Assembly: GCF_902506325.1 (NCBI RefSeq)
Contig: NZ_LR732330.1
Location: forward strand, 496,001-560,000
Direction of reading: 5' to 3'
Origin: Limnobacter sp. 130
GTDB lineage: Bacteria; Pseudomonadota; Gammaproteobacteria; Burkholderiales; Burkholderiaceae_B
DNA length: 64,000 nucleotides
How positions within the stretch are numbered: position 1 is the stretch's first letter; each line of letters starts with the position of its first letter. The position numbers were made by a program, and so were the translations under genes. Of this stretch, positions 1 to 64,000 are shown piece after piece. The notes below the pieces were generated by a model. It saw only the letters and a list, made by a program, of their open reading frames with translations, did not search any database and was not told the origin of the DNA.

Positions 1-74
1 TAGCCGTCTTTTACGCGAACCACGTCACCCAGTTGACCCAAATTGGGCATTTTTTCAAGAAGAATTACTTGCAT
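1..74 (-). CDS. rplI: 50S ribosomal protein L9, N-terminal part (cut by window edge)
   Basis: Only the first 24 codons are inside the window. They read MQVILLEKMPNLGQLGDVV followed by a basic stretch, the conserved start of bacterial L9, a protein of the large ribosomal subunit that binds 23S rRNA. It is the last gene of the rpsF-priB-rpsR-rplI operon, 18 bases after the rpsR stop. A good Shine-Dalgarno (GGGAGAAC read on the minus strand) precedes the ATG. The rest of the gene lies to the left of the window. Confidence 0.93.
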   Translation of the reverse strand, partial: MQVILLEKMPNLGQLGDVVRVKDG

Positions 75-92
75 GGTGTTCTCCCGTACTGC

Positions 93-362
93 TTAGTGGT
101 TGTCGGTGTAAGGCAGCAAAGCCAGGAAACGTGCGCGCTTGATCGCTGTGTCCAACTGGCGCTGATAATTCGCCTTGGTACCAGTGATACGAGCGGGCAT
201 GATCTTGCCGTTTTCGCTGATGAAATCCTTGAGCGTGTCGATGTCTTTGTAATCGATTTGCTCTACCTTGCCCACTGTGAAGCGGCAAAACTTCTTGCGC
301 TTGAACAAAGGGTTCTGTTGTGGACGACGTCCCTTGCGATCATTTTTACGACCAAAAGCCAT
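93..362 (-). CDS. rpsR: 30S ribosomal protein S18
   Basis: A protein of 89 residues when started at the ATG at 362 ([16 protein letters not shown]), which gives the normal family length. An upstream in-frame TTG at 374 exists, but the GGAG Shine-Dalgarno lies six bases before the 362 ATG and overlaps that TTG codon, so 362 is chosen. The body contains the conserved S18 region with [18 protein letters not shown] and the basic C-terminal helix. S18 pairs with S6 on the platform of the small subunit, and its partner gene rpsF is in the same operon. Confidence 0.96.
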
Positions 363-387
363 AATATTCTCCAACTATTTCAAGTCT

Positions 388-738
388 TCAACATTCGCGC
401 ACTGCGCAAACATGGAATCGAAGACTTTTTGATTTGTGCGAACGAAGCGCTATAAATCCGGACCAGTTTTTCAGGCTTCCCACTTCAAGGCCGCTGATTT
501 GGTTGGCTGCCACACCCAGCGCGACCGCTGAAACTGTGCACTTCACCATTCTTGGCTTGCTGGCTTCAAGCTGTTCACCTTCGTGTTCAAGCTCAAATTC
601 GCAAATGGGCAAACCTGCCGGGGTATATCGCAATATTGATTTTGCAACCAACGTGGCGGTCAAGGTGAACTGGTTAACGCCAGCATTTCCTTCTTCCCCA
701 AACTTGTTTGAATTTTCCGCTGCTTCCTCCTGATTCAT
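388..738 (-). CDS. priB: Primosomal replication protein N
   Basis: A 116-residue OB-fold single-stranded DNA-binding protein of the PriB family, which helps PriA reload the replisome at stalled forks. The family core starts at about residue 21 (VNQFTLTATLVAKSILRYTPAGLP) and runs to the C-terminus. Residues 1-20 form an acidic, Asn/Glu-rich extension that PriB proteins usually lack. I see no later start codon before the core and no strong Shine-Dalgarno before the ATG at 738, so translation may be coupled to rpsF. The location between rpsF and rpsR is the classic one in beta- and gammaproteobacteria. Confidence 0.9.
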   Translation of the reverse strand: MNQEEAAENSNKFGEEGNAGVNQFTLTATLVAKSILRYTPAGLPICEFELEHEGEQLEASKPRMVKCTVSAVALGVAANQISGLEVGSLKNWSGFIALRSHKSKSLRFHVCAVREC

Positions 739-764
739 TGATTCAGTGTTTTGCGAAGACGAAA

Positions 765-1169
765 TTACTCGTCATCACCCTCGTCTGAATCGGAACTGTC
801 GTCGCTTGAAGACGCTGTGGCAGAAGCGGCTTTACGCTCTTGCTCACGCTGAACTTCCTTCATCATTGGAGAAGGAGCTGTTTCAGCTTTTTTCATCTTC
901 ACGGTCAAGTGACGCAGTACGGCGTCGTTGAATTTAAACGCAGTTTCCAGTTCTTCCAGAACTTCCTGGCTGCATTCGATGTTCAACAACACATAGTGTG
1001 CTTTGGCCAGTTTCTGGATTGGGTAAGCCAATTGGCGGCGACCCCAATCTTCGTGGCGGTGTACTTTACCGCCGTTGGCTTCGATGGTTCCACGATACTT
1101 CTCAACCATGGCAGGCACTTGCTCGCTTTGGTCGGGATGCACGATGAAAGCAATTTCATAGTGACGCAT
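765..1169 (-). CDS. rpsF: 30S ribosomal protein S6
   Basis: A 134-residue S6 protein, first gene of the operon. The N-terminus [19 protein letters not shown] and the segment [20 protein letters not shown] are typical of the family. S6 forms a heterodimer with S18 on 16S rRNA helix 22. The C-terminus carries a Ser/Asp/Glu tail (about residues 119-134), comparable to the glutamate tails of S6 that RimK modifies in E. coli. An AGGAG lies seven bases before the ATG. The promoter and two leader hairpins upstream are listed separately. Confidence 0.96.
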
Positions 1170-1186
1170 TGATTAACTCCTATGGA

Positions 1187-1228
1187 TTTTCCACAATTGG
1201 AAAAGCTGCCACACCCCCGTGGTGCAGC
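1187..1228 (-). promoter_or_regulatory. Structured 5' leader of the rpsF operon
   Basis: Two adjacent stem-loops precede the rpsF Shine-Dalgarno. One has TTTTCC/GGAAAA arms with a six-base loop at 1187-1204. The other has GCTGC/GCAGC arms at 1205-1228, extended by CCAC/GTGG with one bulged base. In several bacteria the S6:S18 complex binds a hairpin in this leader to repress its own operon. These hairpins sit in the right place, but I did not confirm the known sequence signature. Confidence 0.45.
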
Positions 1229-1243
1229 AGCAGGTAACCAGAA

Positions 1244-1272
1244 ATTATAGTGGGTTTTCAGAAAACAGGCAA
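1244..1272 (-). promoter_or_regulatory. Sigma-70-type promoter of the rpsF operon
   Basis: Read on the minus strand, TTGCCT is followed after exactly 17 bases by a perfect TATAAT. The spacer holds a small inverted repeat (GTTTTC-T-GAAAAC). The start of transcription would fall about 70 bases before the rpsF ATG, leaving room for the hairpin leader. The -10 match and spacing are strong, the -35 moderate. Confidence 0.65.
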
Positions 1273-1307
1273 CGAAGTTGATCCATTGCCCACTAAAACC
1301 TGGAAAA

Positions 1308-2999
1308 TCAGGCCGTTTGGTCTTGCAAGCGCTTCTTTTCCATGTCGCGAAGCTCCCTGCGCAACACCTTGCCCACCGGACTCTTGGGCAATTCCTTCAT
1401 GAATTCCACGTGACGGGGAATTTTATAAGCGGTCATGTGCTTGCGACAATGCTCAATCACCGCCTCGGCGGTCAAATCAGCATCCTTTTTGACCACAAAA
1501 AGCTTCACGGCCTCGCCTGTCTTTCCGTCGGGCACGCCCACAGCTGCCGCCTCGAAAATACCAGTGAGCAACGTGGCGACCGCTTCAATTTCCTTGGGGT
1601 ACACGTTAAAACCCGACACAAGGATCATGTCCTTTTTGCGATCGGTGATATAAAAATAACCGCTTTGATCCATGTAGGCGATGTCGCCGGTTTTCAACCA
1701 GCCGTCCTGCGTCAAAATCTCGGCAGTCTCGCGTGGCTTGTTCCAGTAGCCGCGCATAACCTGCGGGCCTTTTACGCACAATTCGCCCTCTTGCCCAACA
1801 GGCAATTCATTGAAATCATCGTCGCGAATGGTTACCTCGGTGGAAGGAACAGGCAGGCCGATCGAGCCGTTGTATTCCTCATGCAGCGGGTTAATACACA
1901 CGGCGGGTGATGCCTCGGTCAAGCCATAGGCTTCCGACAGGCGGGTACCAGTCACTTTCTTCCAGCGATCGGCCACAGCGGGCTCAATGGCCGCACCCCC
2001 GCCCAGCACCAACTTCACATGTGAAAAATCAACCTGCTCAAACCCGGGCGTATTCAGCAGCCCATTAAACAAAGTATTTACACCCGTCAATGCGGTGAAT
2101 GGCACAGCCGACAAGGTTTTAACAAATGTCTTCATGTTGCGCGGATCAGTAATCAATAGGCAATGCCCACCGACTTTGATGAATACCAGTATGTTCGCGG
2201 TCAGGCAGAAGATGTGGTACATCGGCAGCGCGGTAATGGCGATCTCCTTGCCTTCCTCAATGTCCTGATTCAACCAGGCTGATGCCTGCTGCAAGTTGGC
2301 CACAATATTGCCGTGAGTCAGCATGGCACCTTTGGCCACACCCGTGGTGCCCCCGGTGTATTGAAGAAAGGCCAGGTCGTCGTGAGTGATATTGACTTTG
2401 CGCAGCTCATTGTTGCGACCATGGGTCAAGGCTTTTTTGAAGGTAATGGCGCCGGCAATATTGAATGCTGGCACCAGCTTCTTCACATATCGCACTACAA
2501 AATTCAGCAACAAACGTTTGAAAAAGCCGTGCATTTCGCCCATTGAGGCCAGCACGATGTGCTCAACTGGGGTGTTTTTAATGACTTTTTCAAGGGTGTG
2601 GGCCACGTTCTCAAACACCACGATCACCTTGGCACCAGAATCGCGCAACTGGTGCTCCAATTCGGTGGGTGTGTACAGCGGGTTTACGTTTACCGCCACA
2701 AAGCCAGCGCGAATAGCGCCCAGCATCGCCACGGGGTATTGCAATAAATTGGGCATCATGAAGGCAACGCGGTCGCCTTTCTTCATGCCGGGCAGGCTTT
2801 GAAGGTAAGCCCCAAAGTCACGAGTCAGAGAATCGAGACGCTCATAGGTGAGCGCTGTACCCATGTTGCTGAAAGCAGTTTTGTCAGCGAACTTGCGACT
2901 GGCGTCCTCAAAAATATCCCGAATGGAGGGGTACTGATCCAAATCAACCGACGTGGGTACACCCGGTGGGTAGCTCTGAGCCCAGGCTTTATCTGTCAC
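1308..2999 (-). CDS. fadD: Long-chain fatty acid-CoA ligase
   Basis: A 563-residue AMP-forming acyl-CoA synthetase that activates free long-chain fatty acids with ATP and CoA for beta-oxidation or lipid synthesis. Visible motifs are the P-loop-like YTGGTTGVAKG at residues 214-224, the adenylate motif EAYGLTEASP, the GWLKTGDIAYMD hinge region and a C-terminal lysine motif SPVGKVLRRELR. Length matches E. coli FadD (561). It is followed at 1,308 by the ribosomal operon promoter region and preceded by the FFLEELY gene on the same strand. The neighbourhood supports a role in lipid turnover. Confidence 0.92.
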   Translation of the reverse strand: MTDKAWAQSYPPGVPTSVDLDQYPSIRDIFEDASRKFADKTAFSNMGTALTYERLDSLTRDFGAYLQSLPGMKKGDRVAFMMPNLLQYPVAMLGAIRAGFVAVNVNPLYTPTELEHQLRDSGAKVIVVFENVAHTLEKVIKNTPVEHIVLASMGEMHGFFKRLLLNFVVRYVKKLVPAFNIAGAITFKKALTHGRNNELRKVNITHDDLAFLQYTGGTTGVAKGAMLTHGNIVANLQQASAWLNQDIEEGKEIAITALPMYHIFCLTANILVFIKVGGHCLLITDPRNMKTFVKTLSAVPFTALTGVNTLFNGLLNTPGFEQVDFSHVKLVLGGGAAIEPAVADRWKKVTGTRLSEAYGLTEASPAVCINPLHEEYNGSIGLPVPSTEVTIRDDDFNELPVGQEGELCVKGPQVMRGYWNKPRETAEILTQDGWLKTGDIAYMDQSGYFYITDRKKDMILVSGFNVYPKEIEAVATLLTGIFEAAAVGVPDGKTGEAVKLFVVKKDADLTAEAVIEHCRKHMTAYKIPRHVEFMKELPKSPVGKVLRRELRDMEKKRLQDQTA

Positions 3000-3131
3000 A
3001 AATGTCTCCTTCTTGTAGGCACTGCCGTGCTTCGCAACTGTTTTGTATTGATGGAAAACGATACCGGAATATCAAAGAGCATGGATTCTAATGCACTACG
3101 ATTGTGATGTGTACCTGCCCCGAAGCCGCAA

Positions 3132-3845
3132 TCAAGGAAATTTCGACAAGGTACCTTGTCGAATCCCTTCTAGTATGGACATCTCACGTTCTTGAATCAG
3201 TTGGAAAAAAAGGGTTGGCTTCTCAAGAGAGGCAAACGCATCCAGGCCCTGGCTTAAAAAATTGTGGAAATCCTCTAAATTGGCCTTTTGCGCTGCACCA
3301 CGCGTCATCTTCATCAAAGGTCTCAAAAAAGGCAGACGCATCAATTTGCGCAAGGATTCGCCCACTTCCCGAACCAGCAGAATTTGCCGCTCGCGCAATT
3401 CAAACTGCCCTTGTTCCCGAAAGGCGTTTATGTACAGCATTTCTTTAAGTGAATTATCAGAAAAAAACTCTTTATTACTGATAAATAGGGTTATTTCATC
3501 ATCCAGAAATTCCGCCAAATAGTCCATGTAAATCACTTTTCGCACGGTATCGACTGCGCCTGCGGGCAATAATTTTTCCAGTTTGGGCAACACTCTTTCC
3601 ACCTGGTGGTCTCGCATGCTGACATCATGTGTGCAGTACAGCTGATCGAGGAAAAAACGGCACGCAGCACGCATGCCATCATCTGCAAGCAAATCCTTAT
3701 ATGTTCCCTCTAATCGACTGTTTTGAAATACTTTTATTTCTTTCTTTAAATTCAGAAATTCAACTGAACGCCCCTGTCCTTGTCGAAGGGCTGTGATGGC
3801 TTTCTGTAATTCCAAGGGAGAACTGTGAATATCGATCATGGCCAT
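3132..3845 (-). CDS. FFLEELY-motif family protein, function unknown
   Basis: A 237-residue soluble, largely helical protein. Residues 63-70 (RFFLDQLY), followed by a Cys-Thr-His-Asp turn and an R-D..V.R..PKLEKLLP stretch, match the signature from which the FFLEELY family takes its name. To my knowledge that family has no assigned biochemical role and is found in proteobacteria. No signal peptide or membrane segment is visible. It is transcribed divergently from the Lao-like operon and lies upstream of fadD, so a link to lipid metabolism is likely but inferred. A long perfect palindrome covers its last codons. Confidence 0.7.
   Translation of the reverse strand: MAMIDIHSSPLELQKAITALRQGQGRSVEFLNLKKEIKVFQNSRLEGTYKDLLADDGMRAACRFFLDQLYCTHDVSMRDHQVERVLPKLEKLLPAGAVDTVRKVIYMDYLAEFLDDEITLFISNKEFFSDNSLKEMLYINAFREQGQFELRERQILLVREVGESLRKLMRLPFLRPLMKMTRGAAQKANLEDFHNFLSQGLDAFASLEKPTLFFQLIQEREMSILEGIRQGTLSKFP
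3142..3163. repeat. Perfect 22-base palindrome in the 3' end of the FFLEELY gene
   Basis: The arm TTCGACAAGGT is followed directly by its exact reverse complement, so all 22 bases are self-complementary. As RNA it would form a nine-pair stem with a four-base loop. It covers codons for the segment QGTLSK, ten bases before the stop. No T-run follows on either strand, so a simple intrinsic terminator is not shown. It could be a pause or processing hairpin, or a protein-binding site. Confidence 0.6.
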
Positions 3846-3880
3846 TGAATTGCAATTGCGTCATAAAGCTCCATGCTGTT

Positions 3881-3895
3881 TGCTGCATAGCAGCA
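3881..3895. promoter_or_regulatory. Inverted repeat between the FFLEELY gene and the aldehyde dehydrogenase
   Basis: TGCTGC and GCAGCA arms are separated by ATA in the 122-base divergent intergenic region. A second, imperfect dyad lies about 40 bases further right around TTTACAT and ATGTTAAA (near 3927-3949). Such symmetrical sites are candidates for a TetR-type operator controlling both directions. The regulator gene at 12,790 is a candidate, but there is no direct evidence. Confidence 0.35.
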
Positions 3896-3967
3896 CAAAT
3901 CAGACATGGAAAATAGTCAAAATTTATGTTTACATCCGTTAATGTTAAACCGGAGAGTGAGACAACA

Positions 3968-5422
3968 ATGAATGCCCCATCCAAAGCACACGGCCAAGAA
4001 TTGACAGCAGCAGAACTAAAAGCAACTTTGGAATCGTTAAAGCAAGCTTACCGCATCAATCCCTACCCGGAATGGAACCAGCGCAAAGCCTGGTTGATGG
4101 CGTTAAGCGACATGATTTATGACAACAAGCTTCGAATTGCAGACGCCATTTCTGAAGACTTTGGCTATCGCTCGAAAAACGACACGCTTCTGGCCGAGGT
4201 ATTTCCCTCCCTTGAAGGTATTCGCCACGCGATCAAGCACGGCAAGAGTTGGATGAAACCACGCAATCAAGGCGCCAGCATTTGGTTCAAGCCTGCGAGC
4301 ACTTGCCTGATGCCCCAACCGCTCGGCGTTGTGGGCGTGATCGTGCCCTGGAATTACCCCCTGTTTTTGTCAATCGGTCCCATGATTGCCGCACTGGCTG
4401 CAGGCAACCGTGTATTTATCAAAATGAGTGAGTACACCCCACGCTTCAGCGCTTTGCTCGATGAGTTATTGGCCAAAGCACTGGGTCGAGAAGTTGTGCA
4501 AGTCATCAACGGTGGTCCAGAGGTGGCAGCGGAGTTTTCACACCTTCCTTTCGATCACCTGCTGTTCACCGGTTCAACGCCTGTGGGTAAAATGGTGATG
4601 AAAGCCGCCAGTGAAAACCTGGTGCCCGTTACCCTGGAGTTGGGCGGCAAAAGCCCTGTGATTATTACTGCGCCCACCGCAGCCAATCCTGGCCGCTTTG
4701 ACAATGCGATTGCCCGTACCTTGTCTGGCAAGTCAATCAATGCCGGGCAAACCTGTATTGCACCCGACTACTTGATGGTTCCGGAAGGTTGTGAAGAACA
4801 GCTGATCCAACACGCCAAAGCAATTATTGACCGTCGCTTCCCGGACGGCATTCTGTCCAAAGACTTCACTGGCATTATTTCTGACCGCCACGCCACGCGC
4901 CTGCAACGCCTGATTGACGAAGCTGAGGAACAAGGTGCGCGCGTAGTGTCACTCATGAAAACTGCCGACAGCCCTGGCCGCAAAATCCCGATGACTCTGG
5001 TGTTCAATGCCAAGCCCGATTCCATGCTGATGCAAGAAGAAATTTTTGGTCCAGTGTTGCCAGTGATCACATACAAACGCCTGGATGAAGCGATTGATTA
5101 CATCAACGACCGCCCTCGCCCACTGGCCTTGTATTTGTTTGACGACGAATCAAAAACCCAAGACATGGTCATGAAACAAACCATTGCCGGTGGCGTGTGC
5201 CTGAACGAAACACTGTTCCACATTGCGCAGGAAAACCTGCCATTTGGTGGCGTGGGCGACTCGGGCATGGGTCACTACCATGGCAAATTTGGTTTTGACA
5301 CCATGACCAAACTGAAACCCATTTTCAAACAAAGCCGTTTCCACGTCATGGAAATGTTGTCCCCCCCGTATGACAACAAAATGTTCGCCTTCATGACCAA
5401 ACTGCTGACCCGCAAGGTATAA
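3968..5422 (+). CDS. NAD(P)-dependent aldehyde dehydrogenase, LaoC / coniferyl-aldehyde dehydrogenase type
   Basis: A 484-residue aldehyde dehydrogenase starting at the ATG at 3968 (MNAPSK). An upstream in-frame start at 3926 would add 14 residues but lacks a ribosome site. Motifs are PWNYP (127-131), ELGGKS (224-229, general-base Glu) and GQTCIAPDY with the catalytic Cys at about 263. The family is annotated as coniferyl-aldehyde dehydrogenase, but the order ALDH, Tat-signal small protein, GMC oxidoreductase is that of the P. aeruginosa lao cluster, where the enzyme oxidises long-chain fatty aldehydes. It begins a tight operon with the next three genes. Long-chain substrate is inferred from context. 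Confidence 0.88.
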   Translation: MNAPSKAHGQELTAAELKATLESLKQAYRINPYPEWNQRKAWLMALSDMIYDNKLRIADAISEDFGYRSKNDTLLAEVFPSLEGIRHAIKHGKSWMKPRNQGASIWFKPASTCLMPQPLGVVGVIVPWNYPLFLSIGPMIAALAAGNRVFIKMSEYTPRFSALLDELLAKALGREVVQVINGGPEVAAEFSHLPFDHLLFTGSTPVGKMVMKAASENLVPVTLELGGKSPVIITAPTAANPGRFDNAIARTLSGKSINAGQTCIAPDYLMVPEGCEEQLIQHAKAIIDRRFPDGILSKDFTGIISDRHATRLQRLIDEAEEQGARVVSLMKTADSPGRKIPMTLVFNAKPDSMLMQEEIFGPVLPVITYKRLDEAIDYINDRPRPLALYLFDDESKTQDMVMKQTIAGGVCLNETLFHIAQENLPFGGVGDSGMGHYHGKFGFDTMTKLKPIFKQSRFHVMEMLSPPYDNKMFAFMTKLLTRKV

Positions 5423-5433
5423 ACCGCCACCCC

Positions 5434-5949
5434 ATGAACAGACGTAAATTTTTCAAGCTTAGTGCCGCCGGCCTTTTAATGGCAGGCGGCTTGGGCTGGT
5501 TGGGCAAGCACTTTGCCCAGGTTGAAATTGTGGCGGGCCAATCGGTAGTACAGCCGCAGCACCTGCCCATGCTAAGGGCAATTGCAACAGGCTTGCTCGA
5601 CTCCGCCTTACCGGCTACCGGCCGCGCTGAAGCAATTGAAACGGCAGTGAACACATTTGTGAACGCCAGCAAAATGTTGGCAGCCAGCGCACAGGCTGAA
5701 CTGGGCCAATTACTGAACATTCTCGAAAACCCGGTGGGAAGAAGACTGATTGCAGATTTGGACAACAGCTGGGAAGATGCCACGCCAGCGCAAGTGCAAG
5801 CGTTTCTGTTCGCTTTTCGGGACCATCCAATTCCGGCACTGCAGCCTGGCTATCACGCGCTACACGATCTGATGATGGCTGGCTGGTACGGCCTTCCTGA
5901 GCAATGGGCTGACATGGGCTATCCTGGCCCTCCATTCAAGCTTTCCTGA
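5434..5949 (+). CDS. Tat-signal small subunit of a GMC dehydrogenase (LaoB-like)
   Basis: A 171-residue protein with a clear twin-arginine signal: N-R-R-K-F-F-K at residues 2-8, followed by a hydrophobic stretch with AAGLLMAGGLGWLG. The mature part resembles the gamma (subunit 3) proteins of gluconate 2-dehydrogenase-like enzymes, including an LHDLMMAGWYG segment near the C-terminus. It starts 11 bases after the aldehyde dehydrogenase and ends 24 bases before the GMC oxidoreductase. I infer that it escorts or assembles the signal-less flavoprotein. LaoB is needed for LaoA activity in P. aeruginosa (recalled from the literature). Confidence 0.75.
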   Translation: MNRRKFFKLSAAGLLMAGGLGWLGKHFAQVEIVAGQSVVQPQHLPMLRAIATGLLDSALPATGRAEAIETAVNTFVNASKMLAASAQAELGQLLNILENPVGRRLIADLDNSWEDATPAQVQAFLFAFRDHPIPALQPGYHALHDLMMAGWYGLPEQWADMGYPGPPFKLS

Positions 5950-5973
5950 CACGTATTACCACCCTGAAGACCA

Positions 5974-7617
5974 ATGACTGAACAAGAAATCAAGCCCATG
6001 AGCACATTGGTGCCAGACCTTTTCACAGCCGGCATTGCCAGTGGCTGGAATGCCTACGAAGCCCACAGCCGTGAAATGCCCAAACAAATGACTGCCGACG
6101 TGGTGATCATTGGCACGGGCGCGGGTGGTGGCATTACTGCTGAAATATGCGCCAAGGCTGGCTTGAAGGTTCTGCTGATCGAGGAAGGGCCACTTAAAAC
6201 CTCGAAAGATTTCAAGATGCTGGAATCTGAGGCCTACCCCACGTTGTACCAAGAAAGTGCTGCTCGCAAAACTGCTGACAAGGCAATCAATATTTTGCAA
6301 GGCCGCGCGGTGGGCGGGTCTACTACAGTGAACTGGACCTCCAGCTTCAGAACCCCAGCTGACACACTCGCATTTTGGCAAAACCAGTTCGCCTTGAAGG
6401 ACATGACCGTAGAGGCCATGGCACCTTGGTTTGAACAGGCTGAACGCCGTTTGAACATTGCTGACTGGTTGGTGCCACCCAATGAGAACAACGATATTTT
6501 GCGCCGAGGCGCTGAAGCAAAGGGCATTTCATGGGGCGCGATACGCCGCAACGTGAAAGACTGCTGGAACCTGGGCTACTGCGGCATGGGCTGCCCCACC
6601 AACGCCAAACAGTCCATGCTCGTGTCCACAATTCCGACCGCCCTGCAGCATGGTGCCGAACTGGTGGCTTCGCTTCGTGCACACTCATTCAAAATTGCGC
6701 AAGGCCGTATTCGCACACTGCGCTGTCAGGTCATGAACGCAGACGGCGTCTTGCCTTCCGGCAAGGAAGTTGAAGTCTCAGCCAAGCATTTTGTGCTGGC
6801 CGGTGGGTCCATCAATAGCCCCGCTGTGCTGTTGCGCTCGAATGCGAGCGACCCTTATGACCGCTTGGGCGAGCGTACCTTTTTGCACCCCGTTGTGATT
6901 TCCGCCGCCATGATGGAGCAGGAAGTGCGCGCAGATGCAGGTGCCCCCCAGACCATCTACAGCGACCACTACCTGCACACCGACCCGATCGACGGGCCTG
7001 TGGGCTTCAAGCTGGAAGCACCGCCCCTGCACCCGGTTATTTTTGCTTCGACTCTGCCTGGCTTTGCAAAAAAGCATGCAGACATCATGAAGAATTTCTC
7101 GAAAACGCACATGCAACTGGCCTTGCTGCGCGATGGTTTCAATTCAGGCAGCGTGGGTGGACAGGTGCGTTTGAACGGCGATGGCAGCCCTGTGCTGGAC
7201 TACAAATTAACCCCCGCAATTTGGGATGCTGCGCGCCGTGCATTGATAGCCATGGCCGAATTGCAACACGCTGCAGGTGCGAAATCTACCCTGCCCGTGC
7301 ATGAATTCGCCACACCGGCCAACAACATTGACGATGCATTGAAACAAATCAATCAACTCGACATGAAGCCCCTTAGCATGAAGGTGGTTTCAGCACACGT
7401 GATGGGCGGCTGCGCCATGGCTGGCGAAGAAAAGCTTGGGGTTACCCGGCCGGATGGCCGTCACTGGCAAATCGAAAACCTGTCCATTCACGACGGCTCG
7501 CTGTTCCCCACCAGCATCGGCGCAAACCCGCAGTTGTCCATCTATGGCCTCACCAATAAACTCAGCCAGCAACTGGTGGCCGAGTTGACTGGCCAAGCAG
7601 CCACGGCGCTGGCTTAA
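5974..7617 (+). CDS. GMC-family FAD oxidoreductase, probable long-chain alcohol dehydrogenase (LaoA-like)
   Basis: A 547-residue flavoprotein. The dinucleotide-binding motif IIGTGAGGG is at residues 45-53, a GMC signature GRAVGGSTTVNW follows at about 111-122, a Cys-rich segment CWNLGYCGMGCP lies near residue 200, and the C-terminal region has HVMGGCAMA and a GANPQLSIYGLTN motif expected for the catalytic His/Asn part. There is no signal peptide, in contrast to the Tat-signal protein just upstream. It would oxidise primary fatty alcohols to aldehydes and pass electrons to the respiratory chain. A cholesterol- or choline-dehydrogenase-like role cannot be excluded by sequence alone. Confidence 0.85.
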   Translation: MTEQEIKPMSTLVPDLFTAGIASGWNAYEAHSREMPKQMTADVVIIGTGAGGGITAEICAKAGLKVLLIEEGPLKTSKDFKMLESEAYPTLYQESAARKTADKAINILQGRAVGGSTTVNWTSSFRTPADTLAFWQNQFALKDMTVEAMAPWFEQAERRLNIADWLVPPNENNDILRRGAEAKGISWGAIRRNVKDCWNLGYCGMGCPTNAKQSMLVSTIPTALQHGAELVASLRAHSFKIAQGRIRTLRCQVMNADGVLPSGKEVEVSAKHFVLAGGSINSPAVLLRSNASDPYDRLGERTFLHPVVISAAMMEQEVRADAGAPQTIYSDHYLHTDPIDGPVGFKLEAPPLHPVIFASTLPGFAKKHADIMKNFSKTHMQLALLRDGFNSGSVGGQVRLNGDGSPVLDYKLTPAIWDAARRALIAMAELQHAAGAKSTLPVHEFATPANNIDDALKQINQLDMKPLSMKVVSAHVMGGCAMAGEEKLGVTRPDGRHWQIENLSIHDGSLFPTSIGANPQLSIYGLTNKLSQQLVAELTGQAATALA

Positions 7618-7622
7618 GTACC

Positions 7623-8633
7623 ATGGTTCGCTACCTGAACAGGCTGTACTGGATTGGCTACATTTCAGTCATGTTCAGCCTTTACTGGGCACTTCACCAT
7701 TGGCTCGGTATTCGGGCCGACAACGCTGCAGTGGCCGCCATGGCCCTGGTAGTCGGCGTATTGTTTGCCGCACATGTGGGCTTTAACATCTCGGGCTTCG
7801 CCCTTTCTTACAGCGTGCGTCAAATTCCGCAAGTCCGCGACAAGGGGCTTCACTTTCACAGCACCGAAGGGGAAGGATTTCACCGGCTTGGTCTTGCTCG
7901 CTGGATCAAGGCCGTGTTGGTAGAAAGTATCGCTTCGCTAAAACTGATCACCCTGTTACAACCCTGGGCCCCGAATCCCGACGGTATTCAATTGGCTGGC
8001 AAGGCTTGGCGCAGGAAAAAACCTCTACCTGTGCTATTGGTGCATGGCTATTTGTGCAACTCGGCGGTTTGGGCTGGAACCCGAACCCTGCTTGAACGAG
8101 CCGACGTGACTACACACGCAATTACGCTTGAACCTACGATTGGCTCGATTCGCAGCTACTCCGACACGATTCACGAGGCGATTGATGAATTATTGGTGGC
8201 GACAGGCGCCCCCCAAGTCAAAATAATTGCACACAGCATGGGCGGAGTCGCTGTGCGCTACCACGCCACCGAGTACGGGCACCATCGCATTGCCGGTATG
8301 ATTACAATTGGCAGTCCGCATTACGGCACAGCCTTGTCTACCTTCGGTATTGGCAAGAATGTGAAGCAAATGGCCTGGGGAAGTTTTTTCTTGAATACGC
8401 TGCGGGAACACCCGACAGACCGAGAATTTCAGAACAAGATCTGGTCGCTGTGGAGCCCACAAGACAACATGGTGTGTCCACCGGTTTCCAGCAAACTGGA
8501 GTTTGGAAAAAACATCGCCGTGCCCGGATGCGGGCACGTGGCTTTGGTGACAGATTCCACCACGGAAGACCTGATTCTCAACTGGCTTGCAGAAGATGCT
8601 CAGGCCTATCCGTTGGCAGAAAACAGGGCTTAG
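7623..8633 (+). CDS. Membrane-anchored alpha/beta-hydrolase lipase
   Basis: A 336-residue protein with two hydrophobic segments (about residues 9-30 and 36-60) followed by an alpha/beta-hydrolase domain. The oxyanion-hole motif LLVHGYLCNS is at 138-147, the nucleophile elbow AHSMGG at 203-208 (Ser205), and a late GCGHVALVTD gives the likely catalytic His. It resembles triacylglycerol lipases that act on the cytoplasmic side of membranes or on granules. It starts five bases after the GMC stop, so it belongs to the same operon, and its stop codon overlaps that of the convergent fatty acyl-CoA reductase in a TTAG tetranucleotide. Confidence 0.85.
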   Translation: MVRYLNRLYWIGYISVMFSLYWALHHWLGIRADNAAVAAMALVVGVLFAAHVGFNISGFALSYSVRQIPQVRDKGLHFHSTEGEGFHRLGLARWIKAVLVESIASLKLITLLQPWAPNPDGIQLAGKAWRRKKPLPVLLVHGYLCNSAVWAGTRTLLERADVTTHAITLEPTIGSIRSYSDTIHEAIDELLVATGAPQVKIIAHSMGGVAVRYHATEYGHHRIAGMITIGSPHYGTALSTFGIGKNVKQMAWGSFFLNTLREHPTDREFQNKIWSLWSPQDNMVCPPVSSKLEFGKNIAVPGCGHVALVTDSTTEDLILNWLAEDAQAYPLAENRA

Positions 8634-10615
8634 AAGTGGATACCTTGCATCAGGGTTGAGAAGGCAACCTGCTCTGCAGATGGCCCACCACCCTTCTTGC
8701 CCTTCGCCGCAGATTCCGAATCCGGGAACATGCGGAACGAGGTATTCATCAAAATTTGCGCAGGCTTCGGTATCAGCGCATGCATTACCTGACCCAACAC
8801 ACCCAGGCGCGTTGCAATTCGAACCGGCTTGTGAATGACCGCTTGCGCAATCAAATCAGCTGCCTGCTCAGGACTCAGCGTGGGCACATTGTTGTACAGC
8901 TTGGTGGGCGCGATCATGGGTGTGCGCACCAGCGGCATGTTGATGGTGGTGAAAGTAATGTTCAAATCCGCAAATTCAGAAGCTGCACAACGCGTCCATG
9001 CATCCAGCGCCCCTTTGGAAGCCACATAGGCAGAGAAGCGAGGCGCGTTGGTCAACACACCAATTGAAGAAATATTCACCACATGGCCTTTGCGCTTTTC
9101 CATCATTTTTGGCAACAAACCGTAGGTAACACGCAAGGCACCAAAGTAATTCAGCTGCATGGTTCGCTCCAGGTCATGGAAACGGTCAAAGCTGTTTTCA
9201 ATACCCCGGCGAATTGAACGACCCGCGTTGTTCACCAACACATCGACATGGCCGAAATCAGACAGCAATTGCGCAACGAATCGGTCGCAATCCTGCATGT
9301 CCGCAATGTCGACAGAATAAGTGTGCAGCGTGTTGCCTTCTGATTTGATCAAGGCCTTGGCCTCAGCCAGCTTTTCTTCATCGCGGCCACAAATAATGGT
9401 AATTGCACCCGCTGCCGCAAATTTTTGCGCAGCAGCCAAACCAATACCGGATGAACCACCAGTAATAAGCACCACCTTGTCTTTCACCTGGCCTGTCAGG
9501 CTGCGGTCGATGAACAAATCGGGATCCAGGTGACGTTCCCAGTAATCCCAAATGGCCCAAGCGTAGTCTTCAAGACGCGGGCACTCAATGCCACTGCCGT
9601 CCAGTGCAGCCAAAGTTTGGCGACAGTCGTATCGGGTTGGCCAGTTAATGTAACCAAACACCTCTTCGGGCAGGGCCAAATCTTTCAGCAAGGCATTGCG
9701 AATTCGGCGCACTGGGGTCAGGCTCATCAGCCCCTTCTTCACTGCACCAGGTACAAAACCGAACATGGCCGCATTAATGCGCATTTCCATTTTCGGTGCA
9801 TGTGCAGCACGCGCAAAAATGTTCAGTACATCGCCAATTCGATTGGGGCTGGGGTCAACAAGGTGGAATGCCTTACCGTCCAGATCAGGCTGGTGCGCAA
9901 TGTGATCCATGGCATTGACCACAAAATCCACAGGCACAATATTGATTCGACCGCCTTCGATACCGATCGTAGGCACCCAGGAAGGCAGTAGCTTGCGCAT
10001 TTTCTGGATCAACTTGAACAGGTAATAGGGTCCGTCAATTTTGTCCATCTCGCCAGTTTTCGAATCACCCACCACAAAGCCCGGCCGGTACACACGCCAT
10101 GCGCCTTTTACTTTCTTGCGCACAATTTCTTCTGAATCGTGTTTGGTGCTGAAATAAGGGTGATCCAGGTTCTCGGCCTCTTCGAACATGTCCTCACGGA
10201 ACACGCCTTCGTACAAGCCAGCAGCCGCAATCGAGGAAGTCAGCTGAAAGCAGCCGGCTCCAATTGCATTGGCCAAATCCACCGCGTTTTCGGTGCCTTT
10301 GATATTGGTTTCTTGCTGGCTTTCGGCATCCGCAGCCAAATCATAAATGGCAGCCAGGTGAAAAAAGTGGGCAATATTCTTGTTTAGCTCCTTGATTTCA
10401 GTGGCTTTCAAACCCAACTTTGGTTTGGTCAAGTCACCAACCACAGGCACGCACTGCCCTTTCTTGGCACCCCAATACTTTTGGAGTTCGGGCACTTTGT
10501 CCAGACTCGATTCGCGAATCAAAAAGTAAATGGTGCCTTTGCGCTTTTGCTCAACCAAGCGTTTCACCAATCGTTTACCGATGAAGCCCGTGGCTCCGGT
10601 CACAAAATAATTCAT
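8630..10615 (-). CDS. Fatty acyl-CoA reductase, two-domain, alcohol-forming
   Basis: A 661-residue protein, the same length I recall for Marinobacter Maqu_2507, and closely similar to my memory of that sequence over its full length. The N-terminal extended-SDR domain has TGATGFIG at 6-13 and an active-site Y154xxxK158. The C-terminal classical SDR domain has TGGSSGIG at 385-392, NNAG at 462-465 and Y530xxxK534 with Ser517. Both halves keep catalytic residues, as expected for reduction of acyl-CoA through an aldehyde to a fatty alcohol with NADPH. This is the first step of wax ester formation. It is convergent with the lipase and divergent from the phasin gene. Confidence 0.88.
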   Translation of the reverse strand: MNYFVTGATGFIGKRLVKRLVEQKRKGTIYFLIRESSLDKVPELQKYWGAKKGQCVPVVGDLTKPKLGLKATEIKELNKNIAHFFHLAAIYDLAADAESQQETNIKGTENAVDLANAIGAGCFQLTSSIAAAGLYEGVFREDMFEEAENLDHPYFSTKHDSEEIVRKKVKGAWRVYRPGFVVGDSKTGEMDKIDGPYYLFKLIQKMRKLLPSWVPTIGIEGGRINIVPVDFVVNAMDHIAHQPDLDGKAFHLVDPSPNRIGDVLNIFARAAHAPKMEMRINAAMFGFVPGAVKKGLMSLTPVRRIRNALLKDLALPEEVFGYINWPTRYDCRQTLAALDGSGIECPRLEDYAWAIWDYWERHLDPDLFIDRSLTGQVKDKVVLITGGSSGIGLAAAQKFAAAGAITIICGRDEEKLAEAKALIKSEGNTLHTYSVDIADMQDCDRFVAQLLSDFGHVDVLVNNAGRSIRRGIENSFDRFHDLERTMQLNYFGALRVTYGLLPKMMEKRKGHVVNISSIGVLTNAPRFSAYVASKGALDAWTRCAASEFADLNITFTTINMPLVRTPMIAPTKLYNNVPTLSPEQAADLIAQAVIHKPVRIATRLGVLGQVMHALIPKPAQILMNTSFRMFPDSESAAKGKKGGGPSAEQVAFSTLMQGIHF

Positions 10616-10860
10616 GTATGTCTTCTCCGCGCGGGGTTTTTTATGGAAGATACGTCTCAGGAAGGCTTACTATAACTGCCCGCCCGAAATTCTCAAACTC
10701 CATGCGGGCTGTGCGGGTGTTTTGTCAGCACCCTGCTTACGGGAAAACACGAGGTAGGGTTTAGTGTGCCTTCTCTAGTGTGGCCTCGATAAACTACTAC
10801 AATAATCAAAAAAGGCAGCGACCCGCGACGGGTCACTTTGCCATCACAAGGAGAGACAAC

Positions 10861-11310
10861 ATGGCCGGTAAGAAAAAGCCCATCAAAGGTGCAGTCGATA
10901 GCGCACAACAATTGTGGACCGCAGGTGTGGGCGCCATTACCAAAGCGCAAGAAGAAAGCAACCGTGTTTTGGAAAACCTGGTCAAGGAAGGCCATGATAT
11001 TCAGGAGCGAACCGTGAAATTTGCAGATCAAAAAGTAGTTGAAGTAACCGGCAAGGTCAGCAAGCTGGCAGGCTCAGTATCCAGCAAAGCCACCCAACAC
11101 TGGGACAAGCTTGAACAAGTATTCGAGGAACGCGTAGCCCGCGCCTTGGGTCGCTTGGGTGTTCCTACCAACAAAGACGTTCAACAATTGTCTGAACGTA
11201 TTGATCAATTGTCTGCTGCCATTGCCGAATTGACAGGCAAAAAAGCAGAAACCAAAGCAGGCACTGCAAAGCGCACCAGCACCACGCGTGCCAAAAAATC
11301 TGCTGAGTAA
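10861..11310 (+). CDS. Phasin-family granule-associated protein (PhaI/PhaF type)
   Basis: A 149-residue protein started at the ATG at 10861, eight bases after an AAGGAGAG Shine-Dalgarno. An earlier frame opening at 10780 lacks one. The first about 120 residues form amphipathic and coiled-coil helices typical of the polyhydroxyalkanoate granule-associated family, including a VARALGRLGVPTNKDVQQLS segment that recurs in PhaI/PhaF proteins. The last about 25 residues are Lys/Ala/Thr-rich. Such proteins coat storage granules and can bind DNA through basic tails. It lies divergent from the acyl-CoA reductase, suggesting a granule role for this locus. Confidence 0.85.
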   Translation: MAGKKKPIKGAVDSAQQLWTAGVGAITKAQEESNRVLENLVKEGHDIQERTVKFADQKVVEVTGKVSKLAGSVSSKATQHWDKLEQVFEERVARALGRLGVPTNKDVQQLSERIDQLSAAIAELTGKKAETKAGTAKRTSTTRAKKSAE

Positions 11311-11319
11311 TTGAATCAA

Positions 11320-11353
11320 TTGTTGACCGGGCCAACGACGGCCTTGTCAACAA
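11320..11353 (+). terminator. Strong stem-loop between phasin and patatin genes
   Basis: Arms TTGTTGAC and GTCAACAA enclose an inner GGCC/GGCC stem with a six-base loop. It starts ten bases after the phasin stop and ends 28 bases before the patatin start. There is no T-run after it, so it may be a partial terminator or an RNA-stabilising hairpin that lets phasin be made in excess over the phospholipase. Confidence 0.5.
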
Positions 11354-11381
11354 ACGCTTTGGGCTGGAGCACACAACCCGC

Positions 11382-12635
11382 ATGAACAATCACGAATCTG
11401 GCCCGAAAATCGGGTTGGCCTTGGCAGGTGGCGGCCCCTTGGGCGCCATTTATGAAATTGGTGCATTGGTCGCGCTTTCAGAGGCCATCGATGGACTCGA
11501 TCTGAACGACATGAGTGTCTATGTGGGTGTATCTGCTGGCGGAATTGTTGCCACCGGGTTGGCGCACGATCTGACTCCACACCAAATCTACAAGCTGTTC
11601 ATTGAAGGCGAACCCGAAGAGTTTGCCTTTGATCCGTCGATTTTGTTGCGTCCGGCCTGGAAAGAGTACTGGATGCGCCTTAGAAAGGTACCCAGCCTTC
11701 TGGGCACTGCCATTTCAGACTATTTCCTGCGCGATGACGCCACTTGGGTCAGCTGCATTGAACGCTTGGGCGCAGCAATACCCACTGGCTTGTTCAATGG
11801 CGACGAATTGCACGAATGGATGGCGGACCTGATCGCCAAAGGCGGTGGTACCAACGATTTCCGCAGTTTGCGCAACCGGCTTATTTTGGTGGCGACCGAC
11901 CTGGATTCAGGCGACTCCATCCCCTTCGGAATGCCCGGGTTTGATGACGTTCCCATATCAAAAGCTGTGCAAGCCTCTGCATCCCTGCCCGGCTTGTTTC
12001 CGCCCACGCGCATTGCCAATCGGCACTATGTAGATGGGGCGTTGAAAAAAACCCTGCATGCCTCCACAGCCTTAAAAGAAGGTGTGGAGTTACTGATTTG
12101 CCTGAACCCCTTGGTACCGTACGATGACCGGTTAAACCCCAAAAACCATCGGCGCAGGGCCAAGGGCAAAGCATTTCAGCCCGGATCGCGTTTATACGAA
12201 GGCGGATTGCCGCTGGTGCTCTCGCAAACGTTTAGATCAATTATTCATTCACGCATGGACATTGGCATGGAGCGCTACGCGCACCTTTATCCCAATGCTG
12301 ACATTGTGCTGTTTGAACCCCAACATGGCGATGGCGAATTTTTCTTCACCAACCCTTTCAGCTACGCAAGCCGCCGACGTTTGTGTGAGCATGCCTACCA
12401 ACGCACGCGCGAAGAATTGTGGGCACGCCGTTACGATTTGGCAGAGAAGTTTTCGCGACATGGTCTTGAACTGAATCTGGAAGTTCTGAAAGATCCCACC
12501 ATGCAGCTGGCCAACAAAACCAGCAAAAGACCAGCACGTACTGGATCCATGGTGTCCAAATTTGATCAACTTGAAGACTCGCTCAACGAGCTTGATCGTT
12601 ACATACGTATTGCAAAAACAAGAAATGCTGCGTGA
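11382..12635 (+). CDS. Patatin-like phospholipase / lipid acyl hydrolase
   Basis: A 417-residue patatin-domain protein. The oxyanion-hole motif GGGPLG is at residues 17-22, the nucleophile motif GVSAG at 49-53 (Ser51), and the catalytic Asp lies in the motif HYVDGALKKT. No signal peptide is seen, so it probably acts in the cytoplasm, on membrane lipid or on stored lipid. It follows the phasin gene on the same strand, which fits a role in mobilising granule lipid. The substrate cannot be read from the sequence. Confidence 0.87.
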   Translation: MNNHESGPKIGLALAGGGPLGAIYEIGALVALSEAIDGLDLNDMSVYVGVSAGGIVATGLAHDLTPHQIYKLFIEGEPEEFAFDPSILLRPAWKEYWMRLRKVPSLLGTAISDYFLRDDATWVSCIERLGAAIPTGLFNGDELHEWMADLIAKGGGTNDFRSLRNRLILVATDLDSGDSIPFGMPGFDDVPISKAVQASASLPGLFPPTRIANRHYVDGALKKTLHASTALKEGVELLICLNPLVPYDDRLNPKNHRRRAKGKAFQPGSRLYEGGLPLVLSQTFRSIIHSRMDIGMERYAHLYPNADIVLFEPQHGDGEFFFTNPFSYASRRRLCEHAYQRTREELWARRYDLAEKFSRHGLELNLEVLKDPTMQLANKTSKRPARTGSMVSKFDQLEDSLNELDRYIRIAKTRNAA

Positions 12636-12706
12636 AGAACGCCATTACTCACAAGTAACAAGGGCAGTGAGGCCCCAAATACTTGATAAAACAACGTAGA
12701 CTAATA

Positions 12707-12719
12707 GTATTCAAAATAC
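12707..12719. promoter_or_regulatory. Small inverted repeat upstream of the TetR regulator gene
   Basis: GTATT and AATAC arms separated by CAA lie about 70 bases before the regulator's start codon, in an AT-rich stretch likely to hold its promoter. TetR-type repressors often bind such a site in their own upstream region. The dyad is short, so it may be chance. Confidence 0.25.
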
Positions 12720-12789
12720 CAATAACAGACTTGCTGCATGAAGTCTTAAGCTTGATCAGGACTTTGGCCAGACAGGAGACGACCAGAAC

Positions 12790-13458
12790 ATGGAACGCAA
12801 GCCTCCAAGAAGAACAAGAGAACGAATTCTTGATTTATCGCTTCGGCTATTCAATGAATTCGGGGAGCCCAATATTACAACTACCGTGATCGCTGATGAA
12901 ATGAACATCAGCCCCGGTAATTTGTATTATCACTTCCGAAACAAAGACGACATCGTCAACAGTATTTTTGCCAGTTTCGAGAAAGAAATTGATGGTCTGC
13001 TCGACGTACCCGGCAACCGCCAAGCCAATATCGAAGATGCCTGGCTTTACCTTCAGGTGTCATTTGAGCTGATTTGGCGCTATCGATTCCTGTACCGCGA
13101 CTTGAACGATCTGTTGTCGCGCAACCGCACACTCGAAATCCATTTCAAACGCATTCTGAAACACAAAGTTGATGTGGCACGCCGCTTGTGTCAAGGCTTG
13201 GTGGAATCGGGTGACATGATGGCATCCCAGCCACAAATCAATGCCTTGGCCACCAACATGGTGGTTGTAGCCACTTACTGGCTGTCATTCGAATACGTCA
13301 GGGACCCGCGCCACTTCAACGATGAAGCCACCATGAGTGCTGCGCTGGCCAACGGTGTGTATCAGGTCATGTGCCTGCTCGCACCCTATTTACAAGGCAA
13401 TGCCAAAGAACTGTTCGAAAGCCTTGCCCAATCTTTTATTACTGAAGAAAACACATAA
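12790..13458 (+). CDS. TetR-family transcriptional regulator
   Basis: A 222-residue regulator. The N-terminal helix-turn-helix spans about residues 10-56 and contains TTTVIADEMNISPGNLYYHF, a typical TetR recognition region. The remaining about 165 residues form the helical ligand-binding domain. It sits 18 bases before the acyl-CoA-binding protein gene, and the two are probably cotranscribed. An acyl-CoA or fatty acid ligand, and control of the neighbouring lipid genes, are plausible by analogy with LaoR, PsrA and FadR-like TetR proteins, but not shown. Confidence 0.88.
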   Translation: MERKPPRRTRERILDLSLRLFNEFGEPNITTTVIADEMNISPGNLYYHFRNKDDIVNSIFASFEKEIDGLLDVPGNRQANIEDAWLYLQVSFELIWRYRFLYRDLNDLLSRNRTLEIHFKRILKHKVDVARRLCQGLVESGDMMASQPQINALATNMVVVATYWLSFEYVRDPRHFNDEATMSAALANGVYQVMCLLAPYLQGNAKELFESLAQSFITEENT

Positions 13459-13476
13459 CAAGACTTAGGAGAACTT

Positions 13477-13731
13477 ATGAGCGACTTGAAAGCCCGTTTC
13501 GAAAAGGCAGTGGCCGAATCAAAATCACTGCCGTCACGCCCCGACAATCAGACCCTGTTGAAGATTTATGCTTTGTTCAAGCAATCAACCGAAGGTGACA
13601 ACACCGGAAAACGCCCAGGGTTCACCGACATTGTTGGCCGCGCAAAGTTTGACGCGTGGAAGGGCCTGGAAGGCACCAGCAACGATCAAGCCATGCAGAA
13701 TTACATTGATCTGATTGAGTCGCTGAAATAA
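13477..13731 (+). CDS. Acyl-CoA-binding protein
   Basis: An 84-residue protein of the eukaryotic-type ACBP family. It shows the conserved YALFKQSTEGDN segment and the K-F-D-A-W core followed by a G-x-S-x-x-x-A-M-x-x-Y-I motif near the C-terminus. These four-helix proteins bind medium- and long-chain acyl-CoA and buffer or deliver them. They are patchily distributed in bacteria. A TTAGGAGA Shine-Dalgarno precedes the ATG. It follows the TetR gene and closes the lipid region, with a strong terminator after it. Confidence 0.92.
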   Translation: MSDLKARFEKAVAESKSLPSRPDNQTLLKIYALFKQSTEGDNTGKRPGFTDIVGRAKFDAWKGLEGTSNDQAMQNYIDLIESLK

Positions 13732-13750
13732 ATCAAGGCACTGAATTCAT

Positions 13751-13780
13751 AAAAAAAACCGGCCAATGGCCGGTTTTTTT
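13751..13780. terminator. Bidirectional intrinsic terminator
   Basis: AACCGGCC-AAT-GGCCGGTT stem flanked by an A-run on the left and a T-run on the right, so it can work on both strands. It separates the convergent acyl-CoA-binding protein gene and the ArsR regulator. The stop codon of the latter begins inside the T-run. Confidence 0.92.
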
Positions 13781-14123
13781 ATGGCTGCTTGAAAAAATCA
13801 GGCAGCTGCCTGGAGTCGACAGGCACGGCGTCTAGCTTGGCCGCCACATGCACACACACGGTTCGGCAAAGCTCCACCACTGTCGGCTCCTTTACCTGGT
13901 ATAGCACCAAGGTGCCTTCTTTGCGGCGCTGTAACACGCCTGCACGGTACATCAAGTTCAAATGACGAGAAATATTCGACTGGGTTGAATCAACCTCTTC
14001 CACGATGTCGTTTACTGATTTTTCCCCGTTGCACAGGGCGTGGATAATTTTCAAACGCGTGGGTTCAGACAACACAGCAAAGTAGCCTGACACTTGTTCC
14101 AGCAGGGAATCCAGTTCACTCAT
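13779..14123 (-). CDS. ArsR-family transcriptional regulator
   Basis: A 114-residue winged helix-turn-helix protein started at the ATG at 14123 (MSELDSLLEQ). An earlier frame opening at 14174 adds 17 residues without a better ribosome site. The HTH includes LSEPTRLKIIHALCNGEKS and QSNISRHLNLMYRAGVL. A later Cys-Arg-Thr-Val-Cys pair near the C-terminus might bind a metal or thiol, but the classic ArsR ELCVCD metal site is absent. Targets are unknown. It is followed on the left by the shared terminator and lies downstream of prfC. Confidence 0.85.
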   Translation of the reverse strand: MSELDSLLEQVSGYFAVLSEPTRLKIIHALCNGEKSVNDIVEEVDSTQSNISRHLNLMYRAGVLQRRKEGTLVLYQVKEPTVVELCRTVCVHVAAKLDAVPVDSRQLPDFFKQP

Positions 14124-14160
14124 AGCATGACCGATGTATTTTTTATGTTGAAATGATTGT

Positions 14161-14182
14161 ACCCCCGTTTTCACACGGGGGT
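14161..14182 (-). terminator. Stem-loop after prfC
   Basis: ACCCCCGT and ACGGGGGT arms with a six-base loop, starting six bases after the prfC stop. The stem is very stable but no T-run follows, so termination may be incomplete and allow some readthrough into the ArsR gene. Confidence 0.55.
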
Positions 14183-14188
14183 GGCGGG

Positions 14189-15808
14189 TCAGTGATTGGC
14201 CAACAAAAGCCCTGCATGTTCGCGCATGGGATGAAACTCAATGGTTTCCCAACGCTTTTGCATCACATCAAGATCAAATCTCGATGTCGCCAAAAAAGCG
14301 TGTGTGTCGGCAGCATCGGTCACAATGCGACCCACATTGGCATCCATAAACCGGCGCAAGTCATTGGCGTTTTTGCTGGTTACCCAACGTGCGCAACTGT
14401 AACGGCTTGGCGCCAGGCGAACTTCCACACCATACTCACCTTTCAAACGGGCTTGAACCACTTCAAACTGCAACTGCCCGATTGCACCCAACAACATTTC
14501 CGACCCCAACAGGGGCTTGAACACCTGAATGGCGCCCTCCTGCCCCAGTTCCATTAAACCTTTCTGTAGCTGCTTGCTTCGCATGGGGTCTTTCAATTCG
14601 ACGGATGCGAACAGCTCCGGTGCAAAAAACGGCAAACCCGTGAATTGCAAACCTTCGCCTTCACTCAAAGAATCGCCCAATTGCAAACCACCGTGGGTGG
14701 TCAAACCGATGATGTCGCCCGCATAAGCTTCATCAACCCGATCGCGGCGCTGAGAAAGAAAGGTCACCACACTGGTGGGACGGAAATCCTTGCCTGTGCG
14801 CAACACCTTGAATTTCATGCCATGCTCAAAACGCCCTGACAGCACGCGAACAAAAGCAATGCGATCCCGGTGGGAAGGGTCCATATTGGCTTGAATCTTG
14901 AACACCACGCCGCTGAATTTGTTCTCGGTAGGCGCCACTTCACGCTCAATCGCTTTGCGCGGGCCGGGGTGTGGCGCAACGTCCACCAAAGCGTCCAGCA
15001 CTTCCTGAACACCAAAATTGTTCACCGCAGAGCCAAAAAACATGGGCGTTTGCTTACCGGCAAGAAATGTTTTTTCATCAAAACTGGGGGCAGCGCCCGT
15101 AACCAGTTCAATTTCCTGCTCGGCCTGTTTGAACTCGTTGCCAAAGCGACTTCTGAGTAACTCGCGATTGTTGCCATCGACCACTTCGTCGTCTTCCCGA
15201 CGGCGATCTGCACCGGGCGTAAATACCCGCATGTGGTTTTTGCGAATGTCGAAAATACCGTGGAACAACTTGCCCTGCCCCACAGGCCAGGCAAAAGGCA
15301 CGCAAGGAATACCCAGCGTGCTTTCGATCTCGTCCATCAGCTCAAGGGGGTCACGCACCTCGCGGTCCATTTTATTGACGAATGTAATAATTGGCGTGTT
15401 ACGCGCACGGCACACCTCGATCAAACGCAAGGTTTGCGGCTCTACACCGTTGGCGGCGTCAATTACCATCAAGGCCGCGTCTACGGCAGTCAACACCCGA
15501 TAAGTGTCTTCAGAAAAATCCTGGTGGCCCGGGGTATCGAGCAAATTAATCACTTGGTCGCGGTATTCCATCTGCATCACCGAACTGGCCACAGAAATAC
15601 CACGCTGCTTTTCAATTTCCATCCAGTCCGACGTGGCATGGCGACTCGCCTTGCGAGCCTTAACACTTCCAGCGATTTGAATGGCGCCCGCGAACAGCAA
15701 GAGCTTCTCGGTCAGGGTGGTTTTACCGGCATCGGGGTGGGAAATAATTGCAAACGTTCGGCGACGCTTGACTTCAGATTCAATCGACACAGCAGCCCTT
15801 TGGCTCAA
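14189..15808 (-). CDS. prfC: Peptide chain release factor 3
   Basis: A 539-residue translational GTPase that recycles RF1 and RF2 from the ribosome. The G1 motif is in ISHPDAGKTTLTEK (about residues 18-31), G3 is DTPGHQDF, G4 is NKMD. The central and C-terminal RF3 domains are complete and the length agrees with the E. coli protein (529). It is a single gene, preceded by the about 240-base region that it shares divergently with the TAXI transporter genes. Confidence 0.96.
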   Translation of the reverse strand: MSQRAAVSIESEVKRRRTFAIISHPDAGKTTLTEKLLLFAGAIQIAGSVKARKASRHATSDWMEIEKQRGISVASSVMQMEYRDQVINLLDTPGHQDFSEDTYRVLTAVDAALMVIDAANGVEPQTLRLIEVCRARNTPIITFVNKMDREVRDPLELMDEIESTLGIPCVPFAWPVGQGKLFHGIFDIRKNHMRVFTPGADRRREDDEVVDGNNRELLRSRFGNEFKQAEQEIELVTGAAPSFDEKTFLAGKQTPMFFGSAVNNFGVQEVLDALVDVAPHPGPRKAIEREVAPTENKFSGVVFKIQANMDPSHRDRIAFVRVLSGRFEHGMKFKVLRTGKDFRPTSVVTFLSQRRDRVDEAYAGDIIGLTTHGGLQLGDSLSEGEGLQFTGLPFFAPELFASVELKDPMRSKQLQKGLMELGQEGAIQVFKPLLGSEMLLGAIGQLQFEVVQARLKGEYGVEVRLAPSRYSCARWVTSKNANDLRRFMDANVGRIVTDAADTHAFLATSRFDLDVMQKRWETIEFHPMREHAGLLLANH

Positions 15809-15947
15809 AAGCGGTGATTTTACACGCCCGGTGGCTTAAATTCACCCTCTTTAATTGTCATATCGATACATAAACGACCAACCTGATAAAAACCCTGTTG
15901 CGGACATCCCGTATTGCTCATTTTGTGTATAAATAAGACATTAGCCA

Positions 15948-15986
15948 AGTGTATTTGCACACTCGATTCGTTCAATTAAAGAACGA
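15948..15986. promoter_or_regulatory. Two inverted repeats upstream of the TAXI binding protein
   Basis: AGTGT-N6-ACACT at 15948-15963 and TCGTTC-N7-GAACGA at 15968-15986 lie next to each other in the AT-rich region between prfC and the transporter. They are 60-100 bases before the start codon of the binding protein. Position and symmetry suggest regulator binding sites. I cannot name the regulator. Confidence 0.4.
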
Positions 15987-16046
15987 TAATAATCACAAAG
16001 CCCAATACCCAATGGGCACAGTTTCATCAAATCATAGGGGATACCA

Positions 16047-17027
16047 ATGAAAGCAATTCTGGCAAAATCCGCCGTTGCAATCAGCCTGGCCGCGTTGGCC
16101 ATGGGTGCAGCTTACGCAGACAAATCCAAATGGCCCAAAAGCTTTACCGTAGGTACAGCTTCTCAGGGCGGTACGTATTACGCATATGGCGCTGGCTGGG
16201 CAAACCTGGTTGCAGAAACTGTGGGCATTACCGGCGGCGCGGAAGTTACTGGCGGCCCCACTCAAAACCTCGCTTTGGTACACACAGGTAAACTTGCCTT
16301 TGGCATGACCACCATGGGCCCAGCGCGCGAGGCACTGGACGGCAAAAGCCCCCTGGCCCCCGGCCTGAAGATGAACAAGGTATGCGCCATGTTCCCCATG
16401 TACCAAACCCCGTTCTCGGTCACCGTGCTGTCCTCCAGTGGAATCAAATCCATTAAGGAGATTCCACCTGGCTCCAAAATCGGTTTTGGCCCTGCAGGTT
16501 CTACCTCTGACACCTACTTCCCGAAAATGCTGGAAACCCTGGGCGTGAAATTTGAACGCCGCAACGGTGGCTGGAGCGATTTGGGCGGGCAATTGCAAGA
16601 TGGCCTGATCGATGTGGTGGCATTTGCAGCCGGTGTACCCATTCCTGCCGTGACCCAGCTTGAGGTGCAGACCGAGATCAATATTCTGGAATTTACAGAA
16701 GCTGAACAGAAAAAGATCATGGACACCTACCCCGTGTCGGCATTCCCGATCAAGGCCAGCACTTACAAAACCTTGAAGAAAGATGCACGTGCGGTATCCA
16801 TGTGGAACTACGCCATTGCCAACTGCGACCTGCCAGAAAGCTTTGTATACGAAGCGACAAAGGCGGTGCTGGACAACAACGAGAAAATGTTGACCATCCA
16901 CAAAGGTGCCCGCACCACATTGGCCGAGAACTGGGACAAGAACACATTCATCCCATTCCACCCCGGTGCCGTGAAGTATTACGAAGAAAAAGGCATCAAG
17001 ATTCCAGCGAATCTTAAGTTGAAATAA
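16047..17027 (+). CDS. TAXI-family TRAP transporter solute-binding protein
   Basis: A 326-residue periplasmic protein with a Sec signal (about residues 1-24, cut after GAAYA). The mature part begins with the TAXI family pattern FTVGTASQGGTYYAYGAGWA and contains GPAGSTSDTYF. It captures a substrate, probably a carboxylate, for the sodium-driven TRAP permease encoded next. A stem-loop between the two genes can set the usual excess of binding protein over permease. The substrate is unknown. Confidence 0.92.
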   Translation: MKAILAKSAVAISLAALAMGAAYADKSKWPKSFTVGTASQGGTYYAYGAGWANLVAETVGITGGAEVTGGPTQNLALVHTGKLAFGMTTMGPAREALDGKSPLAPGLKMNKVCAMFPMYQTPFSVTVLSSSGIKSIKEIPPGSKIGFGPAGSTSDTYFPKMLETLGVKFERRNGGWSDLGGQLQDGLIDVVAFAAGVPIPAVTQLEVQTEINILEFTEAEQKKIMDTYPVSAFPIKASTYKTLKKDARAVSMWNYAIANCDLPESFVYEATKAVLDNNEKMLTIHKGARTTLAENWDKNTFIPFHPGAVKYYEEKGIKIPANLKLK

Positions 17028-17057
17028 AAAGCAAACAGCCTTGACGGCTGAATCGGG

Positions 17058-17093
17058 AAGCGCTGAACTCAACTCAAGAGTTCAGCGCTTTTC
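17058..17093 (+). terminator. Attenuating terminator between binding protein and permease genes
   Basis: AAGCGCTGAACTC and GAGTTCAGCGCTT, a perfect 13-base stem with a seven-base loop, followed by TTCTT. It lies in the gap between two genes that must be expressed together, so it probably gives partial termination. Confidence 0.75.
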
Positions 17094-17133
17094 TTAAACC
17101 TCAATTCTCAATTTTTTTTGAATCGGTCAAATC

Positions 17134-19323
17134 ATGTCCAAATCCACCAGCATATCCAGCCATGCCGAAGAGGAACACCTCATCGCGCAAGGCGTCGATG
17201 ACGAACCAATGGCAAGCAATCAACGCAAATTTGTGCAAAAAACAGCGCTGTTTGTCTCGATCATTTCTGCGGCTTATGCGTTTTGGCATGTGTTTACCCT
17301 TAACATCGCGCCGGTGGAAACCTGGGCTTTTCGCATTCTGCACGTTTCAGGCGCGCTGATTATTGGTTTCATCGCCTATTCATCTGCGAACATTGACCAG
17401 CCGCAACGTGGCAATCAAATGCTGATCAAGGCCTTGGCTGTATTACTAGCCTTACCCGCCCTTTACTCGCTTTACATTGTGTTCGACATGAACCAGATCA
17501 TTGCCAATGGTGAAATGATCGCACCCGAGATGGAAGTGAACCAGTTTGGCATTCCCCTGGCCATCGCAGGGCTGGGTGCTATCGTGGCCTCATGGTTTCT
17601 ACGCCCGGAAGGCCATCGCTTCAACTGGCTGGATGCAACGCTGGTTCTGGCAACAATAGCGAGCACAGCCTATTTGATGGTGCACCTGGACGGCACTGCG
17701 CTGCGCATGCGTGCGGGCACGCCTTTCGCCTCACCCGGCAATGCCTGGGCAGCCATGGTAGGTCTTGCCCTGATTCTGGAACTGACGCGTCGCGTGGCCG
17801 GAAGCGCCTTGGTGATCATTTCAGTTATTTTCGTGCTCTATTCATTCGTTGGGCCTTACCTGCCCGGCTTTTTGACACACGACGGCTTTGATTTCAGCCG
17901 CTTCTTTTCCTACATCTACACCGATGCGGGAGTGTTGGGTGCAACCACGGCAGTGTCTTCCACCTACATTATTTTGTTCATTGTGTTCGCTGCGTTTCTG
18001 CAGGCTTCCAAAGTGGGCGACTACTTTGTCAATTTTGCATTTGCTGCCGCAGGAAGAGCCCGTGGAGGCCCTGCCAAAGTGGCAGTTTTCGCGTCTGGCC
18101 TGATGGGCATGATCAACGGCACGAGCGCCGGCAACGTAGTGGCCACGGGTTCGCTGACCATTCCACTCATGAAAAAAGTAGGCTACAACGGAAAAACTGC
18201 TGGCGCCATTGAAGCCGCAGCCTCTACTGGCGGGCAAATCATGCCGCCCATCATGGGCGCTGGTGCCTTCATCATGGCGGAAATCACGGGCATTCCCTAC
18301 TCGGAAATCGCGATCGCGGCAGTGATCCCGGCCGTGTTGTACTTCCTCTCGACTTACCTGATGGTTGACTTTGAAGCAGCCAAACTGGGCATGCGTGGCA
18401 TGCGGTCCGACGAACTGCCTCAATTCTCCAAAATGGTGAAACAGGTCTACCTGTTTATTCCCATCATCATCCTGATCGTTGCTTTGTTCATGGGCTATTC
18501 AGTGATCAGGGCCGGCACATTGGCCACGGCTGCTGCTGCTGTAGTTAGCTGGCTCACGCCCTTTAAGATGGGTCCAAAAAGTATTTTCAAAGCCTTCGAT
18601 CTTGCGGGGGTCATGTCGATTCAGATCATCACAGTGTGTGCCTGTGCAGGCATTATCGTGGGTGTGATCGCCTTGACGGGTGTGGGCGCCAGGTTCTCCT
18701 CCATTCTTCTGGACATTGCTGAAAACTCGCAACTGATCGCCCTGTTCTTTGCCATGTGTATTGCAATCTTGCTGGGCATGGGAATGCCAACCACGGCAGC
18801 CTATGCAGTGGCTGCTTCGGTGGTTGCGCCTGGCCTGATTCAACTGGGAATTCAGCCACTGGTGGCCCACTTCTTCGTGTTCTACTTTGCAGTAATCTCG
18901 GCAATCACGCCACCTGTGGCGCTGGCCTCGTATGCAGCCGCCGGCATTTCAGGCGCAAACCCCATGGCAACTTCGTTCACGTCATTTAAAATCGGTTTGA
19001 CGGCCTTTATCGTGCCTTTCATGTTCTTCTACAATGCGGCGTTGCTCATGGAAGGTGAATGGTTTGTGATTTTGCGTGCCTTTGTCACGGCGTGTATCGG
19101 CGTGTTTTTCCTGGCTTCCGCCATCCAAGGCTGGTTCTGGGGCGCACACTCGAACTGGGTAGTACGGGGCATTTTGCTTGTCGCAGCGCTTTGCATGATC
19201 GAAGGTGGTTTGTACACCGACATTGGCGGTGCTGTACTGGCTATCGTTGCCATCATTCTTAATAAATTCTTTAAAGGAAAACCCGCGCCAGAACCCATGG
19301 TTCAAACTCGCGGAATGGATTAA
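17134..19323 (+). CDS. TRAP transporter fused permease (4TM/12TM)
   Basis: A 729-residue integral membrane protein of the DctMQ-fusion type found with TAXI binding proteins. A hydrophilic N-terminus of about 45 residues is followed by many hydrophobic segments. The large-subunit part contains the family pattern GMINGTSAGNVVATGSLTIP and ASTGGQIMPPIMGAGAF, and later GMGMPTTAAYAVAA. It works with the preceding binding protein to import an organic solute using an ion gradient. A stem-loop follows the stop. Confidence 0.93.
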   Translation: MSKSTSISSHAEEEHLIAQGVDDEPMASNQRKFVQKTALFVSIISAAYAFWHVFTLNIAPVETWAFRILHVSGALIIGFIAYSSANIDQPQRGNQMLIKALAVLLALPALYSLYIVFDMNQIIANGEMIAPEMEVNQFGIPLAIAGLGAIVASWFLRPEGHRFNWLDATLVLATIASTAYLMVHLDGTALRMRAGTPFASPGNAWAAMVGLALILELTRRVAGSALVIISVIFVLYSFVGPYLPGFLTHDGFDFSRFFSYIYTDAGVLGATTAVSSTYIILFIVFAAFLQASKVGDYFVNFAFAAAGRARGGPAKVAVFASGLMGMINGTSAGNVVATGSLTIPLMKKVGYNGKTAGAIEAAASTGGQIMPPIMGAGAFIMAEITGIPYSEIAIAAVIPAVLYFLSTYLMVDFEAAKLGMRGMRSDELPQFSKMVKQVYLFIPIIILIVALFMGYSVIRAGTLATAAAAVVSWLTPFKMGPKSIFKAFDLAGVMSIQIITVCACAGIIVGVIALTGVGARFSSILLDIAENSQLIALFFAMCIAILLGMGMPTTAAYAVAASVVAPGLIQLGIQPLVAHFFVFYFAVISAITPPVALASYAAAGISGANPMATSFTSFKIGLTAFIVPFMFFYNAALLMEGEWFVILRAFVTACIGVFFLASAIQGWFWGAHSNWVVRGILLVAALCMIEGGLYTDIGGAVLAIVAIILNKFFKGKPAPEPMVQTRGMD

Positions 19324-19334
19324 AAACGTAACAC

Positions 19335-19374
19335 CCTGAGGCACCTACACTCTTTTTTAGTGTAGAGCCTCAGG
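19335..19374 (+). terminator. Stem-loop after the TRAP permease
   Basis: CCTGAGGC...CTACACT and AGTGTAG...GCCTCAGG form a long stem around a T-rich loop, starting 12 bases after the permease stop. It lacks a long T-run afterwards but is the most likely end of the transporter transcript. Confidence 0.65.
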
Positions 19375-19460
19375 TTCAAACCCTTTCATTGCTAAAGCGA
19401 TTTCCCTATAGTGCGAAGTGTCACGAAATTTGACTACCCGCTACCCAAGGAGATCTCACG

Positions 19461-20036
19461 ATGTACGCATTTGAAAAAACAGCTGAACTGCTGACCAAAA
19501 CCAATACCGAACTGAAGAACCAGCACCAAGTTGCTGCCAAGGCATTGAACAGCCTGGTACAAGCACAATTTGGCCTGTTGTCACAAGGTTTGGGTAACGC
19601 ATTCACTGCTGCTGAAAAGCTGCCTTTGGCTGACAAGTCAGTGGTTGTCAATGCACGCACCGAGATCAAGCAAGGCTTGGAAAAAGTTGTTGGTGTTAGC
19701 CAGGTGTACACACAAAAAGGCGTTGAGCTGTTCGAACAGCAACTGCCAGTTGTGATCGACAAAGGTTTTTCATACGCAGCTTTGGCTTTGTCGCAAGCCG
19801 AGTCTTTGACTGAAAACGCAATCACCATGGGTGTAAGCGCCTTGGAACAAGCCAAGAAAAACGAAACTTTGAAGCCTGCCATTGAACAAGCCGAGCAAAT
19901 CGCTTCTCAGTTGTTCGAGAAAATTGGTGTGAAAGGTGAAACTGGCGCGACGAAAACTGCCAAGAAGCCCGCCGCCAAGAAAGCTGCTGCACCACGCGCC
20001 AAGCGCGCTGCTGCTACACCCAAGGCCTCGGTCTGA
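19461..20036 (+). CDS. Phasin-family protein with basic, histone H1-like tail
   Basis: A 191-residue protein. Residues 1 to about 150 are Gln/Ala/Leu-rich amphipathic helices with no Cys and no signal peptide, as in phasins that coat storage granules. From about residue 165 the protein ends in Lys/Ala/Pro repeats (AAKKAAAPRAKRAAATPKA), like histone H1 tails. That tail could bind DNA and tie granules to the nucleoid, as PhaF does in Pseudomonas. A good AAGGAGA ribosome site precedes the ATG, and a strong terminator follows. It forms its own transcription unit. Confidence 0.8.
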   Translation: MYAFEKTAELLTKTNTELKNQHQVAAKALNSLVQAQFGLLSQGLGNAFTAAEKLPLADKSVVVNARTEIKQGLEKVVGVSQVYTQKGVELFEQQLPVVIDKGFSYAALALSQAESLTENAITMGVSALEQAKKNETLKPAIEQAEQIASQLFEKIGVKGETGATKTAKKPAAKKAAAPRAKRAAATPKASV

Positions 20037-20073
20037 AAAGACATTGCCCAGCTTGAGCTGTGCTTTGACTAAA

Positions 20074-20106
20074 CAAAAAACCCTCGAACTCTCGAGGGTT
20101 TTTTTA
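20074..20106. terminator. Bidirectional intrinsic terminator after the phasin gene
   Basis: AACCCTCGA-ACTC-TCGAGGGTT-type stem with A-run before and T-run after. It separates the phasin from the convergent small gene at 20,135. Confidence 0.9.
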
Positions 20107-20134
20107 TGGTGACAATGAATTGTTCAGTGCGTTG

Positions 20135-20260
20135 TCAGAGCAACCAAAGAATCAGGCCGTAGCACACACTGGCACCGAGTACACCGACAAACCACTCTCG
20201 TTTGGCTTCCAGTTCACCCAGCATGGTCACATCAAAGCGCTTGTTTGCGAAATCGTCCAT
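20135..20260 (-). CDS. 41-residue single-span membrane miniprotein
   Basis: A short reading frame with ATG at 20258-20260, preceded by GGGAG about eight bases upstream, and TGA at 20135-20137. The product begins MDDFANKRFDV, has a charged middle (GELEAKREW) and ends in a hydrophobic segment of about 18 residues with VGVLGASVCYGLILWLL. That gives a cytoplasmic head and one membrane span. I do not recognise it. The good ribosome site, sensible composition and position against a bidirectional terminator support a real gene. Confidence 0.55.
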   Translation of the reverse strand: MDDFANKRFDVTMLGELEAKREWFVGVLGASVCYGLILWLL

Positions 20261-20382
20261 GGTAATACTCCCGGTGCATAATGCACATGTGTGTTGATGA
20301 CTCTATTTAAGAGCAAAAACACAAGTGCGTCTTTCCCACAAAGGGGGCCACCTTATCCGACTACCCCCAAGAGGTAAATACA

Positions 20383-20847
20383 ATGACAATTAGTTCGGCC
20401 ACCGCCTTTGCCATACTGTCCGCAGGATTTTTCCTGTTAGTAGGTCTTTGCAGCGGATTGTGGAAATTCTTGCAAATGTGGAAAAGCGCTGAAGGTTTGG
20501 CACACCCCTATGTAGACATCGCCCACCGGGCCAGCCTGCTTTACGGCTTTGCGTGCATCACTTTGGCCGTGTTGGCACATTTCAGTGTCTTCAATCCAGA
20601 CAACAATCTTTACGCGGCAATAATCGTAATTGCTTTTTTTGTGCTGGCCGTTACCGGCTACCTGATACAGGCTGCACTCAAAGGACCCGACAACCAACTG
20701 CGACAACCCCACAAACTTGGAAAACACCCCATGCCCCGGGCGGGCCTGGCTGTATTCATGGTGGCCTTGGTATTCGCGGAAATTGGTGGGACACTCTACT
20801 TGTTTGCTGGTGCGCTACAGAACCCTTTGCTGCAATTCTGGTCTTAA
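20383..20847 (+). CDS. Unknown four-span membrane protein
   Basis: A 154-residue protein with four hydrophobic segments (about residues 5-28, 48-68, 77-98 and 120-145). Charged loops contain WKFLQMWKSAEGLAHPYVD and a His/Pro-rich LRQPHKLGKHPMPR stretch between spans three and four. An AGAGG ribosome site precedes the ATG. I do not recognise the family. It lies directly upstream of a lipoprotein lipase gene with a 34-base gap, so the two may be cotranscribed. Confidence 0.75.
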   Translation: MTISSATAFAILSAGFFLLVGLCSGLWKFLQMWKSAEGLAHPYVDIAHRASLLYGFACITLAVLAHFSVFNPDNNLYAAIIVIAFFVLAVTGYLIQAALKGPDNQLRQPHKLGKHPMPRAGLAVFMVALVFAEIGGTLYLFAGALQNPLLQFWS

Positions 20848-20881
20848 AGAGCAAACCATGCTTACCCGGGGATACCTCACA

Positions 20882-21754
20882 ATGTCTAACCAGTTCACTC
20901 GCCGTTTACTGCTTGCCACGCTGACCATGCTGACCATGGCGGCGTGTAGCACAACCAGTCCTGCAAATTCCACTGGTCAGTACCAGGCCAAAGCCAACTG
21001 GACCAGTTCGTTTTTGAGCCAGGTCTTTGGCGGTCAAACAATGCCCGATGGCGTTAACAATTGGGCGTGTCGCCCCACGAATGATCAAAACCCGGTGGTG
21101 CTGATACACGGTACTTTTTCTTCCAGCATGTATTCATTCGGCGCTTTGGGCCCAGCACTGGCCAATCAAAACCTGTGTGTGTATTCGATCGATTATGGTG
21201 CAGCCGAACCCAGCGACTGGTTCAAAGGCGTAGGCGCAGTTGATGAATCGGGACAACGGATCGCTGATTTCATCAAGTTCGTAAAATCAGCCACAAAGCA
21301 CGACAAGGTGACCTTGGTGGGTCACTCTCAGGGTGGGCTGATTGGCTTTTATTATTTGAAGAAATTACAAGGTGCTGATCATGTTGATCGTTTTGTCGCT
21401 TTGGCACCCAGTGTCAATGGCACATCGATTGCAAAAACACCCAACCGCGATTTGGTGGAGTATTGCCTGGCTTGCGCGGACCAACACCCCCGCTCGGCAT
21501 TGTTGCGTGATTTAAAAGATGGGCCCATTACAATGCCTGGTGTGCAGTACAGCGTGCTGGTCACCAAGAATGACAAGGTCGTGGTACCTGTTGAAAATCA
21601 GTTTGTGAAAGAGCCCGGCGTTCAAAATATTTATATTCAAGACTTGCTCCCGGGTAAAAGCGTGTCACACAGCGGCATGTTGTACGACACTGAAACTCTC
21701 GATTTGATTGTCAAGCTGGTTCAAGGAAAGCCGGTACAAACCGCCTCAAACTAG
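20882..21754 (+). CDS. Lipoprotein lipase, alpha/beta hydrolase of the class 2 lipase type
   Basis: A 290-residue protein started at the ATG at 20882 (MSNQFTRRLLLATLTML). The frame is open further upstream, but only this start gives a proper signal with a lipobox-like MAACS at about residues 20-24. The lipase domain has VVLIHGTFSSSMYSFGALG (oxyanion hole) and the nucleophile elbow LVGHSQGG, with SHSGMLYD supplying the likely His. The style matches secreted class 2 lipases. It is probably anchored in an outer or inner membrane leaflet and releases fatty acids. Its end overlaps the convergent acyl-CoA synthetase gene by nine bases. Confidence 0.82.
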   Translation: MSNQFTRRLLLATLTMLTMAACSTTSPANSTGQYQAKANWTSSFLSQVFGGQTMPDGVNNWACRPTNDQNPVVLIHGTFSSSMYSFGALGPALANQNLCVYSIDYGAAEPSDWFKGVGAVDESGQRIADFIKFVKSATKHDKVTLVGHSQGGLIGFYYLKKLQGADHVDRFVALAPSVNGTSIAKTPNRDLVEYCLACADQHPRSALLRDLKDGPITMPGVQYSVLVTKNDKVVVPVENQFVKEPGVQNIYIQDLLPGKSVSHSGMLYDTETLDLIVKLVQGKPVQTASN

Positions 21755-23515
21755 CACCGTGTACTCCCGGGTTGCAGTGTCGAAACGATACAAAGGATCG
21801 CTCACCACAGCTTGATCAATGCCCTCTTTCTTCAGTTGTACTTTTTGATATTTGAAGGTGCCGGTGGTTTCCACACTTTGAAGTAAGCGCACATACTGCG
21901 GCACTGCATACCCGGGAAGTTGGCTAGTCACATGCTGTGCCAAGGCTTTTAAGTCCAGCTCAACACCCGGCTTTACCGCCACAGCTGCCATGCCAGCCCG
22001 GCCATCAACGCCTTCCAGCTTGACGCCATACACCACTGCATGCTCCAGAAATGACAATTTGGCCAACACACCCTCAACTTCCGAGGTCGCTACATTCTCA
22101 CCCTTCCAGCGGAATGTGTCGCCCAAACGGTCTACAAACTGAATGTGTTGCCACCCTTGCCTGCGCACCAAGTCGCCTGAATTGAACCAGCAATCACCTT
22201 GTTTAAACACATTGCGCAGCAGTTTTCCTTCGTTGGCTTTCGGGTCGGTGTACCCATCAAAGGGGCGCAGATCGGTCACTTCACTGATCAGCAAACCCAC
22301 TTCGCCACGCGCAACTTTTCTGCAGAACCCGCGTGCATTTCGTACCACTTGCTCGGAATCCGCATCGCAGGCGATCACTTCAAATGGCATTGGACAAAAA
22401 CCCACGGTTTCCTTCAACCCAAAGGCATTCATAAAACCCAGGTTGGATTCGCTTGCTCCGTAAAACTCGAAAATTTGATGAATACCAAACCGGTTCTCAA
22501 AGTCATCCCATATTTCCGGACGCAAGCCATTGCCCAATATCAAGCGAATTTCATGGTTTTGATCATCCATGGTGGGTGCTTGATTCAACAGATAACGCAG
22601 CAATTCCCCGATATAACAAAACGCAGTGGCTTTGTAATGGGCGATCCGTTTCCAGAATTGACTGGCACTGAATTTTTCATCCAGCGCAAAGCAGGCCCCC
22701 GAGGCCAACACAATACCAAGCGACACGGTAAGCGCATTGTTGTGATACAGCGGCAGACAACAATAAAACACATCATTCGCAGTTAAACGCACAGCCGTAC
22801 TCATTCCCGAGGCAGCTTGCAACCAACGGTAGTGACTCATCACCGACGCTTTGGGTAAACCGGTAGTGCCTGAAGTAAAGATATAAAAACAGGGCCAGTT
22901 CGCTGTAATTTGAGCAGTTTGTGCCAGGTTGTGGGAAGGCTGCGTATACCAGGCACTGCGAAAATCACTTACCCGCAAAAGGCTACTGTCCGTTTGCAGC
23001 GAGAGCAATTCGATGCCTTTGAGCAGCGTGGCGTCCTCAGATTCCAGTTGCTTAAGAATATCCAGCCCACGATCGCAGGCCAAAATTATTTTGGGCTTCA
23101 CCAACTTCAAACTGTGCGCCTGCACAGCACCTTGCTGATTGATATTCAACAGCGCGGCAACAGCCCCCAACTTGGCACAGGCAATTACTGCAAGCAAAGT
23201 TTCAGGTCGATTGGCCGACAGCAACCCGACCGTGTCACCGGCCTTGACTCCCATCGAAAGCAGCCCGCGCGCCATTTGATTACACATTGAGTTGGCTTGT
23301 CCGTAGGTCCAACATTGCTCGTCACTTTTCAGGAATGAAGATTTCGCATGCTTGCGCGCAGTTTCCTGAAACAGAAGGCCTAGTGAGCGGCGTGAATGCG
23401 GCCGGAGAAATGCCAAACTGGCCAATGAAGGTAAAATATGGGGGACGTCAGGCAGAAAACCCAAGGCACCTTTGGCAATGTCAATTGCGGATACTGTTTT
23501 GCCTTGAACTGTCAT
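21746..23515 (-). CDS. Long-chain acyl-CoA synthetase, FATP/FadD6 type
   Basis: A 589-residue AMP-binding enzyme. The motif FIFTSGTTGLPKASVMSH is the ATP-binding signature, IFEFYGASESNLGFMNAFG is the adenylate motif of the FATP branch, and VDRLGDTFRWKGENVATSEVEGVL is the typical FATP region near the C-terminus. Members combine activation of long or very long fatty acids with their uptake (vectorial acylation). Convergence with a lipase gene suggests use of lipase products. It differs clearly from the classical FadD at 1,308. Confidence 0.88.
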   Translation of the reverse strand: MTVQGKTVSAIDIAKGALGFLPDVPHILPSLASLAFLRPHSRRSLGLLFQETARKHAKSSFLKSDEQCWTYGQANSMCNQMARGLLSMGVKAGDTVGLLSANRPETLLAVIACAKLGAVAALLNINQQGAVQAHSLKLVKPKIILACDRGLDILKQLESEDATLLKGIELLSLQTDSSLLRVSDFRSAWYTQPSHNLAQTAQITANWPCFYIFTSGTTGLPKASVMSHYRWLQAASGMSTAVRLTANDVFYCCLPLYHNNALTVSLGIVLASGACFALDEKFSASQFWKRIAHYKATAFCYIGELLRYLLNQAPTMDDQNHEIRLILGNGLRPEIWDDFENRFGIHQIFEFYGASESNLGFMNAFGLKETVGFCPMPFEVIACDADSEQVVRNARGFCRKVARGEVGLLISEVTDLRPFDGYTDPKANEGKLLRNVFKQGDCWFNSGDLVRRQGWQHIQFVDRLGDTFRWKGENVATSEVEGVLAKLSFLEHAVVYGVKLEGVDGRAGMAAVAVKPGVELDLKALAQHVTSQLPGYAVPQYVRLLQSVETTGTFKYQKVQLKKEGIDQAVVSDPLYRFDTATREYTVLV

Positions 23516-23643
23516 TTTGTGCGGCCTCCGGGCGCTGTCTCATGTTTTTTTATACAGAAAAAGATACACTCTTTGGGTCAACGAAATTCGCTTACACACC
23601 GTTTTTATCAATGTCATCAGGCTGCCCAGTTAAGTATTCTTCC

Positions 23644-24138
23644 ATGCCCATAGCCAAAGTACGCTCGAAAACTGTTCTTTGCCTGCTTGCGCTTGCCATG
23701 GCACTGCCATTTCATGTGGCCAATGCCAAAAATTTTATCGGTTACACGGGCAAAGGCTGGAACAACGACTTTGGGGTACTGCGTGGGCAATGCGATGCCA
23801 AGCTGGTTCAAAACGAGGCACTCAAGGGTGCCCTGACCGAGCAAATGGCCTACGTTGAATCCACCGACGCCTTCAAGACAATCTTCACTGAAACCGAATT
23901 GGTTGATGCATTTGCGGTTGACTCCCATTGCTTCGGGCACACCATGGAATTGGTGCCCTCGGGGCAAGCTGTGCGCTGGCTCAACCCAGTGAATGGCGTT
24001 GGGGTGTATTTGTCGCCCGGCGCAAAGTCTGACACTTGCCGCACTTACTTGGGCGTCACGATTGTGAATGGTGAAAAAACCAAATTCCGGGGCGAAGTGT
24101 GCTCACCCAGCAAAGGGACCTGGCAAATTCAGCAGTAA
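23644..24138 (+). CDS. Secreted small protein with surface-antigen-like C-terminus
   Basis: A 164-residue protein if started at 23644; a start at 23611 would add 11 residues. Neither has a clear Shine-Dalgarno. The signal peptide is clear (LCLLALAMALPFHVANA, cleavage after ANA). The C-terminal about 45 residues have the pattern C-R-T-Y, G-V-x-I-x-x-G-x-x-x-x-x-x-G, V-C, G-x-W-Q-I, which resembles the end of the RT0821/Lpp0805 (17-kDa) surface-protein family. Four Cys in the mature part could form disulfides. Function unknown. Confidence 0.65.
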   Translation: MPIAKVRSKTVLCLLALAMALPFHVANAKNFIGYTGKGWNNDFGVLRGQCDAKLVQNEALKGALTEQMAYVESTDAFKTIFTETELVDAFAVDSHCFGHTMELVPSGQAVRWLNPVNGVGVYLSPGAKSDTCRTYLGVTIVNGEKTKFRGEVCSPSKGTWQIQQ

Positions 24139-24151
24139 CCGCCCACCAGGC

Positions 24152-25831
24152 TCAGGCGTATACAGCACGGCGTAAACGCTGCAAGGTATCGACCTGCCCT
24201 ACCAAAACCAACAACAACTTGGCGCGGGTCATGGCCACAAACAGCTTCCTGAAATCCGCCTCGTTGAAGTCAACAAAAGCCAATTCAGTCACCACAACAG
24301 CCTGTGCAGCCTGCCCTTTAAAACGATAAACCGATTCTGCATGTACATTGCCTTCGGTAAACACCTGGCTGCCATTGTCATCGTACCTACCCGTGAAATG
24401 CCGCAAGCTGTGCGGCCCAAGACTGGCTTGCGCCAATACCTTTGACTTCTCGTGACCGCGCATGCTGAGCACCGCAATTTTGTCGCGAGTAAAACCATGT
24501 CGCAAGCAGGCAGTAATGGCCTTGGCGGTCTGACTTAACAAGGACTCATCGCTGTCATACTCAAAAAACTCAAGTGGCAAACCTTCCAGTGGGCATGCCG
24601 CTTCAATGTCCAATAGTAGCGGCGACTCAAACCTGAATTCATGTTGAACAAGTTGCAATGCCTGCACCACGCGTTTGGGGTTGCGGTAATTCATGGGCGT
24701 GTGCAGGCTAACCCAAGCTGGCAAACTGACCGCCGGCTTGGCATACAGATTTTGAATGGGGTCCTCTAGCCACAACCAGCGTGTACCGGAATGCGCGCAA
24801 CGCTGAAGCACAGGCAACCAGCTTTGGTCGAAATCCTGCCCCTCGTCCACCACAATTGAATCAAACACCCAACGTTTGTCCAAAGGGGTGGCCAGCACTT
24901 GCTCTGCCAAACGGCCAAACACGCCGGGCGAGGCGTAGTCCACTTCCTGCCCTGCATCTCGCAGCATGCGGTCGCACAGGGCATGAAAATTAAACACCAC
25001 AGCACCCATCAAACCTGCTTCACGAACCTGCTGCGCCATGTGCGAAGAAAGCGGACGGTTGTAACACACATACAAAGTTCGCGCTTTCAAGGCATGGTTG
25101 CGTTGCAATTCACTGAAGGCCAATTGCGACTTTCCGCTGCCCGCAGTGCCCGTTACACGTAAACGAAAAGGCTCGAAACTGAGCCTTGAAACCCATTGTT
25201 CCAAGCCATGTGACAAGCGCGTGACCAAGATTTCAGCGGCTTGTGACAATGCCCCCACTTCAGGAACCAGATTCAGTTCATTGCACAAAAAGGAATGAAT
25301 CGCTTTCGGATTGGAGTGGCTGCTGAACAGGTCAGCCGTGATGTCGATGGTTTGAATCAGTGCGGCCAACTCATCTTTGTGACGTGCGTCTACAATACGC
25401 TCGGCATTCACAGTCAGCCCGCTGGCATCTGACACGGTGAAATCCGGGCAATAAAAAACAGGCTCAACCCGAAGGGTGCCCTGGTGTTGTTGACTGAATT
25501 TTTGCTTGAGTAAAGCCCCTTGCTCGGCCAAAGCGTTGAACACGTCTTGGCGCTGCTCACCCAATTGCTTCACCACCCGGCCCTGGTCCAGCTTCATCAA
25601 ACCGGTTTTCATCAAAATGCTGTAAACAATGCCGCTTGGGCCAAGTATCAGAAACTGGATACGGCCAGTGACCGTGAGCCCGTGCTCGATTCGTGACCAG
25701 TGTATGCCGTGATAAATGGTGTAGTTGTCGGGCAACTGCGCTTGCAATTGCAGCAAAACATCGCGCTCACGGGCTTGGGCGCCGTCTAGTGCAAGCTCGC
25801 TGGTGTCCGATGGATAAACCTTGGCGGGCAC
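24152..25831 (-). CDS. UvrD-like SF1 helicase with a degraded NERD-like N-terminus
   Basis: A 559-residue protein. The helicase core has Walker A GTAGSGKS at 228-235, Walker B VVDEGQD at 327-333, a motif IV-like MNYRNPKRVV and motif VI VAMTRAKLLLVLVG near residue 540. The N-terminal region (about 55-80) aligns with the NERD nuclease core, but the usual Glu-Ile-Asp reads Arg-Ile-Gln and the following Glu-x-Lys is altered, so nuclease activity is doubtful. It starts with GTG three bases after the exonuclease stop, behind GAGG. Probably DNA or RNA unwinding together with that exonuclease; the pathway is unknown. Confidence 0.8.
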   Translation of the reverse strand: MPAKVYPSDTSELALDGAQARERDVLLQLQAQLPDNYTIYHGIHWSRIEHGLTVTGRIQFLILGPSGIVYSILMKTGLMKLDQGRVVKQLGEQRQDVFNALAEQGALLKQKFSQQHQGTLRVEPVFYCPDFTVSDASGLTVNAERIVDARHKDELAALIQTIDITADLFSSHSNPKAIHSFLCNELNLVPEVGALSQAAEILVTRLSHGLEQWVSRLSFEPFRLRVTGTAGSGKSQLAFSELQRNHALKARTLYVCYNRPLSSHMAQQVREAGLMGAVVFNFHALCDRMLRDAGQEVDYASPGVFGRLAEQVLATPLDKRWVFDSIVVDEGQDFDQSWLPVLQRCAHSGTRWLWLEDPIQNLYAKPAVSLPAWVSLHTPMNYRNPKRVVQALQLVQHEFRFESPLLLDIEAACPLEGLPLEFFEYDSDESLLSQTAKAITACLRHGFTRDKIAVLSMRGHEKSKVLAQASLGPHSLRHFTGRYDDNGSQVFTEGNVHAESVYRFKGQAAQAVVVTELAFVDFNEADFRKLFVAMTRAKLLLVLVGQVDTLQRLRRAVYA

Positions 25832-25834
25832 GCC

Positions 25835-26773
25835 TTACACCTCTTTGAACTGTTGTTTCAGTGTGGTGCCAGAGTAACGATCAACCCCAGCCTGAATGCG
25901 AAAACCCAGCATGATTTTGCCAGTGGTGCAATACACCTGCTCCCGCAGCCACTCAATGACTTCCTTGCCCTCGGAAAAGCCAACCGCCTCGAATTCCCAA
26001 ACACGGTCATCCGCATTCCAGCGAAAACCCTTGGACTTTAGAAAATCTTTCTTCTCAAATGGTGCCTTCAGTGCAGCGATTTGGTAAATCGATTCATTGG
26101 CGCTGTCGAACAGCACCTGAAAAGGCATGCGTTGTGAAGTCTTCAGGGGCTGTGCCAATACATGAATCAAGGCATTGCAGTCTTCAACCGCGCGGTGTGC
26201 GCCGTGAAAGTAGCCGCAATCGGACAGCAAATGCTCTAGCTTACGAGCTGAATAATTTTCCTGTGTCCACGGCAATTCACGAAATGTGCAGGCCCAGATT
26301 GATTTCTCAAGCCAGGGAAAGCGGCGCAGCATAAAAGGTTTGTCGAATGCAGCATTGTGTGCCACAAACAATGCAGCGTCATTGCACAAGGCTTTCAAGG
26401 CCGCTTCATCGAAATACTGGTCTTTCACCATGTCATTGGTAATGCCATGAATGGCCGAATTTTCAGGAGTGATCGGTACTTTAGGCTGCTCGAGCCCACC
26501 GTAACTACCCAGCACCGCGCCAATTGCTCCGGTGTCCTGGTCCACCTCGATCAGCAAGGCACCCACTTCAATTACCTCACAAGTCGCAAAATCAAGACCC
26601 GTGGTTTCGGTGTCGACCACCAACACTTTCACAGGGCTGCTGATCTGCCCACCGAAACTGTCGCGCATTTGTATACGGCGCAGCACTTTGTAGTTGCCGC
26701 TGCTTTCCAGCCATTGGGCCACCGTTTCCGGGTCTATATTGCCCATGCTGTTGTTCAAGTCATCGTTATTCAA
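25835..26773 (-). CDS. DnaQ-like 3'-5' exonuclease with extra C-terminal domain
   Basis: A 312-residue DEDDh exonuclease. Exo I is VVDTETTGLDF (about residues 52-62), Exo II is HNAAFDKPFMLRRF, Exo III is HRAVEDCNALIHV. The C-terminal about 90 residues contain KDFLKSKGFRWNADDRVWEFE, a small domain seen on some exonucleases. It starts with TTG at 26773, eight bases after AGGA. An internal ATG at 26746 lacks a ribosome site. It sits between tilS and the helicase with gaps of 10 and 3 bases, so it is one operon. Confidence 0.85.
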   Translation of the reverse strand: MNNDDLNNSMGNIDPETVAQWLESSGNYKVLRRIQMRDSFGGQISSPVKVLVVDTETTGLDFATCEVIEVGALLIEVDQDTGAIGAVLGSYGGLEQPKVPITPENSAIHGITNDMVKDQYFDEAALKALCNDAALFVAHNAAFDKPFMLRRFPWLEKSIWACTFRELPWTQENYSARKLEHLLSDCGYFHGAHRAVEDCNALIHVLAQPLKTSQRMPFQVLFDSANESIYQIAALKAPFEKKDFLKSKGFRWNADDRVWEFEAVGFSEGKEVIEWLREQVYCTTGKIMLGFRIQAGVDRYSGTTLKQQFKEV

Positions 26774-26783
26774 ACGCTTTGTC

Positions 26784-27752
26784 CTATGGTTGAGTGTGTT
26801 GCAGGTGAGCCTGCTGTCGGCTTACTTTGACATGCCAACCTTTTTTCACCACCCGAATGCCGCCTTTGTTGATCCGCAACTGGCGGGCCAATTCCTGCAA
26901 TTTCAGCTTGCCGCAACGTACCCCTTGCCCCAACAGCCAATGTCGAAGGGTATTCAATTGGTTTGTTTCATCCAGTTCCCGCCACGGATTCAATAGCAAT
27001 GTTCCTGAAGCGGAAACCACTTGCGGCGTGTAAGCCTCGGTATTTGAGTCTTCTTCTGAATAGTGTGCCTGAAAAAATTCGGCCAGTTGCAACAAGGCCC
27101 TCGGGCTTTGAGGAAAGTGTTCTTCAAGACTGGGCAACAATTCGTGACGCACCCAATTGCGGCGCAGTGTGGTGTCATCATTACTGGGGTCTTCGATGTG
27201 TTGCAAGTGATTCAACCGTGCGTACTCCAGCAGGCTGGCCTTGCTACAGTTGAGCAAAGGGCGGCACAACAGCAATTGGGGATGCAGGTGTCGATCCACC
27301 CCCACCGGGCCCACAACCCGCATGCCACCCACACCCCGCAAACCAGACCCCCGCAGCAATTGCAGCAGCACAGTTTCAAGTTGATCATCCCGGTGGTGGG
27401 CACACAGCAATACCGTGTGTTGATTGGTTTTCATCCAGTTGAAAATTGCCCGATAACGCACCACACGGGCCTGGCCTTCAAGGCCCAAATCACCCGGCTC
27501 TACGTCGACCCTCAACGCTGTAAACGGTACACCCCACTGTTCGCACTGACTTTTGCAATGTGCTTCCCAAGAATCAGCCTGTTTCTGGATTTGATGGTTC
27601 ACGTGCACAGCGTGCAGCGACAAGCCCATGCTGTGCAAAGCGTGTAACAACACGGTGGAATCGACACCACCAGAATAAGCCACTACAAAACTGGCGGGTG
27701 TCGGTGTGTGGCGTTTGAGGTCGCTTAAAAAGGCTTCAAGCGACGGCCTCAA
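26784..27752 (-). CDS. tilS: tRNA(Ile)-lysidine synthase
   Basis: A 322-residue enzyme that modifies the wobble cytidine of the CAU anticodon of isoleucine tRNA to lysidine. The ATP pyrophosphatase motif SGGVDS is at residues 27-32, followed by VNHQIQKQADSWEAHC and CAHHRDDQLETVLLQLLRGSG. The start codon is TTG, directly abutting the accA stop. No ATG or GTG lies before the P-loop motif, so TTG is well supported. The accA-tilS order is common in Burkholderiales. Confidence 0.93.
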   Translation of the reverse strand: MRPSLEAFLSDLKRHTPTPASFVVAYSGGVDSTVLLHALHSMGLSLHAVHVNHQIQKQADSWEAHCKSQCEQWGVPFTALRVDVEPGDLGLEGQARVVRYRAIFNWMKTNQHTVLLCAHHRDDQLETVLLQLLRGSGLRGVGGMRVVGPVGVDRHLHPQLLLCRPLLNCSKASLLEYARLNHLQHIEDPSNDDTTLRRNWVRHELLPSLEEHFPQSPRALLQLAEFFQAHYSEEDSNTEAYTPQVVSASGTLLLNPWRELDETNQLNTLRHWLLGQGVRCGKLKLQELARQLRINKGGIRVVKKGWHVKVSRQQAHLQHTQP

Positions 27753-28715
27753 TTACTTGCTCACCTTGAAGTGACCATAACTCATCAAGCGGTCATGGCG
27801 AGCATCCAACAAAGTTTTGGGCTTGTAGGTCACCAACATATTCAAGGCAGCCTTGATGGCGGTTTTCAAATTGTTGGCTGTTTGCGCGTGGTCGCGGTGC
27901 GCGCCACCAAAACTTTCTTTGACAATTTCCTGAATCAAGCCCAAATCGCGCAGGCGTTTTGCCGTAATACCCAACGCTTCTGCTGCATCGGAGGCCCGTT
28001 CTGCACTGCGCCACAAAATCGAGGCGCAACCTTCGGGAGAAATAACGGAATAGGTGGCGTTTTCCATCATGATGACATGGTCGGCAACGGCCAATGCCAG
28101 CGCCCCGCCCGAACCACCTTCACCAATAATTGCGCTGACAATGGGCACCTGAATTTGTGCCATCTCGATCAGGTTACGACCAATTGCCTCGGATTGTCCG
28201 CGTTCTTCAGCATCAATGCCGGGGTAGGCCCCGGGCGTGTCAACCAAAGTCACAATGGGAATACCGAATTTTTCAGCGGTTTTCATCAAACGCAGCGCCT
28301 TGCGATAGCCCTCGGGGCGTGGCATGCCAAAGTTGCGCAGGGTACGCTCTTTCACATCACGACCCTTTTGATGACCAATTACCATCACGCTTTCACCATC
28401 CAGCCGGGCCAAGCCCCCCACAATCGAAGGGTCGTCGGCAAAATGGCGGTCGCCATGCAGTTCATGAAAATCAGTGAACGCGTTGGCAATGTAATCCAGC
28501 GTGTAAGGGCGCTGCGGGTGCCTTGCCACTTGCGAGACCTGCCAAGGGGTAAGTTTGCTGTAAAGCTCTTTGGTCAACACATCGCTTTTGCCTTCCAGGC
28601 GTCGAATTTCCTCTGACAAATCAACGGCTGAGCCATCTTGAACCAGGCGCAGCTCCTCGATTTTGCCTTTCAATTCGGCAATGGGCGCTTCAAAATCTAG
28701 AAATGTTTGCTTCAT
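27753..28715 (-). CDS. accA: Acetyl-CoA carboxylase carboxyltransferase subunit alpha
   Basis: A 320-residue protein with the usual family length. It starts [20 protein letters not shown] and contains [22 protein letters not shown]-type and [15 protein letters not shown] segments typical of AccA. With AccD it transfers carboxyl from biotin to acetyl-CoA, giving malonyl-CoA for fatty acid synthesis. It lies in the cysS-alkA-accA-tilS run. Confidence 0.97.
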
Positions 28716-28724
28716 GAGGTTCTC

Positions 28725-29378
28725 TTAATAGTCCACCACAGCTGGATCCAGACTGCGCCACAAATACCACGCTGCCACGGTCCGCCAAGGTTTTAATTTT
28801 TCCCCGAATTGTAGTGCTTCTTTCGGTCCGATGGGTTCACCTTCGAAAAATTGGCGCGAGATACCGCGCTGCACACCAATGTCATCCACAGGCCATACAT
28901 CGGGCCTGCGCAAACAGAACATCAAAAACATCTGCGCCGTCCAGCGCCCTACTCCCTTGATTTCACACAGGTGGCTGGTACAGGTTTCATCGTCCATCCT
29001 GTCAAGTAATTCCAGTTTTAACCGCCCCTGCTGTTCGAATTCGCTCAAAGCCCGGGAATAAGCAATTTTTTGGCGGGAAAGGCCTGTGGCCTTCAAAGTG
29101 TCATCCGCCAAGGCGAGCAAAGAATGGCTGGTGATTTGACCATTCAAGGCACCAACCACCCGGGCCCACACCGCATCTGCTGCTTTCACCGAAATTTGTT
29201 GACCCACCAACGAGCGCAACATGGTTTCATAAGGCGCACCGCGAGACCGCAATGCCCGGTCGGAATGCCGATTGACCAAGTCAGCCCACACAGGGCTTTG
29301 CAGGGTCAACGCCATGCACGCCTCCTGCCAGTAGGCAGGCGCATCAGGGTCGTGATTCAGCCTCAGGCTCGCCGCCAT
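28725..29378 (-). CDS. DNA-3-methyladenine glycosylase II (AlkA family)
   Basis: A 217-residue HhH-GPD DNA glycosylase that removes alkylated purines. The helix-hairpin-helix is at about residues 137-151 ([15 protein letters not shown]) and the catalytic Asp lies in [12 protein letters not shown] (about 161-172). It lacks the extra N-terminal domain of E. coli AlkA, like other short bacterial members. Its start overlaps the 3' end of cysS by 16 bases, so translation is probably coupled. Confidence 0.88.
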
Positions 29379-30769
29379 TCAGTGGCACCGCCCCGTTTGT
29401 CTTCCAGCACGACACCCAAATCAAGCAACTGCTGGCGAATGGCGTCTGCTTTTGCAAAATCTCGACCCGTCTTGGCCTGTGTGCGGGCGTCAATCAGCGC
29501 TTGAATCGCTGCCTCGTCGAACGTACCTGCCTGTTCGCCCACCTCCGCTTTCTGGAAGGCCTCGGAGGTTCGACCCAACAAGCCCAACACCTGTGCCAAC
29601 GCTTTCAATCGCTCGGCCAGTGTTTGATCGGCGCTGCGATTCACTTCATGGGCCATTTCAAACAACACAGAAATCGCAATGGGTGTGTTCATGTCGTCAT
29701 TCATCGCCTCGGCAAAGCGGGATTCGAAGTCCCGACTCCAGTCAATGGTTGTTGCGGCTTGCACATCGCCCACGGCTGTGTACAAACGGCCCAAGGCTGC
29801 CTTCGCGTCTTGAACATGACCTTCGGAATAAGTCAGTTGACTGCGATACTGGGCACGAAGAATAAAAAACCGCACCACCTCGGCATCGTAGACTTTCAAA
29901 ATGTCGCGAATCGTGAAGAAGTTATTCAACGATTTCGACATTTTTTCCGATTGCCCATTGGTTTCTACCCGCACAAAACCGTTGTGCATCCAATACTGGG
30001 CAAAGCTTTCACCGGTCGCACCCACACTTTGGGCAATTTCGTTTTCATGGTGGGGAAACTGCAGATCTGCTCCACCGCCATGAATATCGAACGTATTGCC
30101 CAGCAACTTGCAACTCATGGCTGAACATTCAATGTGCCAACCCGGGCGACCTACGCCAAAATCAGATTCCCATTTGGCATCCGCAGGCTCATCGGTTTTG
30201 GCGCTTTTCCACAGAACAAAGTCAAGTGGATCATTTTTGCTGCCAGAGACACCCACGCGTTCGCCAGCACGCAACTCATCCAGGCTTTTGCCAGAAAGAC
30301 GACCGTAGTCTGGAAATGCGCGAACGGCGAAGTTCACGTCGCCGGAATCATCCCGATACGCCAGTCTTTTGCTCATCAGCGTTTGGATCATTTCCTGCAT
30401 TTCGGCCACATACTCTGTGGCACGCGGCTCATGATCAGGCCGCTCAATGCCCAATGCATCGGCATCCTCGTGCATGGCTGCGATAAAGCGATCTGTCAAC
30501 GAACGAATACTTTCACCGTTCTCAACAGCACGGCGAATGATCTTGTCATCAATGTCAGTGATATTACGCACATAGGTAACCGGGTACCCCGAGGCGCGCA
30601 ACCAACGCTTGAGCAAATCGAACACCACCATGACGCGGGCATGGCCCAGGTGACAGAAGTCATAGACTGTCATGCCACACACATACATCCGGACGTTCTG
30701 TGGATCAAGCGGTGAAAAAGCCTGCTTTTTCCTTAGAATTGAATTGTAAATTTGGAGAGACGATTTCAT
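29363..30769 (-). CDS. cysS: Cysteine-tRNA ligase
   Basis: A 468-residue class I aminoacyl-tRNA synthetase. The HIGH motif is in [11 protein letters not shown], the KMSKS motif in [11 protein letters not shown], and zinc-binding residues lie in CGMTVY and in the GWHIECSAM / HHENE regions. Length matches E. coli (461). The ATG at 30769 has no visible Shine-Dalgarno. A possible promoter upstream would put transcription start very close to the ATG. It is the first gene of a six-gene minus-strand run. Confidence 0.96.
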
Positions 30770-30775
30770 TGGACT

Positions 30776-30803
30776 CGGATAAAAAGCGGACTCAGCCTGT
30801 CAA
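30776..30803 (-). promoter_or_regulatory. Possible promoter directly upstream of cysS
   Basis: A perfect TTGACA (minus strand, 30803-30798) is followed after 16 bases by TATCCG. Transcription would begin at or within a few bases of the cysS ATG, suggesting a leaderless message. The -10 match is weak. Confidence 0.35.
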
Positions 30804-30959
30804 AACGGTACAATCTGACACAGTAGCACTCAGGAAACCTAGTTCAGAAGCCAACCCGCTCTAGGGCTTGCTACAATAGCGGTCGAGTATATCATTACGC
30901 ATGATCGAGTTTTTCCCAACCAATCACATGAACGGGTAACCCCGCAAAGGCGCAACCGA

Positions 30960-32060
30960 ATGCAGGCTAAAAAAACAATCACGTCGTCAATCAGTGGCAA
31001 ATTCAAAAAAAGCAAATATGCGCTGCTGATCGCCCTCATGGGCTTGGCGTTTGCCGGTGGCCCCGGCTATGCCGACGAGGCGGATGAAGTATCCAAATTA
31101 ATTCAGAACAGTCAGTTCGAACAGGCTCAAGCCCGTGCTGACGCTTACCTGGCCAATCGTCCCAACGATGCACAAATGCGTTTCCTGAAAGGTTTGATCC
31201 TGACAGAGCGGAACAAGACCACCGAAGCGATCACTGTGTTTACCAAGTTGACTGAGGACTTTCCCGAGTTGCCTGAACCCTACAACAACCTGGCAGTGTT
31301 GTACGCGGGGCGCGGCGAATACGAAAAAGCCCGTGAATCGCTTGAAATGGCCATTCGCACCCATCCCAGCTATGCAACTGCCCATGAAAACCTGGGCGAC
31401 GTGTATGCCAAATTGGCGAGTCAGTCCTACGACAAAGCCCTTCAACTGGATGGTCGCAATTCAACCGCTCAAACCAAACTGTCACTGGTGCGCAACCTGA
31501 TTGCAGGCAAACCAGAAACAGTGGCTGTGGCCGCTGCACCTGCTGCAGCACCAGCCAGCAAATCCGCACCAGCCAAAACTGCACCCGCAGTAGTACCCAC
31601 ACCGCCTGTGGTTGCTGCCGCACCACCCACTGTTGAAGTGGCACCAAGCAAACCTGCCCCGGCAGCAGCGCCAGCAATCACTGCCAGCAAACCAGCCGAG
31701 ACAAAACCAAATACGATCGGCATGGACAGCCAGGTACTTGCAGCTGTTGAAGCATGGGCCAAAGCCTGGACGGATCAAGACATGGCCGGTTATCTGGGCG
31801 CGTACAGCCAGGATTTCGACACACCCGGCAAAATGAACCGTGCCAATTGGGAAAAAATGCGCGAACAACGCATTGTTGGTAAGGAAACCATTCGCGTGGT
31901 TGTTGAAAACCCCTTAATCACAATCACTGGCAATGAAGCTGTGGTGAAGTTCAAGCAGAGTTATTTCTCCAACCGCCTGAACAATGTGTCCGCGAAAACA
32001 TTGACCATGAAACAGGAAGGCGGCACCTGGAAAATTACCAGCGAGAGGGTGGGCGGTTAA
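30960..32060 (+). CDS. TPR protein with C-terminal NTF2-like (Cds6-type) domain
   Basis: A 366-residue exported protein. Residues 1-40 contain a basic stretch and a hydrophobic signal ending near GGPGYADEA. Residues about 40-170 are tetratricopeptide repeats (including PEPYNNLAVLYAGRGEYEKA). Residues about 175-255 are an Ala/Pro-rich linker. The last about 110 residues form an NTF2-like domain ending in GGTWKITSERVGG, of the kind attached to L,D-transpeptidases. Its stop abuts the start of the transpeptidase gene (TAA-ATG), and both share this C-terminal domain, so they probably act together on the cell wall. Confidence 0.82.
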   Translation: MQAKKTITSSISGKFKKSKYALLIALMGLAFAGGPGYADEADEVSKLIQNSQFEQAQARADAYLANRPNDAQMRFLKGLILTERNKTTEAITVFTKLTEDFPELPEPYNNLAVLYAGRGEYEKARESLEMAIRTHPSYATAHENLGDVYAKLASQSYDKALQLDGRNSTAQTKLSLVRNLIAGKPETVAVAAAPAAAPASKSAPAKTAPAVVPTPPVVAAAPPTVEVAPSKPAPAAAPAITASKPAETKPNTIGMDSQVLAAVEAWAKAWTDQDMAGYLGAYSQDFDTPGKMNRANWEKMREQRIVGKETIRVVVENPLITITGNEAVVKFKQSYFSNRLNNVSAKTLTMKQEGGTWKITSERVGG

Positions 32061-33356
32061 ATGTGGTTAAGCAATAAGCTTCGAAGAATGTCCAAAGGGT
32101 TGCGATTTGCCGCACCCCTGTTGTTTTGGGCATTCACCGCAGCCCCCACTTTTGTTCAATCAGGCTCTGAAGAGTCGTTTGACCTCGCCGCCTACAGTAG
32201 CGCCGAACCCAAAAAAGGCTCGCTGGCCAGCAAGCTGTTTGAGTCAGCCAGCTACCAGCCCGTAATCGACACCGCCGTAGAGGAAATTTACCTCGCCTTG
32301 AGCAAGCATGAGCTAAACAAGGCGCTGAAATTAACAGATCGACTGCTTGCCGAATTTCCCAATTTTTACCTTGGCCACATGCTCAAAGGCGATATTTTGT
32401 CATTGAAGGCTGGGCGTCCCTTAACGCAAATCGGCGACATGCTCGATGTTCCCAAGGGAAAACAGGAAGAACTCACTGAGTTGCGAGACGAGGCCATAGC
32501 ACGATTCAAAGCAGTTAAAGATCGCCCCCAACGCGACTTGCTGCCTGCCGAACTGGTTGAACTGAATGACGATCAACGTTACGTGATTTTGGTAGACACC
32601 ACTCGCTCACGGCTTTTTCTTTATGAAAACGCATTTCCCCAGCCACGCTTGGTGACTGACTTTTACGTGTCCCAAGGAAAAATGGGGGCGGTGAAGGTGC
32701 GCGAGGGTGACAAACGCACACCCATTGGCGTGTACACAATTACCGAATTACTGCCCAAAGAAAAACTGACTGATTTCTACGGGCCCATTGCCTTGCCCAT
32801 CGATTATCCAAATGCTTGGGACAAACGGCTGGGTAAAACCGGCTATGGTATTTGGCTGCACGGCATGCCCAAACACTATGTAAGTCGCCCCCCCAAGGCC
32901 AGCGATGGCTGTGTGGTGCTGGCAAACCAGGACTTGCTTGCCTTGAAAAAATTTGTCGACATTGGCAGCACACAAGTTGTCATCAGCGAGAGACTTGACT
33001 TCGTGCCCGTGGATGTATGGCAAAGTCACCGCAAAGCCGCCTTGCGCATGGTGGACACCTGGAAAAAGGACTTGGAAAAAGGCTTTTCCAAAGGAATTTA
33101 TCATTACGCAAGCGATGTGAAAATAGACGGCCAGGGTTTGATTGAGTGGCAGAAAAATCAGCAAATCGGCAACAAGTCGTTTGGAAAAATCTCCATCGAC
33201 GACCTCACGGTCATGCGATACCCCAGCGACAAAGACATGATGCTGGTGTCCTTCAAACAAGAGGACAAATTGTCGGGTGAAATCCGCAAGCAACAGTACT
33301 GGATGAAAGTCGGCACACGCTGGCAAATTGTGCAAGAAGATACTTCAAAACTGTAA
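32061..33356 (+). CDS. L,D-transpeptidase (YkuD) with TPR-like N-terminus and NTF2-like C-terminus
   Basis: A 431-residue exported protein. An N-terminal hydrophobic segment (about residues 12-32) serves as a signal or anchor. A helical region follows, then the YkuD catalytic domain from about 170 to 310. It carries HGMPKHYV and the Cys motif ASDGCVVL that holds the catalytic cysteine. The C-terminal about 110 residues match the NTF2-like domain of the preceding gene. It probably forms 3-3 cross-links or anchors proteins to peptidoglycan. Confidence 0.88.
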
Positions 33357-33367
33357 AGGACAAGTCT

Positions 33368-33970
33368 GTGACTCAAGGCAAACGTGTTTTTCTCAAGTGG
33401 TCGATGTTCTCGGCGATTGCTGTTAGCATCGGTAATTCTTCAATCTCCTCTGCGTTTGCAAAAGCGAAAAAACAAACCATGGTTAAACTTAAAACAAATT
33501 TTGGCGACATTACAATCGCCTTGGACGCTGAAAAAGCCCCCGCTACCGTGGCCAACTTTCTGGAATATGCAAAAAGTGGCTTCTACACCAACACCATTTT
33601 CCACCGTGTCATCGGCGGCTTCATGGTTCAAGGCGGCGGCTTTGAACCCGGCATGAAACAGAAGCCCACCAAAGACCCCGTGAAGAATGAGGCCGACAAC
33701 GGCTTGAAAAACGAGAAGTACACCATTGCGATGGCGCGTACCAACGACCCGCACTCTGCGACTGCCCAGTTTTTCATCAACATGGAAAACAATGAGTTTT
33801 TGAACTTCAAAAGCCCTACCCCTCAAGGCTGGGGCTATTGCGTATTCGGCAAAGTGACCGAGGGCAAAGACATTGTCGACAAAATTGTGGCTGTCAAAAC
33901 CGGCTCTAAAGGTTTTCACCAAGACGTACCGCTGGAAGATGTGATTATTCAGGGCGTCGAAGTACTGTAA
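33368..33970 (+). CDS. Cyclophilin-type peptidyl-prolyl isomerase, probably exported
   Basis: A 200-residue protein if started at the GTG at 33368, which has AAAGGA upstream. The cyclophilin domain begins at about residue 38 ([16 protein letters not shown]) and shows [15 protein letters not shown] and TAQFFIN. Residues 1-31 look like a signal peptide ending in SSAFA, so a periplasmic PpiA-type role is likely. If translation began at the ATG at 33479, which lacks a good ribosome site, the product would be cytoplasmic PpiB. It catalyses cis-trans proline isomerisation during folding. Confidence 0.85.
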
Positions 33971-33981
33971 AGCTACCCTAT

Positions 33982-34009
33982 AAAAAAGCCCTTGTTCAAG
34001 GGCTTTTTT
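33982..34009 (+). terminator. Intrinsic terminator after the cyclophilin gene
   Basis: AAAAAGCCCTTG-TTCAAGGGCTTTTTT, a perfect stem with a T-run, 12 bases after the stop. Confidence 0.92.
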
Positions 34010-34034
34010 AATGACCTTATAATCAGGTAACAAG

Positions 34035-34862
34035 TTGATAGAAATTCCTCAACAAGGTGCTGCATTCTTTGCCTCCGACCTGCACTTGTCAGAACACACC
34101 CCCAAAACACTGGACGCCTTCGAGAATTGGCTGGTTAGCGTATCCCAGGAAAACACACTTGTCTTTTTGCTCGGCGACCTGTTCGAGGTTTGGTACGGCG
34201 ACGACTACAGCGACAGCACCAGCGAGCGCGTTATCAAGGCTGTTCAAAGCGCAAAATCTACCGGTGCGACACTGTATTTCATGCATGGCAACCGTGATTT
34301 TCTTCTGGGCGATCAATTCGCCGAAGCAGCGGGGCTCGAGATTCTTCCCGATCCCGAATTTTTGCAGATCAATCACCAAGTCGTATTGATTACGCATGGC
34401 GATCAGCTTTGCACAGATGACAAGGCCTATCAAAAGTTCAGGCTTCAAAGCCGGGACGACAAGTGGCAAAAAAACTTTCTGGCACTACCCCTCGAACAAC
34501 GTCTTGAAATGGCCAAGGCCATTCGCAGCGAAAGCAAAATACACAAGGCCAACAGTGCCATGAGTATTATGGACGCCAATCTGCACGCTGTGGCTGAGTC
34601 ATTCAAGGGCAATTGGCCCGATGGTTACTACGTGGGAAAAAGCGATGTCATATTGCATGGCCACACCCACCGCTGTGCCATACACGGCACGTTCGATAGC
34701 CAGGCACCCCTGGTACCCGAAAGCACTCAAGGACAACTGCAAAAGGGTCAGCGAATCGTTTTGCCCGACTGGAACTTCGATGAACCAGAAAAAAACCGCC
34801 CAAAGGGCGGTTTCTTGAAATTACTCAGCACCGGGGAATTCAGCCTGAATCTGTTCAATTAA
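34035..34862 (+). CDS. lpxH: UDP-2,3-diacylglucosamine diphosphatase
   Basis: A 275-residue metallophosphoesterase of the lipid A pathway, converting UDP-2,3-diacylglucosamine to lipid X. Motifs are [40 protein letters not shown] and HGHTHR. The start is TTG at 34035, six bases after AGGT. No other start fits the conserved N-terminus. The protein is about 35 residues longer than E. coli LpxH at its C-terminus, and that extension encodes a terminator for the convergent cysE gene. The two stops overlap in TTAA. Confidence 0.92.
34784..34813 (-). terminator. Intrinsic terminator for cysE lying inside lpxH
   Basis: On the minus strand a perfect nine-base stem (AAACCGCCC and GGGCGGTTT, three-base loop) is followed by a run of seven T. 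It lies about 46 bases after the cysE stop and within the last codons of lpxH (around NRPKGGF). Confidence 0.85.
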
Positions 34863-35647
34863 TTGTCCACCAGTTTATTCAAGGCTTTCAGTTCTTCGCA
34901 GTCCACGGAATCGCCGCAATCCGGCTCTGCTTTGCCTTTGCTCAGTTGCTTTTCAAGTTGTTCGATTCGCTGCTGCTGAGCGATGGCCTGATCAATCAAA
35001 CCATGCATCGCCTTGATCAGTGGGTCATCTCCGTTTTTAGACACACCATAGGCCAAAAACTCTTCCTTGGTTTTCGCCGCACCTGTCAACACTTCGTCAG
35101 GCGTTCGTTCAGCCGCTTTCAGAATCATTCGGGCGGGATTGCCCACCGCGGTGGCTCCTGCTGGCACTGGCTTCGTGACCACAGCGTTCGAGCCTATCTT
35201 GGCGCCCTCACCCACCACAAAGGGACCCAGCACCTGCGCACCTGCGCCCACGACCACACCTTTTTCCAGCGTGGGGTGGCGCTTGCCCTTGGCCAGTGAA
35301 GTACCGCCCAAGGTAACCCCTTGGTAAATGGTGACGTCATCATGAATTTCAGCAGTTTCACCAATGACCACGCCCATGCCATGGTCGATGAATACGCGCC
35401 TGCCAATATTGGCACCTGGATGAATTTCAATACCAGTAAAAAATCGACCCAAATGAGACAAAAACCGCGCGAGCGTGTTGAAACCAGCCGCCCATGCATT
35501 GTGGGCCAGGCGATGCCAAATCAAGGCATGCAAACCGGGGTAGCACAGGAACACTTCCAAACGCCCTCGGGCCGCCGGGTCTTTCCTCAAAATCGTGTCA
35601 ATGTCTTCTTGTAGTCGAATCCACATGCGCGGAAAACCTTGGATCAA
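34859..35647 (-). CDS. cysE: Serine O-acetyltransferase
   Basis: A 262-residue enzyme making O-acetylserine for cysteine synthesis. It has a helical N-terminal domain, then left-handed beta-helix hexapeptide repeats with [18 protein letters not shown] and the GDDVT..GVTLGG region. The C-terminal about 70 residues are longer than usual and end in a coiled-coil-like [19 protein letters not shown] stretch. A dyad in the gap before the gene may be regulatory. Confidence 0.94.
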
Positions 35648-35662
35648 TTGTTATTGGTACGT

Positions 35663-35685
35663 ATACACTGGTCGCCGCAGTGTAT
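35663..35685. promoter_or_regulatory. Inverted repeat between trmJ and cysE
   Basis: ATACACTG and CAGTGTAT arms with a seven-base spacer lie in the 48-base gap. It is 16 bases upstream of the cysE start on the minus strand. It could be an operator, an RNA hairpin over the cysE leader, or the end signal of trmJ; no T-run follows. Confidence 0.5.
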
Positions 35686-35695
35686 CACGGCTGAA

Positions 35696-36502
35696 TCAAG
35701 GCTTCTTGCGCTCGAATTCATGCGGATAAAGGCGATCGTCTACCACTCGGATCACATCTGAAAAAAACCCGCGCAGCATATCCACTTCCTCTTGTTCCAA
35801 AGGGGTTTTGGCCAACATTCTGGCCAAACGCTGAACTACTTTTTTCGGCTTGTCCGGGTTAATGAAGTCCACCGCCTGCATTGCCTGTAACCAATGGGCT
35901 TGCAAATCAGCCACAGCTTTCACGGTGGCCAGTTTTTCGCCTTTTGCCAAAGTGCCAGCCAAGGAATCTTCTTCCAGATCAAACTGCCCGGCGGCCCATT
36001 CAGTGCGCAAGGCGTAAGCAACAATTTGCACCGCTTGTGACAGGTTGAGCGAGCTATATGCCGGATTGGCAGCAATCGTCACCTGCCGGTTACACACCAG
36101 CAACTCATCATTGCTCAAACCCGTGCGTTCAGCGCCAAATACAAAAGCAGCGCCTACTGCGCTTTCAGTTAATTTCAAGGCTTCCTGTGCCGCCTCTTGG
36201 GGGCTTTGTAAACGCGGGCCCAGGTCCCGCAAACGCGCTGACAAGGCAAATGCAACGCTTCGATCTGCCAAGGCATCGGGCAAAGTATTGAAAATTCGAG
36301 CCTTTTCAAGTACATCCGTGGCACCGCTGGCCAGCGAAATCGCCTCATCAGCGCTGCAAATGTCTGTCGTTTTGGGTTCAACGAGTCGCAAATCACTCAG
36401 GCCCATGGTTTTCATGGCACGCGCCACTGAACCAACATTGCCCGGATGGCTTGTTTTTACGAGAACAATTGAAATGGATTCGAGGGAAATGGCTGCGGTC
36501 AT
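35696..36502 (-). CDS. trmJ: tRNA (cytidine/uridine-2'-O-)-methyltransferase
   Basis: A 268-residue SPOUT methyltransferase that modifies position 32 of tRNAs. It begins with ISIVLVKTSHPGNVGSVARA and contains FGAERTGLSNDEL and ANPAYSSLNLSQAVQIVAYA, the knot motifs of the TrmJ/TrmH family. It is divergent from suhB, the usual arrangement in proteobacteria. Confidence 0.93.
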   Translation of the reverse strand: MTAAISLESISIVLVKTSHPGNVGSVARAMKTMGLSDLRLVEPKTTDICSADEAISLASGATDVLEKARIFNTLPDALADRSVAFALSARLRDLGPRLQSPQEAAQEALKLTESAVGAAFVFGAERTGLSNDELLVCNRQVTIAANPAYSSLNLSQAVQIVAYALRTEWAAGQFDLEEDSLAGTLAKGEKLATVKAVADLQAHWLQAMQAVDFINPDKPKKVVQRLARMLAKTPLEQEEVDMLRGFFSDVIRVVDDRLYPHEFERKKP

Positions 36503-36545
36503 TTATAATGTCGGGTTAAACGTATTCAAATTGAAAGGAAAGGCC

Positions 36546-37313
36546 ATGCATCCGATGTTGAACGTGGCGGTGAAAGCCGCTCGCGCTGCGGGAAAAATCA
36601 TCAACCGAGCGGAGCTTGACCTCGATCAGGTAAAAATCGGAGTCAAAGGGCCCAACGATTTCGTCACCGAAACCGATCAGGCCGCTGAAAGCGCCATTAT
36701 CGACGTGCTCAAGCAAGCCTTTCCCGATCACGCCATTCTAGCCGAGGAAAGCGGCGCCTCTGGCAAATCAGATTACGAGTGGGTGATCGATCCCATCGAC
36801 GGCACGGCCAACTTCATTCATGGCTATCCACACTATGCCATCTCTATCGCACTTCGCGTCAATGGCAATGTGCAACAGGCCGTGGTGTACAACCCAGCCA
36901 CGAACGATCTGTTCACCGCCTCCAAGGGCGAAGGTGCGTTCTTGAACAACCGTCGCATCCGGGTTTCCAAGCGCAGCAAACCCAATGAATTTTTGGTGGG
37001 TTTTGCGTTCCCGAGCGGCCAGAATGAAGGCTCCCTTGGCGTAAAGCGTAAAATGCTGGCCCTGACTGAGAGCACCGCAGGTATTCGCAAATCAGGCTCA
37101 GCCGTTCTCGACCTGGCTTATGTGGCTTGCGGTCGCCTGGACGGCTACATGTGTTTTGGCCTGAAGCCATGGGACTTGGCAACAGGCGTGTTGCTTGTCT
37201 CCGAGGCAGGTGGTTTGATTACCGACCCACAAGGCAACGACACCTACATGGCAACTGGCGACGCAGTAGCCGGAAACCCCAAAGCACTTCAATACCTGCT
37301 GAGCTTCAAATAA
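36546..37313 (+). CDS. suhB: Inositol-1-monophosphatase family protein
   Basis: A 255-residue enzyme started at the ATG at 36546, which follows GAAAGGAAAGG. The frame is open upstream to 36045 but that part lies over trmJ. Metal-site motifs are [21 protein letters not shown] and [16 protein letters not shown]. In E. coli SuhB also acts in rRNA transcription antitermination. Confidence 0.95.
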
Positions 37314-37330
37314 AACAAACAGGGACCCAG

Positions 37331-39958
37331 TTGAGCAAACAAGCGAGTACAAACAACCAGGCCGCATCACAGGCGTTTGAAAGCCACACGCCGATGATGC
37401 AGCAGTACCTCACGCTGAAAGCCGAATACCCAGACAAGCTGCTGTTTTATCGCATGGGCGATTTTTACGAGCTGTTTTTTGACGATGCCCAACTGGCCGC
37501 ACAATTACTCCGAATCACCCTGACTCATCGGGGTCAATCTGCCGGGCAGCCCATACCCATGGCTGGCGTACCATTTCACGCCGCAGACCAATACCTGGCC
37601 AAGCTGGTTGCCTTGGGGCATTCAGTGGCCATTTGCGAACAGGTGGGCACGCCAGGCCTGACCAAAGGCCCCATGGAGCGAAAGGTGGCGCGGGTGGTTA
37701 CGCCAGGCACACTGACCGAATCAACCCTGCTGCCTGATCAAGAAAACAAAACCTTGCTTAGCCTGTATTCCGAAGATGGCAAGTATTGGGGTGTCGCCTG
37801 CCTGGCCTTGTCAGCTGGCTCCATTCGTTTGCTCGAATGTGATTCAGGCGCATTGGCTGCGCACATCAGCCGCTTCAACGCGGCCGAAGTGCTGGTGAAC
37901 AACCGCAGCTGGGCGCAGCAAAGTCAAATCACGGGTAGCTTTGAGCGACCCGCCTGGCACTTCGATGCCGGTTTTGCGCAAACCCATTTGCAGTCGGTAT
38001 TACAGGCTGCGAATCTCGAAAGCCTTGAACTACACAAAGCCAAGCTTGCCGTGCCCGCCATGGGCGCAGCTTTGCAATATGCCAAGGAAACTCACCTTAG
38101 CATCGATACCTTCAAGCACGTGTCCGATATTCAGGTGGAACACGAGCAAGACTTTCTGGTGCTTGACGAAGCCGCACGCCGCAATCTGGAATTGACTGAA
38201 ACATTGAGGGGCGAGCCAGCGCCTACCCTGTTTTCACGGATCAACCGCACAGGCAGCGGCATGGGTGCGCGGCGCTTGCGCCAATGGTTGCTCGAACCGC
38301 TGCGCAGTATTGAATCCATTGAAGCACGACAAAACAAAATACAGCACCTGCTTGCCACTTTGGGCCAGGCCCCTGAACCGGCCTGTTTCGCACTTGTGAA
38401 AACCTTGCGCGCCATGGCAGACATTGAACGCATTAGCAGCCGTGTGGCCATGCAAACGGCCAAGCCTCGCGATTTGCTGGCGCTGCGGGAAAGCCTGCAA
38501 GCGCTGCCGCAAGTTGCCGAACTGATTGCAAACTTTGGCGACAATGAATTCAACACTGCACTGCAGGCATTGGAAGCACCCCCACAGTTGCTGGCAGAAT
38601 TAATGCAGGCCTTGGCCGAAAATCCGCCTGTGCTGATTCGCGACGGTGGTGTAATCGCCGACGGCTATCATGCCGAGCTGGATGAATTACGCAATATTCA
38701 AACCGGCAGCGGGCAGTTTTTAATTGAGCTTGAAAAACAGGAACGCGAAGCCACTGGCATTGCCAACCTGAAAGTCGAGTTCAACCGCGTGCATGGTTTT
38801 TACATTGAGGTCAGCAGCGCGCAGGCCGAAAAGGTGCCAGCACACTACATTCGCCGGCAAACCATGAAAAATGCCGAGCGCTACATTACCGAAGAGCTGA
38901 AAGCCTTTGAGGAAAAAGCGCTGTCGGCCAAAGACAAAGCCCTGAACCTTGAAAAAGTCATTTATGAAAACCTGATGACGTGGCTTGCTCAGTTCACCCC
39001 GTTTTTGCAACGCTGCGCACGGGAGTTGTCTGAACTCGATGCCTTGGCTGCGTTGGCCATTGTGGCTTTTGAGGCCAACTGGGTACGACCACACATGCTG
39101 CCTCACGCCCTGCTGAATATTCAACAAGGCCGCCACCCCGTGCTGGAAGTTCAGGTAGAACAATTCACACCGAACGACTGTGCATTACACCCAGGCAAAC
39201 ACATGGCGCTGATCACCGGTCCGAACATGGGCGGTAAAAGCACCTACATGCGCCAAACCGCGCTGATTGCGTTGCTTGCTCACATGGGCAGTTTCGTACC
39301 GGCAAGCAGTGCACAAATTGGGGTGCTTGACAGAATTTTTACACGAATCGGCGCATCCGATGACCTGGCCGGAGGCCGCTCCACCTTCATGGTGGAAATG
39401 ACCGAAGCTGCCACCATTGTTCGCCAAGCCACGCCACACAGCTTGGTCATCATGGACGAAATTGGGCGTGGCACCTCCACGTTCGACGGTTTGTCACTGG
39501 CCTGGGAAATTGCCAAGCGCCTGGCCAACACCAACAAATGCTTAACACTGTTTGCCACGCATTATTTTGAAATCACAGCGCTGGGCAACGAGCTGGACAG
39601 CGTATTCAATGTTCATTTGTCTGCCACCGAGCACCAAGGCAAGTTGGTATTTTTGCACCGCATCGAGGCTGGCCCTGCAAGCCAAAGTTACGGCCTGCAA
39701 GTGGCCAAACTGGCAGGCTTGCCAGCCTTGGTGGTAAAAAATGCGCAAAAGCGACTGGACCAACTGGAAGCTGAAAAACGCGCCATGACGACGCAAGTGG
39801 ATTTGTTCGACCTGCCGGTTGAAACAGACACCGAAGCACCGGCCAGCCCGCAGCATGTGAACCTGATTCTCGAAAAGCTCAACGAGATCGACCCCGATGA
39901 GCTCAGCCCCAGAGAAGCACTGCAGTTGATTTTTCAGCTCAAGGGCCTTCATACATGA
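37331..39958 (+). CDS. mutS: DNA mismatch repair protein MutS
   Basis: An 875-residue protein if started at the TTG at 37331 (behind CAGGGA). The next candidates are ATG codons at 37394 and 37397. The mismatch-reading Phe-x-Glu motif is in [14 protein letters not shown]. The ATPase has [13 protein letters not shown] (Walker A) and [15 protein letters not shown] (Walker B), followed by the His-switch region [13 protein letters not shown]. It recognises mispairs and works with MutL. It follows suhB by 17 bases and overlaps the next gene by four. Confidence 0.96.
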
Positions 39959-40974
39959 ACTTGCGCCGCACGGTAAGCAAAACCTGTGCGGCTACTTTGC
40001 TGGTGGTCTTGCCCATCACCACCCCATGGGTATCGGCCAATGCACATACCGACAGTTTCAGCTTCGCACTCATCGGCGATCAGCCTTACAACAACTTTTT
40101 TGAACCTGCAACCAGCCAGCTGATACAACAAATCGGGCGGGAACGCCATGTAAGCTGGATATTGCACATTGGCGACATCAAAGGCGGCAACGAGCCCTGC
40201 TCCGATGACTTGCTTGAACGCAGACTGGATCAACTACAACAAAGCGAAAAGCCCTTGGTGTATGTACCCGGCGACAACGAATGGACTGATTGCCACCGAT
40301 CATCAAACGGAAATTTTGACACGCAGGAGCGCCTGGAATTTTTACGCAAACAAGCCTTCTCAAAATCTCGCACACTGGGCAAACAAGGCTTCTCGATTCG
40401 CCAGCAAATTAAGCACCCCTACCCTGAACACCTGATGTGGACTCAAGGTAGCACGCTGTTCCTGAGCTTGAATATCCCCGGCAGTAACAACGACCTGCTC
40501 AACCCAAAATCCAGAAATGCCAGCACAAAAAAAGTAAAACAATTATTCGAGGCACGTTCCCTGGCCATTGAATCCTGGCTTGCGGAAGCAGAACAACTGT
40601 TCGACAAGGCAGACCCACGCCTCACGGAAACCGTGATCGCCATTCAAGGCAATCCAATTGATGGATCGGGCGGTGCAGGCAGCAATCCGGTCAAAAATGG
40701 ATATGCCCGCTTTATGAAAAGCTTGGTGAAATACATCAACACCACCAAGCGCCCTGTGCTGTTGGCGCACGGCGACACACACAGGTTTAAATGGGACAAA
40801 CCCAGTCTTGAACGATTTGGGGGAACACCCGAAACAGATGCACTGTTCTATCGGGTCGAAGGCTGGGGCCATCCGTTCATGAACGCATGGGTACAGGTCA
40901 CGGTAACACCCGGTACCAAGATGCCTTTTGAGGCCAGCAGTATTTCGCTGCCCGCCCCAGAAGTCAGCAATTAG
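39955..40974 (+). CDS. Secreted calcineurin-like metallophosphatase, unknown substrate
   Basis: A 339-residue protein with a signal peptide (about residues 1-30, ending near VSANA). The metallophosphoesterase metal motifs are spread as [26 protein letters not shown] and [11 protein letters not shown]. The reading frame starts inside the mutS stop region (ATGA overlap), so translation is coupled to mutS, although the product is exported. I do not know the substrate. Similar proteins are annotated only as hypothetical or as calcineurin-like. Its stop overlaps that of the SlyD-like gene (TTAG). Confidence 0.78.
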
Positions 40975-41519
40975 TTCAACTTGCCTGCACCCGGATTGGG
41001 CGCCACGCTGAACAACGATTGGGCTGCTGCGCCTTGCGCCTTTTCTTCCTCGTTGGCTGCGCGAATGTCCAGCACTTTCAAGTGATATCGCAGAGCCATG
41101 CCAGCAAACGGGTGATTGCCGTCCAGTACCACCTTGCCCTCGGCAATGTCAGTCACTGTCCAAACCCGGCCAAAACCCGTGTTTTCCTCGGTGGCCTGCT
41201 CGTCTGGCTCGTTCTCGTCGTCGACAGGCACTTCTTCCAGTTGCATGCCGATTTCCAATTCTTCGCCGAACATTTCAATGTCCTCAACCCGCATCAGCTC
41301 CGGATCAAAGTCACCAAATGCATCCTCGGGCTCTAGCTGAGCAAACACTTCATCGCCAACAGCCTTGCCGAGTACAGCCTCTTGAAGTTTCGGAAATACT
41401 TCATTCTCGCTGCCCTGCAGGTAAATGATCGGCTCGCCACCATGTTCCTGAATCAGTTCACCCTGCGCATCACGCAGCTCAAAATCAAGGGTAACCACCG
41501 TGCCGTGCTCAACAATCAT
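40971..41519 (-). CDS. FKBP-type peptidyl-prolyl isomerase, SlyD-like
   Basis: A 182-residue protein starting MIVEHGTVVTLDFELRDAQGE. The FKBP part is split by the usual insert-in-flap chaperone domain, and DGNHPFAGMALRYHLKVLDIRAA is the typical C-terminal part of that family. An extra acidic stretch of about 15-20 residues (VPVDDENEPDEQATEE) interrupts the flap domain. The His/Cys-rich nickel-binding tail of E. coli SlyD is missing. It is a cytoplasmic folding helper. Confidence 0.88.
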   Translation of the reverse strand: MIVEHGTVVTLDFELRDAQGELIQEHGGEPIIYLQGSENEVFPKLQEAVLGKAVGDEVFAQLEPEDAFGDFDPELMRVEDIEMFGEELEIGMQLEEVPVDDENEPDEQATEENTGFGRVWTVTDIAEGKVVLDGNHPFAGMALRYHLKVLDIRAANEEEKAQGAAAQSLFSVAPNPGAGKLN

Positions 41520-41619
41520 CGTACATAACTCCAGAAATCAGCGCCCGAACAGTGGGCAGTCTTTTAAGGTGGCCTATGATACCCGTAATCGATAAATCAC
41601 CCAAATAAAGCTCCCGCAG

Positions 41620-42771
41620 ATGATCAAACCCCTCACCCAAATCGCCAATCTGACCACTGAACAGTTCATGACCGAACACTGGCACGTCAAACCATTCCTT
41701 TTTCGTCAAGCGTTCCCGAATTTTGAACCCCTTTGCGATCTGGACACCATCGCCGAGATGGCCTCGGATGAAGACATTGAAAGTCGCTTGATTCAATATG
41801 GAAAAAACGGCTGGACACTCGAGCAAGGGCCGTTTGACGAGCTTCCACCCATGAAGAAAAAGGCATGGACCGTGCTAATCCAGGGCATCGACCATCACCT
41901 GCCCGAGGCCTACGATCTGCTACAACTGTTTCGCTTTATTCCCGATGCGCGCCTTGATGACATCATGCTCAGCCTGGCCAGCGACGGTGGCGGCGTGGGC
42001 CCACATTACGACTCCTACGATGTATTTTTGCTTCAAATGCATGGCAAAAGGCGCTGGAAGATCGGTCCGCTTTTAAACAAGGAACTCGAAGAAGGCGTAC
42101 CTTTGAAAATACTGAAGGAGTTCGAGCCAACAGAGGAATTTGTGCTCGAACCTGGTGACATGCTTTACCTGCCGCCCAATTATGGTCACGATGGGATCGC
42201 AGAGGGCACCTGCTCGACACTAAGCATTGGATTCAGAGCACCCACACAAGCGGAGGTTCTAAGCGGTATTTTGCGCGACATGGCCGATCAAATTGAACAA
42301 GATCCAGGCATGACTCAAAAATTGTTTTCTGACCCAGCGCGAGGGCTACAGAAAAACCCCGCAGAAATTCCTGACGACATGCTGAATTTCGGTTTTAATT
42401 TGATTCAGCAGTTTTCAGCGCAATCGCCTCAAATACAGCGCAGCATGGGGATTTTGCTGACCGAACCCAAGCCTCATGTGTATTTTGTAAACAACACAGA
42501 CGATCAAGATATACCGGAAATAATTAGTGTACTTGGCGTGCGCGGCATTGCATTAAGCATGAAAACTAAAATGTTGTTCAAAGATGAGGTTTTCTATATC
42601 AATGGCGACGCTGTCAACCCGACCAGTGCCCTTACCGTTAAACAGCTGCAAAAGCTCGCAAACCAGCGTGAAATGGAGCCAACCGACGCCGCAGAAGCAT
42701 TAAAAAACCCTGAATTTCAGTATTTTTTAATTGGTTTTGCAAAAGCCGGTTGGGTAGAAACCCTAATATGA
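41620..42771 (+). CDS. JmjC/cupin oxygenase, ribosomal protein L16 arginine hydroxylase type
   Basis: A 383-residue protein similar to E. coli YcfD/RoxA. The iron ligands are in HYDSYDVFLLQMHGKRRW (His-x-Asp) and the distal His in LPPNYGHDG. A winged-helix-like C-terminal part follows. The enzyme uses 2-oxoglutarate and oxygen to hydroxylate an arginine of L16, a link between oxygen and translation. It starts 100 bases after the convergent-divergent gap to the SlyD-like gene. Confidence 0.87.
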   Translation: MIKPLTQIANLTTEQFMTEHWHVKPFLFRQAFPNFEPLCDLDTIAEMASDEDIESRLIQYGKNGWTLEQGPFDELPPMKKKAWTVLIQGIDHHLPEAYDLLQLFRFIPDARLDDIMLSLASDGGGVGPHYDSYDVFLLQMHGKRRWKIGPLLNKELEEGVPLKILKEFEPTEEFVLEPGDMLYLPPNYGHDGIAEGTCSTLSIGFRAPTQAEVLSGILRDMADQIEQDPGMTQKLFSDPARGLQKNPAEIPDDMLNFGFNLIQQFSAQSPQIQRSMGILLTEPKPHVYFVNNTDDQDIPEIISVLGVRGIALSMKTKMLFKDEVFYINGDAVNPTSALTVKQLQKLANQREMEPTDAAEALKNPEFQYFLIGFAKAGWVETLI

Positions 42772-42848
42772 TTAATTTCATTTAGAATTTGAAACGACTC
42801 GGCAAAGTCAATAGAATTTTGCTTCGAAAATAAGGTCGAAACAATGAC

Positions 42849-42876
42849 TTGAATTTGACGGGCTATTCGTTAGAAT
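42849..42876 (+). promoter_or_regulatory. Possible promoter of the repeat-bearing lipoprotein
   Basis: TTGAAT and TAGAAT are spaced by 16 bases, about 130 bases before the lipoprotein start. The intervening leader can form TTTTCC/GGAAAA and CACCC/GGGTG hairpins that compete, plus an AGGCGC/GCGCCT hairpin just before the ribosome site. Confidence 0.35.
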
Positions 42877-43009
42877 TTGCAGAGTTTTCCGCTTGAGTGC
42901 TTGAACACCCGGCAGGAAAATGGGTGATTCTGGGTTCTCTTGTGAGCCTATTTGCTCTAAAAAAGGCGCTTGAATCGGCGCCTAGTTCGTGACCCCAAAA
43001 GGAATAAAC

Positions 43010-43234
43010 ATGAAAAACTCAATTTTGATCGCATCTTTGTTTGCAGTTGCTTTGGCCGCTTGTGGCAAGAAAGAAGAAGCAGCTCCTGTTGAACCAGCAG
43101 CGCCTGCAGTAACTGAGCAAGCTCCTGCAGCTACTGAGCCAGCAGCAACTGAGCCAGCAGCAATGGAACCAGCAGCAACTGAGCCAGCCGCTACTGAGCC
43201 AGCAGCTGCCCCAGCTGAAGAAGAAAAGAAGTAA
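43010..43234 (+). CDS. Small lipoprotein with Ala/Thr/Glu/Pro repeats
   Basis: A 74-residue protein started at the ATG at 43010, behind AAAGGAA. The signal ends with the lipobox LAAC, then GKKEE. The rest is made of repeated AATEP units (about residues 27-66), encoded by nearly identical 15-base repeats, and ends AAPAEEEKK. A strong terminator follows. It resembles small acidic lipoproteins that span or line the periplasm; function unknown. Confidence 0.75.
   Translation: MKNSILIASLFAVALAACGKKEEAAPVEPAAPAVTEQAPAATEPAATEPAAMEPAATEPAATEPAAAPAEEEKK
43131..43208 (+). repeat. 15-base tandem repeat in the lipoprotein gene
   Basis: About five copies of a unit like CTACTGAGCCAGCAG, differing by single substitutions (one copy has ATGGAA in place of ACTGAG). 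In-frame, so changes in copy number keep the reading frame. Confidence 0.8.
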
Positions 43235-43265
43235 ATTCAATTCGCTTGTAAAAGCGATTGAAAAC

Positions 43266-43300
43266 AAAAAGCCCCAGGTGAAAACCATGGGGCTTTTTTG
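43266..43300. terminator. Intrinsic terminator, usable on both strands
   Basis: AAAAAGCCCCA and TGGGGCTTTTTT arms with an 11-base loop, between the lipoprotein gene and the convergent MBL hydrolase gene. Confidence 0.88.
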
Positions 43301-43319
43301 TTGATTCAGCTGAAAAAAA

Positions 43320-44138
43320 TCAAGCGGCTATTTGCCTTGAATCAAGACTGGTCCAACCAAAACCCTCCGCCTGGCAGGCAATGTCAAACGCAATTCCCCG
43401 TGGGGTCAGTACCTCGGCCCACATTTGTTGAACCACATTGGGACAATTCGTGGTTTGGCTTAAATGAGCAGCCACCACAAACTGCAAACTGCCGGAATCA
43501 AGCCTTCTGAGAATGTCGCAAGCCACCTGATTACTCAGGTGCCCATAATCGCCGCCTACCCTTTTTTTCAAGCTTGGCGGATAAGGCGAATTGGACAGCA
43601 TTTCAGGGCAGTGATTGGATTCGAGAATCAGGGCATGCGCCCGGTTCAACATGTTCACCAAATGCGGCGTAGCGCTGCCACAGTCGGTCAGAATGCCAGT
43701 GACAAACCCCGACTTCGATTCAATCAGCATTTGAATCGGTTCAGCAGCATCGTGAGGCACGGGAAATGGGTGCAAAGTCAGGCTTTTCACGCTAAACGGG
43801 GAATGGCTGTCAATTAACACCACCCGCCCCGATTGCAGATAATCCTCGTCGGTCAATTTGGATCTCAACGCGGCACGCCAGGTACCGTGCGTCAAATACA
43901 CAGGGGTGCCAAATTTTCGACTGAACTTGAACACCCCACCAATGTGATCACCATGCTCGTGGGTGACCACAATGGCGTCGACATCCCCAGGCGCAAGTCC
44001 AACGCGCTCAAGGCGCCCCACGGTTTCCTTGACAGCAAAACCGCAGTCCACCATCAGGCGTGTGGGGGCATCAGTCAGCCTGCATTCAAACAGCCAACTG
44101 TTGCCTTCGCTACCACTGCCCAGACTCGCAAAGCGCAC
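43320..44138 (-). CDS. MBL-fold metallo-hydrolase (YycJ/WalJ-like)
   Basis: A 272-residue protein with the metallo-beta-lactamase motif VVTHEHGDHIGG, a starting RFASLGSGSEGNSW typical of the YycJ branch, and a later ESNHCP and AAHLSQTTN. In Firmicutes the relative WalJ has exonuclease and cell-wall-related roles; in proteobacteria the task is not defined. It is the last gene of the run trpS-methyltransferase-dapA-bamC on the minus strand, five bases after bamC. Confidence 0.87.
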   Translation of the reverse strand: MRFASLGSGSEGNSWLFECRLTDAPTRLMVDCGFAVKETVGRLERVGLAPGDVDAIVVTHEHGDHIGGVFKFSRKFGTPVYLTHGTWRAALRSKLTDEDYLQSGRVVLIDSHSPFSVKSLTLHPFPVPHDAAEPIQMLIESKSGFVTGILTDCGSATPHLVNMLNRAHALILESNHCPEMLSNSPYPPSLKKRVGGDYGHLSNQVACDILRRLDSGSLQFVVAAHLSQTTNCPNVVQQMWAEVLTPRGIAFDIACQAEGFGWTSLDSRQIAA

Positions 44139-44143
44139 ACCAA

Positions 44144-45301
44144 TTACCGGAGTTTACCGGCCAGCTTGGTTGCCGCTTCTTCGGAAATTGCAGCATCAAC
44201 AGCCGCACCACGCTCGGAAGTAAACTTGACCGAGGTTGATTTGTTACCTTCAGGCGCAACAACCACCTGGAAGCGTTGATCTGCTTTCAGGGTGTTGTCA
44301 TTGGATGCACCACCGAAAAGTTTTCCGAAGAAACCGGTTTTCTCGCCTTCCGCCGAGGCCGAATCAGGAATGTACTTCACGTAGTACACACCATTGGAGC
44401 GATCACGGTCTTCGACGATAAAGCCGGCACGATCAAGACCAAAGCCCACGCGTCGCCATGCCAACGGAAAATCCTCAGCCAATATGATCGACGTTCCTTC
44501 AGGTTTCTTCTGCACGGAAATCAACTCTTGGGTGACTGGGCGACCTGCCGCTGCTGCAGCCTTTTCATCGCCTGTCAGCTTGGCCATCAAGCGGTTCAGC
44601 ATTTCGGCTTCAAGTTCGGGATCAGAAGGACGACTCATCCACACCAGGCTGGACTGAGACTGATCGGTGTAGTTTTCTTCCATACCACGGTGGGTCACGA
44701 AAATTTCAACACCCCCTGCAATGGGCTCAACACGGGTACGGTAACGGTCACGGGTATTGCTGGAGTAAATACCATCAAATACAGTACCGATAACCTTGCG
44801 AATTCCATCCAAGGGAATATTTGCCCGGTTTTCAGCCCAGTTGGTTTCCATTAAACCAATTTTGGGATCATCCACTGCCAACTCAAATCCTGTGTCTTTC
44901 CAGAATTCACGCAACTTGGGCCACAGTTGTTCCGGAGGCATTTTCACTTCCAGAGAACGCAAATTGCCCACGCGCTTGATTTTTACATCTTCAGAAGCCA
45001 CCAGTATGGGCTCGGTCTGCGCTTGTGGACGTGCTGCTGCGGGACGAGTACCGCCGCCGCTGTAGAAAGACGATGCCGACACAGAACCTGAACCAGACTC
45101 ACCGGGAATCAGGAATTGCTCATCAGCCGACTGAGCAGTCAAATCGGGCGGCACTTCAAGGCCCTGCTCCCGCTTTTCAGCGGTGCGGTATGCCGTTTTC
45201 TGTCCTTCCACAGCCTCTTTGTAGGAGGCGCAGCCTGCCGCAGTGGATACAGCCGCTACGATCAGCAACAGTTTGAAAGAGGTTGTCTTGTTCAATTCCA
45301 T
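44144..45301 (-). CDS. bamC: Outer membrane protein assembly factor BamC
   Basis: A 385-residue lipoprotein started at the ATG at 45301 (MELNKTT); an upstream GTG at 45310 is too close to the AAGG ribosome site. The signal ends at the lipobox AAGCAS. Two helix-grip domains follow (about 100-215 and 255-360). BamC is part of the complex that inserts beta-barrels in the outer membrane. It lies directly after dapA, the typical pairing. Confidence 0.92.
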   Translation of the reverse strand: MELNKTTSFKLLLIVAAVSTAAGCASYKEAVEGQKTAYRTAEKREQGLEVPPDLTAQSADEQFLIPGESGSGSVSASSFYSGGGTRPAAARPQAQTEPILVASEDVKIKRVGNLRSLEVKMPPEQLWPKLREFWKDTGFELAVDDPKIGLMETNWAENRANIPLDGIRKVIGTVFDGIYSSNTRDRYRTRVEPIAGGVEIFVTHRGMEENYTDQSQSSLVWMSRPSDPELEAEMLNRLMAKLTGDEKAAAAAGRPVTQELISVQKKPEGTSIILAEDFPLAWRRVGFGLDRAGFIVEDRDRSNGVYYVKYIPDSASAEGEKTGFFGKLFGGASNDNTLKADQRFQVVVAPEGNKSTSVKFTSERGAAVDAAISEEAATKLAGKLR

Positions 45302-45325
45302 TTGTTTCACAGCCTTAAGTCGTCT

Positions 45326-46204
45326 TTAGTCGATCAACCGGTGCGCACGCAAGGCGGCGTCCACGGTTTGGTGAAAATTGGATTCCAGTCGAGTTAGTGG
45401 CAAGCGCACACCCGGTGCCATTTTGCCCATTTTACTCAATGCGTATTTCACGGGAATTGGGTTGGCCTGTACAAACATGGCTTGGTGCAAATCCAGCAAA
45501 CTCAAATTCAATGCGTGTGCAGTTTTCGAATCGCCTGCAATGGCAGCAACACACAGTTCATGCATCAACTTGGGGGCCACGTTGGCAGTCACCGAAATAT
45601 TGCCTTTCCCGCCCATGAGCATCAAATTCACGGCGGTGGGATCGTCTCCGCTATACACCGCAAAATCGGGCGCTGTATCGCGGATCAGCCACGCGCCACG
45701 CTCAAGGTCGCCAGTGGCTTCCTTGATGCCCACAATACCATCGACCTGGCTTAGCCGTACAACCGTAGAATGCGCCATATCGGCCACCGTGCGCCCTGGC
45801 ACGTTGTACAGAATAACTGGCAGATTTACAGCCTCGGCCACCTTGCGCATGTGCAGGTAAATGCCTTCCTGGGTGGGTTTGTTGTAGTAAGGCACCACCT
45901 GCAAGCTGGCAGCGGCGCCCACCTTGCGTGCAAATTCAGTAAGCTCGATTGCCTCGGTGGTTGAATTGCCGCCGGTACCCGCAATAATAGGTATGCGGCC
46001 AGCAGCCTGCTCCACAGCAACGCGGATCAGCTCGCCATGCTCTTCAACGTCCACAGTAGGCGATTCGCCAGTGGTTCCTACCGCTACGATCGAGTCGGTA
46101 CCTTGTTCAATGTGCCAATCAATGAGCTGACGGTAACTGTCATAGTCCAGCGACCCGTCTTCAAACATCGGCGAAACAATCGCGACAATGCTGCCAGTGA
46201 TCAT
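45326..46204 (-). CDS. dapA: 4-hydroxy-tetrahydrodipicolinate synthase
   Basis: A 292-residue (TIM-barrel) enzyme of lysine and diaminopimelate synthesis. Motifs are [10 protein letters not shown], the Tyr in LYNVPGRTV and the Schiff-base Lys in GIKEATGDL. Length equals the E. coli enzyme. The start codon follows directly on the stop of the methyltransferase gene (TAA-ATG). Confidence 0.96.
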
Positions 46205-46792
46205 TTAGTCCCTTTGAGTGAGTGTTATTGTTCCAGATTGTATCTCAGACCAAGCACCTGTAATGCCCATGGCCCGTTGAATCATTGCAGGGCTTGGAAT
46301 GCTTCGCAGCCCCTGTTCAAAACGCATTACATTCAATGAAGACATACGGGAAAGTAATTCGCCCGGTTGCAGCAAAAACTGCGGGCTGCGTGGCGAACCG
46401 AATTGCGCATTGCCATCCATGAAGGTTTCATAAACCAGCACTGCATTCTGAGACTTCAGGTTAGCCAAAAGGTTCGCAAAATGTGGGCGATGCAGGTAGT
46501 TGGTCACCACGATCAAGTCGTATTGCTGCCCGGCCAAAGGCCAATCAGCCTGCTCCAGATCCATGGCCTCAAACTGTACATTGACGGGCCAAATGGTGTC
46601 TGGCGTATTTTTGTCAACAGCATGCACCGTGTAACCAAGAGAAGCCAAATACAGAGCGTGGCGACCACCGCCGCAAGCAAGGTCAAGTGCCCTTAAACCT
46701 GGCTTGACAGCACCCGAGGCATGCAGGCTTTCCACACAAAGGCGAACCCATGGTGAAGGCGCCATGGCAGGGTTGGCATGGTGTTCAGTCAT
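46205..46792 (-). CDS. Class I SAM-dependent methyltransferase
   Basis: A 195-residue protein with motif I ALDLACGGGRHALYLASLG, followed by AVDKN and a DLIVVTNYLHR segment resembling TehB-like small methyltransferases. Substrate unknown. It sits between trpS and dapA with one-base and no gap, so it is cotranscribed with them. Confidence 0.82.
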   Translation of the reverse strand: MTEHHANPAMAPSPWVRLCVESLHASGAVKPGLRALDLACGGGRHALYLASLGYTVHAVDKNTPDTIWPVNVQFEAMDLEQADWPLAGQQYDLIVVTNYLHRPHFANLLANLKSQNAVLVYETFMDGNAQFGSPRSPQFLLQPGELLSRMSSLNVMRFEQGLRSIPSPAMIQRAMGITGAWSEIQSGTITLTQRD

Positions 46793-46793
46793 C

Positions 46794-47831
46794 TCAGGAA
46801 TAATCCAGACCCATGTGCTTGCGCACGTCTTTCATGGTGTCGTTGGCCATGGCACGCGCACGCTCACAACCTTCGCTGATTATTTTGCGCACCAGTGTCG
46901 GGTTCTCCGTGTACATGGCTGCACGCTCGCGCATGGGAGCCAATTCATCGGTGATCGCTTGAATAATCGGTTCTTTGCATTGAATGCAGCCAATTCCCGC
47001 CGATTTACACCCCTCTTGTACCCACTGCTTGGTGCTGGCATCGGAATACACTTCATGCAGCGGCCACACGGGACATTTCGCGGGGTCACCGGGATCCGTG
47101 CGGCGCACCCGAGCGGGATCGGTGGGCATTTTCCGCACTTTTTGAGAAATGTTTTCGGGTGTTTCACGCAGGGCCAAGGTGTTTTGGTAGCTCTTGGACA
47201 TCTTAAAACCGTCCAGGCCCGGCATTTTGCTGGCTTCAGTCAGCAAAGCTTTGGGCTCCAGTAAAATCGGCTTGCGGCCAATTTCGGCACCTTTCGCATT
47301 CAGCAACTTTTCCTTGCTGTAAAAGTGGTTGAAGCGCCGCGCGATTTCACGTGTTAATTCAATGTGCGGCACCTGGTCCTCGCCCACCGGCACCTGCGTT
47401 GCTCGGTAAATAAGAATATCGGCAGACTGCAACAGCGGGTAACCCAGAAAGCCATAGGTGCCCAAGTCTTTGTCGCTGAGCTTTTCCTGTTGGTCTTTGT
47501 AAGTGGGTACGCGTTCAAGCCAGCTCAACGGCGTGTTCATCGAGAGCAGCAAATGCAACTCGGCATGCTCGGGCACCTTCGATTGAACAAACAAGGTGGC
47601 TTTCTCGGGATCTACGCCCGCAGCAAGCCAGTCAACAACCATGTCCCACACGTTTTCCTTGATCACTTCAGGGGTTTCGTAGTGCGTGGTCAGCGCATGC
47701 CAATCGGCCACAAAAAACAGGCAGGGAAACTCATTTTGCAGTTTCACCCAGTTTTTCAGCACGCCATGATAATGGCCAAGGTGTAACAAACCGGTTGGGC
47801 GCATGCCCGACAATACGCGTTCAGCAAACAT
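46794..47831 (-). CDS. trpS: Tryptophan-tRNA ligase
   Basis: A 345-residue class I synthetase. The HIGH-like motif is LHLGHYHGV, the KMSKS motif is GFKMSKSYQN. Cys residues in CPVWPLHEVYSD and GIGCIQCKEP suggest a bound metal or Fe-S cluster, as in several TrpS proteins of this type. It follows the M50 protease gene by six bases. Confidence 0.95.
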   Translation of the reverse strand: MFAERVLSGMRPTGLLHLGHYHGVLKNWVKLQNEFPCLFFVADWHALTTHYETPEVIKENVWDMVVDWLAAGVDPEKATLFVQSKVPEHAELHLLLSMNTPLSWLERVPTYKDQQEKLSDKDLGTYGFLGYPLLQSADILIYRATQVPVGEDQVPHIELTREIARRFNHFYSKEKLLNAKGAEIGRKPILLEPKALLTEASKMPGLDGFKMSKSYQNTLALRETPENISQKVRKMPTDPARVRRTDPGDPAKCPVWPLHEVYSDASTKQWVQEGCKSAGIGCIQCKEPIIQAITDELAPMRERAAMYTENPTLVRKIISEGCERARAMANDTMKDVRKHMGLDYS

Positions 47832-47837
47832 GGTGGC

Positions 47838-48494
47838 TTAAAAATTAAACAAAAGGGTTAGCACGTTCAACCCGACACTAACAACGGGCTGAATGAACAT
47901 GGGCAAGATACCCAGCATCAAGAGTGCAATGAGCACGATCATGCCATAGGGCTCGGTGCGGCTGAAACTATAGGCTGCAGAACTGGGCAGGAAGCTGAAC
48001 AGAATTCGACCACCATCCAGCGGCAAAATGGGTAACAGGTTCAAAGCCGCCAACACCAGGTTCACCACGATACCGGCCTTGGCCATTTCAGCGAAAAATG
48101 GTTCGTTCAAACCGGTAACAATTTGTAATTTCAGACTGAGCACCCACATCAGGGCCATGATGAAATTTGCACCTGGACCGGCAAATGCCACGAAGCGAAT
48201 GTCTTTTTTCGGATTGCGCAAATTCCCGAAATTCACGGGTACGGGCTTGGCCCAGCCAAAGAGAAAAGCGCCAACTCCCATTAAGCTCGAAGACACCAAA
48301 ATTGCGATTGGCACCAGAATTGTGCCCACAGGGTCAATGTGCTTGATCGGGTTTAACGTAATTCGACCCGCGTACATCGCAGTGTTGTCGCCATACATTC
48401 TTGCTACATAACCATGCGCAGCCTCATGCAAGGTAATGGCAAACAACACCGGCAGTGCATACACCGCAATCGTTTGAATGATGCTTGAATCCAT
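47838..48494 (-). CDS. Site-2 protease family (M50) membrane metalloprotease
   Basis: A 218-residue protein with several membrane spans and zinc motif FAITLHEAAHGYVA at residues 18-31 (His-Glu-x-x-His). A later NLLPILPLDGGRIL supplies the Asp ligand. It belongs to the compact M50B-type proteases and cuts membrane-bound substrates. The start overlaps the stop of the preceding gene in TAATG. Confidence 0.88.
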   Translation of the reverse strand: MDSSIIQTIAVYALPVLFAITLHEAAHGYVARMYGDNTAMYAGRITLNPIKHIDPVGTILVPIAILVSSSLMGVGAFLFGWAKPVPVNFGNLRNPKKDIRFVAFAGPGANFIMALMWVLSLKLQIVTGLNEPFFAEMAKAGIVVNLVLAALNLLPILPLDGGRILFSFLPSSAAYSFSRTEPYGMIVLIALLMLGILPMFIQPVVSVGLNVLTLLFNF

Positions 48495-49150
48495 TACAGC
48501 TCTTCCTGTTCTTCAATGTTGACTGGCTCGAGCGGGCCGGTTAAAGGCCCGGCACCCACACGCACTACCACCGGATCTTCGCCAGTCCAGTCGATCACTG
48601 TGGTCGGGAAAGCGCCACAATATTCACCATCGTCCACAATCAAATCGACATCATTGCCCACAGCCTCTTGGGCTTCCCAGCCACTGCGTGCCGGCTCTTC
48701 CATTCCCGGAAGTTGCAAAGTCGTGGCAATCAACGCGCCTTCAATGTGTTCGAGCAAGCCCTGCACCACTGCGTGAGCAGGCACGCGCAAACCAATTGAT
48801 TTTTTGGACGGATGCGAAACCCGCTTGGGCACTTCTTTGGTTGCTTCAAGAATGAAGGTGTAAGGCCCCGGAAAAACCGACTTCAACAGGCGGTATTGAA
48901 CATTGTTCACTTTGGCGTAGCTGCCCAGTTCACTCAAGTCTTTGCATAGCAAGGCCAAGTGCTGTTTCTCGGAAATACCTTTCAGCCTGCGCAAACGTTC
49001 TACTGCATTTTTATCATCGAGATGGCACACCAGGGCGTAGCAACTGTCCGTTGGAATGGCGGCAATGCCACCTGAATTGATCAGGTCAGCCGCCTGCTTG
49101 CACAAACGCGATTGCGGATTTTGGGGGTGAACGTTGAATAACTGCGCCAA
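48494..49150 (-). CDS. L-threonylcarbamoyladenylate synthase-type (YciO/Sua5) protein
   Basis: A 218-residue YrdC-domain protein. It starts with TTG at 49150, six bases after AGGA, giving a start like YciO (xAQLFNVHPQNPQSRL). The frame is open for 11 codons more upstream, without need. Motifs include GGIAAIPTDSCYAL and KKSIGLRVPAH. It binds nucleotide and is related to the tRNA t6A pathway, but YciO itself may have another role. Confidence 0.87.
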   Translation of the reverse strand: MAQLFNVHPQNPQSRLCKQAADLINSGGIAAIPTDSCYALVCHLDDKNAVERLRRLKGISEKQHLALLCKDLSELGSYAKVNNVQYRLLKSVFPGPYTFILEATKEVPKRVSHPSKKSIGLRVPAHAVVQGLLEHIEGALIATTLQLPGMEEPARSGWEAQEAVGNDVDLIVDDGEYCGAFPTTVIDWTGEDPVVVRVGAGPLTGPLEPVNIEEQEEL

Positions 49151-49161
49151 TGGGGATCCTG

Positions 49162-50046
49162 TTAGCTGAACAACTTGCCCCAATTATCCCAGATTGGCAC
49201 GCAACCATCCGGCAGACGGGGCAATTCACCCAAATTAACCCTGGATTCAGTGGGACCATGAAAATCGGACCCACGCGACGCCTTCAAACCTGAGCGCACC
49301 GACTTGCGTGCATAGGTGGCGTACTGATCGGTGGTGTGGCTGCCCGTTACCACCTCTATGCCCTCCCCGCCCAGCTTCACAAACTGGGTAACCAGTTCGT
49401 CCATCTGCATGGGATTCAAATCGTAGCGCCCAGGGTGCGCAATCACGGCCTGGCCATTTGAATCGAGAATCCATTGCACCGCCTGTTTCAGGCTGGCCCA
49501 TTCATGCGGCACGTAGCCGGGCTTACCGGGGGTCAAAAAGCGCTCGAACACTTCACGAATGTCTTTGCAAACGCCCCTTTCTACAAGACAACGCGCAAAA
49601 TGTGTGCGGCTGATCAGGTTGGGATTACCCACGAACTTCAAGGCGCCTTCGTACACGCCATCAATACCAACCTTTTCCAGTTGGCGCGACATTTCCATGG
49701 CACGTTCGGTGCGTCCATTTCGCACGCTGACCAAGCCATTCTCCAGGGGTGAGTTCACGTAATCAACATTCAAACCCACAATGTGCAAGGTCACCGCAGA
49801 CCAGGTCACCGAGATTTCAACACCAGGAATAAAAATCATGCCATGTTCAGCGGCGGCTTTTGACGCTCGGGCCAAACCACCCACCTCATCGTGGTCGGTC
49901 AGTGACCAAATTTGTACACCGTTGGCTGCTGCGCGTTCTGCCAACTCTTCTGGCGTCAACGTGCCATCCGATGTGGTGGAGTGGCAATGCAAATCCGCAT
50001 TGATCAAATGCGGGTCGCTCCAATTGATTTGTGCTGCTTTACTCAT
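49162..50046 (-). CDS. PHP-domain phosphatase (RNase AM / YciV type)
   Basis: A 294-residue polymerase-and-histidinol-phosphatase-domain protein. Metal motifs are NADLHCHSTTSDG, SLTDHDEVGG, GVEISVTW, IAHPGRYD and GSDFHGPTE. The E. coli relative YciV (RNase AM) acts on 3',5'-bisphosphate nucleotides and RNA 5' ends. It precedes the YciO gene, the same pairing as in E. coli (yciV-yciO). Confidence 0.88.
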   Translation of the reverse strand: MSKAAQINWSDPHLINADLHCHSTTSDGTLTPEELAERAAANGVQIWSLTDHDEVGGLARASKAAAEHGMIFIPGVEISVTWSAVTLHIVGLNVDYVNSPLENGLVSVRNGRTERAMEMSRQLEKVGIDGVYEGALKFVGNPNLISRTHFARCLVERGVCKDIREVFERFLTPGKPGYVPHEWASLKQAVQWILDSNGQAVIAHPGRYDLNPMQMDELVTQFVKLGGEGIEVVTGSHTTDQYATYARKSVRSGLKASRGSDFHGPTESRVNLGELPRLPDGCVPIWDNWGKLFS

Positions 50047-50061
50047 ACTTTTGCAATTGGC

Positions 50062-50898
50062 TTATTGGGCCGATTGCTCCAATTCAACTTGCATCAACCA
50101 GGCCAACTCTTCTTCAGAGAAACCAGCCTGGGCGCGAGCCTTGAAATTGAACGGCGATCGGGGCTGTGGTGCGGTGTATTCCCGCAGACAATATTCGAAC
50201 GCTTCAATGGGATCGCGTAATTCATTGTTGCACACTTCATTGAACCAGCGGTTGCCAATGGCCACATGCCCAATTTCATCACGCAAAATAATGTCTAGCA
50301 CTTTGGCGCTTTCCATGTCGCCAGCTGCGGCCAGTTTCTCACGTATGGCAGGCGACACATCCAGCCCCCGTGCCTCCAGTAACCTGGGCACCAGTGCAAG
50401 TCGCGCCAGCAAGCTTTCTTTGGTTTTTTCGGCCATTTGCCACAGGCCGTCGTGTGCAGGGTAGTCCCCATACGTCAATTCATACGCCGCAAGACGGTCG
50501 CACAACAACGAATGGTGAAGCGCCTCTTCTTTGGCCACCTTCAGCCAGTCCAGATAAAACTGTTCAGGCATGAAAGGAAAACGAACCAGCAAATCGAGCG
50601 CCAAGTTAATTGCATTGAATTCAATATGGGCCAGTGAGTGCAGCAACATGCCACGCCCCACGGGTTGACTGACTTTTCGTGTGGGCACGCGCGCAGGGTG
50701 AACCAGCTCAGGCTTGTCTGGCCGCCCCACGCGGGAGCAAAAGCTTGCTTGACTCCCAAGGGGCAAGCTCACGTCAATTGCAAGAACAAGACGCACCTTC
50801 TCCAGGGAATCTTTACATTCCAAAGCCTGCAAGGCGGTCTGTCTTAAAGTTTGTTCAAGTCCACTGCCCATGAGCACACTGCATAAGGGATCGATCAT
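50062..50898 (-). CDS. Ferritin-like protein, DUF455 family
   Basis: A 278-residue protein. The four-helix metal site is shown by LAHIEFNAINLALDL (Glu), AKEEALHHSLL (Glu-x-x-His) and ILRDEIGHVAIGNRWF (Glu-x-x-His), the ligands of a di-iron centre. The substrate is unknown. It lies upstream of the PHP gene on the same strand with a 15-base gap. Confidence 0.85.
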   Translation of the reverse strand: MIDPLCSVLMGSGLEQTLRQTALQALECKDSLEKVRLVLAIDVSLPLGSQASFCSRVGRPDKPELVHPARVPTRKVSQPVGRGMLLHSLAHIEFNAINLALDLLVRFPFMPEQFYLDWLKVAKEEALHHSLLCDRLAAYELTYGDYPAHDGLWQMAEKTKESLLARLALVPRLLEARGLDVSPAIREKLAAAGDMESAKVLDIILRDEIGHVAIGNRWFNEVCNNELRDPIEAFEYCLREYTAPQPRSPFNFKARAQAGFSEEELAWLMQVELEQSAQ

Positions 50899-50949
50899 GG
50901 TATTTTAAGGCAAACAAACCATGGCAACACCCCGACACAGGAGACAATT

Positions 50950-51474
50950 GTGGCCAAGTACAAAATCAACGGCGAAGCGCCCACCGTGCACTCCAGCGCC
51001 TATGTGGCTGAAATGGCCAGCATCATTGGCAAAGTGCAGCTCGATGAAAACACCTCGGTTTGGGATTTTGCTGCCATTCGCGGCGACAACGAACTAATCC
51101 ACATCATGGAAGGCAGCAATGTGCAGGAAGGCGCGGTGCTGCACACCGACATCGGCTACCCCATGGTTGTGGGCAAAAATGTCACTGTGGGGCATCAGGC
51201 TTGCCTGCACGGCTGCACAGTGGGTGAAGGCAGTTTGATCGGTATTCGTTCAGTGGTGTTGAACGGTGCGAAGATCGGAAAAAACTGTATCATCGGCGCC
51301 GGCGCCCTGATCACCGAAGGCAAGGAAATTCCCGATCGCTCCCTGGTAGTAGGCTCGCCTGGAAAAGTGATCCGAACCTTGAACGACGATGAAGTGGCCC
51401 GCCTGATTGGCGCCGCCTTCTATGTACAAAAAGCCAAGTTGTTCAAAGAAACACTTGAAAGAATCGACGATTAA
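50950..51474 (+). CDS. Gamma carbonic anhydrase family protein
   Basis: A 174-residue left-handed beta-helix protein. The start is GTG at 50950, behind AGGAGACAATT. Metal ligands appear in the segments HTDIGYPMVVG and VGHQACLHGC. Many such proteins, including E. coli YrdA, bind zinc but show little carbonic anhydrase activity. Confidence 0.87.
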   Translation: MAKYKINGEAPTVHSSAYVAEMASIIGKVQLDENTSVWDFAAIRGDNELIHIMEGSNVQEGAVLHTDIGYPMVVGKNVTVGHQACLHGCTVGEGSLIGIRSVVLNGAKIGKNCIIGAGALITEGKEIPDRSLVVGSPGKVIRTLNDDEVARLIGAAFYVQKAKLFKETLERIDD

Positions 51475-51498
51475 TCTTAGCAGCCCCAATTAGTATCC

Positions 51499-52428
51499 AT
51501 GACCGACACTCTACGTACCCTGATTTTTGATCAATCCAGTTGCCGCGCGCACTTGGTCCACCTTTCCAAGGCTTGGCAACAAGTGGTTCAAAACAACGAC
51601 TACCCCAGGCCTGTTCAAAAAGTACTGGGTGAATTGGTCGCTGCCAGCACCATGTTGTCCGCATCCCTGAAGTTTGAGGGATCCTTGATTATTCAAATAC
51701 AAGGCGACGGGCCAATTCGTTTATTGGTTGCTGAATGCAACAGCCGCTTGGGCTTGCGTGCCACTGTCAAGCTTGCTGAAGATGCTGAAATTCCTGAGAA
51801 TGCCAGCTTCAAAGACTTGGTCAATGCAACGGGCAAAGGCATTTGCGCCATTATTCTGGATCCACGCAACCGCCTGCCGGGACAAGCCCCCTACCAAGGC
51901 ATTGTGCCGCTTGCAGGCAGCACCGTGGCCGATTCTCTTGAAGCGTACATGCACAGCAGTGAACAGCTGGAAACCCGCCTGATTTTGAATTCGGACGCAA
52001 CAACCGCAGCCGGTGTCATGCTTCAGCAAATGCCACAACACGGGGGCATTACTTCAAGCAAAGAATTTGATGCCGATGGCTGGGACCGCTTAAAAGCCTT
52101 GATTAACACACTGCAAACGGAAGAACACCTGACAATCGAAACCGACGAGTTGGCAAAGCGGCTTTTTTGGGAAGAAGACCCAGATGGTCTGGCAGAGCGC
52201 CAAGCGCACTTTGAATGCACCTGCTCACGCGAAAAAGTTGGGAAAATGTTGCTGACTCTGGGACAGGCCGAGCTTGACGACGCCTTATCGGAAAACCCGA
52301 CAGTGGAAATTCAATGTGATTTCTGCAATGCAAACTATTCTTTTACCCGAGACGATTGCAATGCATTGTTCACCGACGACGCTCAAAACGACGGGGATCA
52401 GCCTCCCTTGCCGCCCACTCTGCATTAA
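51499..52428 (+). CDS. hslO: Redox-regulated chaperone Hsp33
   Basis: A 309-residue protein. The N-terminal chaperone domain is complete, and the C-terminal redox switch has CTCSREKV and CDFCNANY, the C-x-C and C-x-x-C zinc motif. It is activated by oxidation. It follows the carbonic anhydrase gene by 24 bases, and its stop overlaps the ftsB stop in TTAA. Confidence 0.93.
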   Translation: MTDTLRTLIFDQSSCRAHLVHLSKAWQQVVQNNDYPRPVQKVLGELVAASTMLSASLKFEGSLIIQIQGDGPIRLLVAECNSRLGLRATVKLAEDAEIPENASFKDLVNATGKGICAIILDPRNRLPGQAPYQGIVPLAGSTVADSLEAYMHSSEQLETRLILNSDATTAAGVMLQQMPQHGGITSSKEFDADGWDRLKALINTLQTEEHLTIETDELAKRLFWEEDPDGLAERQAHFECTCSREKVGKMLLTLGQAELDDALSENPTVEIQCDFCNANYSFTRDDCNALFTDDAQNDGDQPPLPPTLH

Positions 52429-52754
52429 TTGGCAGGTTTTGCAGCTGCACCAGACGGTGCGGCCGCAGGCTGTCCGCGGGGCTCAATCAACTGAATAAAT
52501 ACTTCGTCTTTTTTAATCATGCCGAAGTCGTTTCTGGCACGTTCTTCGATCGCCTCAACACCCTCACTCAAACTGCGCACATCGCCTTCAAGTTGTTGAT
52601 TGCGCAAACGCAATGCTTCATTCACCTGTTTTTGCTGCTCAAGCTGACCTTGCAGATCGCTAACGCGCAGCATCCCCCCTTTGCCGAACCACAAGGGGTA
52701 TTGAAGCAAAATCAGCAAAGCAAAAAGGACGAGTGAGATCAGCCTGGGGTTCAT
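52425..52754 (-). CDS. ftsB: Cell division protein FtsB
   Basis: A 109-residue membrane protein started at the ATG at 52754 (MNPRLISL). It has one transmembrane segment (residues 4-22), then a coiled coil with leucine heptads up to about residue 65, then ERARNDFGMIKKDEVFIQL, the conserved end region. A Pro/Ala-rich tail follows. FtsB joins FtsL and FtsQ in the divisome. It is the last gene of pyrG-kdsA-eno-ftsB. Confidence 0.9.
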   Translation of the reverse strand: MNPRLISLVLFALLILLQYPLWFGKGGMLRVSDLQGQLEQQKQVNEALRLRNQQLEGDVRSLSEGVEAIEERARNDFGMIKKDEVFIQLIEPRGQPAAAPSGAAAKPAN

Positions 52755-52763
52755 ATACAAGAA

Positions 52764-52782
52764 GGCCCCGCTGTGCGGGGCC
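52764..52782 (-). promoter_or_regulatory. Hairpin between eno and ftsB covering the ribosome site
   Basis: GGCCCCGC and GCGGGGCC arms with a three-base loop. The G-run that would serve as Shine-Dalgarno of ftsB lies in the stem, 11 bases before its ATG. It could reduce ftsB translation or act as a weak terminator of eno. Confidence 0.55.
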
Positions 52783-52800
52783 ACCTTTGATTAATACCGA

Positions 52801-54102
<1,302 letters not shown>

Positions 54103-54131
54103 TTAAATTCTGTTTTGAATACTCGGCCTGT

Positions 54132-54989
54132 TTATTTCATCAGGTCTGTTTCGGCCAGTGGGCCAGACTTCACCAAACGGTCCAGTTCCTGCAAAGTAGC
54201 CAACAAGGCTTTCATGCGGGGCAAAGGCCAGGCATTGGGGCCATCTGACATGGCCTTGGCCGGGTCAGGATGACTTTCCATGAACAAACCTGCCACACCC
54301 ACTGCCACCGCCGCGCGGGCCAACACGGGTACGAATTCACGCTGACCACCGCTTGCTGTGCCCTGCCCACCTGGCAGTTGCACACTGTGTGTAGCATCAA
54401 ATACGACTGGGCAATTTGTGTTGCGCATAATGGCCAGGCTTCGCATGTCTGAAACCAGGTTGTTGTACCCGAAGCTGACTCCGCGTTCACACACCATGAT
54501 ATTTTTGCCATCGCCGCCTGCCTCAATGGCAGCCGCGCGCGCCTTGTCCACTACATTGACCATATCGCCGGGGGCCAGAAACTGCCCCTTCTTGATATTG
54601 ACTGGTTTACCGCACGTGGCCACTGCTTCAATAAAGTCGGTTTGGCGGCACAAAAACGCAGGGGTTTGCAACACATCCACCACGCTGGCTACTGCCGCAA
54701 TTTCCTCAATGGCATGAACATCAGTCAACACGTTTACATTCAAGGCTTTCTTCACGTTGGCCAGAATGTCCAACCCCTTGTCCATGCCCAAACCACGAAA
54801 GCTTTTGCCTGAACTGCGGTTGGCTTTGTCGTACGAGCTTTTGTAAATGAAAGGCACGCCCAACGACTCGCAGATTTCCTTGAGTTGACCCGCAGTGTCC
54901 ATGGCCATTTGTTCACTTTCAATGACGCATGGGCCCGCGATCAGGAAAAAAGGTTTGTCCAAACCCACTTCAAAATTGCATAGTTTCAT
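54132..54989 (-). CDS. kdsA: 3-deoxy-8-phosphooctulonate synthase
   Basis: A 285-residue enzyme that makes KDO-8-phosphate from phosphoenolpyruvate and arabinose-5-phosphate for lipopolysaccharide. It contains [27 protein letters not shown] and [13 protein letters not shown] strong AGGAGGACACC precedes the start. It follows pyrG by 25 bases and supplies the next step of Gram-negative envelope synthesis. Confidence 0.97.
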
Positions 54990-55014
54990 GAGGTGTCCTC
55001 CTGTTGGGTCCAGC

Positions 55015-56688
<1,674 letters not shown>

Positions 56689-56696
56689 TCAGTAGG

Positions 56697-56721
56697 GCGC
56701 ACAATTGAGCGAATTGTGCGC
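56697..56721 (-). promoter_or_regulatory. Perfect inverted repeat in the pyrG leader
   Basis: GCGCACAATT and AATTGTGCGC arms with a five-base spacer. On the minus strand it lies 36 bases before the pyrG ATG. A TATAAT at 56741-56736 just upstream would place it at the very 5' end of the message. It may be an operator or an RNA hairpin linked to nucleotide-dependent control. Confidence 0.6.
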
Positions 56722-56735
56722 TGTTTGAAAGCAGA

Positions 56736-56741
56736 ATTATA
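56736..56741 (-). promoter_or_regulatory. Candidate -10 element for pyrG
   Basis: A perfect TATAAT on the minus strand about 75 bases before the pyrG start. No convincing -35 is visible at the right distance. Confidence 0.4.
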
Positions 56742-56772
56742 ACCTGAGCGCGCTTGGTCCATGCCAGTGATC

Positions 56773-57417
56773 TTAACTAAACTTCAGTTCACACCCTGTT
56801 TTTTCTTGGAGTTCTTCTCTAGATACGCCTGGCGCTATTTCCAGCACTTCGAGTCCATGCGTGGTGACGTCCATCACCGCCAAGTCCGTAATAATGCGGT
56901 TGACCACGCCTTTACCTGTCAACGGCAAGGTGCATTCAGGCAAAATCTTCAAATCAGTCGTGCCATCTTTCTTGCGAGCCACATGCTCCATCAATACGAT
57001 TACACGCGACACACCCGCCACCAAGTCCATGGCACCGCCCATGCCTTTCACCAGTTTGCCGGGAATCATCCAATTGGCCAAATCGCCATTCTGACTGATC
57101 TGCATGGCCCCCAAAATGGCCAAATTGATATGCCCGCCGCGAATCATCGCAAACGATTCTGAACTTGAGAAGAAAGCTGACCCATTCAGAGTGGTCACGG
57201 TTTGCTTGCCTGCATTGATCAAATCGGCATCCACCTGCTCCTCGGTAGGAAATGGCCCAATGCCCAACAAACCATTTTCACTTTGCAACATCACATCCAT
57301 GCCATCAGGAATGTGGTTACTGACCAAAGTGGGCAAACCGATACCCAGATTCACATAAAAACCGTCTTGCAATTCGCGCGCAGCGCGTGCTGCCATTTCA
57401 TCGTGATTCCACGCCAT
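56773..57417 (-). CDS. scoB: 3-oxoacid CoA-transferase subunit B
   Basis: A 214-residue CoA-transferase family I beta subunit. It has [28 protein letters not shown] (with the Glu that carries CoA) and [13 protein letters not shown]. With subunit A it moves CoA between succinyl-CoA and acetoacetate. It follows scoA by 12 bases. Confidence 0.93.
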
Positions 57418-57429
57418 TTTTTGTTCTCC

Positions 57430-58140
57430 TTATTGTGCAGGGGTAGCCAGTGTGCGTTTCTCAATCCGCTTTTCAGGATTGGCGTTCAATACAACACGCT
57501 GCACATAAATACCTGGGGTGTGAATAAAGTTGGGATCAAGCGCACCCACTTCCACAATTTCTTCCACTTCCACCACCGTAAATTTCGAGGCTGCCGCACA
57601 CTCTGGATTGAAATTGCGCGCAGTGAGGCGATAAATCAGATTGCCAGAGGTATCCGCCTTCCAGGCTTTCACCAGCGAAATATCGGCTTTCAGGCTGTGC
57701 TCCAGCACATAGTTTTCGCCGTCGATCACCCGTGTTTCCTTGCCATCGGCAATCACGGTTCCAAAACCGGTTTTCGTGAAAAAAGCTGGAATACCGGCAC
57801 CACCTGCGCGCAGTTTTTCGGCCAAGGTACCTTGTGGCGTGAATTCCAGTTCCAGTTCACCGCTGAGATACTGGCGCTCGAACTCTTTGTTCTCACCCAC
57901 ATAAGACGAAATCATCTTGCGTACCTGCCTGGTTTCCAGCAATCGGCCCAAGCCAAAGCCATCCACACCCGCATTGTTCGAGATCACAGTCAAATCTTTT
58001 GCACCCGATGCACGAACTGCCTCAATTAAAGCCTCTGGAATGCCGCACAGGCCAAAACCACCCACGGCAAGCGTCATTCCGTCCTTGATCTTGTCCGCCA
58101 AAGCCTCTGTGGCACTGGCCGATACTTTGTTCATCCCCAT
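57430..58140 (-). CDS. scoA: 3-oxoacid CoA-transferase subunit A
   Basis: A 236-residue alpha subunit with GMTLAVGGFGLCGIPEAL, ISNNAGVDGFGLG and a late GGAGIPAFFTKTGFGT. It forms the heteromeric transferase with scoB. Divergent from the ETF-ubiquinone oxidoreductase gene, it links ketone-body or short-chain acid use to fatty acid breakdown. Confidence 0.93.
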   Translation of the reverse strand: MGMNKVSASATEALADKIKDGMTLAVGGFGLCGIPEALIEAVRASGAKDLTVISNNAGVDGFGLGRLLETRQVRKMISSYVGENKEFERQYLSGELELEFTPQGTLAEKLRAGGAGIPAFFTKTGFGTVIADGKETRVIDGENYVLEHSLKADISLVKAWKADTSGNLIYRLTARNFNPECAAASKFTVVEVEEIVEVGALDPNFIHTPGIYVQRVVLNANPEKRIEKRTLATPAQ

Positions 58141-58273
58141 TTCTATTCCTCATGCTTTGAATTTGTGCCATTAGTTTAACTTCTTGGCGCACGCAATCTT
58201 CTTGCTGCATTGCACAAAAGCAAGTTTCTCAGACTAGAGATCAAAGTCAACTATTTTTTCCCGATATGCAATA

Positions 58274-58297
58274 AGCTTTCGGCTTAAAATCAAAGCT
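58274..58297. promoter_or_regulatory. Inverted repeat over a possible -10 of the ETF-QO gene
   Basis: AGCTTT and AAAGCT arms with a 12-base spacer that contains TAAAAT. It is about 50 bases before the ETF-QO start in the divergent region with scoA. Confidence 0.3.
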
Positions 58298-58343
58298 GCA
58301 CCTCGCTGTAGCAACCGCGACAAATTTTAAGGAGACGCACCCA

Positions 58344-59996
58344 ATGTCGGCTGTCGAAAGAGACATGATGGAATACGATGTATTGGTAGTTGGTGGAGGC
58401 CCTGCCGGCCTTTCAACTGCCATTCGCCTGAAACAAGTGGCCGCAGAAAAAGGCCAGGAAATCAATGTGTGCGTACTGGAGAAAGGCTCTGAGGTTGGCG
58501 CCCATATTTTGTCAGGCGCCGTGATGGACCCCCGCGCAATCACTGAACTTTTCCCTGACTGGAAAGAACGCGGCGCGCCACTGAACACAGAGGTCACTGA
58601 AGACCAGTTTTTGTTTTTAACTGAAACGTCCGCAAAAAAAGTACCCAATGCGCTTTTGCCCGAATGTTTCCAGAACCATGGCAACTATGTCATCAGCTTG
58701 GCCAACGTGGTCCGCTGGCTGGGTGAGCAAGCCGAAGCTTTGGGTGTTGAAGTATTTCCGGGCTTTGCAGGTGCAGAAATTCTGTACGACGAAAAAGGTG
58801 CCGTGAAAGGCGTACAAACCGGCGACATGGGCATTGGTAAGGATGGTGAGCATACCCACGCTTACCAGCCAGGCATGGAACTGCATGCCAAGTACACCGT
58901 GTTCGCCGAAGGCGTACGCGGCCACTTGGGCAAACGCGTCATCGAAAAATTCAACCTGAACGAAGGTCGCGACCCACAGGTATACGGCATCGGGCTAAAA
59001 GAACTGTGGGAAATTGATCCAGCCAAACACAAGCCAGGCTTGGTCATTCACTCTGGTGGCTGGCCGCTCGATTCAAGCACCTATGGCGGCTCATTCCTGT
59101 ATCACCTGGAAAACAACCAGGTTGCAGTGGGCTTTGTGGTGGGCTTGGCCTACGAAAACCCCTACTTGTCGCCTTTTGAAGAATTCCAGCGCTACAAAAC
59201 CCACCCCGAAATTCGCAAGTATTTTGAAGGTGGCAAACGCATTTCCTACGGCGCTCGCGCAATTGCTGCAGGCGGCCTGATGAGCCTGCCGAAACTGGTA
59301 TTCCCGGGTGGTGCATTGGTGGGTTGCGATGCAGGCTTTCTGAATGCGTCCCGAATCAAGGGATCACATGCGGCCATCAAGAGCGGCATGCTGTGTGCCG
59401 AAGCGATTGCTGATGCCTTGGCTCAAGATCGTGCTGGCGACGAGCTCGAAGCCTATCCAAAAGCTTTCCACGACTCTTGGCTATTCGACGAACTGTACCG
59501 CGCTCGCAACTTCAAACAATGGATGAGCAAAGGTTTGTACACCGGCACCATGATGGTGGGTATTGAACAAAAACTGTTCAATGGCAAGGTGCCCTGGACT
59601 TTGCACCACAAGCACGCAGACCATGAATGCCTGCGCCCTGCTTCTGAATTTCAACCGATCAACTATCCAAAACCCGATGGGAAGATTACATTTGATCGCT
59701 TGAGTTCGGTGTTCATCTCCAACACCAACCACGAAGAGAACCAGCCAGCACACCTGACATTGAGAAATCCAGAGGTACCGGTTGCAACCAACCTGACCAC
59801 CTACGCAGGCCCCGAGCAGCGCTACTGCCCGGCAGGTGTGTATGAATATGTGAAAAAGGAAGACGGGAAAGATCAGTTGCAGATCAACGCACAAAACTGC
59901 GTACACTGCAAAACCTGTGACATCAAAGACCCCACACAAAATATTGTGTGGGTGACACCGGAAGGTGGTGGTGGACCCAATTACCCGAACATGTAA
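58344..59996 (+). CDS. Electron transfer flavoprotein-ubiquinone oxidoreductase
   Basis: A 550-residue membrane-associated protein that takes electrons from ETF to ubiquinone. The FAD motif VVGGGPAGLSTAIRL is at about residues 13-27, and the 4Fe-4S site near the C-terminus has Cys in RYCPAGVYEY and the CVHCKTCDIKDP motif. It ends with the typical GGGGPNYPNM. A good AAGGAG precedes the ATG. It serves acyl-CoA dehydrogenases, in line with the lipid genes of the window. Confidence 0.95.
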   Translation: MSAVERDMMEYDVLVVGGGPAGLSTAIRLKQVAAEKGQEINVCVLEKGSEVGAHILSGAVMDPRAITELFPDWKERGAPLNTEVTEDQFLFLTETSAKKVPNALLPECFQNHGNYVISLANVVRWLGEQAEALGVEVFPGFAGAEILYDEKGAVKGVQTGDMGIGKDGEHTHAYQPGMELHAKYTVFAEGVRGHLGKRVIEKFNLNEGRDPQVYGIGLKELWEIDPAKHKPGLVIHSGGWPLDSSTYGGSFLYHLENNQVAVGFVVGLAYENPYLSPFEEFQRYKTHPEIRKYFEGGKRISYGARAIAAGGLMSLPKLVFPGGALVGCDAGFLNASRIKGSHAAIKSGMLCAEAIADALAQDRAGDELEAYPKAFHDSWLFDELYRARNFKQWMSKGLYTGTMMVGIEQKLFNGKVPWTLHHKHADHECLRPASEFQPINYPKPDGKITFDRLSSVFISNTNHEENQPAHLTLRNPEVPVATNLTTYAGPEQRYCPAGVYEYVKKEDGKDQLQINAQNCVHCKTCDIKDPTQNIVWVTPEGGGGPNYPNM

Positions 59997-60003
59997 GCAA
60001 GTT

Positions 60004-60036
60004 CAAAACGCCGACTTTTCAGTCGGCGTTTTTTTC
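60004..60036. terminator. Bidirectional intrinsic terminator
   Basis: AACGCCGACT-TTTC-AGTCGGCGTT stem with T-runs on both strands, between the ETF-QO gene and the convergent small lipoprotein gene. Confidence 0.92.
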
Positions 60037-60460
60037 AGGTTTTCAGATCGCTTGAGGTTTCGTCTAATCGCTTTGAGTTTTCATTTGCATCGATCTCAAA
60101 GGTGTATTCGCCTTCAAGCAGATGAGTTACATAGGCGAATCGACCATTTACGGTCACCCCGTCGAGCGTCAATTCGTAATAGCACCCCGCAACCTTGCCG
60201 CACCCTTTTTCAAACAGGGCACGACTGGTTTTTTCATCAATCCAGTCCACTGAATATTTTTGATCGGCAATATACACTGTGACCGGTTTCCACTCTGTTT
60301 CACAGAAATTCTCGATCACCTGGGCGCCGGCAGATTTGTAAACCAGTTCACAATCGGTTTTGGCGAGAAACTGCAGTTTGCGAGTTGTTTCCGGTGAATT
60401 GGTACAAGCAACCAGCAAAACCGCACAGGAAGCGGCGAGAACAAGCAGCAAGCGTTTCAT
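60035..60460 (-). CDS. Small lipoprotein, function unknown
   Basis: A 141-residue protein started at the ATG at 60460, nine bases after AGGA. The signal ends at lipobox LVAC (about residues 16-19). The mature part has Cys residues in a CELVY stretch, in NFCETEW and in GCGKVAGCYYEL, likely disulfides, and ends in a Ser/Asp/Lys-rich tail. I do not recognise the family. It is transcribed toward the shared terminator. Confidence 0.68.
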   Translation of the reverse strand: MKRLLLVLAASCAVLLVACTNSPETTRKLQFLAKTDCELVYKSAGAQVIENFCETEWKPVTVYIADQKYSVDWIDEKTSRALFEKGCGKVAGCYYELTLDGVTVNGRFAYVTHLLEGEYTFEIDANENSKRLDETSSDLKT

Positions 60461-60540
60461 GGCATTGATTCCTGAAAGGACATTTACTTTGAACGCAAGA
60501 ATGCCGTTGATGGAGTACACAGAACGTGCCGCAGCAAAGA

Positions 60541-60843
60541 TCAGCCTTTGGGCGCACGCCACAAAAAGCGGTAAACGAAACCTGGAAAAGCGAACACCAG
60601 AAAGAGACATGCTGTTAACGCATAAAATTCCCAGCGTTGAGGAGTAACCTGACTCAGGCTTGCTTCAATGGCAAAGCCGATCAGACCCACGATAAAGTAA
60701 CCGGCGATTACTTCGAGTACACGGGTCCAACCGCCTTTTTTAGTCACAGGCAAAACGCCCATGATGCGGTTGCTCACAAAAGGCAGGTTCGCAAACAGCA
60801 AGGCCAAGCCAAACAACAACCAATGCCCAATCGTCTGCGTCAA
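60541..60843 (-). CDS. DUF2818 membrane protein
   Basis: A 100-residue protein with three hydrophobic segments (about residues 5-20, 43-60, 75-92). It starts MTQTIGHWLLFGLALLFANLPF, the pattern of the DUF2818 family, which in betaproteobacteria regularly follows nuoN. A role near complex I is suggested by position only. Confidence 0.85.
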   Translation of the reverse strand: MTQTIGHWLLFGLALLFANLPFVSNRIMGVLPVTKKGGWTRVLEVIAGYFIVGLIGFAIEASLSQVTPQRWEFYALTACLFLVFAFPGFVYRFLWRAPKG

Positions 60844-60875
60844 AACCTACCCCTTGAAAGTTCTAAAATATTCAG

Positions 60876-62360
60876 TTAACCAGCCAGCGTTTGCTGAATG
60901 GCTGTCATGCAATATGCCATCAACGGCGCGGGTAACAAACCCAGCGCGATCACAGCCAAACCGTTCAGGCCCAATACTGCACGTGCATCGTTGCCCATCA
61001 CGATTTCAGTTTCATCCGCAGGCGCTTCGAAATACATGGTTTTCACAATGCGAATGTAATAGAAAGCACCCACCAAACTGAACATGACTGCATAAACCGC
61101 CAACCACACCTGGCCGGTGGCCAACAAGGCTTTCAGAACCAACAATTTGGCAGCAAAGCCCACCATGGGTGGAATACCAGCCAAGGAGAACATCAACAAC
61201 AGCATGATCAAAGCCAACCAAGGTGCGCGTTTGTTCAAGCCCTTCAAGTCGCTGATGTGTTCCACTTCAAAGCCTTTGCGTGACATCACCATGATCACAC
61301 CGAAGGTACCCAGAGTGGTCAACACATAAGTAATGCTGTAGAACATGGCCGAAGAATAAGCCTGTGCCGCGTTACCGGTATCTTGCCCTGTTACGCCCGA
61401 CAAGAAACCCAACAGCATGAAACCCATTTGTGCAATCGTTGAATAAGCCAGCATGCGCTTCAGGCTGGTTTGGGCAATGGCGGTCAGGTTACCAATGGCC
61501 AGCGAAGCAATCGCCAACACCATCAGCATGTTTTGCCAATCGAAAGCCATCACAAACAAACCATCAACGAGCAAGCGCATCAACATGGCAAATGCAGCCA
61601 GTTTGGGTGCACCGCTAATCAGCAAGGTGGAAATTGAAGGCGAACCCTGATACACGTCGGGAACCCACATGTGGAACGGCACCACGCCCAACTTGAAGGC
61701 AAGGCCAGCCACCAGGAACACAATACCGAATACGAAAATAATTGATTTTTGACCCGACACCGCCGCGGTCGCAGCAAATGCAATGTCAGAGTGATTCAGC
61801 GAACCTGTTGCACCGTAAATCATCGACATGCCATACAACAGGAAACCTGAAGCCAACGCACCAAGAACGAAATACTTCATCGATGCTTCGGTTGCGCGCA
61901 CATTGTCGCGTTGCATGGCCACAGCGGCATACAGGCTGAGAGACAGCAACTCGACACCCAAGTACACCAACAACAGGTTGTTGGCAGAAATCATGATCAT
62001 CTGACCGAGCAAAGCAAACAGCACCAATGCGTGCAACTCACCTTTAAACATATCGCGGTCTTTGGCATAGTTCGCACCCACAATTAAGGTAAATGCGATT
62101 GCCAAGGCAGAAAAGCCTTTTAAGATCAGGGCCATGCTGTCGGCAATGTACATATTGGAGAAAGCCAGCTCGGTGCCCGCGGTGGGTACTTGCGCCAGGC
62201 AATACACGCCAAGGCCGATACAGAACAACACCACAATGTTATGCAGCATTGGCAAAATACGGCCTTTGGTCACGCTGTCAGCAATCAGAAACGCACAGGC
62301 GAAAAGCGCCAGAGCAATTTCAGGAATAGCGAGTGAGAGATTCATCTGATCCACGAACAT
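60876..62360 (-). CDS. nuoN: NADH-quinone oxidoreductase subunit N
   Basis: A 494-residue proton-pumping membrane subunit of complex I with about 14 spans. Conserved elements are NLLLVYLGVELLSLSLYA, KYFVLGALASGFLLYG, KLGVVPFHMWVPDVYQG and LKRMLAYSTIAQMGFM. It is the last nuo gene, seven bases after nuoM. Confidence 0.96.
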   Translation of the reverse strand: MFVDQMNLSLAIPEIALALFACAFLIADSVTKGRILPMLHNIVVLFCIGLGVYCLAQVPTAGTELAFSNMYIADSMALILKGFSALAIAFTLIVGANYAKDRDMFKGELHALVLFALLGQMIMISANNLLLVYLGVELLSLSLYAAVAMQRDNVRATEASMKYFVLGALASGFLLYGMSMIYGATGSLNHSDIAFAATAAVSGQKSIIFVFGIVFLVAGLAFKLGVVPFHMWVPDVYQGSPSISTLLISGAPKLAAFAMLMRLLVDGLFVMAFDWQNMLMVLAIASLAIGNLTAIAQTSLKRMLAYSTIAQMGFMLLGFLSGVTGQDTGNAAQAYSSAMFYSITYVLTTLGTFGVIMVMSRKGFEVEHISDLKGLNKRAPWLALIMLLLMFSLAGIPPMVGFAAKLLVLKALLATGQVWLAVYAVMFSLVGAFYYIRIVKTMYFEAPADETEIVMGNDARAVLGLNGLAVIALGLLPAPLMAYCMTAIQQTLAG

Positions 62361-62367
62361 TCCTCAA

Positions 62368-63849
62368 TTAAAGCTTGGACTGAGCCACATGTTGCAACAA
62401 GGCATCGACAGACACCTGCAACACATCAGTAAAGGGTTTGGGGTACAGGCCCATGGCCATCACCAAAATTGCCAGTGCACCCAGCATCAGGAATTCACGG
62501 GTGTTCACATCGGTCAATTTTTTCACGTCGTCATTGGCCACTTCACCAAACACCACGCGCTTGTACATCCACAGCGAATAAGCAGCACCGAAAATCAGGG
62601 TGGTTGCAGCCAGCAAACCGATCCAGAAGTTGTACTTCACTGCGCCCAGGATCACCATGAATTCCCCCACAAAACCACTGGTTGCAGGCAGACCCGCGTT
62701 GGCCATGGCGAACAAGAGGAAGAAGGCGGCAAACTTCGGCATGGTATTGACCACACCGCCATAGGCAGAAATCTCGCGACTGTGCACGCGATCATAAAGC
62801 ACGCCGATACACAGGAACATGGCGCCCGACACAAAGCCGTGGGAGATCATTTGAATGATCGCACCCTGCACCGCCAAATCCTGGAACATGAAAAAGCCCA
62901 AAGTGACGAAACCCATGTGGGCAATCGATGAATACGCCACCAGCTTTTTCATGTCCTTCTGAACCAGTGCCACCACACCGATATACACCACCGCGATCAG
63001 CGACAAGGTAATCATGAAACCAGCCAACTCATGGCTTGCATCAGGCGCAATCGGCATGCTGAAACGCAAGAAGCCATACGCGCCCAGTTTCAACATAATT
63101 GCAGCCAGAACCACCGAACCACCCGTGGGTGCTTCCACGTGCGCGTCGGGCAACCAGGTGTGAACTGGCCACATGGGCACTTTCACAGCAAAGGCCATGA
63201 GGAACGCCAGGAAAATCAATATTTGCTCAGTCATGCCCAGCGGCAGTTTGTGCCACGCTGCAATTTCAAAAGTGCCCGACTGAAACTGCAGGTAAATGAG
63301 TGCGACCAGCGTAAGCAAAGAACCCAACAGCGTATACAGGAAAAACTTGAACGCTGCGTAGATGCGGTTGGGACCACCCCACACACCCACGATGATGTAC
63401 ATCGGGATCAAGGTCGCCTCAAAGAAAACATAGAACAGCAAGCCGTCGGTGGCCGAGAACACACCCACCATCAACCCCGAGAGGATCAGGAATGCGGCCA
63501 TGTACTGTGCCACTTTTTCGGTAATCACTTCCCAGGCAGCAACCACCACAAAAATGGTGATCAAGGCGGTCAAGATAACAAACCAGACTGACAGGCCATC
63601 CACACCCAAACCATAGGAGGCACCAAAGGCCTCAATCCAGGGCAGATTTTCAACAAACTGCAATTGGGCTGTGCTGGTGTCAAAACCAAAGTACAAAGGC
63701 AAAGTAACGACAAAGCTGATCAGCGCAGCAATCAGGGACGCTCCCCGGACTGCACCTGCGTTTTTGTCATTGCCCAGAGCCATGATCAAAACACCAAAGG
63801 CGATTGGCAGCCAGATCGCCAAACTCAGATAAGGAATATTGTTAGACAT
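62368..63849 (-). CDS. nuoM: NADH-quinone oxidoreductase subunit M
   Basis: A 493-residue antiporter-like subunit of complex I. It contains FFEATLIPMYIIVGVWG, FAVKVPMWPVHTWLPDAH, KKLVAYSSIAHMGFVTLG and HGFVSGAMFL. It lies between nuoL and nuoN in the usual order. Confidence 0.97.
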   Translation of the reverse strand: MSNNIPYLSLAIWLPIAFGVLIMALGNDKNAGAVRGASLIAALISFVVTLPLYFGFDTSTAQLQFVENLPWIEAFGASYGLGVDGLSVWFVILTALITIFVVVAAWEVITEKVAQYMAAFLILSGLMVGVFSATDGLLFYVFFEATLIPMYIIVGVWGGPNRIYAAFKFFLYTLLGSLLTLVALIYLQFQSGTFEIAAWHKLPLGMTEQILIFLAFLMAFAVKVPMWPVHTWLPDAHVEAPTGGSVVLAAIMLKLGAYGFLRFSMPIAPDASHELAGFMITLSLIAVVYIGVVALVQKDMKKLVAYSSIAHMGFVTLGFFMFQDLAVQGAIIQMISHGFVSGAMFLCIGVLYDRVHSREISAYGGVVNTMPKFAAFFLLFAMANAGLPATSGFVGEFMVILGAVKYNFWIGLLAATTLIFGAAYSLWMYKRVVFGEVANDDVKKLTDVNTREFLMLGALAILVMAMGLYPKPFTDVLQVSVDALLQHVAQSKL

Positions 63850-63888
63850 TGATATTTTCCAATCGTAAGAACCGAAGTTCCGCCTTTG

Positions 63889-64000
63889 TTATTTGAGTGT
63901 GATGAAAGTGATGATCATGGCCAATACGCCAAGAATCATCGCGAACGCATAGTGATAAATGAAACCACTTTGCGCGAATCGAACCACACCCGAGATCAAA
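63889..64000 (-). CDS. nuoL: NADH-quinone oxidoreductase subunit L, C-terminus (cut by window edge)
   Basis: The last 36 codons are inside the window, reading GVVRFAQSGFIYHYAFAMIL and ending in a hydrophobic ITFITLK. This matches the C-terminal span of NuoL, and the gene order nuoL-nuoM-nuoN supports it. The stop is TAA at 63889-63891. Confidence 0.9.
   Translation of the reverse strand, partial: LISGVVRFAQSGFIYHYAFAMILGVLAMIITFITLK

Follow-up and report, generated by a model that had tools for sequence, protein, structure and literature searches.

Gene content and arrangement of the locus

In the window of Limnobacter sp. 130 DNA (the whole stretch analysed, 64,000 nucleotides), putative genes for alcohol oxidation face the gene of a fatty acyl-CoA reductase (FAR), followed by genes for a phasin, a patatin and an acyl-CoA-binding protein (ACBP). 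The question raised by this locus is what such a set of genes does together. The preliminary description had given families and orientations for the aldehyde dehydrogenase (ALDH), Tat small protein, GMC, lipase, FAR, phasin, patatin, TetR and ACBP genes, and all of these were confirmed. The features, with the evidence for each, are as follows:

1308..2999, minus strand, long-chain acyl-CoA ligase of FadD type, read in the same direction as the FFLEELY gene (PF00501/PF13193; NCBIfam long-chain acyl-CoA ligase matches)
3132..3845, minus strand, FFLEELY motif protein NF047641, predicted all-helical (189 bits, cut-off 55)
3926..5422, plus strand, class 3 aldehyde dehydrogenase, ALDH3 type (PF00171; PDB relatives)
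5434..5949, plus strand, LaoB-like small protein with twin-arginine motif MNRRKFFK (RRxFxK alignment; helical model)
5974..7617, plus strand, GMC oxidoreductase, LaoA-like (PF00732 and PF05199)
7623..8633, plus strand, alpha/beta hydrolase, lipase-like (PF00561; PDB relatives)
8630..10615, minus strand, two-domain fatty acyl-CoA reductase, AcrB/PRK07201 type (PF07993, PF00106, NF005539)
10861..11310, plus strand, phasin (PF05597, 133 bits, threshold 28.8)
11382..12635, plus strand, patatin-like lipase/phospholipase (PF01734, 92 bits; GVSAG at 49, DG at 218)
12790..13458, plus strand, TetR-type regulator (PF13972 and PF00440)
13477..13731, plus strand, acyl-CoA-binding protein (PF00887, 99 bits)
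~13757..13781, no strand assigned, likely terminator, a GC-rich hairpin with a run of T after the ACBP gene and before the ArsR gene (read by eye)

The FadD and FFLEELY genes thus lie on the minus strand ahead of the plus-strand ALDH3, LaoB-like, GMC and lipase genes, which converge on the minus-strand FAR gene, and the phasin, patatin, TetR and ACBP genes follow on the plus strand. The gaps ALDH-LaoB, LaoB-GMC and GMC-lipase measure 11, 24 and 5 bases, and these four genes are therefore operon-like. The lipase and FAR genes meet tail-to-tail with a 4-base overlap. For the phasin, the ATG at 10861, preceded by an AGGAG-like site, is a likelier start than the GTG at 10780. NCBIfam scores of the FadD-type gene were under the cut-offs in all matches shown, for example 834.6 against 1023 for NF006442 and 820.2 against 884 for NF006523 (FadD). 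A pattern scan of positions 2900-14200 gave 26 terminator-like sites against 15.4 in shuffled sequences, the hairpin at ~13757..13781 being absent from its list, and 10 promoter-like sites against 8.7, which is no usable excess.

Gene order was retained across the 10 Limnobacter-type loci, the exceptions being L005 (contig end) and L011 and L012 (GMC and LaoB missing). The phasin gene was paired with FAR in all 80 FAR loci collected (10 Limnobacter-type and 70 other; flanks up to 10 kb, often truncated by a contig end). With the order kept in the Limnobacter-type loci and FAR and phasin together in every FAR locus, chance alone does not account for the arrangement.

FAR, WS/DGAT and a probable neutral-lipid island in relatives

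The FAR protein carries PF07993 at residues 5-236 and PF00106 at residues 380-570, and it matched NF005539 over its full length (residues 1-661; 978.7 bits, cut-off 549). YxxxK is the SDR motif; among four such matches in the protein, YFSTK at 154 and YVASK at 530 provide one for each domain. FAR thus matches the alcohol-forming AcrB (PRK07201) type and is predicted to convert acyl-CoA to alcohol, which supports the earlier assignment of the region to fatty alcohols and neutral lipids. Profile searches of 200 Burkholderiales genomes found FAR in 27, WS/DGAT in 29 and both in 26; in G052 (84% complete) FAR was present and no WS/DGAT was found. The available text of PMC11948995, which searches for AcrB with the PRK07201 profile, gives a co-occurrence of AcrB with WS/DGAT of 94%.

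A search for a wax ester synthase elsewhere in the genome, suggested in the preliminary description, turned up two WS/DGAT genes on contig C3, away from the locus (E 7.5e-72 and 8.9e-68), both with the HHxxxDG motif (HHSLMDG and HHALVDG). WS/DGAT lay inside the flanks of 17 of the 80 FAR loci. In Quisquiliibacterium transsilvanicum DSM 29781 (L014), a stretch of ~12 kb is collinear with the window, in the order ACBP, WS/DGAT (536 aa, HHCIADG), TetR, patatin, phasin, FAR, lipase, GMC, LaoB and FFLEELY, without ALDH and FadD. The same order was seen in L130 of genome G010. Given the collinear set of L014, which includes WS/DGAT, the locus in the window is best read as the probable Limnobacter version of an island for neutral lipids found in Burkholderiales.

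We consider it likely that the locus is a conserved Burkholderiales storage-lipid (wax ester/TAG) island, which would supply fatty alcohols for wax esters and serve their breakdown, with FFLEELY as an accessory. From the families, gene order, conservation and co-occurrence observed, we infer the reactions, compartments and FFLEELY role as follows. FadD would activate fatty acids, ACBP would buffer the acyl-CoA, and the AcrB-type FAR would reduce acyl-CoA to fatty alcohol. WS/DGAT, whose gene is in the island in some relatives and at two other places in Limnobacter, would join alcohol and acyl-CoA into wax ester, and the phasin would coat the inclusion. From there, acyl groups and alcohols would be set free by patatin and the membrane lipase. 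A LaoB-GMC pair exported through Tat may oxidise long-chain alcohols that come from outside or have leaked, and ALDH3 would turn the resulting aldehydes into acids that re-enter via FadD. FFLEELY would be a dedicated soluble accessory, either a WS/DGAT partner, a droplet-surface protein or a regulator.

The FFLEELY family tracks storage-lipid genes

The gene at 3132-3845 (minus strand), with the FadD-type gene behind it, had gone unmentioned in the text of the preliminary description. Its product is a member of NF047641 well over the cut-off and has no Pfam family; the NCBIfam description of NF047641 assigns no function. The structure model is all-helical (pLDDT 90.8, pTM 0.87). The best matches to PDB were at E 0.15 by profile and E 0.39 by Foldseek, with none at E<=0.001, and the best VIA Z score, 5.3, is within the chance range for helical bundles according to the tool's note. 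The fold may be a known one that the searches missed. Literature searches by the name FFLEELY returned no paper, NF047641 occurred in none of the matches listed, and by title and abstract no paper dealt with a partner protein for wax esters.

Among the 200 Burkholderiales genomes, the 30 that carry FFLEELY were exactly those with FAR or WS/DGAT, and the remaining 170 all lacked it (Fisher 4e-34 for FFLEELY against WS/DGAT, shared ancestry ignored). By the genus column for these genomes, the same 15 of 108 genera hold FFLEELY and WS/DGAT. Across 466 genomes, 46 of the 48 FFLEELY carriers had WS/DGAT. The relation is one-way: FFLEELY was missing from 74 of the 120 WS/DGAT genomes, and WS/DGAT is therefore not generally dependent on it, which rules out FFLEELY as a general WS/DGAT requirement. 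Each was found in 0 of 14 control genomes, and FFLEELY, FAR and WS/DGAT were all absent from two genomes of family f212. Outside Burkholderiales, WS/DGAT occurred in four of the five class-level FFLEELY carriers; in genome G285, FFLEELY was present and neither FAR nor WS/DGAT was found.

Physical linkage was also examined. FFLEELY lay within 10.3 kb of FAR in 13 of 27 FAR genomes, the Limnobacter genome included. A relative of another island gene was present within 10 kb in 26 of 28 FFLEELY neighbourhoods, phasin in 17 of them (no random-gene background was taken); five of the 26 (G049, G113, G189, G069 and G002) count only through an ALDH, FadD or lipase gene, all of them from large families. 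In five neighbourhoods outside Burkholderiales (L162-L166) FFLEELY was not adjacent to island genes, the sole such neighbour being a FadD-like gene (33%) ~9 kb away in L162. The link of the FFLEELY family with WS/DGAT and FAR was found here, and FFLEELY probably serves storage-lipid metabolism as an accessory dedicated to it. For the narrower proposal we would give about even chances: FFLEELY would be an unrecognised wax ester/TAG component, soluble and helical, that partners WS/DGAT or the droplet surface and is fixed in those Burkholderiales with WS/DGAT or FAR and kept in some other Gammaproteobacteria.

The ALDH/LaoB/GMC/lipase operon

The preliminary description had proposed looking for the gene set in other Burkholderiales. 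The FAR-phasin part was there throughout, and GMC, LaoB and lipase were beside FAR in only 14 of the 80 FAR loci (flanks reaching 10 kb at most and often stopping at a contig end), six of them outside the Limnobacter type (L013-L016, L022 and L033). Within the same flanks, two of the 10 Limnobacter-type loci and 64 of the 70 others showed neither GMC nor LaoB. A LaoB-like gene adjoined GMC in 23 of 24 GMC loci, the remaining one, L105, being cut short.

The twin-arginine RRxFxK was conserved in all 15 LaoB-like proteins aligned, and 13 of the 15 matched the Tat signal PF10518 at E<=1, the window protein not among them. The LaoB model is helical (pLDDT 77.6, with the first 18 residues below 50); its best PDB profile match was at E 0.22, Foldseek gave none at E<=0.001, and the best VIA match was to ATP synthase (Z 5.4 over 72 residues). 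These searches did not place LaoB with a known dehydrogenase small subunit, the window protein having no Pfam family and most members matching the Tat signal only. In the GMC protein no signal peptide was seen by eye. If the pair is LaoAB-like, the Tat motif suggests that the alcohol-oxidising half works in another compartment than the granule. The lipase has a hydrophobic stretch at 30-61 (hydropathy), an AHSMGG nucleophile region in its translation, and Bacillus lipase A as best PDB relatives (E 2.9e-9). ALDH PDB relatives include class 3 enzymes; among the nearest solved ones are steroid (9nxl, 317 bits), benzaldehyde and fatty aldehyde (4qgk, 281 bits) dehydrogenases, and both the ALDH and GMC families contain steroid- and aromatic-acting members. 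Relatives of the GMC on plasmids numbered 130 records, all below 60% identity.

These four genes could instead form an operon for the breakdown of alcohols or esters taken from outside (wax, surfactant, steroid or aromatic) and simply lie next to the island, a possibility we hold to be rather unlikely. It draws on the steroid aldehyde dehydrogenase among the best ALDH relatives and on six of the 23 GMC genomes, which lack FAR, WS/DGAT and FFLEELY, five of them carrying ALDH and LaoB with the GMC (L089, L092-L094 and L103). Nor do the FFLEELY-linked GMCs form a single clade, as had been considered, since five changes were needed on the tree. However, the GMCs of Limnobacter, L013-L016, L022 and L033 group together with L084 of G120 (support 98/91), the group including three Oxalobacteraceae and three other Burkholderiaceae loci with FFLEELY/lipase linkage, and a GMC is commoner in genomes with FFLEELY (17 of 30) than in those without (6 of 170; Fisher 4e-12, ancestry ignored).

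The phasin might also serve PHA granules rather than wax ester/TAG droplets, and the FAR-phasin pair with it. The family description of PF05597 ties it to PHA granules, and the phasin scored 94.2 bits against TIGR01837, just below the cut-off of 94.7. We judge this role improbable: FAR tracks WS/DGAT (26 of 27), and reductases of this type are not known to us to take part in PHA synthesis.

Very unlikely is the earlier proposal that the two halves form one reversible acyl-CoA/alcohol/aldehyde/acid cycle at a storage granule: enzymes for both directions do lie within one 10-kb stretch, and the six further loci above repeat the combination, but the oxidation half is dispensable by the counts given (flanks often cut) and LaoB carries the Tat motif, so the cycle is not supported as stated; ALDH also stands beside FFLEELY without a GMC match at E<=1e-30 in G069, G113, G189 and G055, and P. 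aeruginosa LaoA-LaoB is called a Tat-dependent dehydrogenase in a title in the reference list of PMC10779009.

Comparison with known systems

The LaoABC system of Pseudomonas aeruginosa oxidises long-chain alcohols, and its regulator LaoR is of the TetR type and adjacent to the lao operon. The likeness to LaoABCR is that a GMC, a small Tat-type protein and an ALDH occur together (available text of PMC6107682 and PMC10779009), a likeness of gene set rather than of direct LaoA sequence comparison. Unlike LaoABCR, the Limnobacter operon adds a lipase and faces FAR, and the TetR gene (12790-13458) lies beyond FAR, phasin and patatin. No Lao-named model was among the NCBIfam matches listed.

With AcrB, which we take to be Maqu_2507, the Limnobacter FAR shares a full-length equivalog match, YxxxK in both domains and co-occurrence with WS/DGAT, but its gene is not adjacent to WS/DGAT and is paired with phasin and patatin. 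The closest neighbourhoods in print are those of Burkholderiales WS/DGAT from sediment metagenomes, in which ACBP adjoins WS/DGAT and a MAQU_2507-like SDR (~59% identity) and a phasin are present (available text of PMC10351704). Unlike the Limnobacter locus, they name no patatin (0 occurrences), GMC/LaoB, ALDH or FFLEELY in that text. This was the sole paper judged relevant to the gene combination, and the word Limnobacter was in no paper among the matches listed. The earlier claim that the combination was undescribed accordingly needs narrowing: ACBP, the reductase and the phasin near WS/DGAT are in print as far as that text goes, and the claim stands for the remainder.

The FFLEELY family, which has no Pfam entry, tracks WS/DGAT/FAR exactly in the 200 Burkholderiales genomes and is a testable candidate for a new storage-lipid part. 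The 12-kb cluster of Q. transsilvanicum is compact enough to be used for reconstruction; the GMC/LaoB half raises the question of where alcohols are oxidised relative to where lipid is stored.

Genes of the locus and conservation of the FAR neighbourhood

The gene calls made at the locus in the preliminary description were all confirmed by translations and family matches, and the phasin start most likely lies at 10861 in the window. One gene within the described stretch was absent from that text, and it is followed by a ligase gene:

3132-3845, minus strand, FFLEELY motif protein (family NF047641)
1308-2999, FadD-type ligase, after the FFLEELY gene

The two-domain fatty acyl-CoA reductase (FAR) shares 99% identity with its counterparts in L. 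alexandrii and Limnobacter sp. P1; across loci titled Limnobacter the identity ranges over 84-99%. Beyond RF3, at 16047-19323, there is an apparent TAXI-type TRAP transporter pair (translations judged by eye), unrelated to the island.

We compared the best 80 of at least 586 confirmed FAR relatives in public genomes, with flanks of up to 10 kb, many of which end early at contig ends. Ten loci (L003-L012) are of Limnobacter type, some from MAGs that do not carry the Limnobacter name. In the 70 other loci, a gene was scored as present if its product resembled a window protein across 40% or more of its length. Counts are given in the table.

Table. Genes found at FAR loci of public genomes, and relatives of island genes within 10 kb of FFLEELY in Burkholderiales neighbourhoods.
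Gene; Limnobacter-type FAR loci (n = 10); other FAR loci (n = 70); FFLEELY neighbourhoods (n = 28)
FAR; 10; -; 10
Phasin; 10; 70; 17
Patatin; 10; 42; 16
TetR; 10; 62; 5
ACBP; 10; 16; 3
Lipase; 10; 8; 9
ALDH; 9; 2; 7
FadD; 9; 0; 7
FFLEELY; 9; 6; -
GMC; 8; 6; 5
LaoB; 8; 6; 5
WS/DGAT; -; -; 10

The contig of L005 stops short of FFLEELY, ALDH and FadD. L011 and L012 lack GMC and LaoB and retain ALDH and lipase, as does L145, a further Limnobacter-type locus; ALDH and lipase are thus independent of GMC there. In every one of the 80 loci phasin and FAR are transcribed divergently, with a single gap above 400 bases (L082), and WS/DGAT lies inside the flanks of 17 of the 80. Parts of the described gene set recur in other Burkholderiales, among them the FAR-phasin pair and the clusters of L014 and genome G010; within these often truncated flanks, GMC and LaoB were found at 6 of the 70 other FAR loci. 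In L014 (Quisquiliibacterium transsilvanicum) about 12 kb hold ACBP, WS/DGAT, a TPR protein, TetR, patatin, phasin and FAR, followed by lipase, GMC, LaoB and FFLEELY, collinear (inverted) with the window except for WS/DGAT, the TPR protein, ALDH and FadD. The order in G010 (L130) is the same: ACBP, WS/DGAT, TetR, patatin, phasin, FAR, lipase, GMC, LaoB, FFLEELY.

The wax ester synthase sought elsewhere in this genome (3.28 Mb, six contigs) is there in two copies: a PF03007 search found two WS/DGAT genes (E 7.5e-72 and 8.9e-68), both with the HHxxxDG motif and both on contig C3, not the window's contig. The simplest reading of the gene orders is that Limnobacter inherited the island and that WS/DGAT now sits at another place in the genome; the alternative is that the Limnobacter island was assembled independently.

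Co-occurrence of FFLEELY with FAR and WS/DGAT

The same 200 Burkholderiales genomes were searched for FAR (E ≤ 1e-120), WS/DGAT (E ≤ 1e-10) and FFLEELY (E ≤ 1e-5), which were found in 27, 29 and 30 genomes, respectively. The FFLEELY genomes are the exact union of the FAR and WS/DGAT genomes: no FAR or WS/DGAT genome lacked FFLEELY, and it was found in none of the remaining 170. WS/DGAT was not found in G052 (84% complete), which has FAR; FAR was not found in G083, G159 and G195, which have WS/DGAT. FFLEELY and WS/DGAT occupy the same 15 of 108 genera, and neither matched in 14 control genomes. Fisher p values, which ignore common descent, were 4e-34 for FFLEELY versus WS/DGAT and 2e-30 versus FAR.

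FAR and FFLEELY share a contig in 18 of the 27 FAR genomes, lying within 10.3 kb in 13 and within 33 kb in 17, a count that takes in the genome of the window; the two genes of G049 are separated by 3.2 Mb. Leaving aside the window and G152 (flank incomplete), 26 of 28 FFLEELY neighbourhoods have another island-gene relative within 10 kb, a raw count without random background; in five of these (G049, G113, G189, G069, G002) it is ALDH, FadD or lipase only. No such relative was found within 10 kb in G163 or in G198, where FFLEELY is at a contig end. FFLEELY is split across two frames or pieces in L152 (G069) and G464:C106, by frameshift or assembly error.

In a class-level set of 185 genomes, FFLEELY was found in 7, WS/DGAT in 12 and FAR (E ≤ 1e-80) in 8; the five FFLEELY carriers outside Burkholderiales include four with WS/DGAT and three with FAR. 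G285 (FFLEELY at G285:C3:209030-209629) is the sole FFLEELY carrier in which neither was found. Among 85 genomes from the order to which G369 belongs (FFLEELY 14, WS/DGAT 83, FAR 79), WS/DGAT accompanies FFLEELY in 14 of 14 carriers and FAR in 13, which is weak evidence alone because nearly all 85 genomes carry both; the exception is family f212, where the two genomes that lack WS/DGAT have neither FFLEELY nor FAR. Across 466 distinct genomes, 46 of 48 FFLEELY carriers have WS/DGAT and 42 have FAR. FFLEELY is missing from 74 of the 120 WS/DGAT genomes, so outside Burkholderiales the relation is one-way. In five neighbourhoods there (L162-L166) no island genes were found beside FFLEELY, except for an acyl-CoA-ligase-like gene (33% to FadD) about 9 kb away in L162 (G285). 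A strictosidine-synthase-like gene immediately precedes FFLEELY in G369 (L164 8838-10001), and an acyl-CoA dehydrogenase adjoins it in G365 (L163 7779-9560).

The FFLEELY protein has a confident all-helical predicted model (pLDDT 90.8) and no TM-like segments by hydropathy; it has conserved polar residues across 48 aligned sequences (a set different from the 48 carrier genomes). Profile searches, and structure searches with the predicted model, gave no clear PDB relative, and the word FFLEELY was not found in the literature searched.

The oxidation genes

GMC was found in 23 of the 200 Burkholderiales genomes, and 17 of these belong to the 30 FFLEELY carriers. The other six all have LaoB, and five have ALDH (L089, L092-L094, L103; not L104). 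In a tree of 42 GMCs, those of Limnobacter group with the FFLEELY/lipase-linked L013, L016 and L033 (Oxalobacteraceae), L014, L015 and L022 (support 98/91), a clade that also takes in L084 of G120 (no assigned group). The FFLEELY-linked GMCs did not form a single clade, as the linked GMCs of other genomes are placed elsewhere (five changes). The ALDH is of class 3, with relatives that include fatty, steroid and benzaldehyde enzymes. At L150-L152 and L134 (G113, G189, G069, G055), FFLEELY is divergent from ALDH (46-51% identity), and no GMC match at E ≤ 1e-30 was found in these genomes.

The twin-arginine motif of LaoB is present in 15 of 15 aligned sequences; the Pfam Tat model matches 13 of the 15 at E ≤ 1, the window LaoB not being among them. 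The LaoABCR system is known (PMC6107682), and the LaoA-LaoB complex of P. aeruginosa is named as a Tat-dependent dehydrogenase in the title of a paper cited by PMC10779009. Should the LaoB-GMC pair act as LaoAB does, alcohols would be oxidised in a different compartment from that of the cytoplasmic granule, which argues against a simple reversible cycle. The preliminary description, which placed such an acyl-CoA/alcohol/aldehyde/acid cycle around a storage granule, observed the locus correctly; its interpretation holds in outline but goes too far on the mechanism.

Known and new elements of the island

AcrB (searched as PRK07201) is accompanied by WS/DGAT in the genome in 94% of cases (PMC11948995), and PMC10351704 describes surroundings of Burkholderiales WS/DGAT genes that include ACBP, a MAQU_2507-like SDR and phasin. 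Judged by the literature searched, two findings are new: the FFLEELY family is tied to the wax-ester system, and so is the LaoAB-like/lipase half. We consider a storage-lipid island the probable explanation, slightly weakened by the absence of a Pfam Tat match in the window LaoB and by the FFLEELY-linked GMCs not forming one clade. We concluded that the locus is a fuller edition of a known kind of system plus one uncharacterised family, FFLEELY, which merits experimental study.
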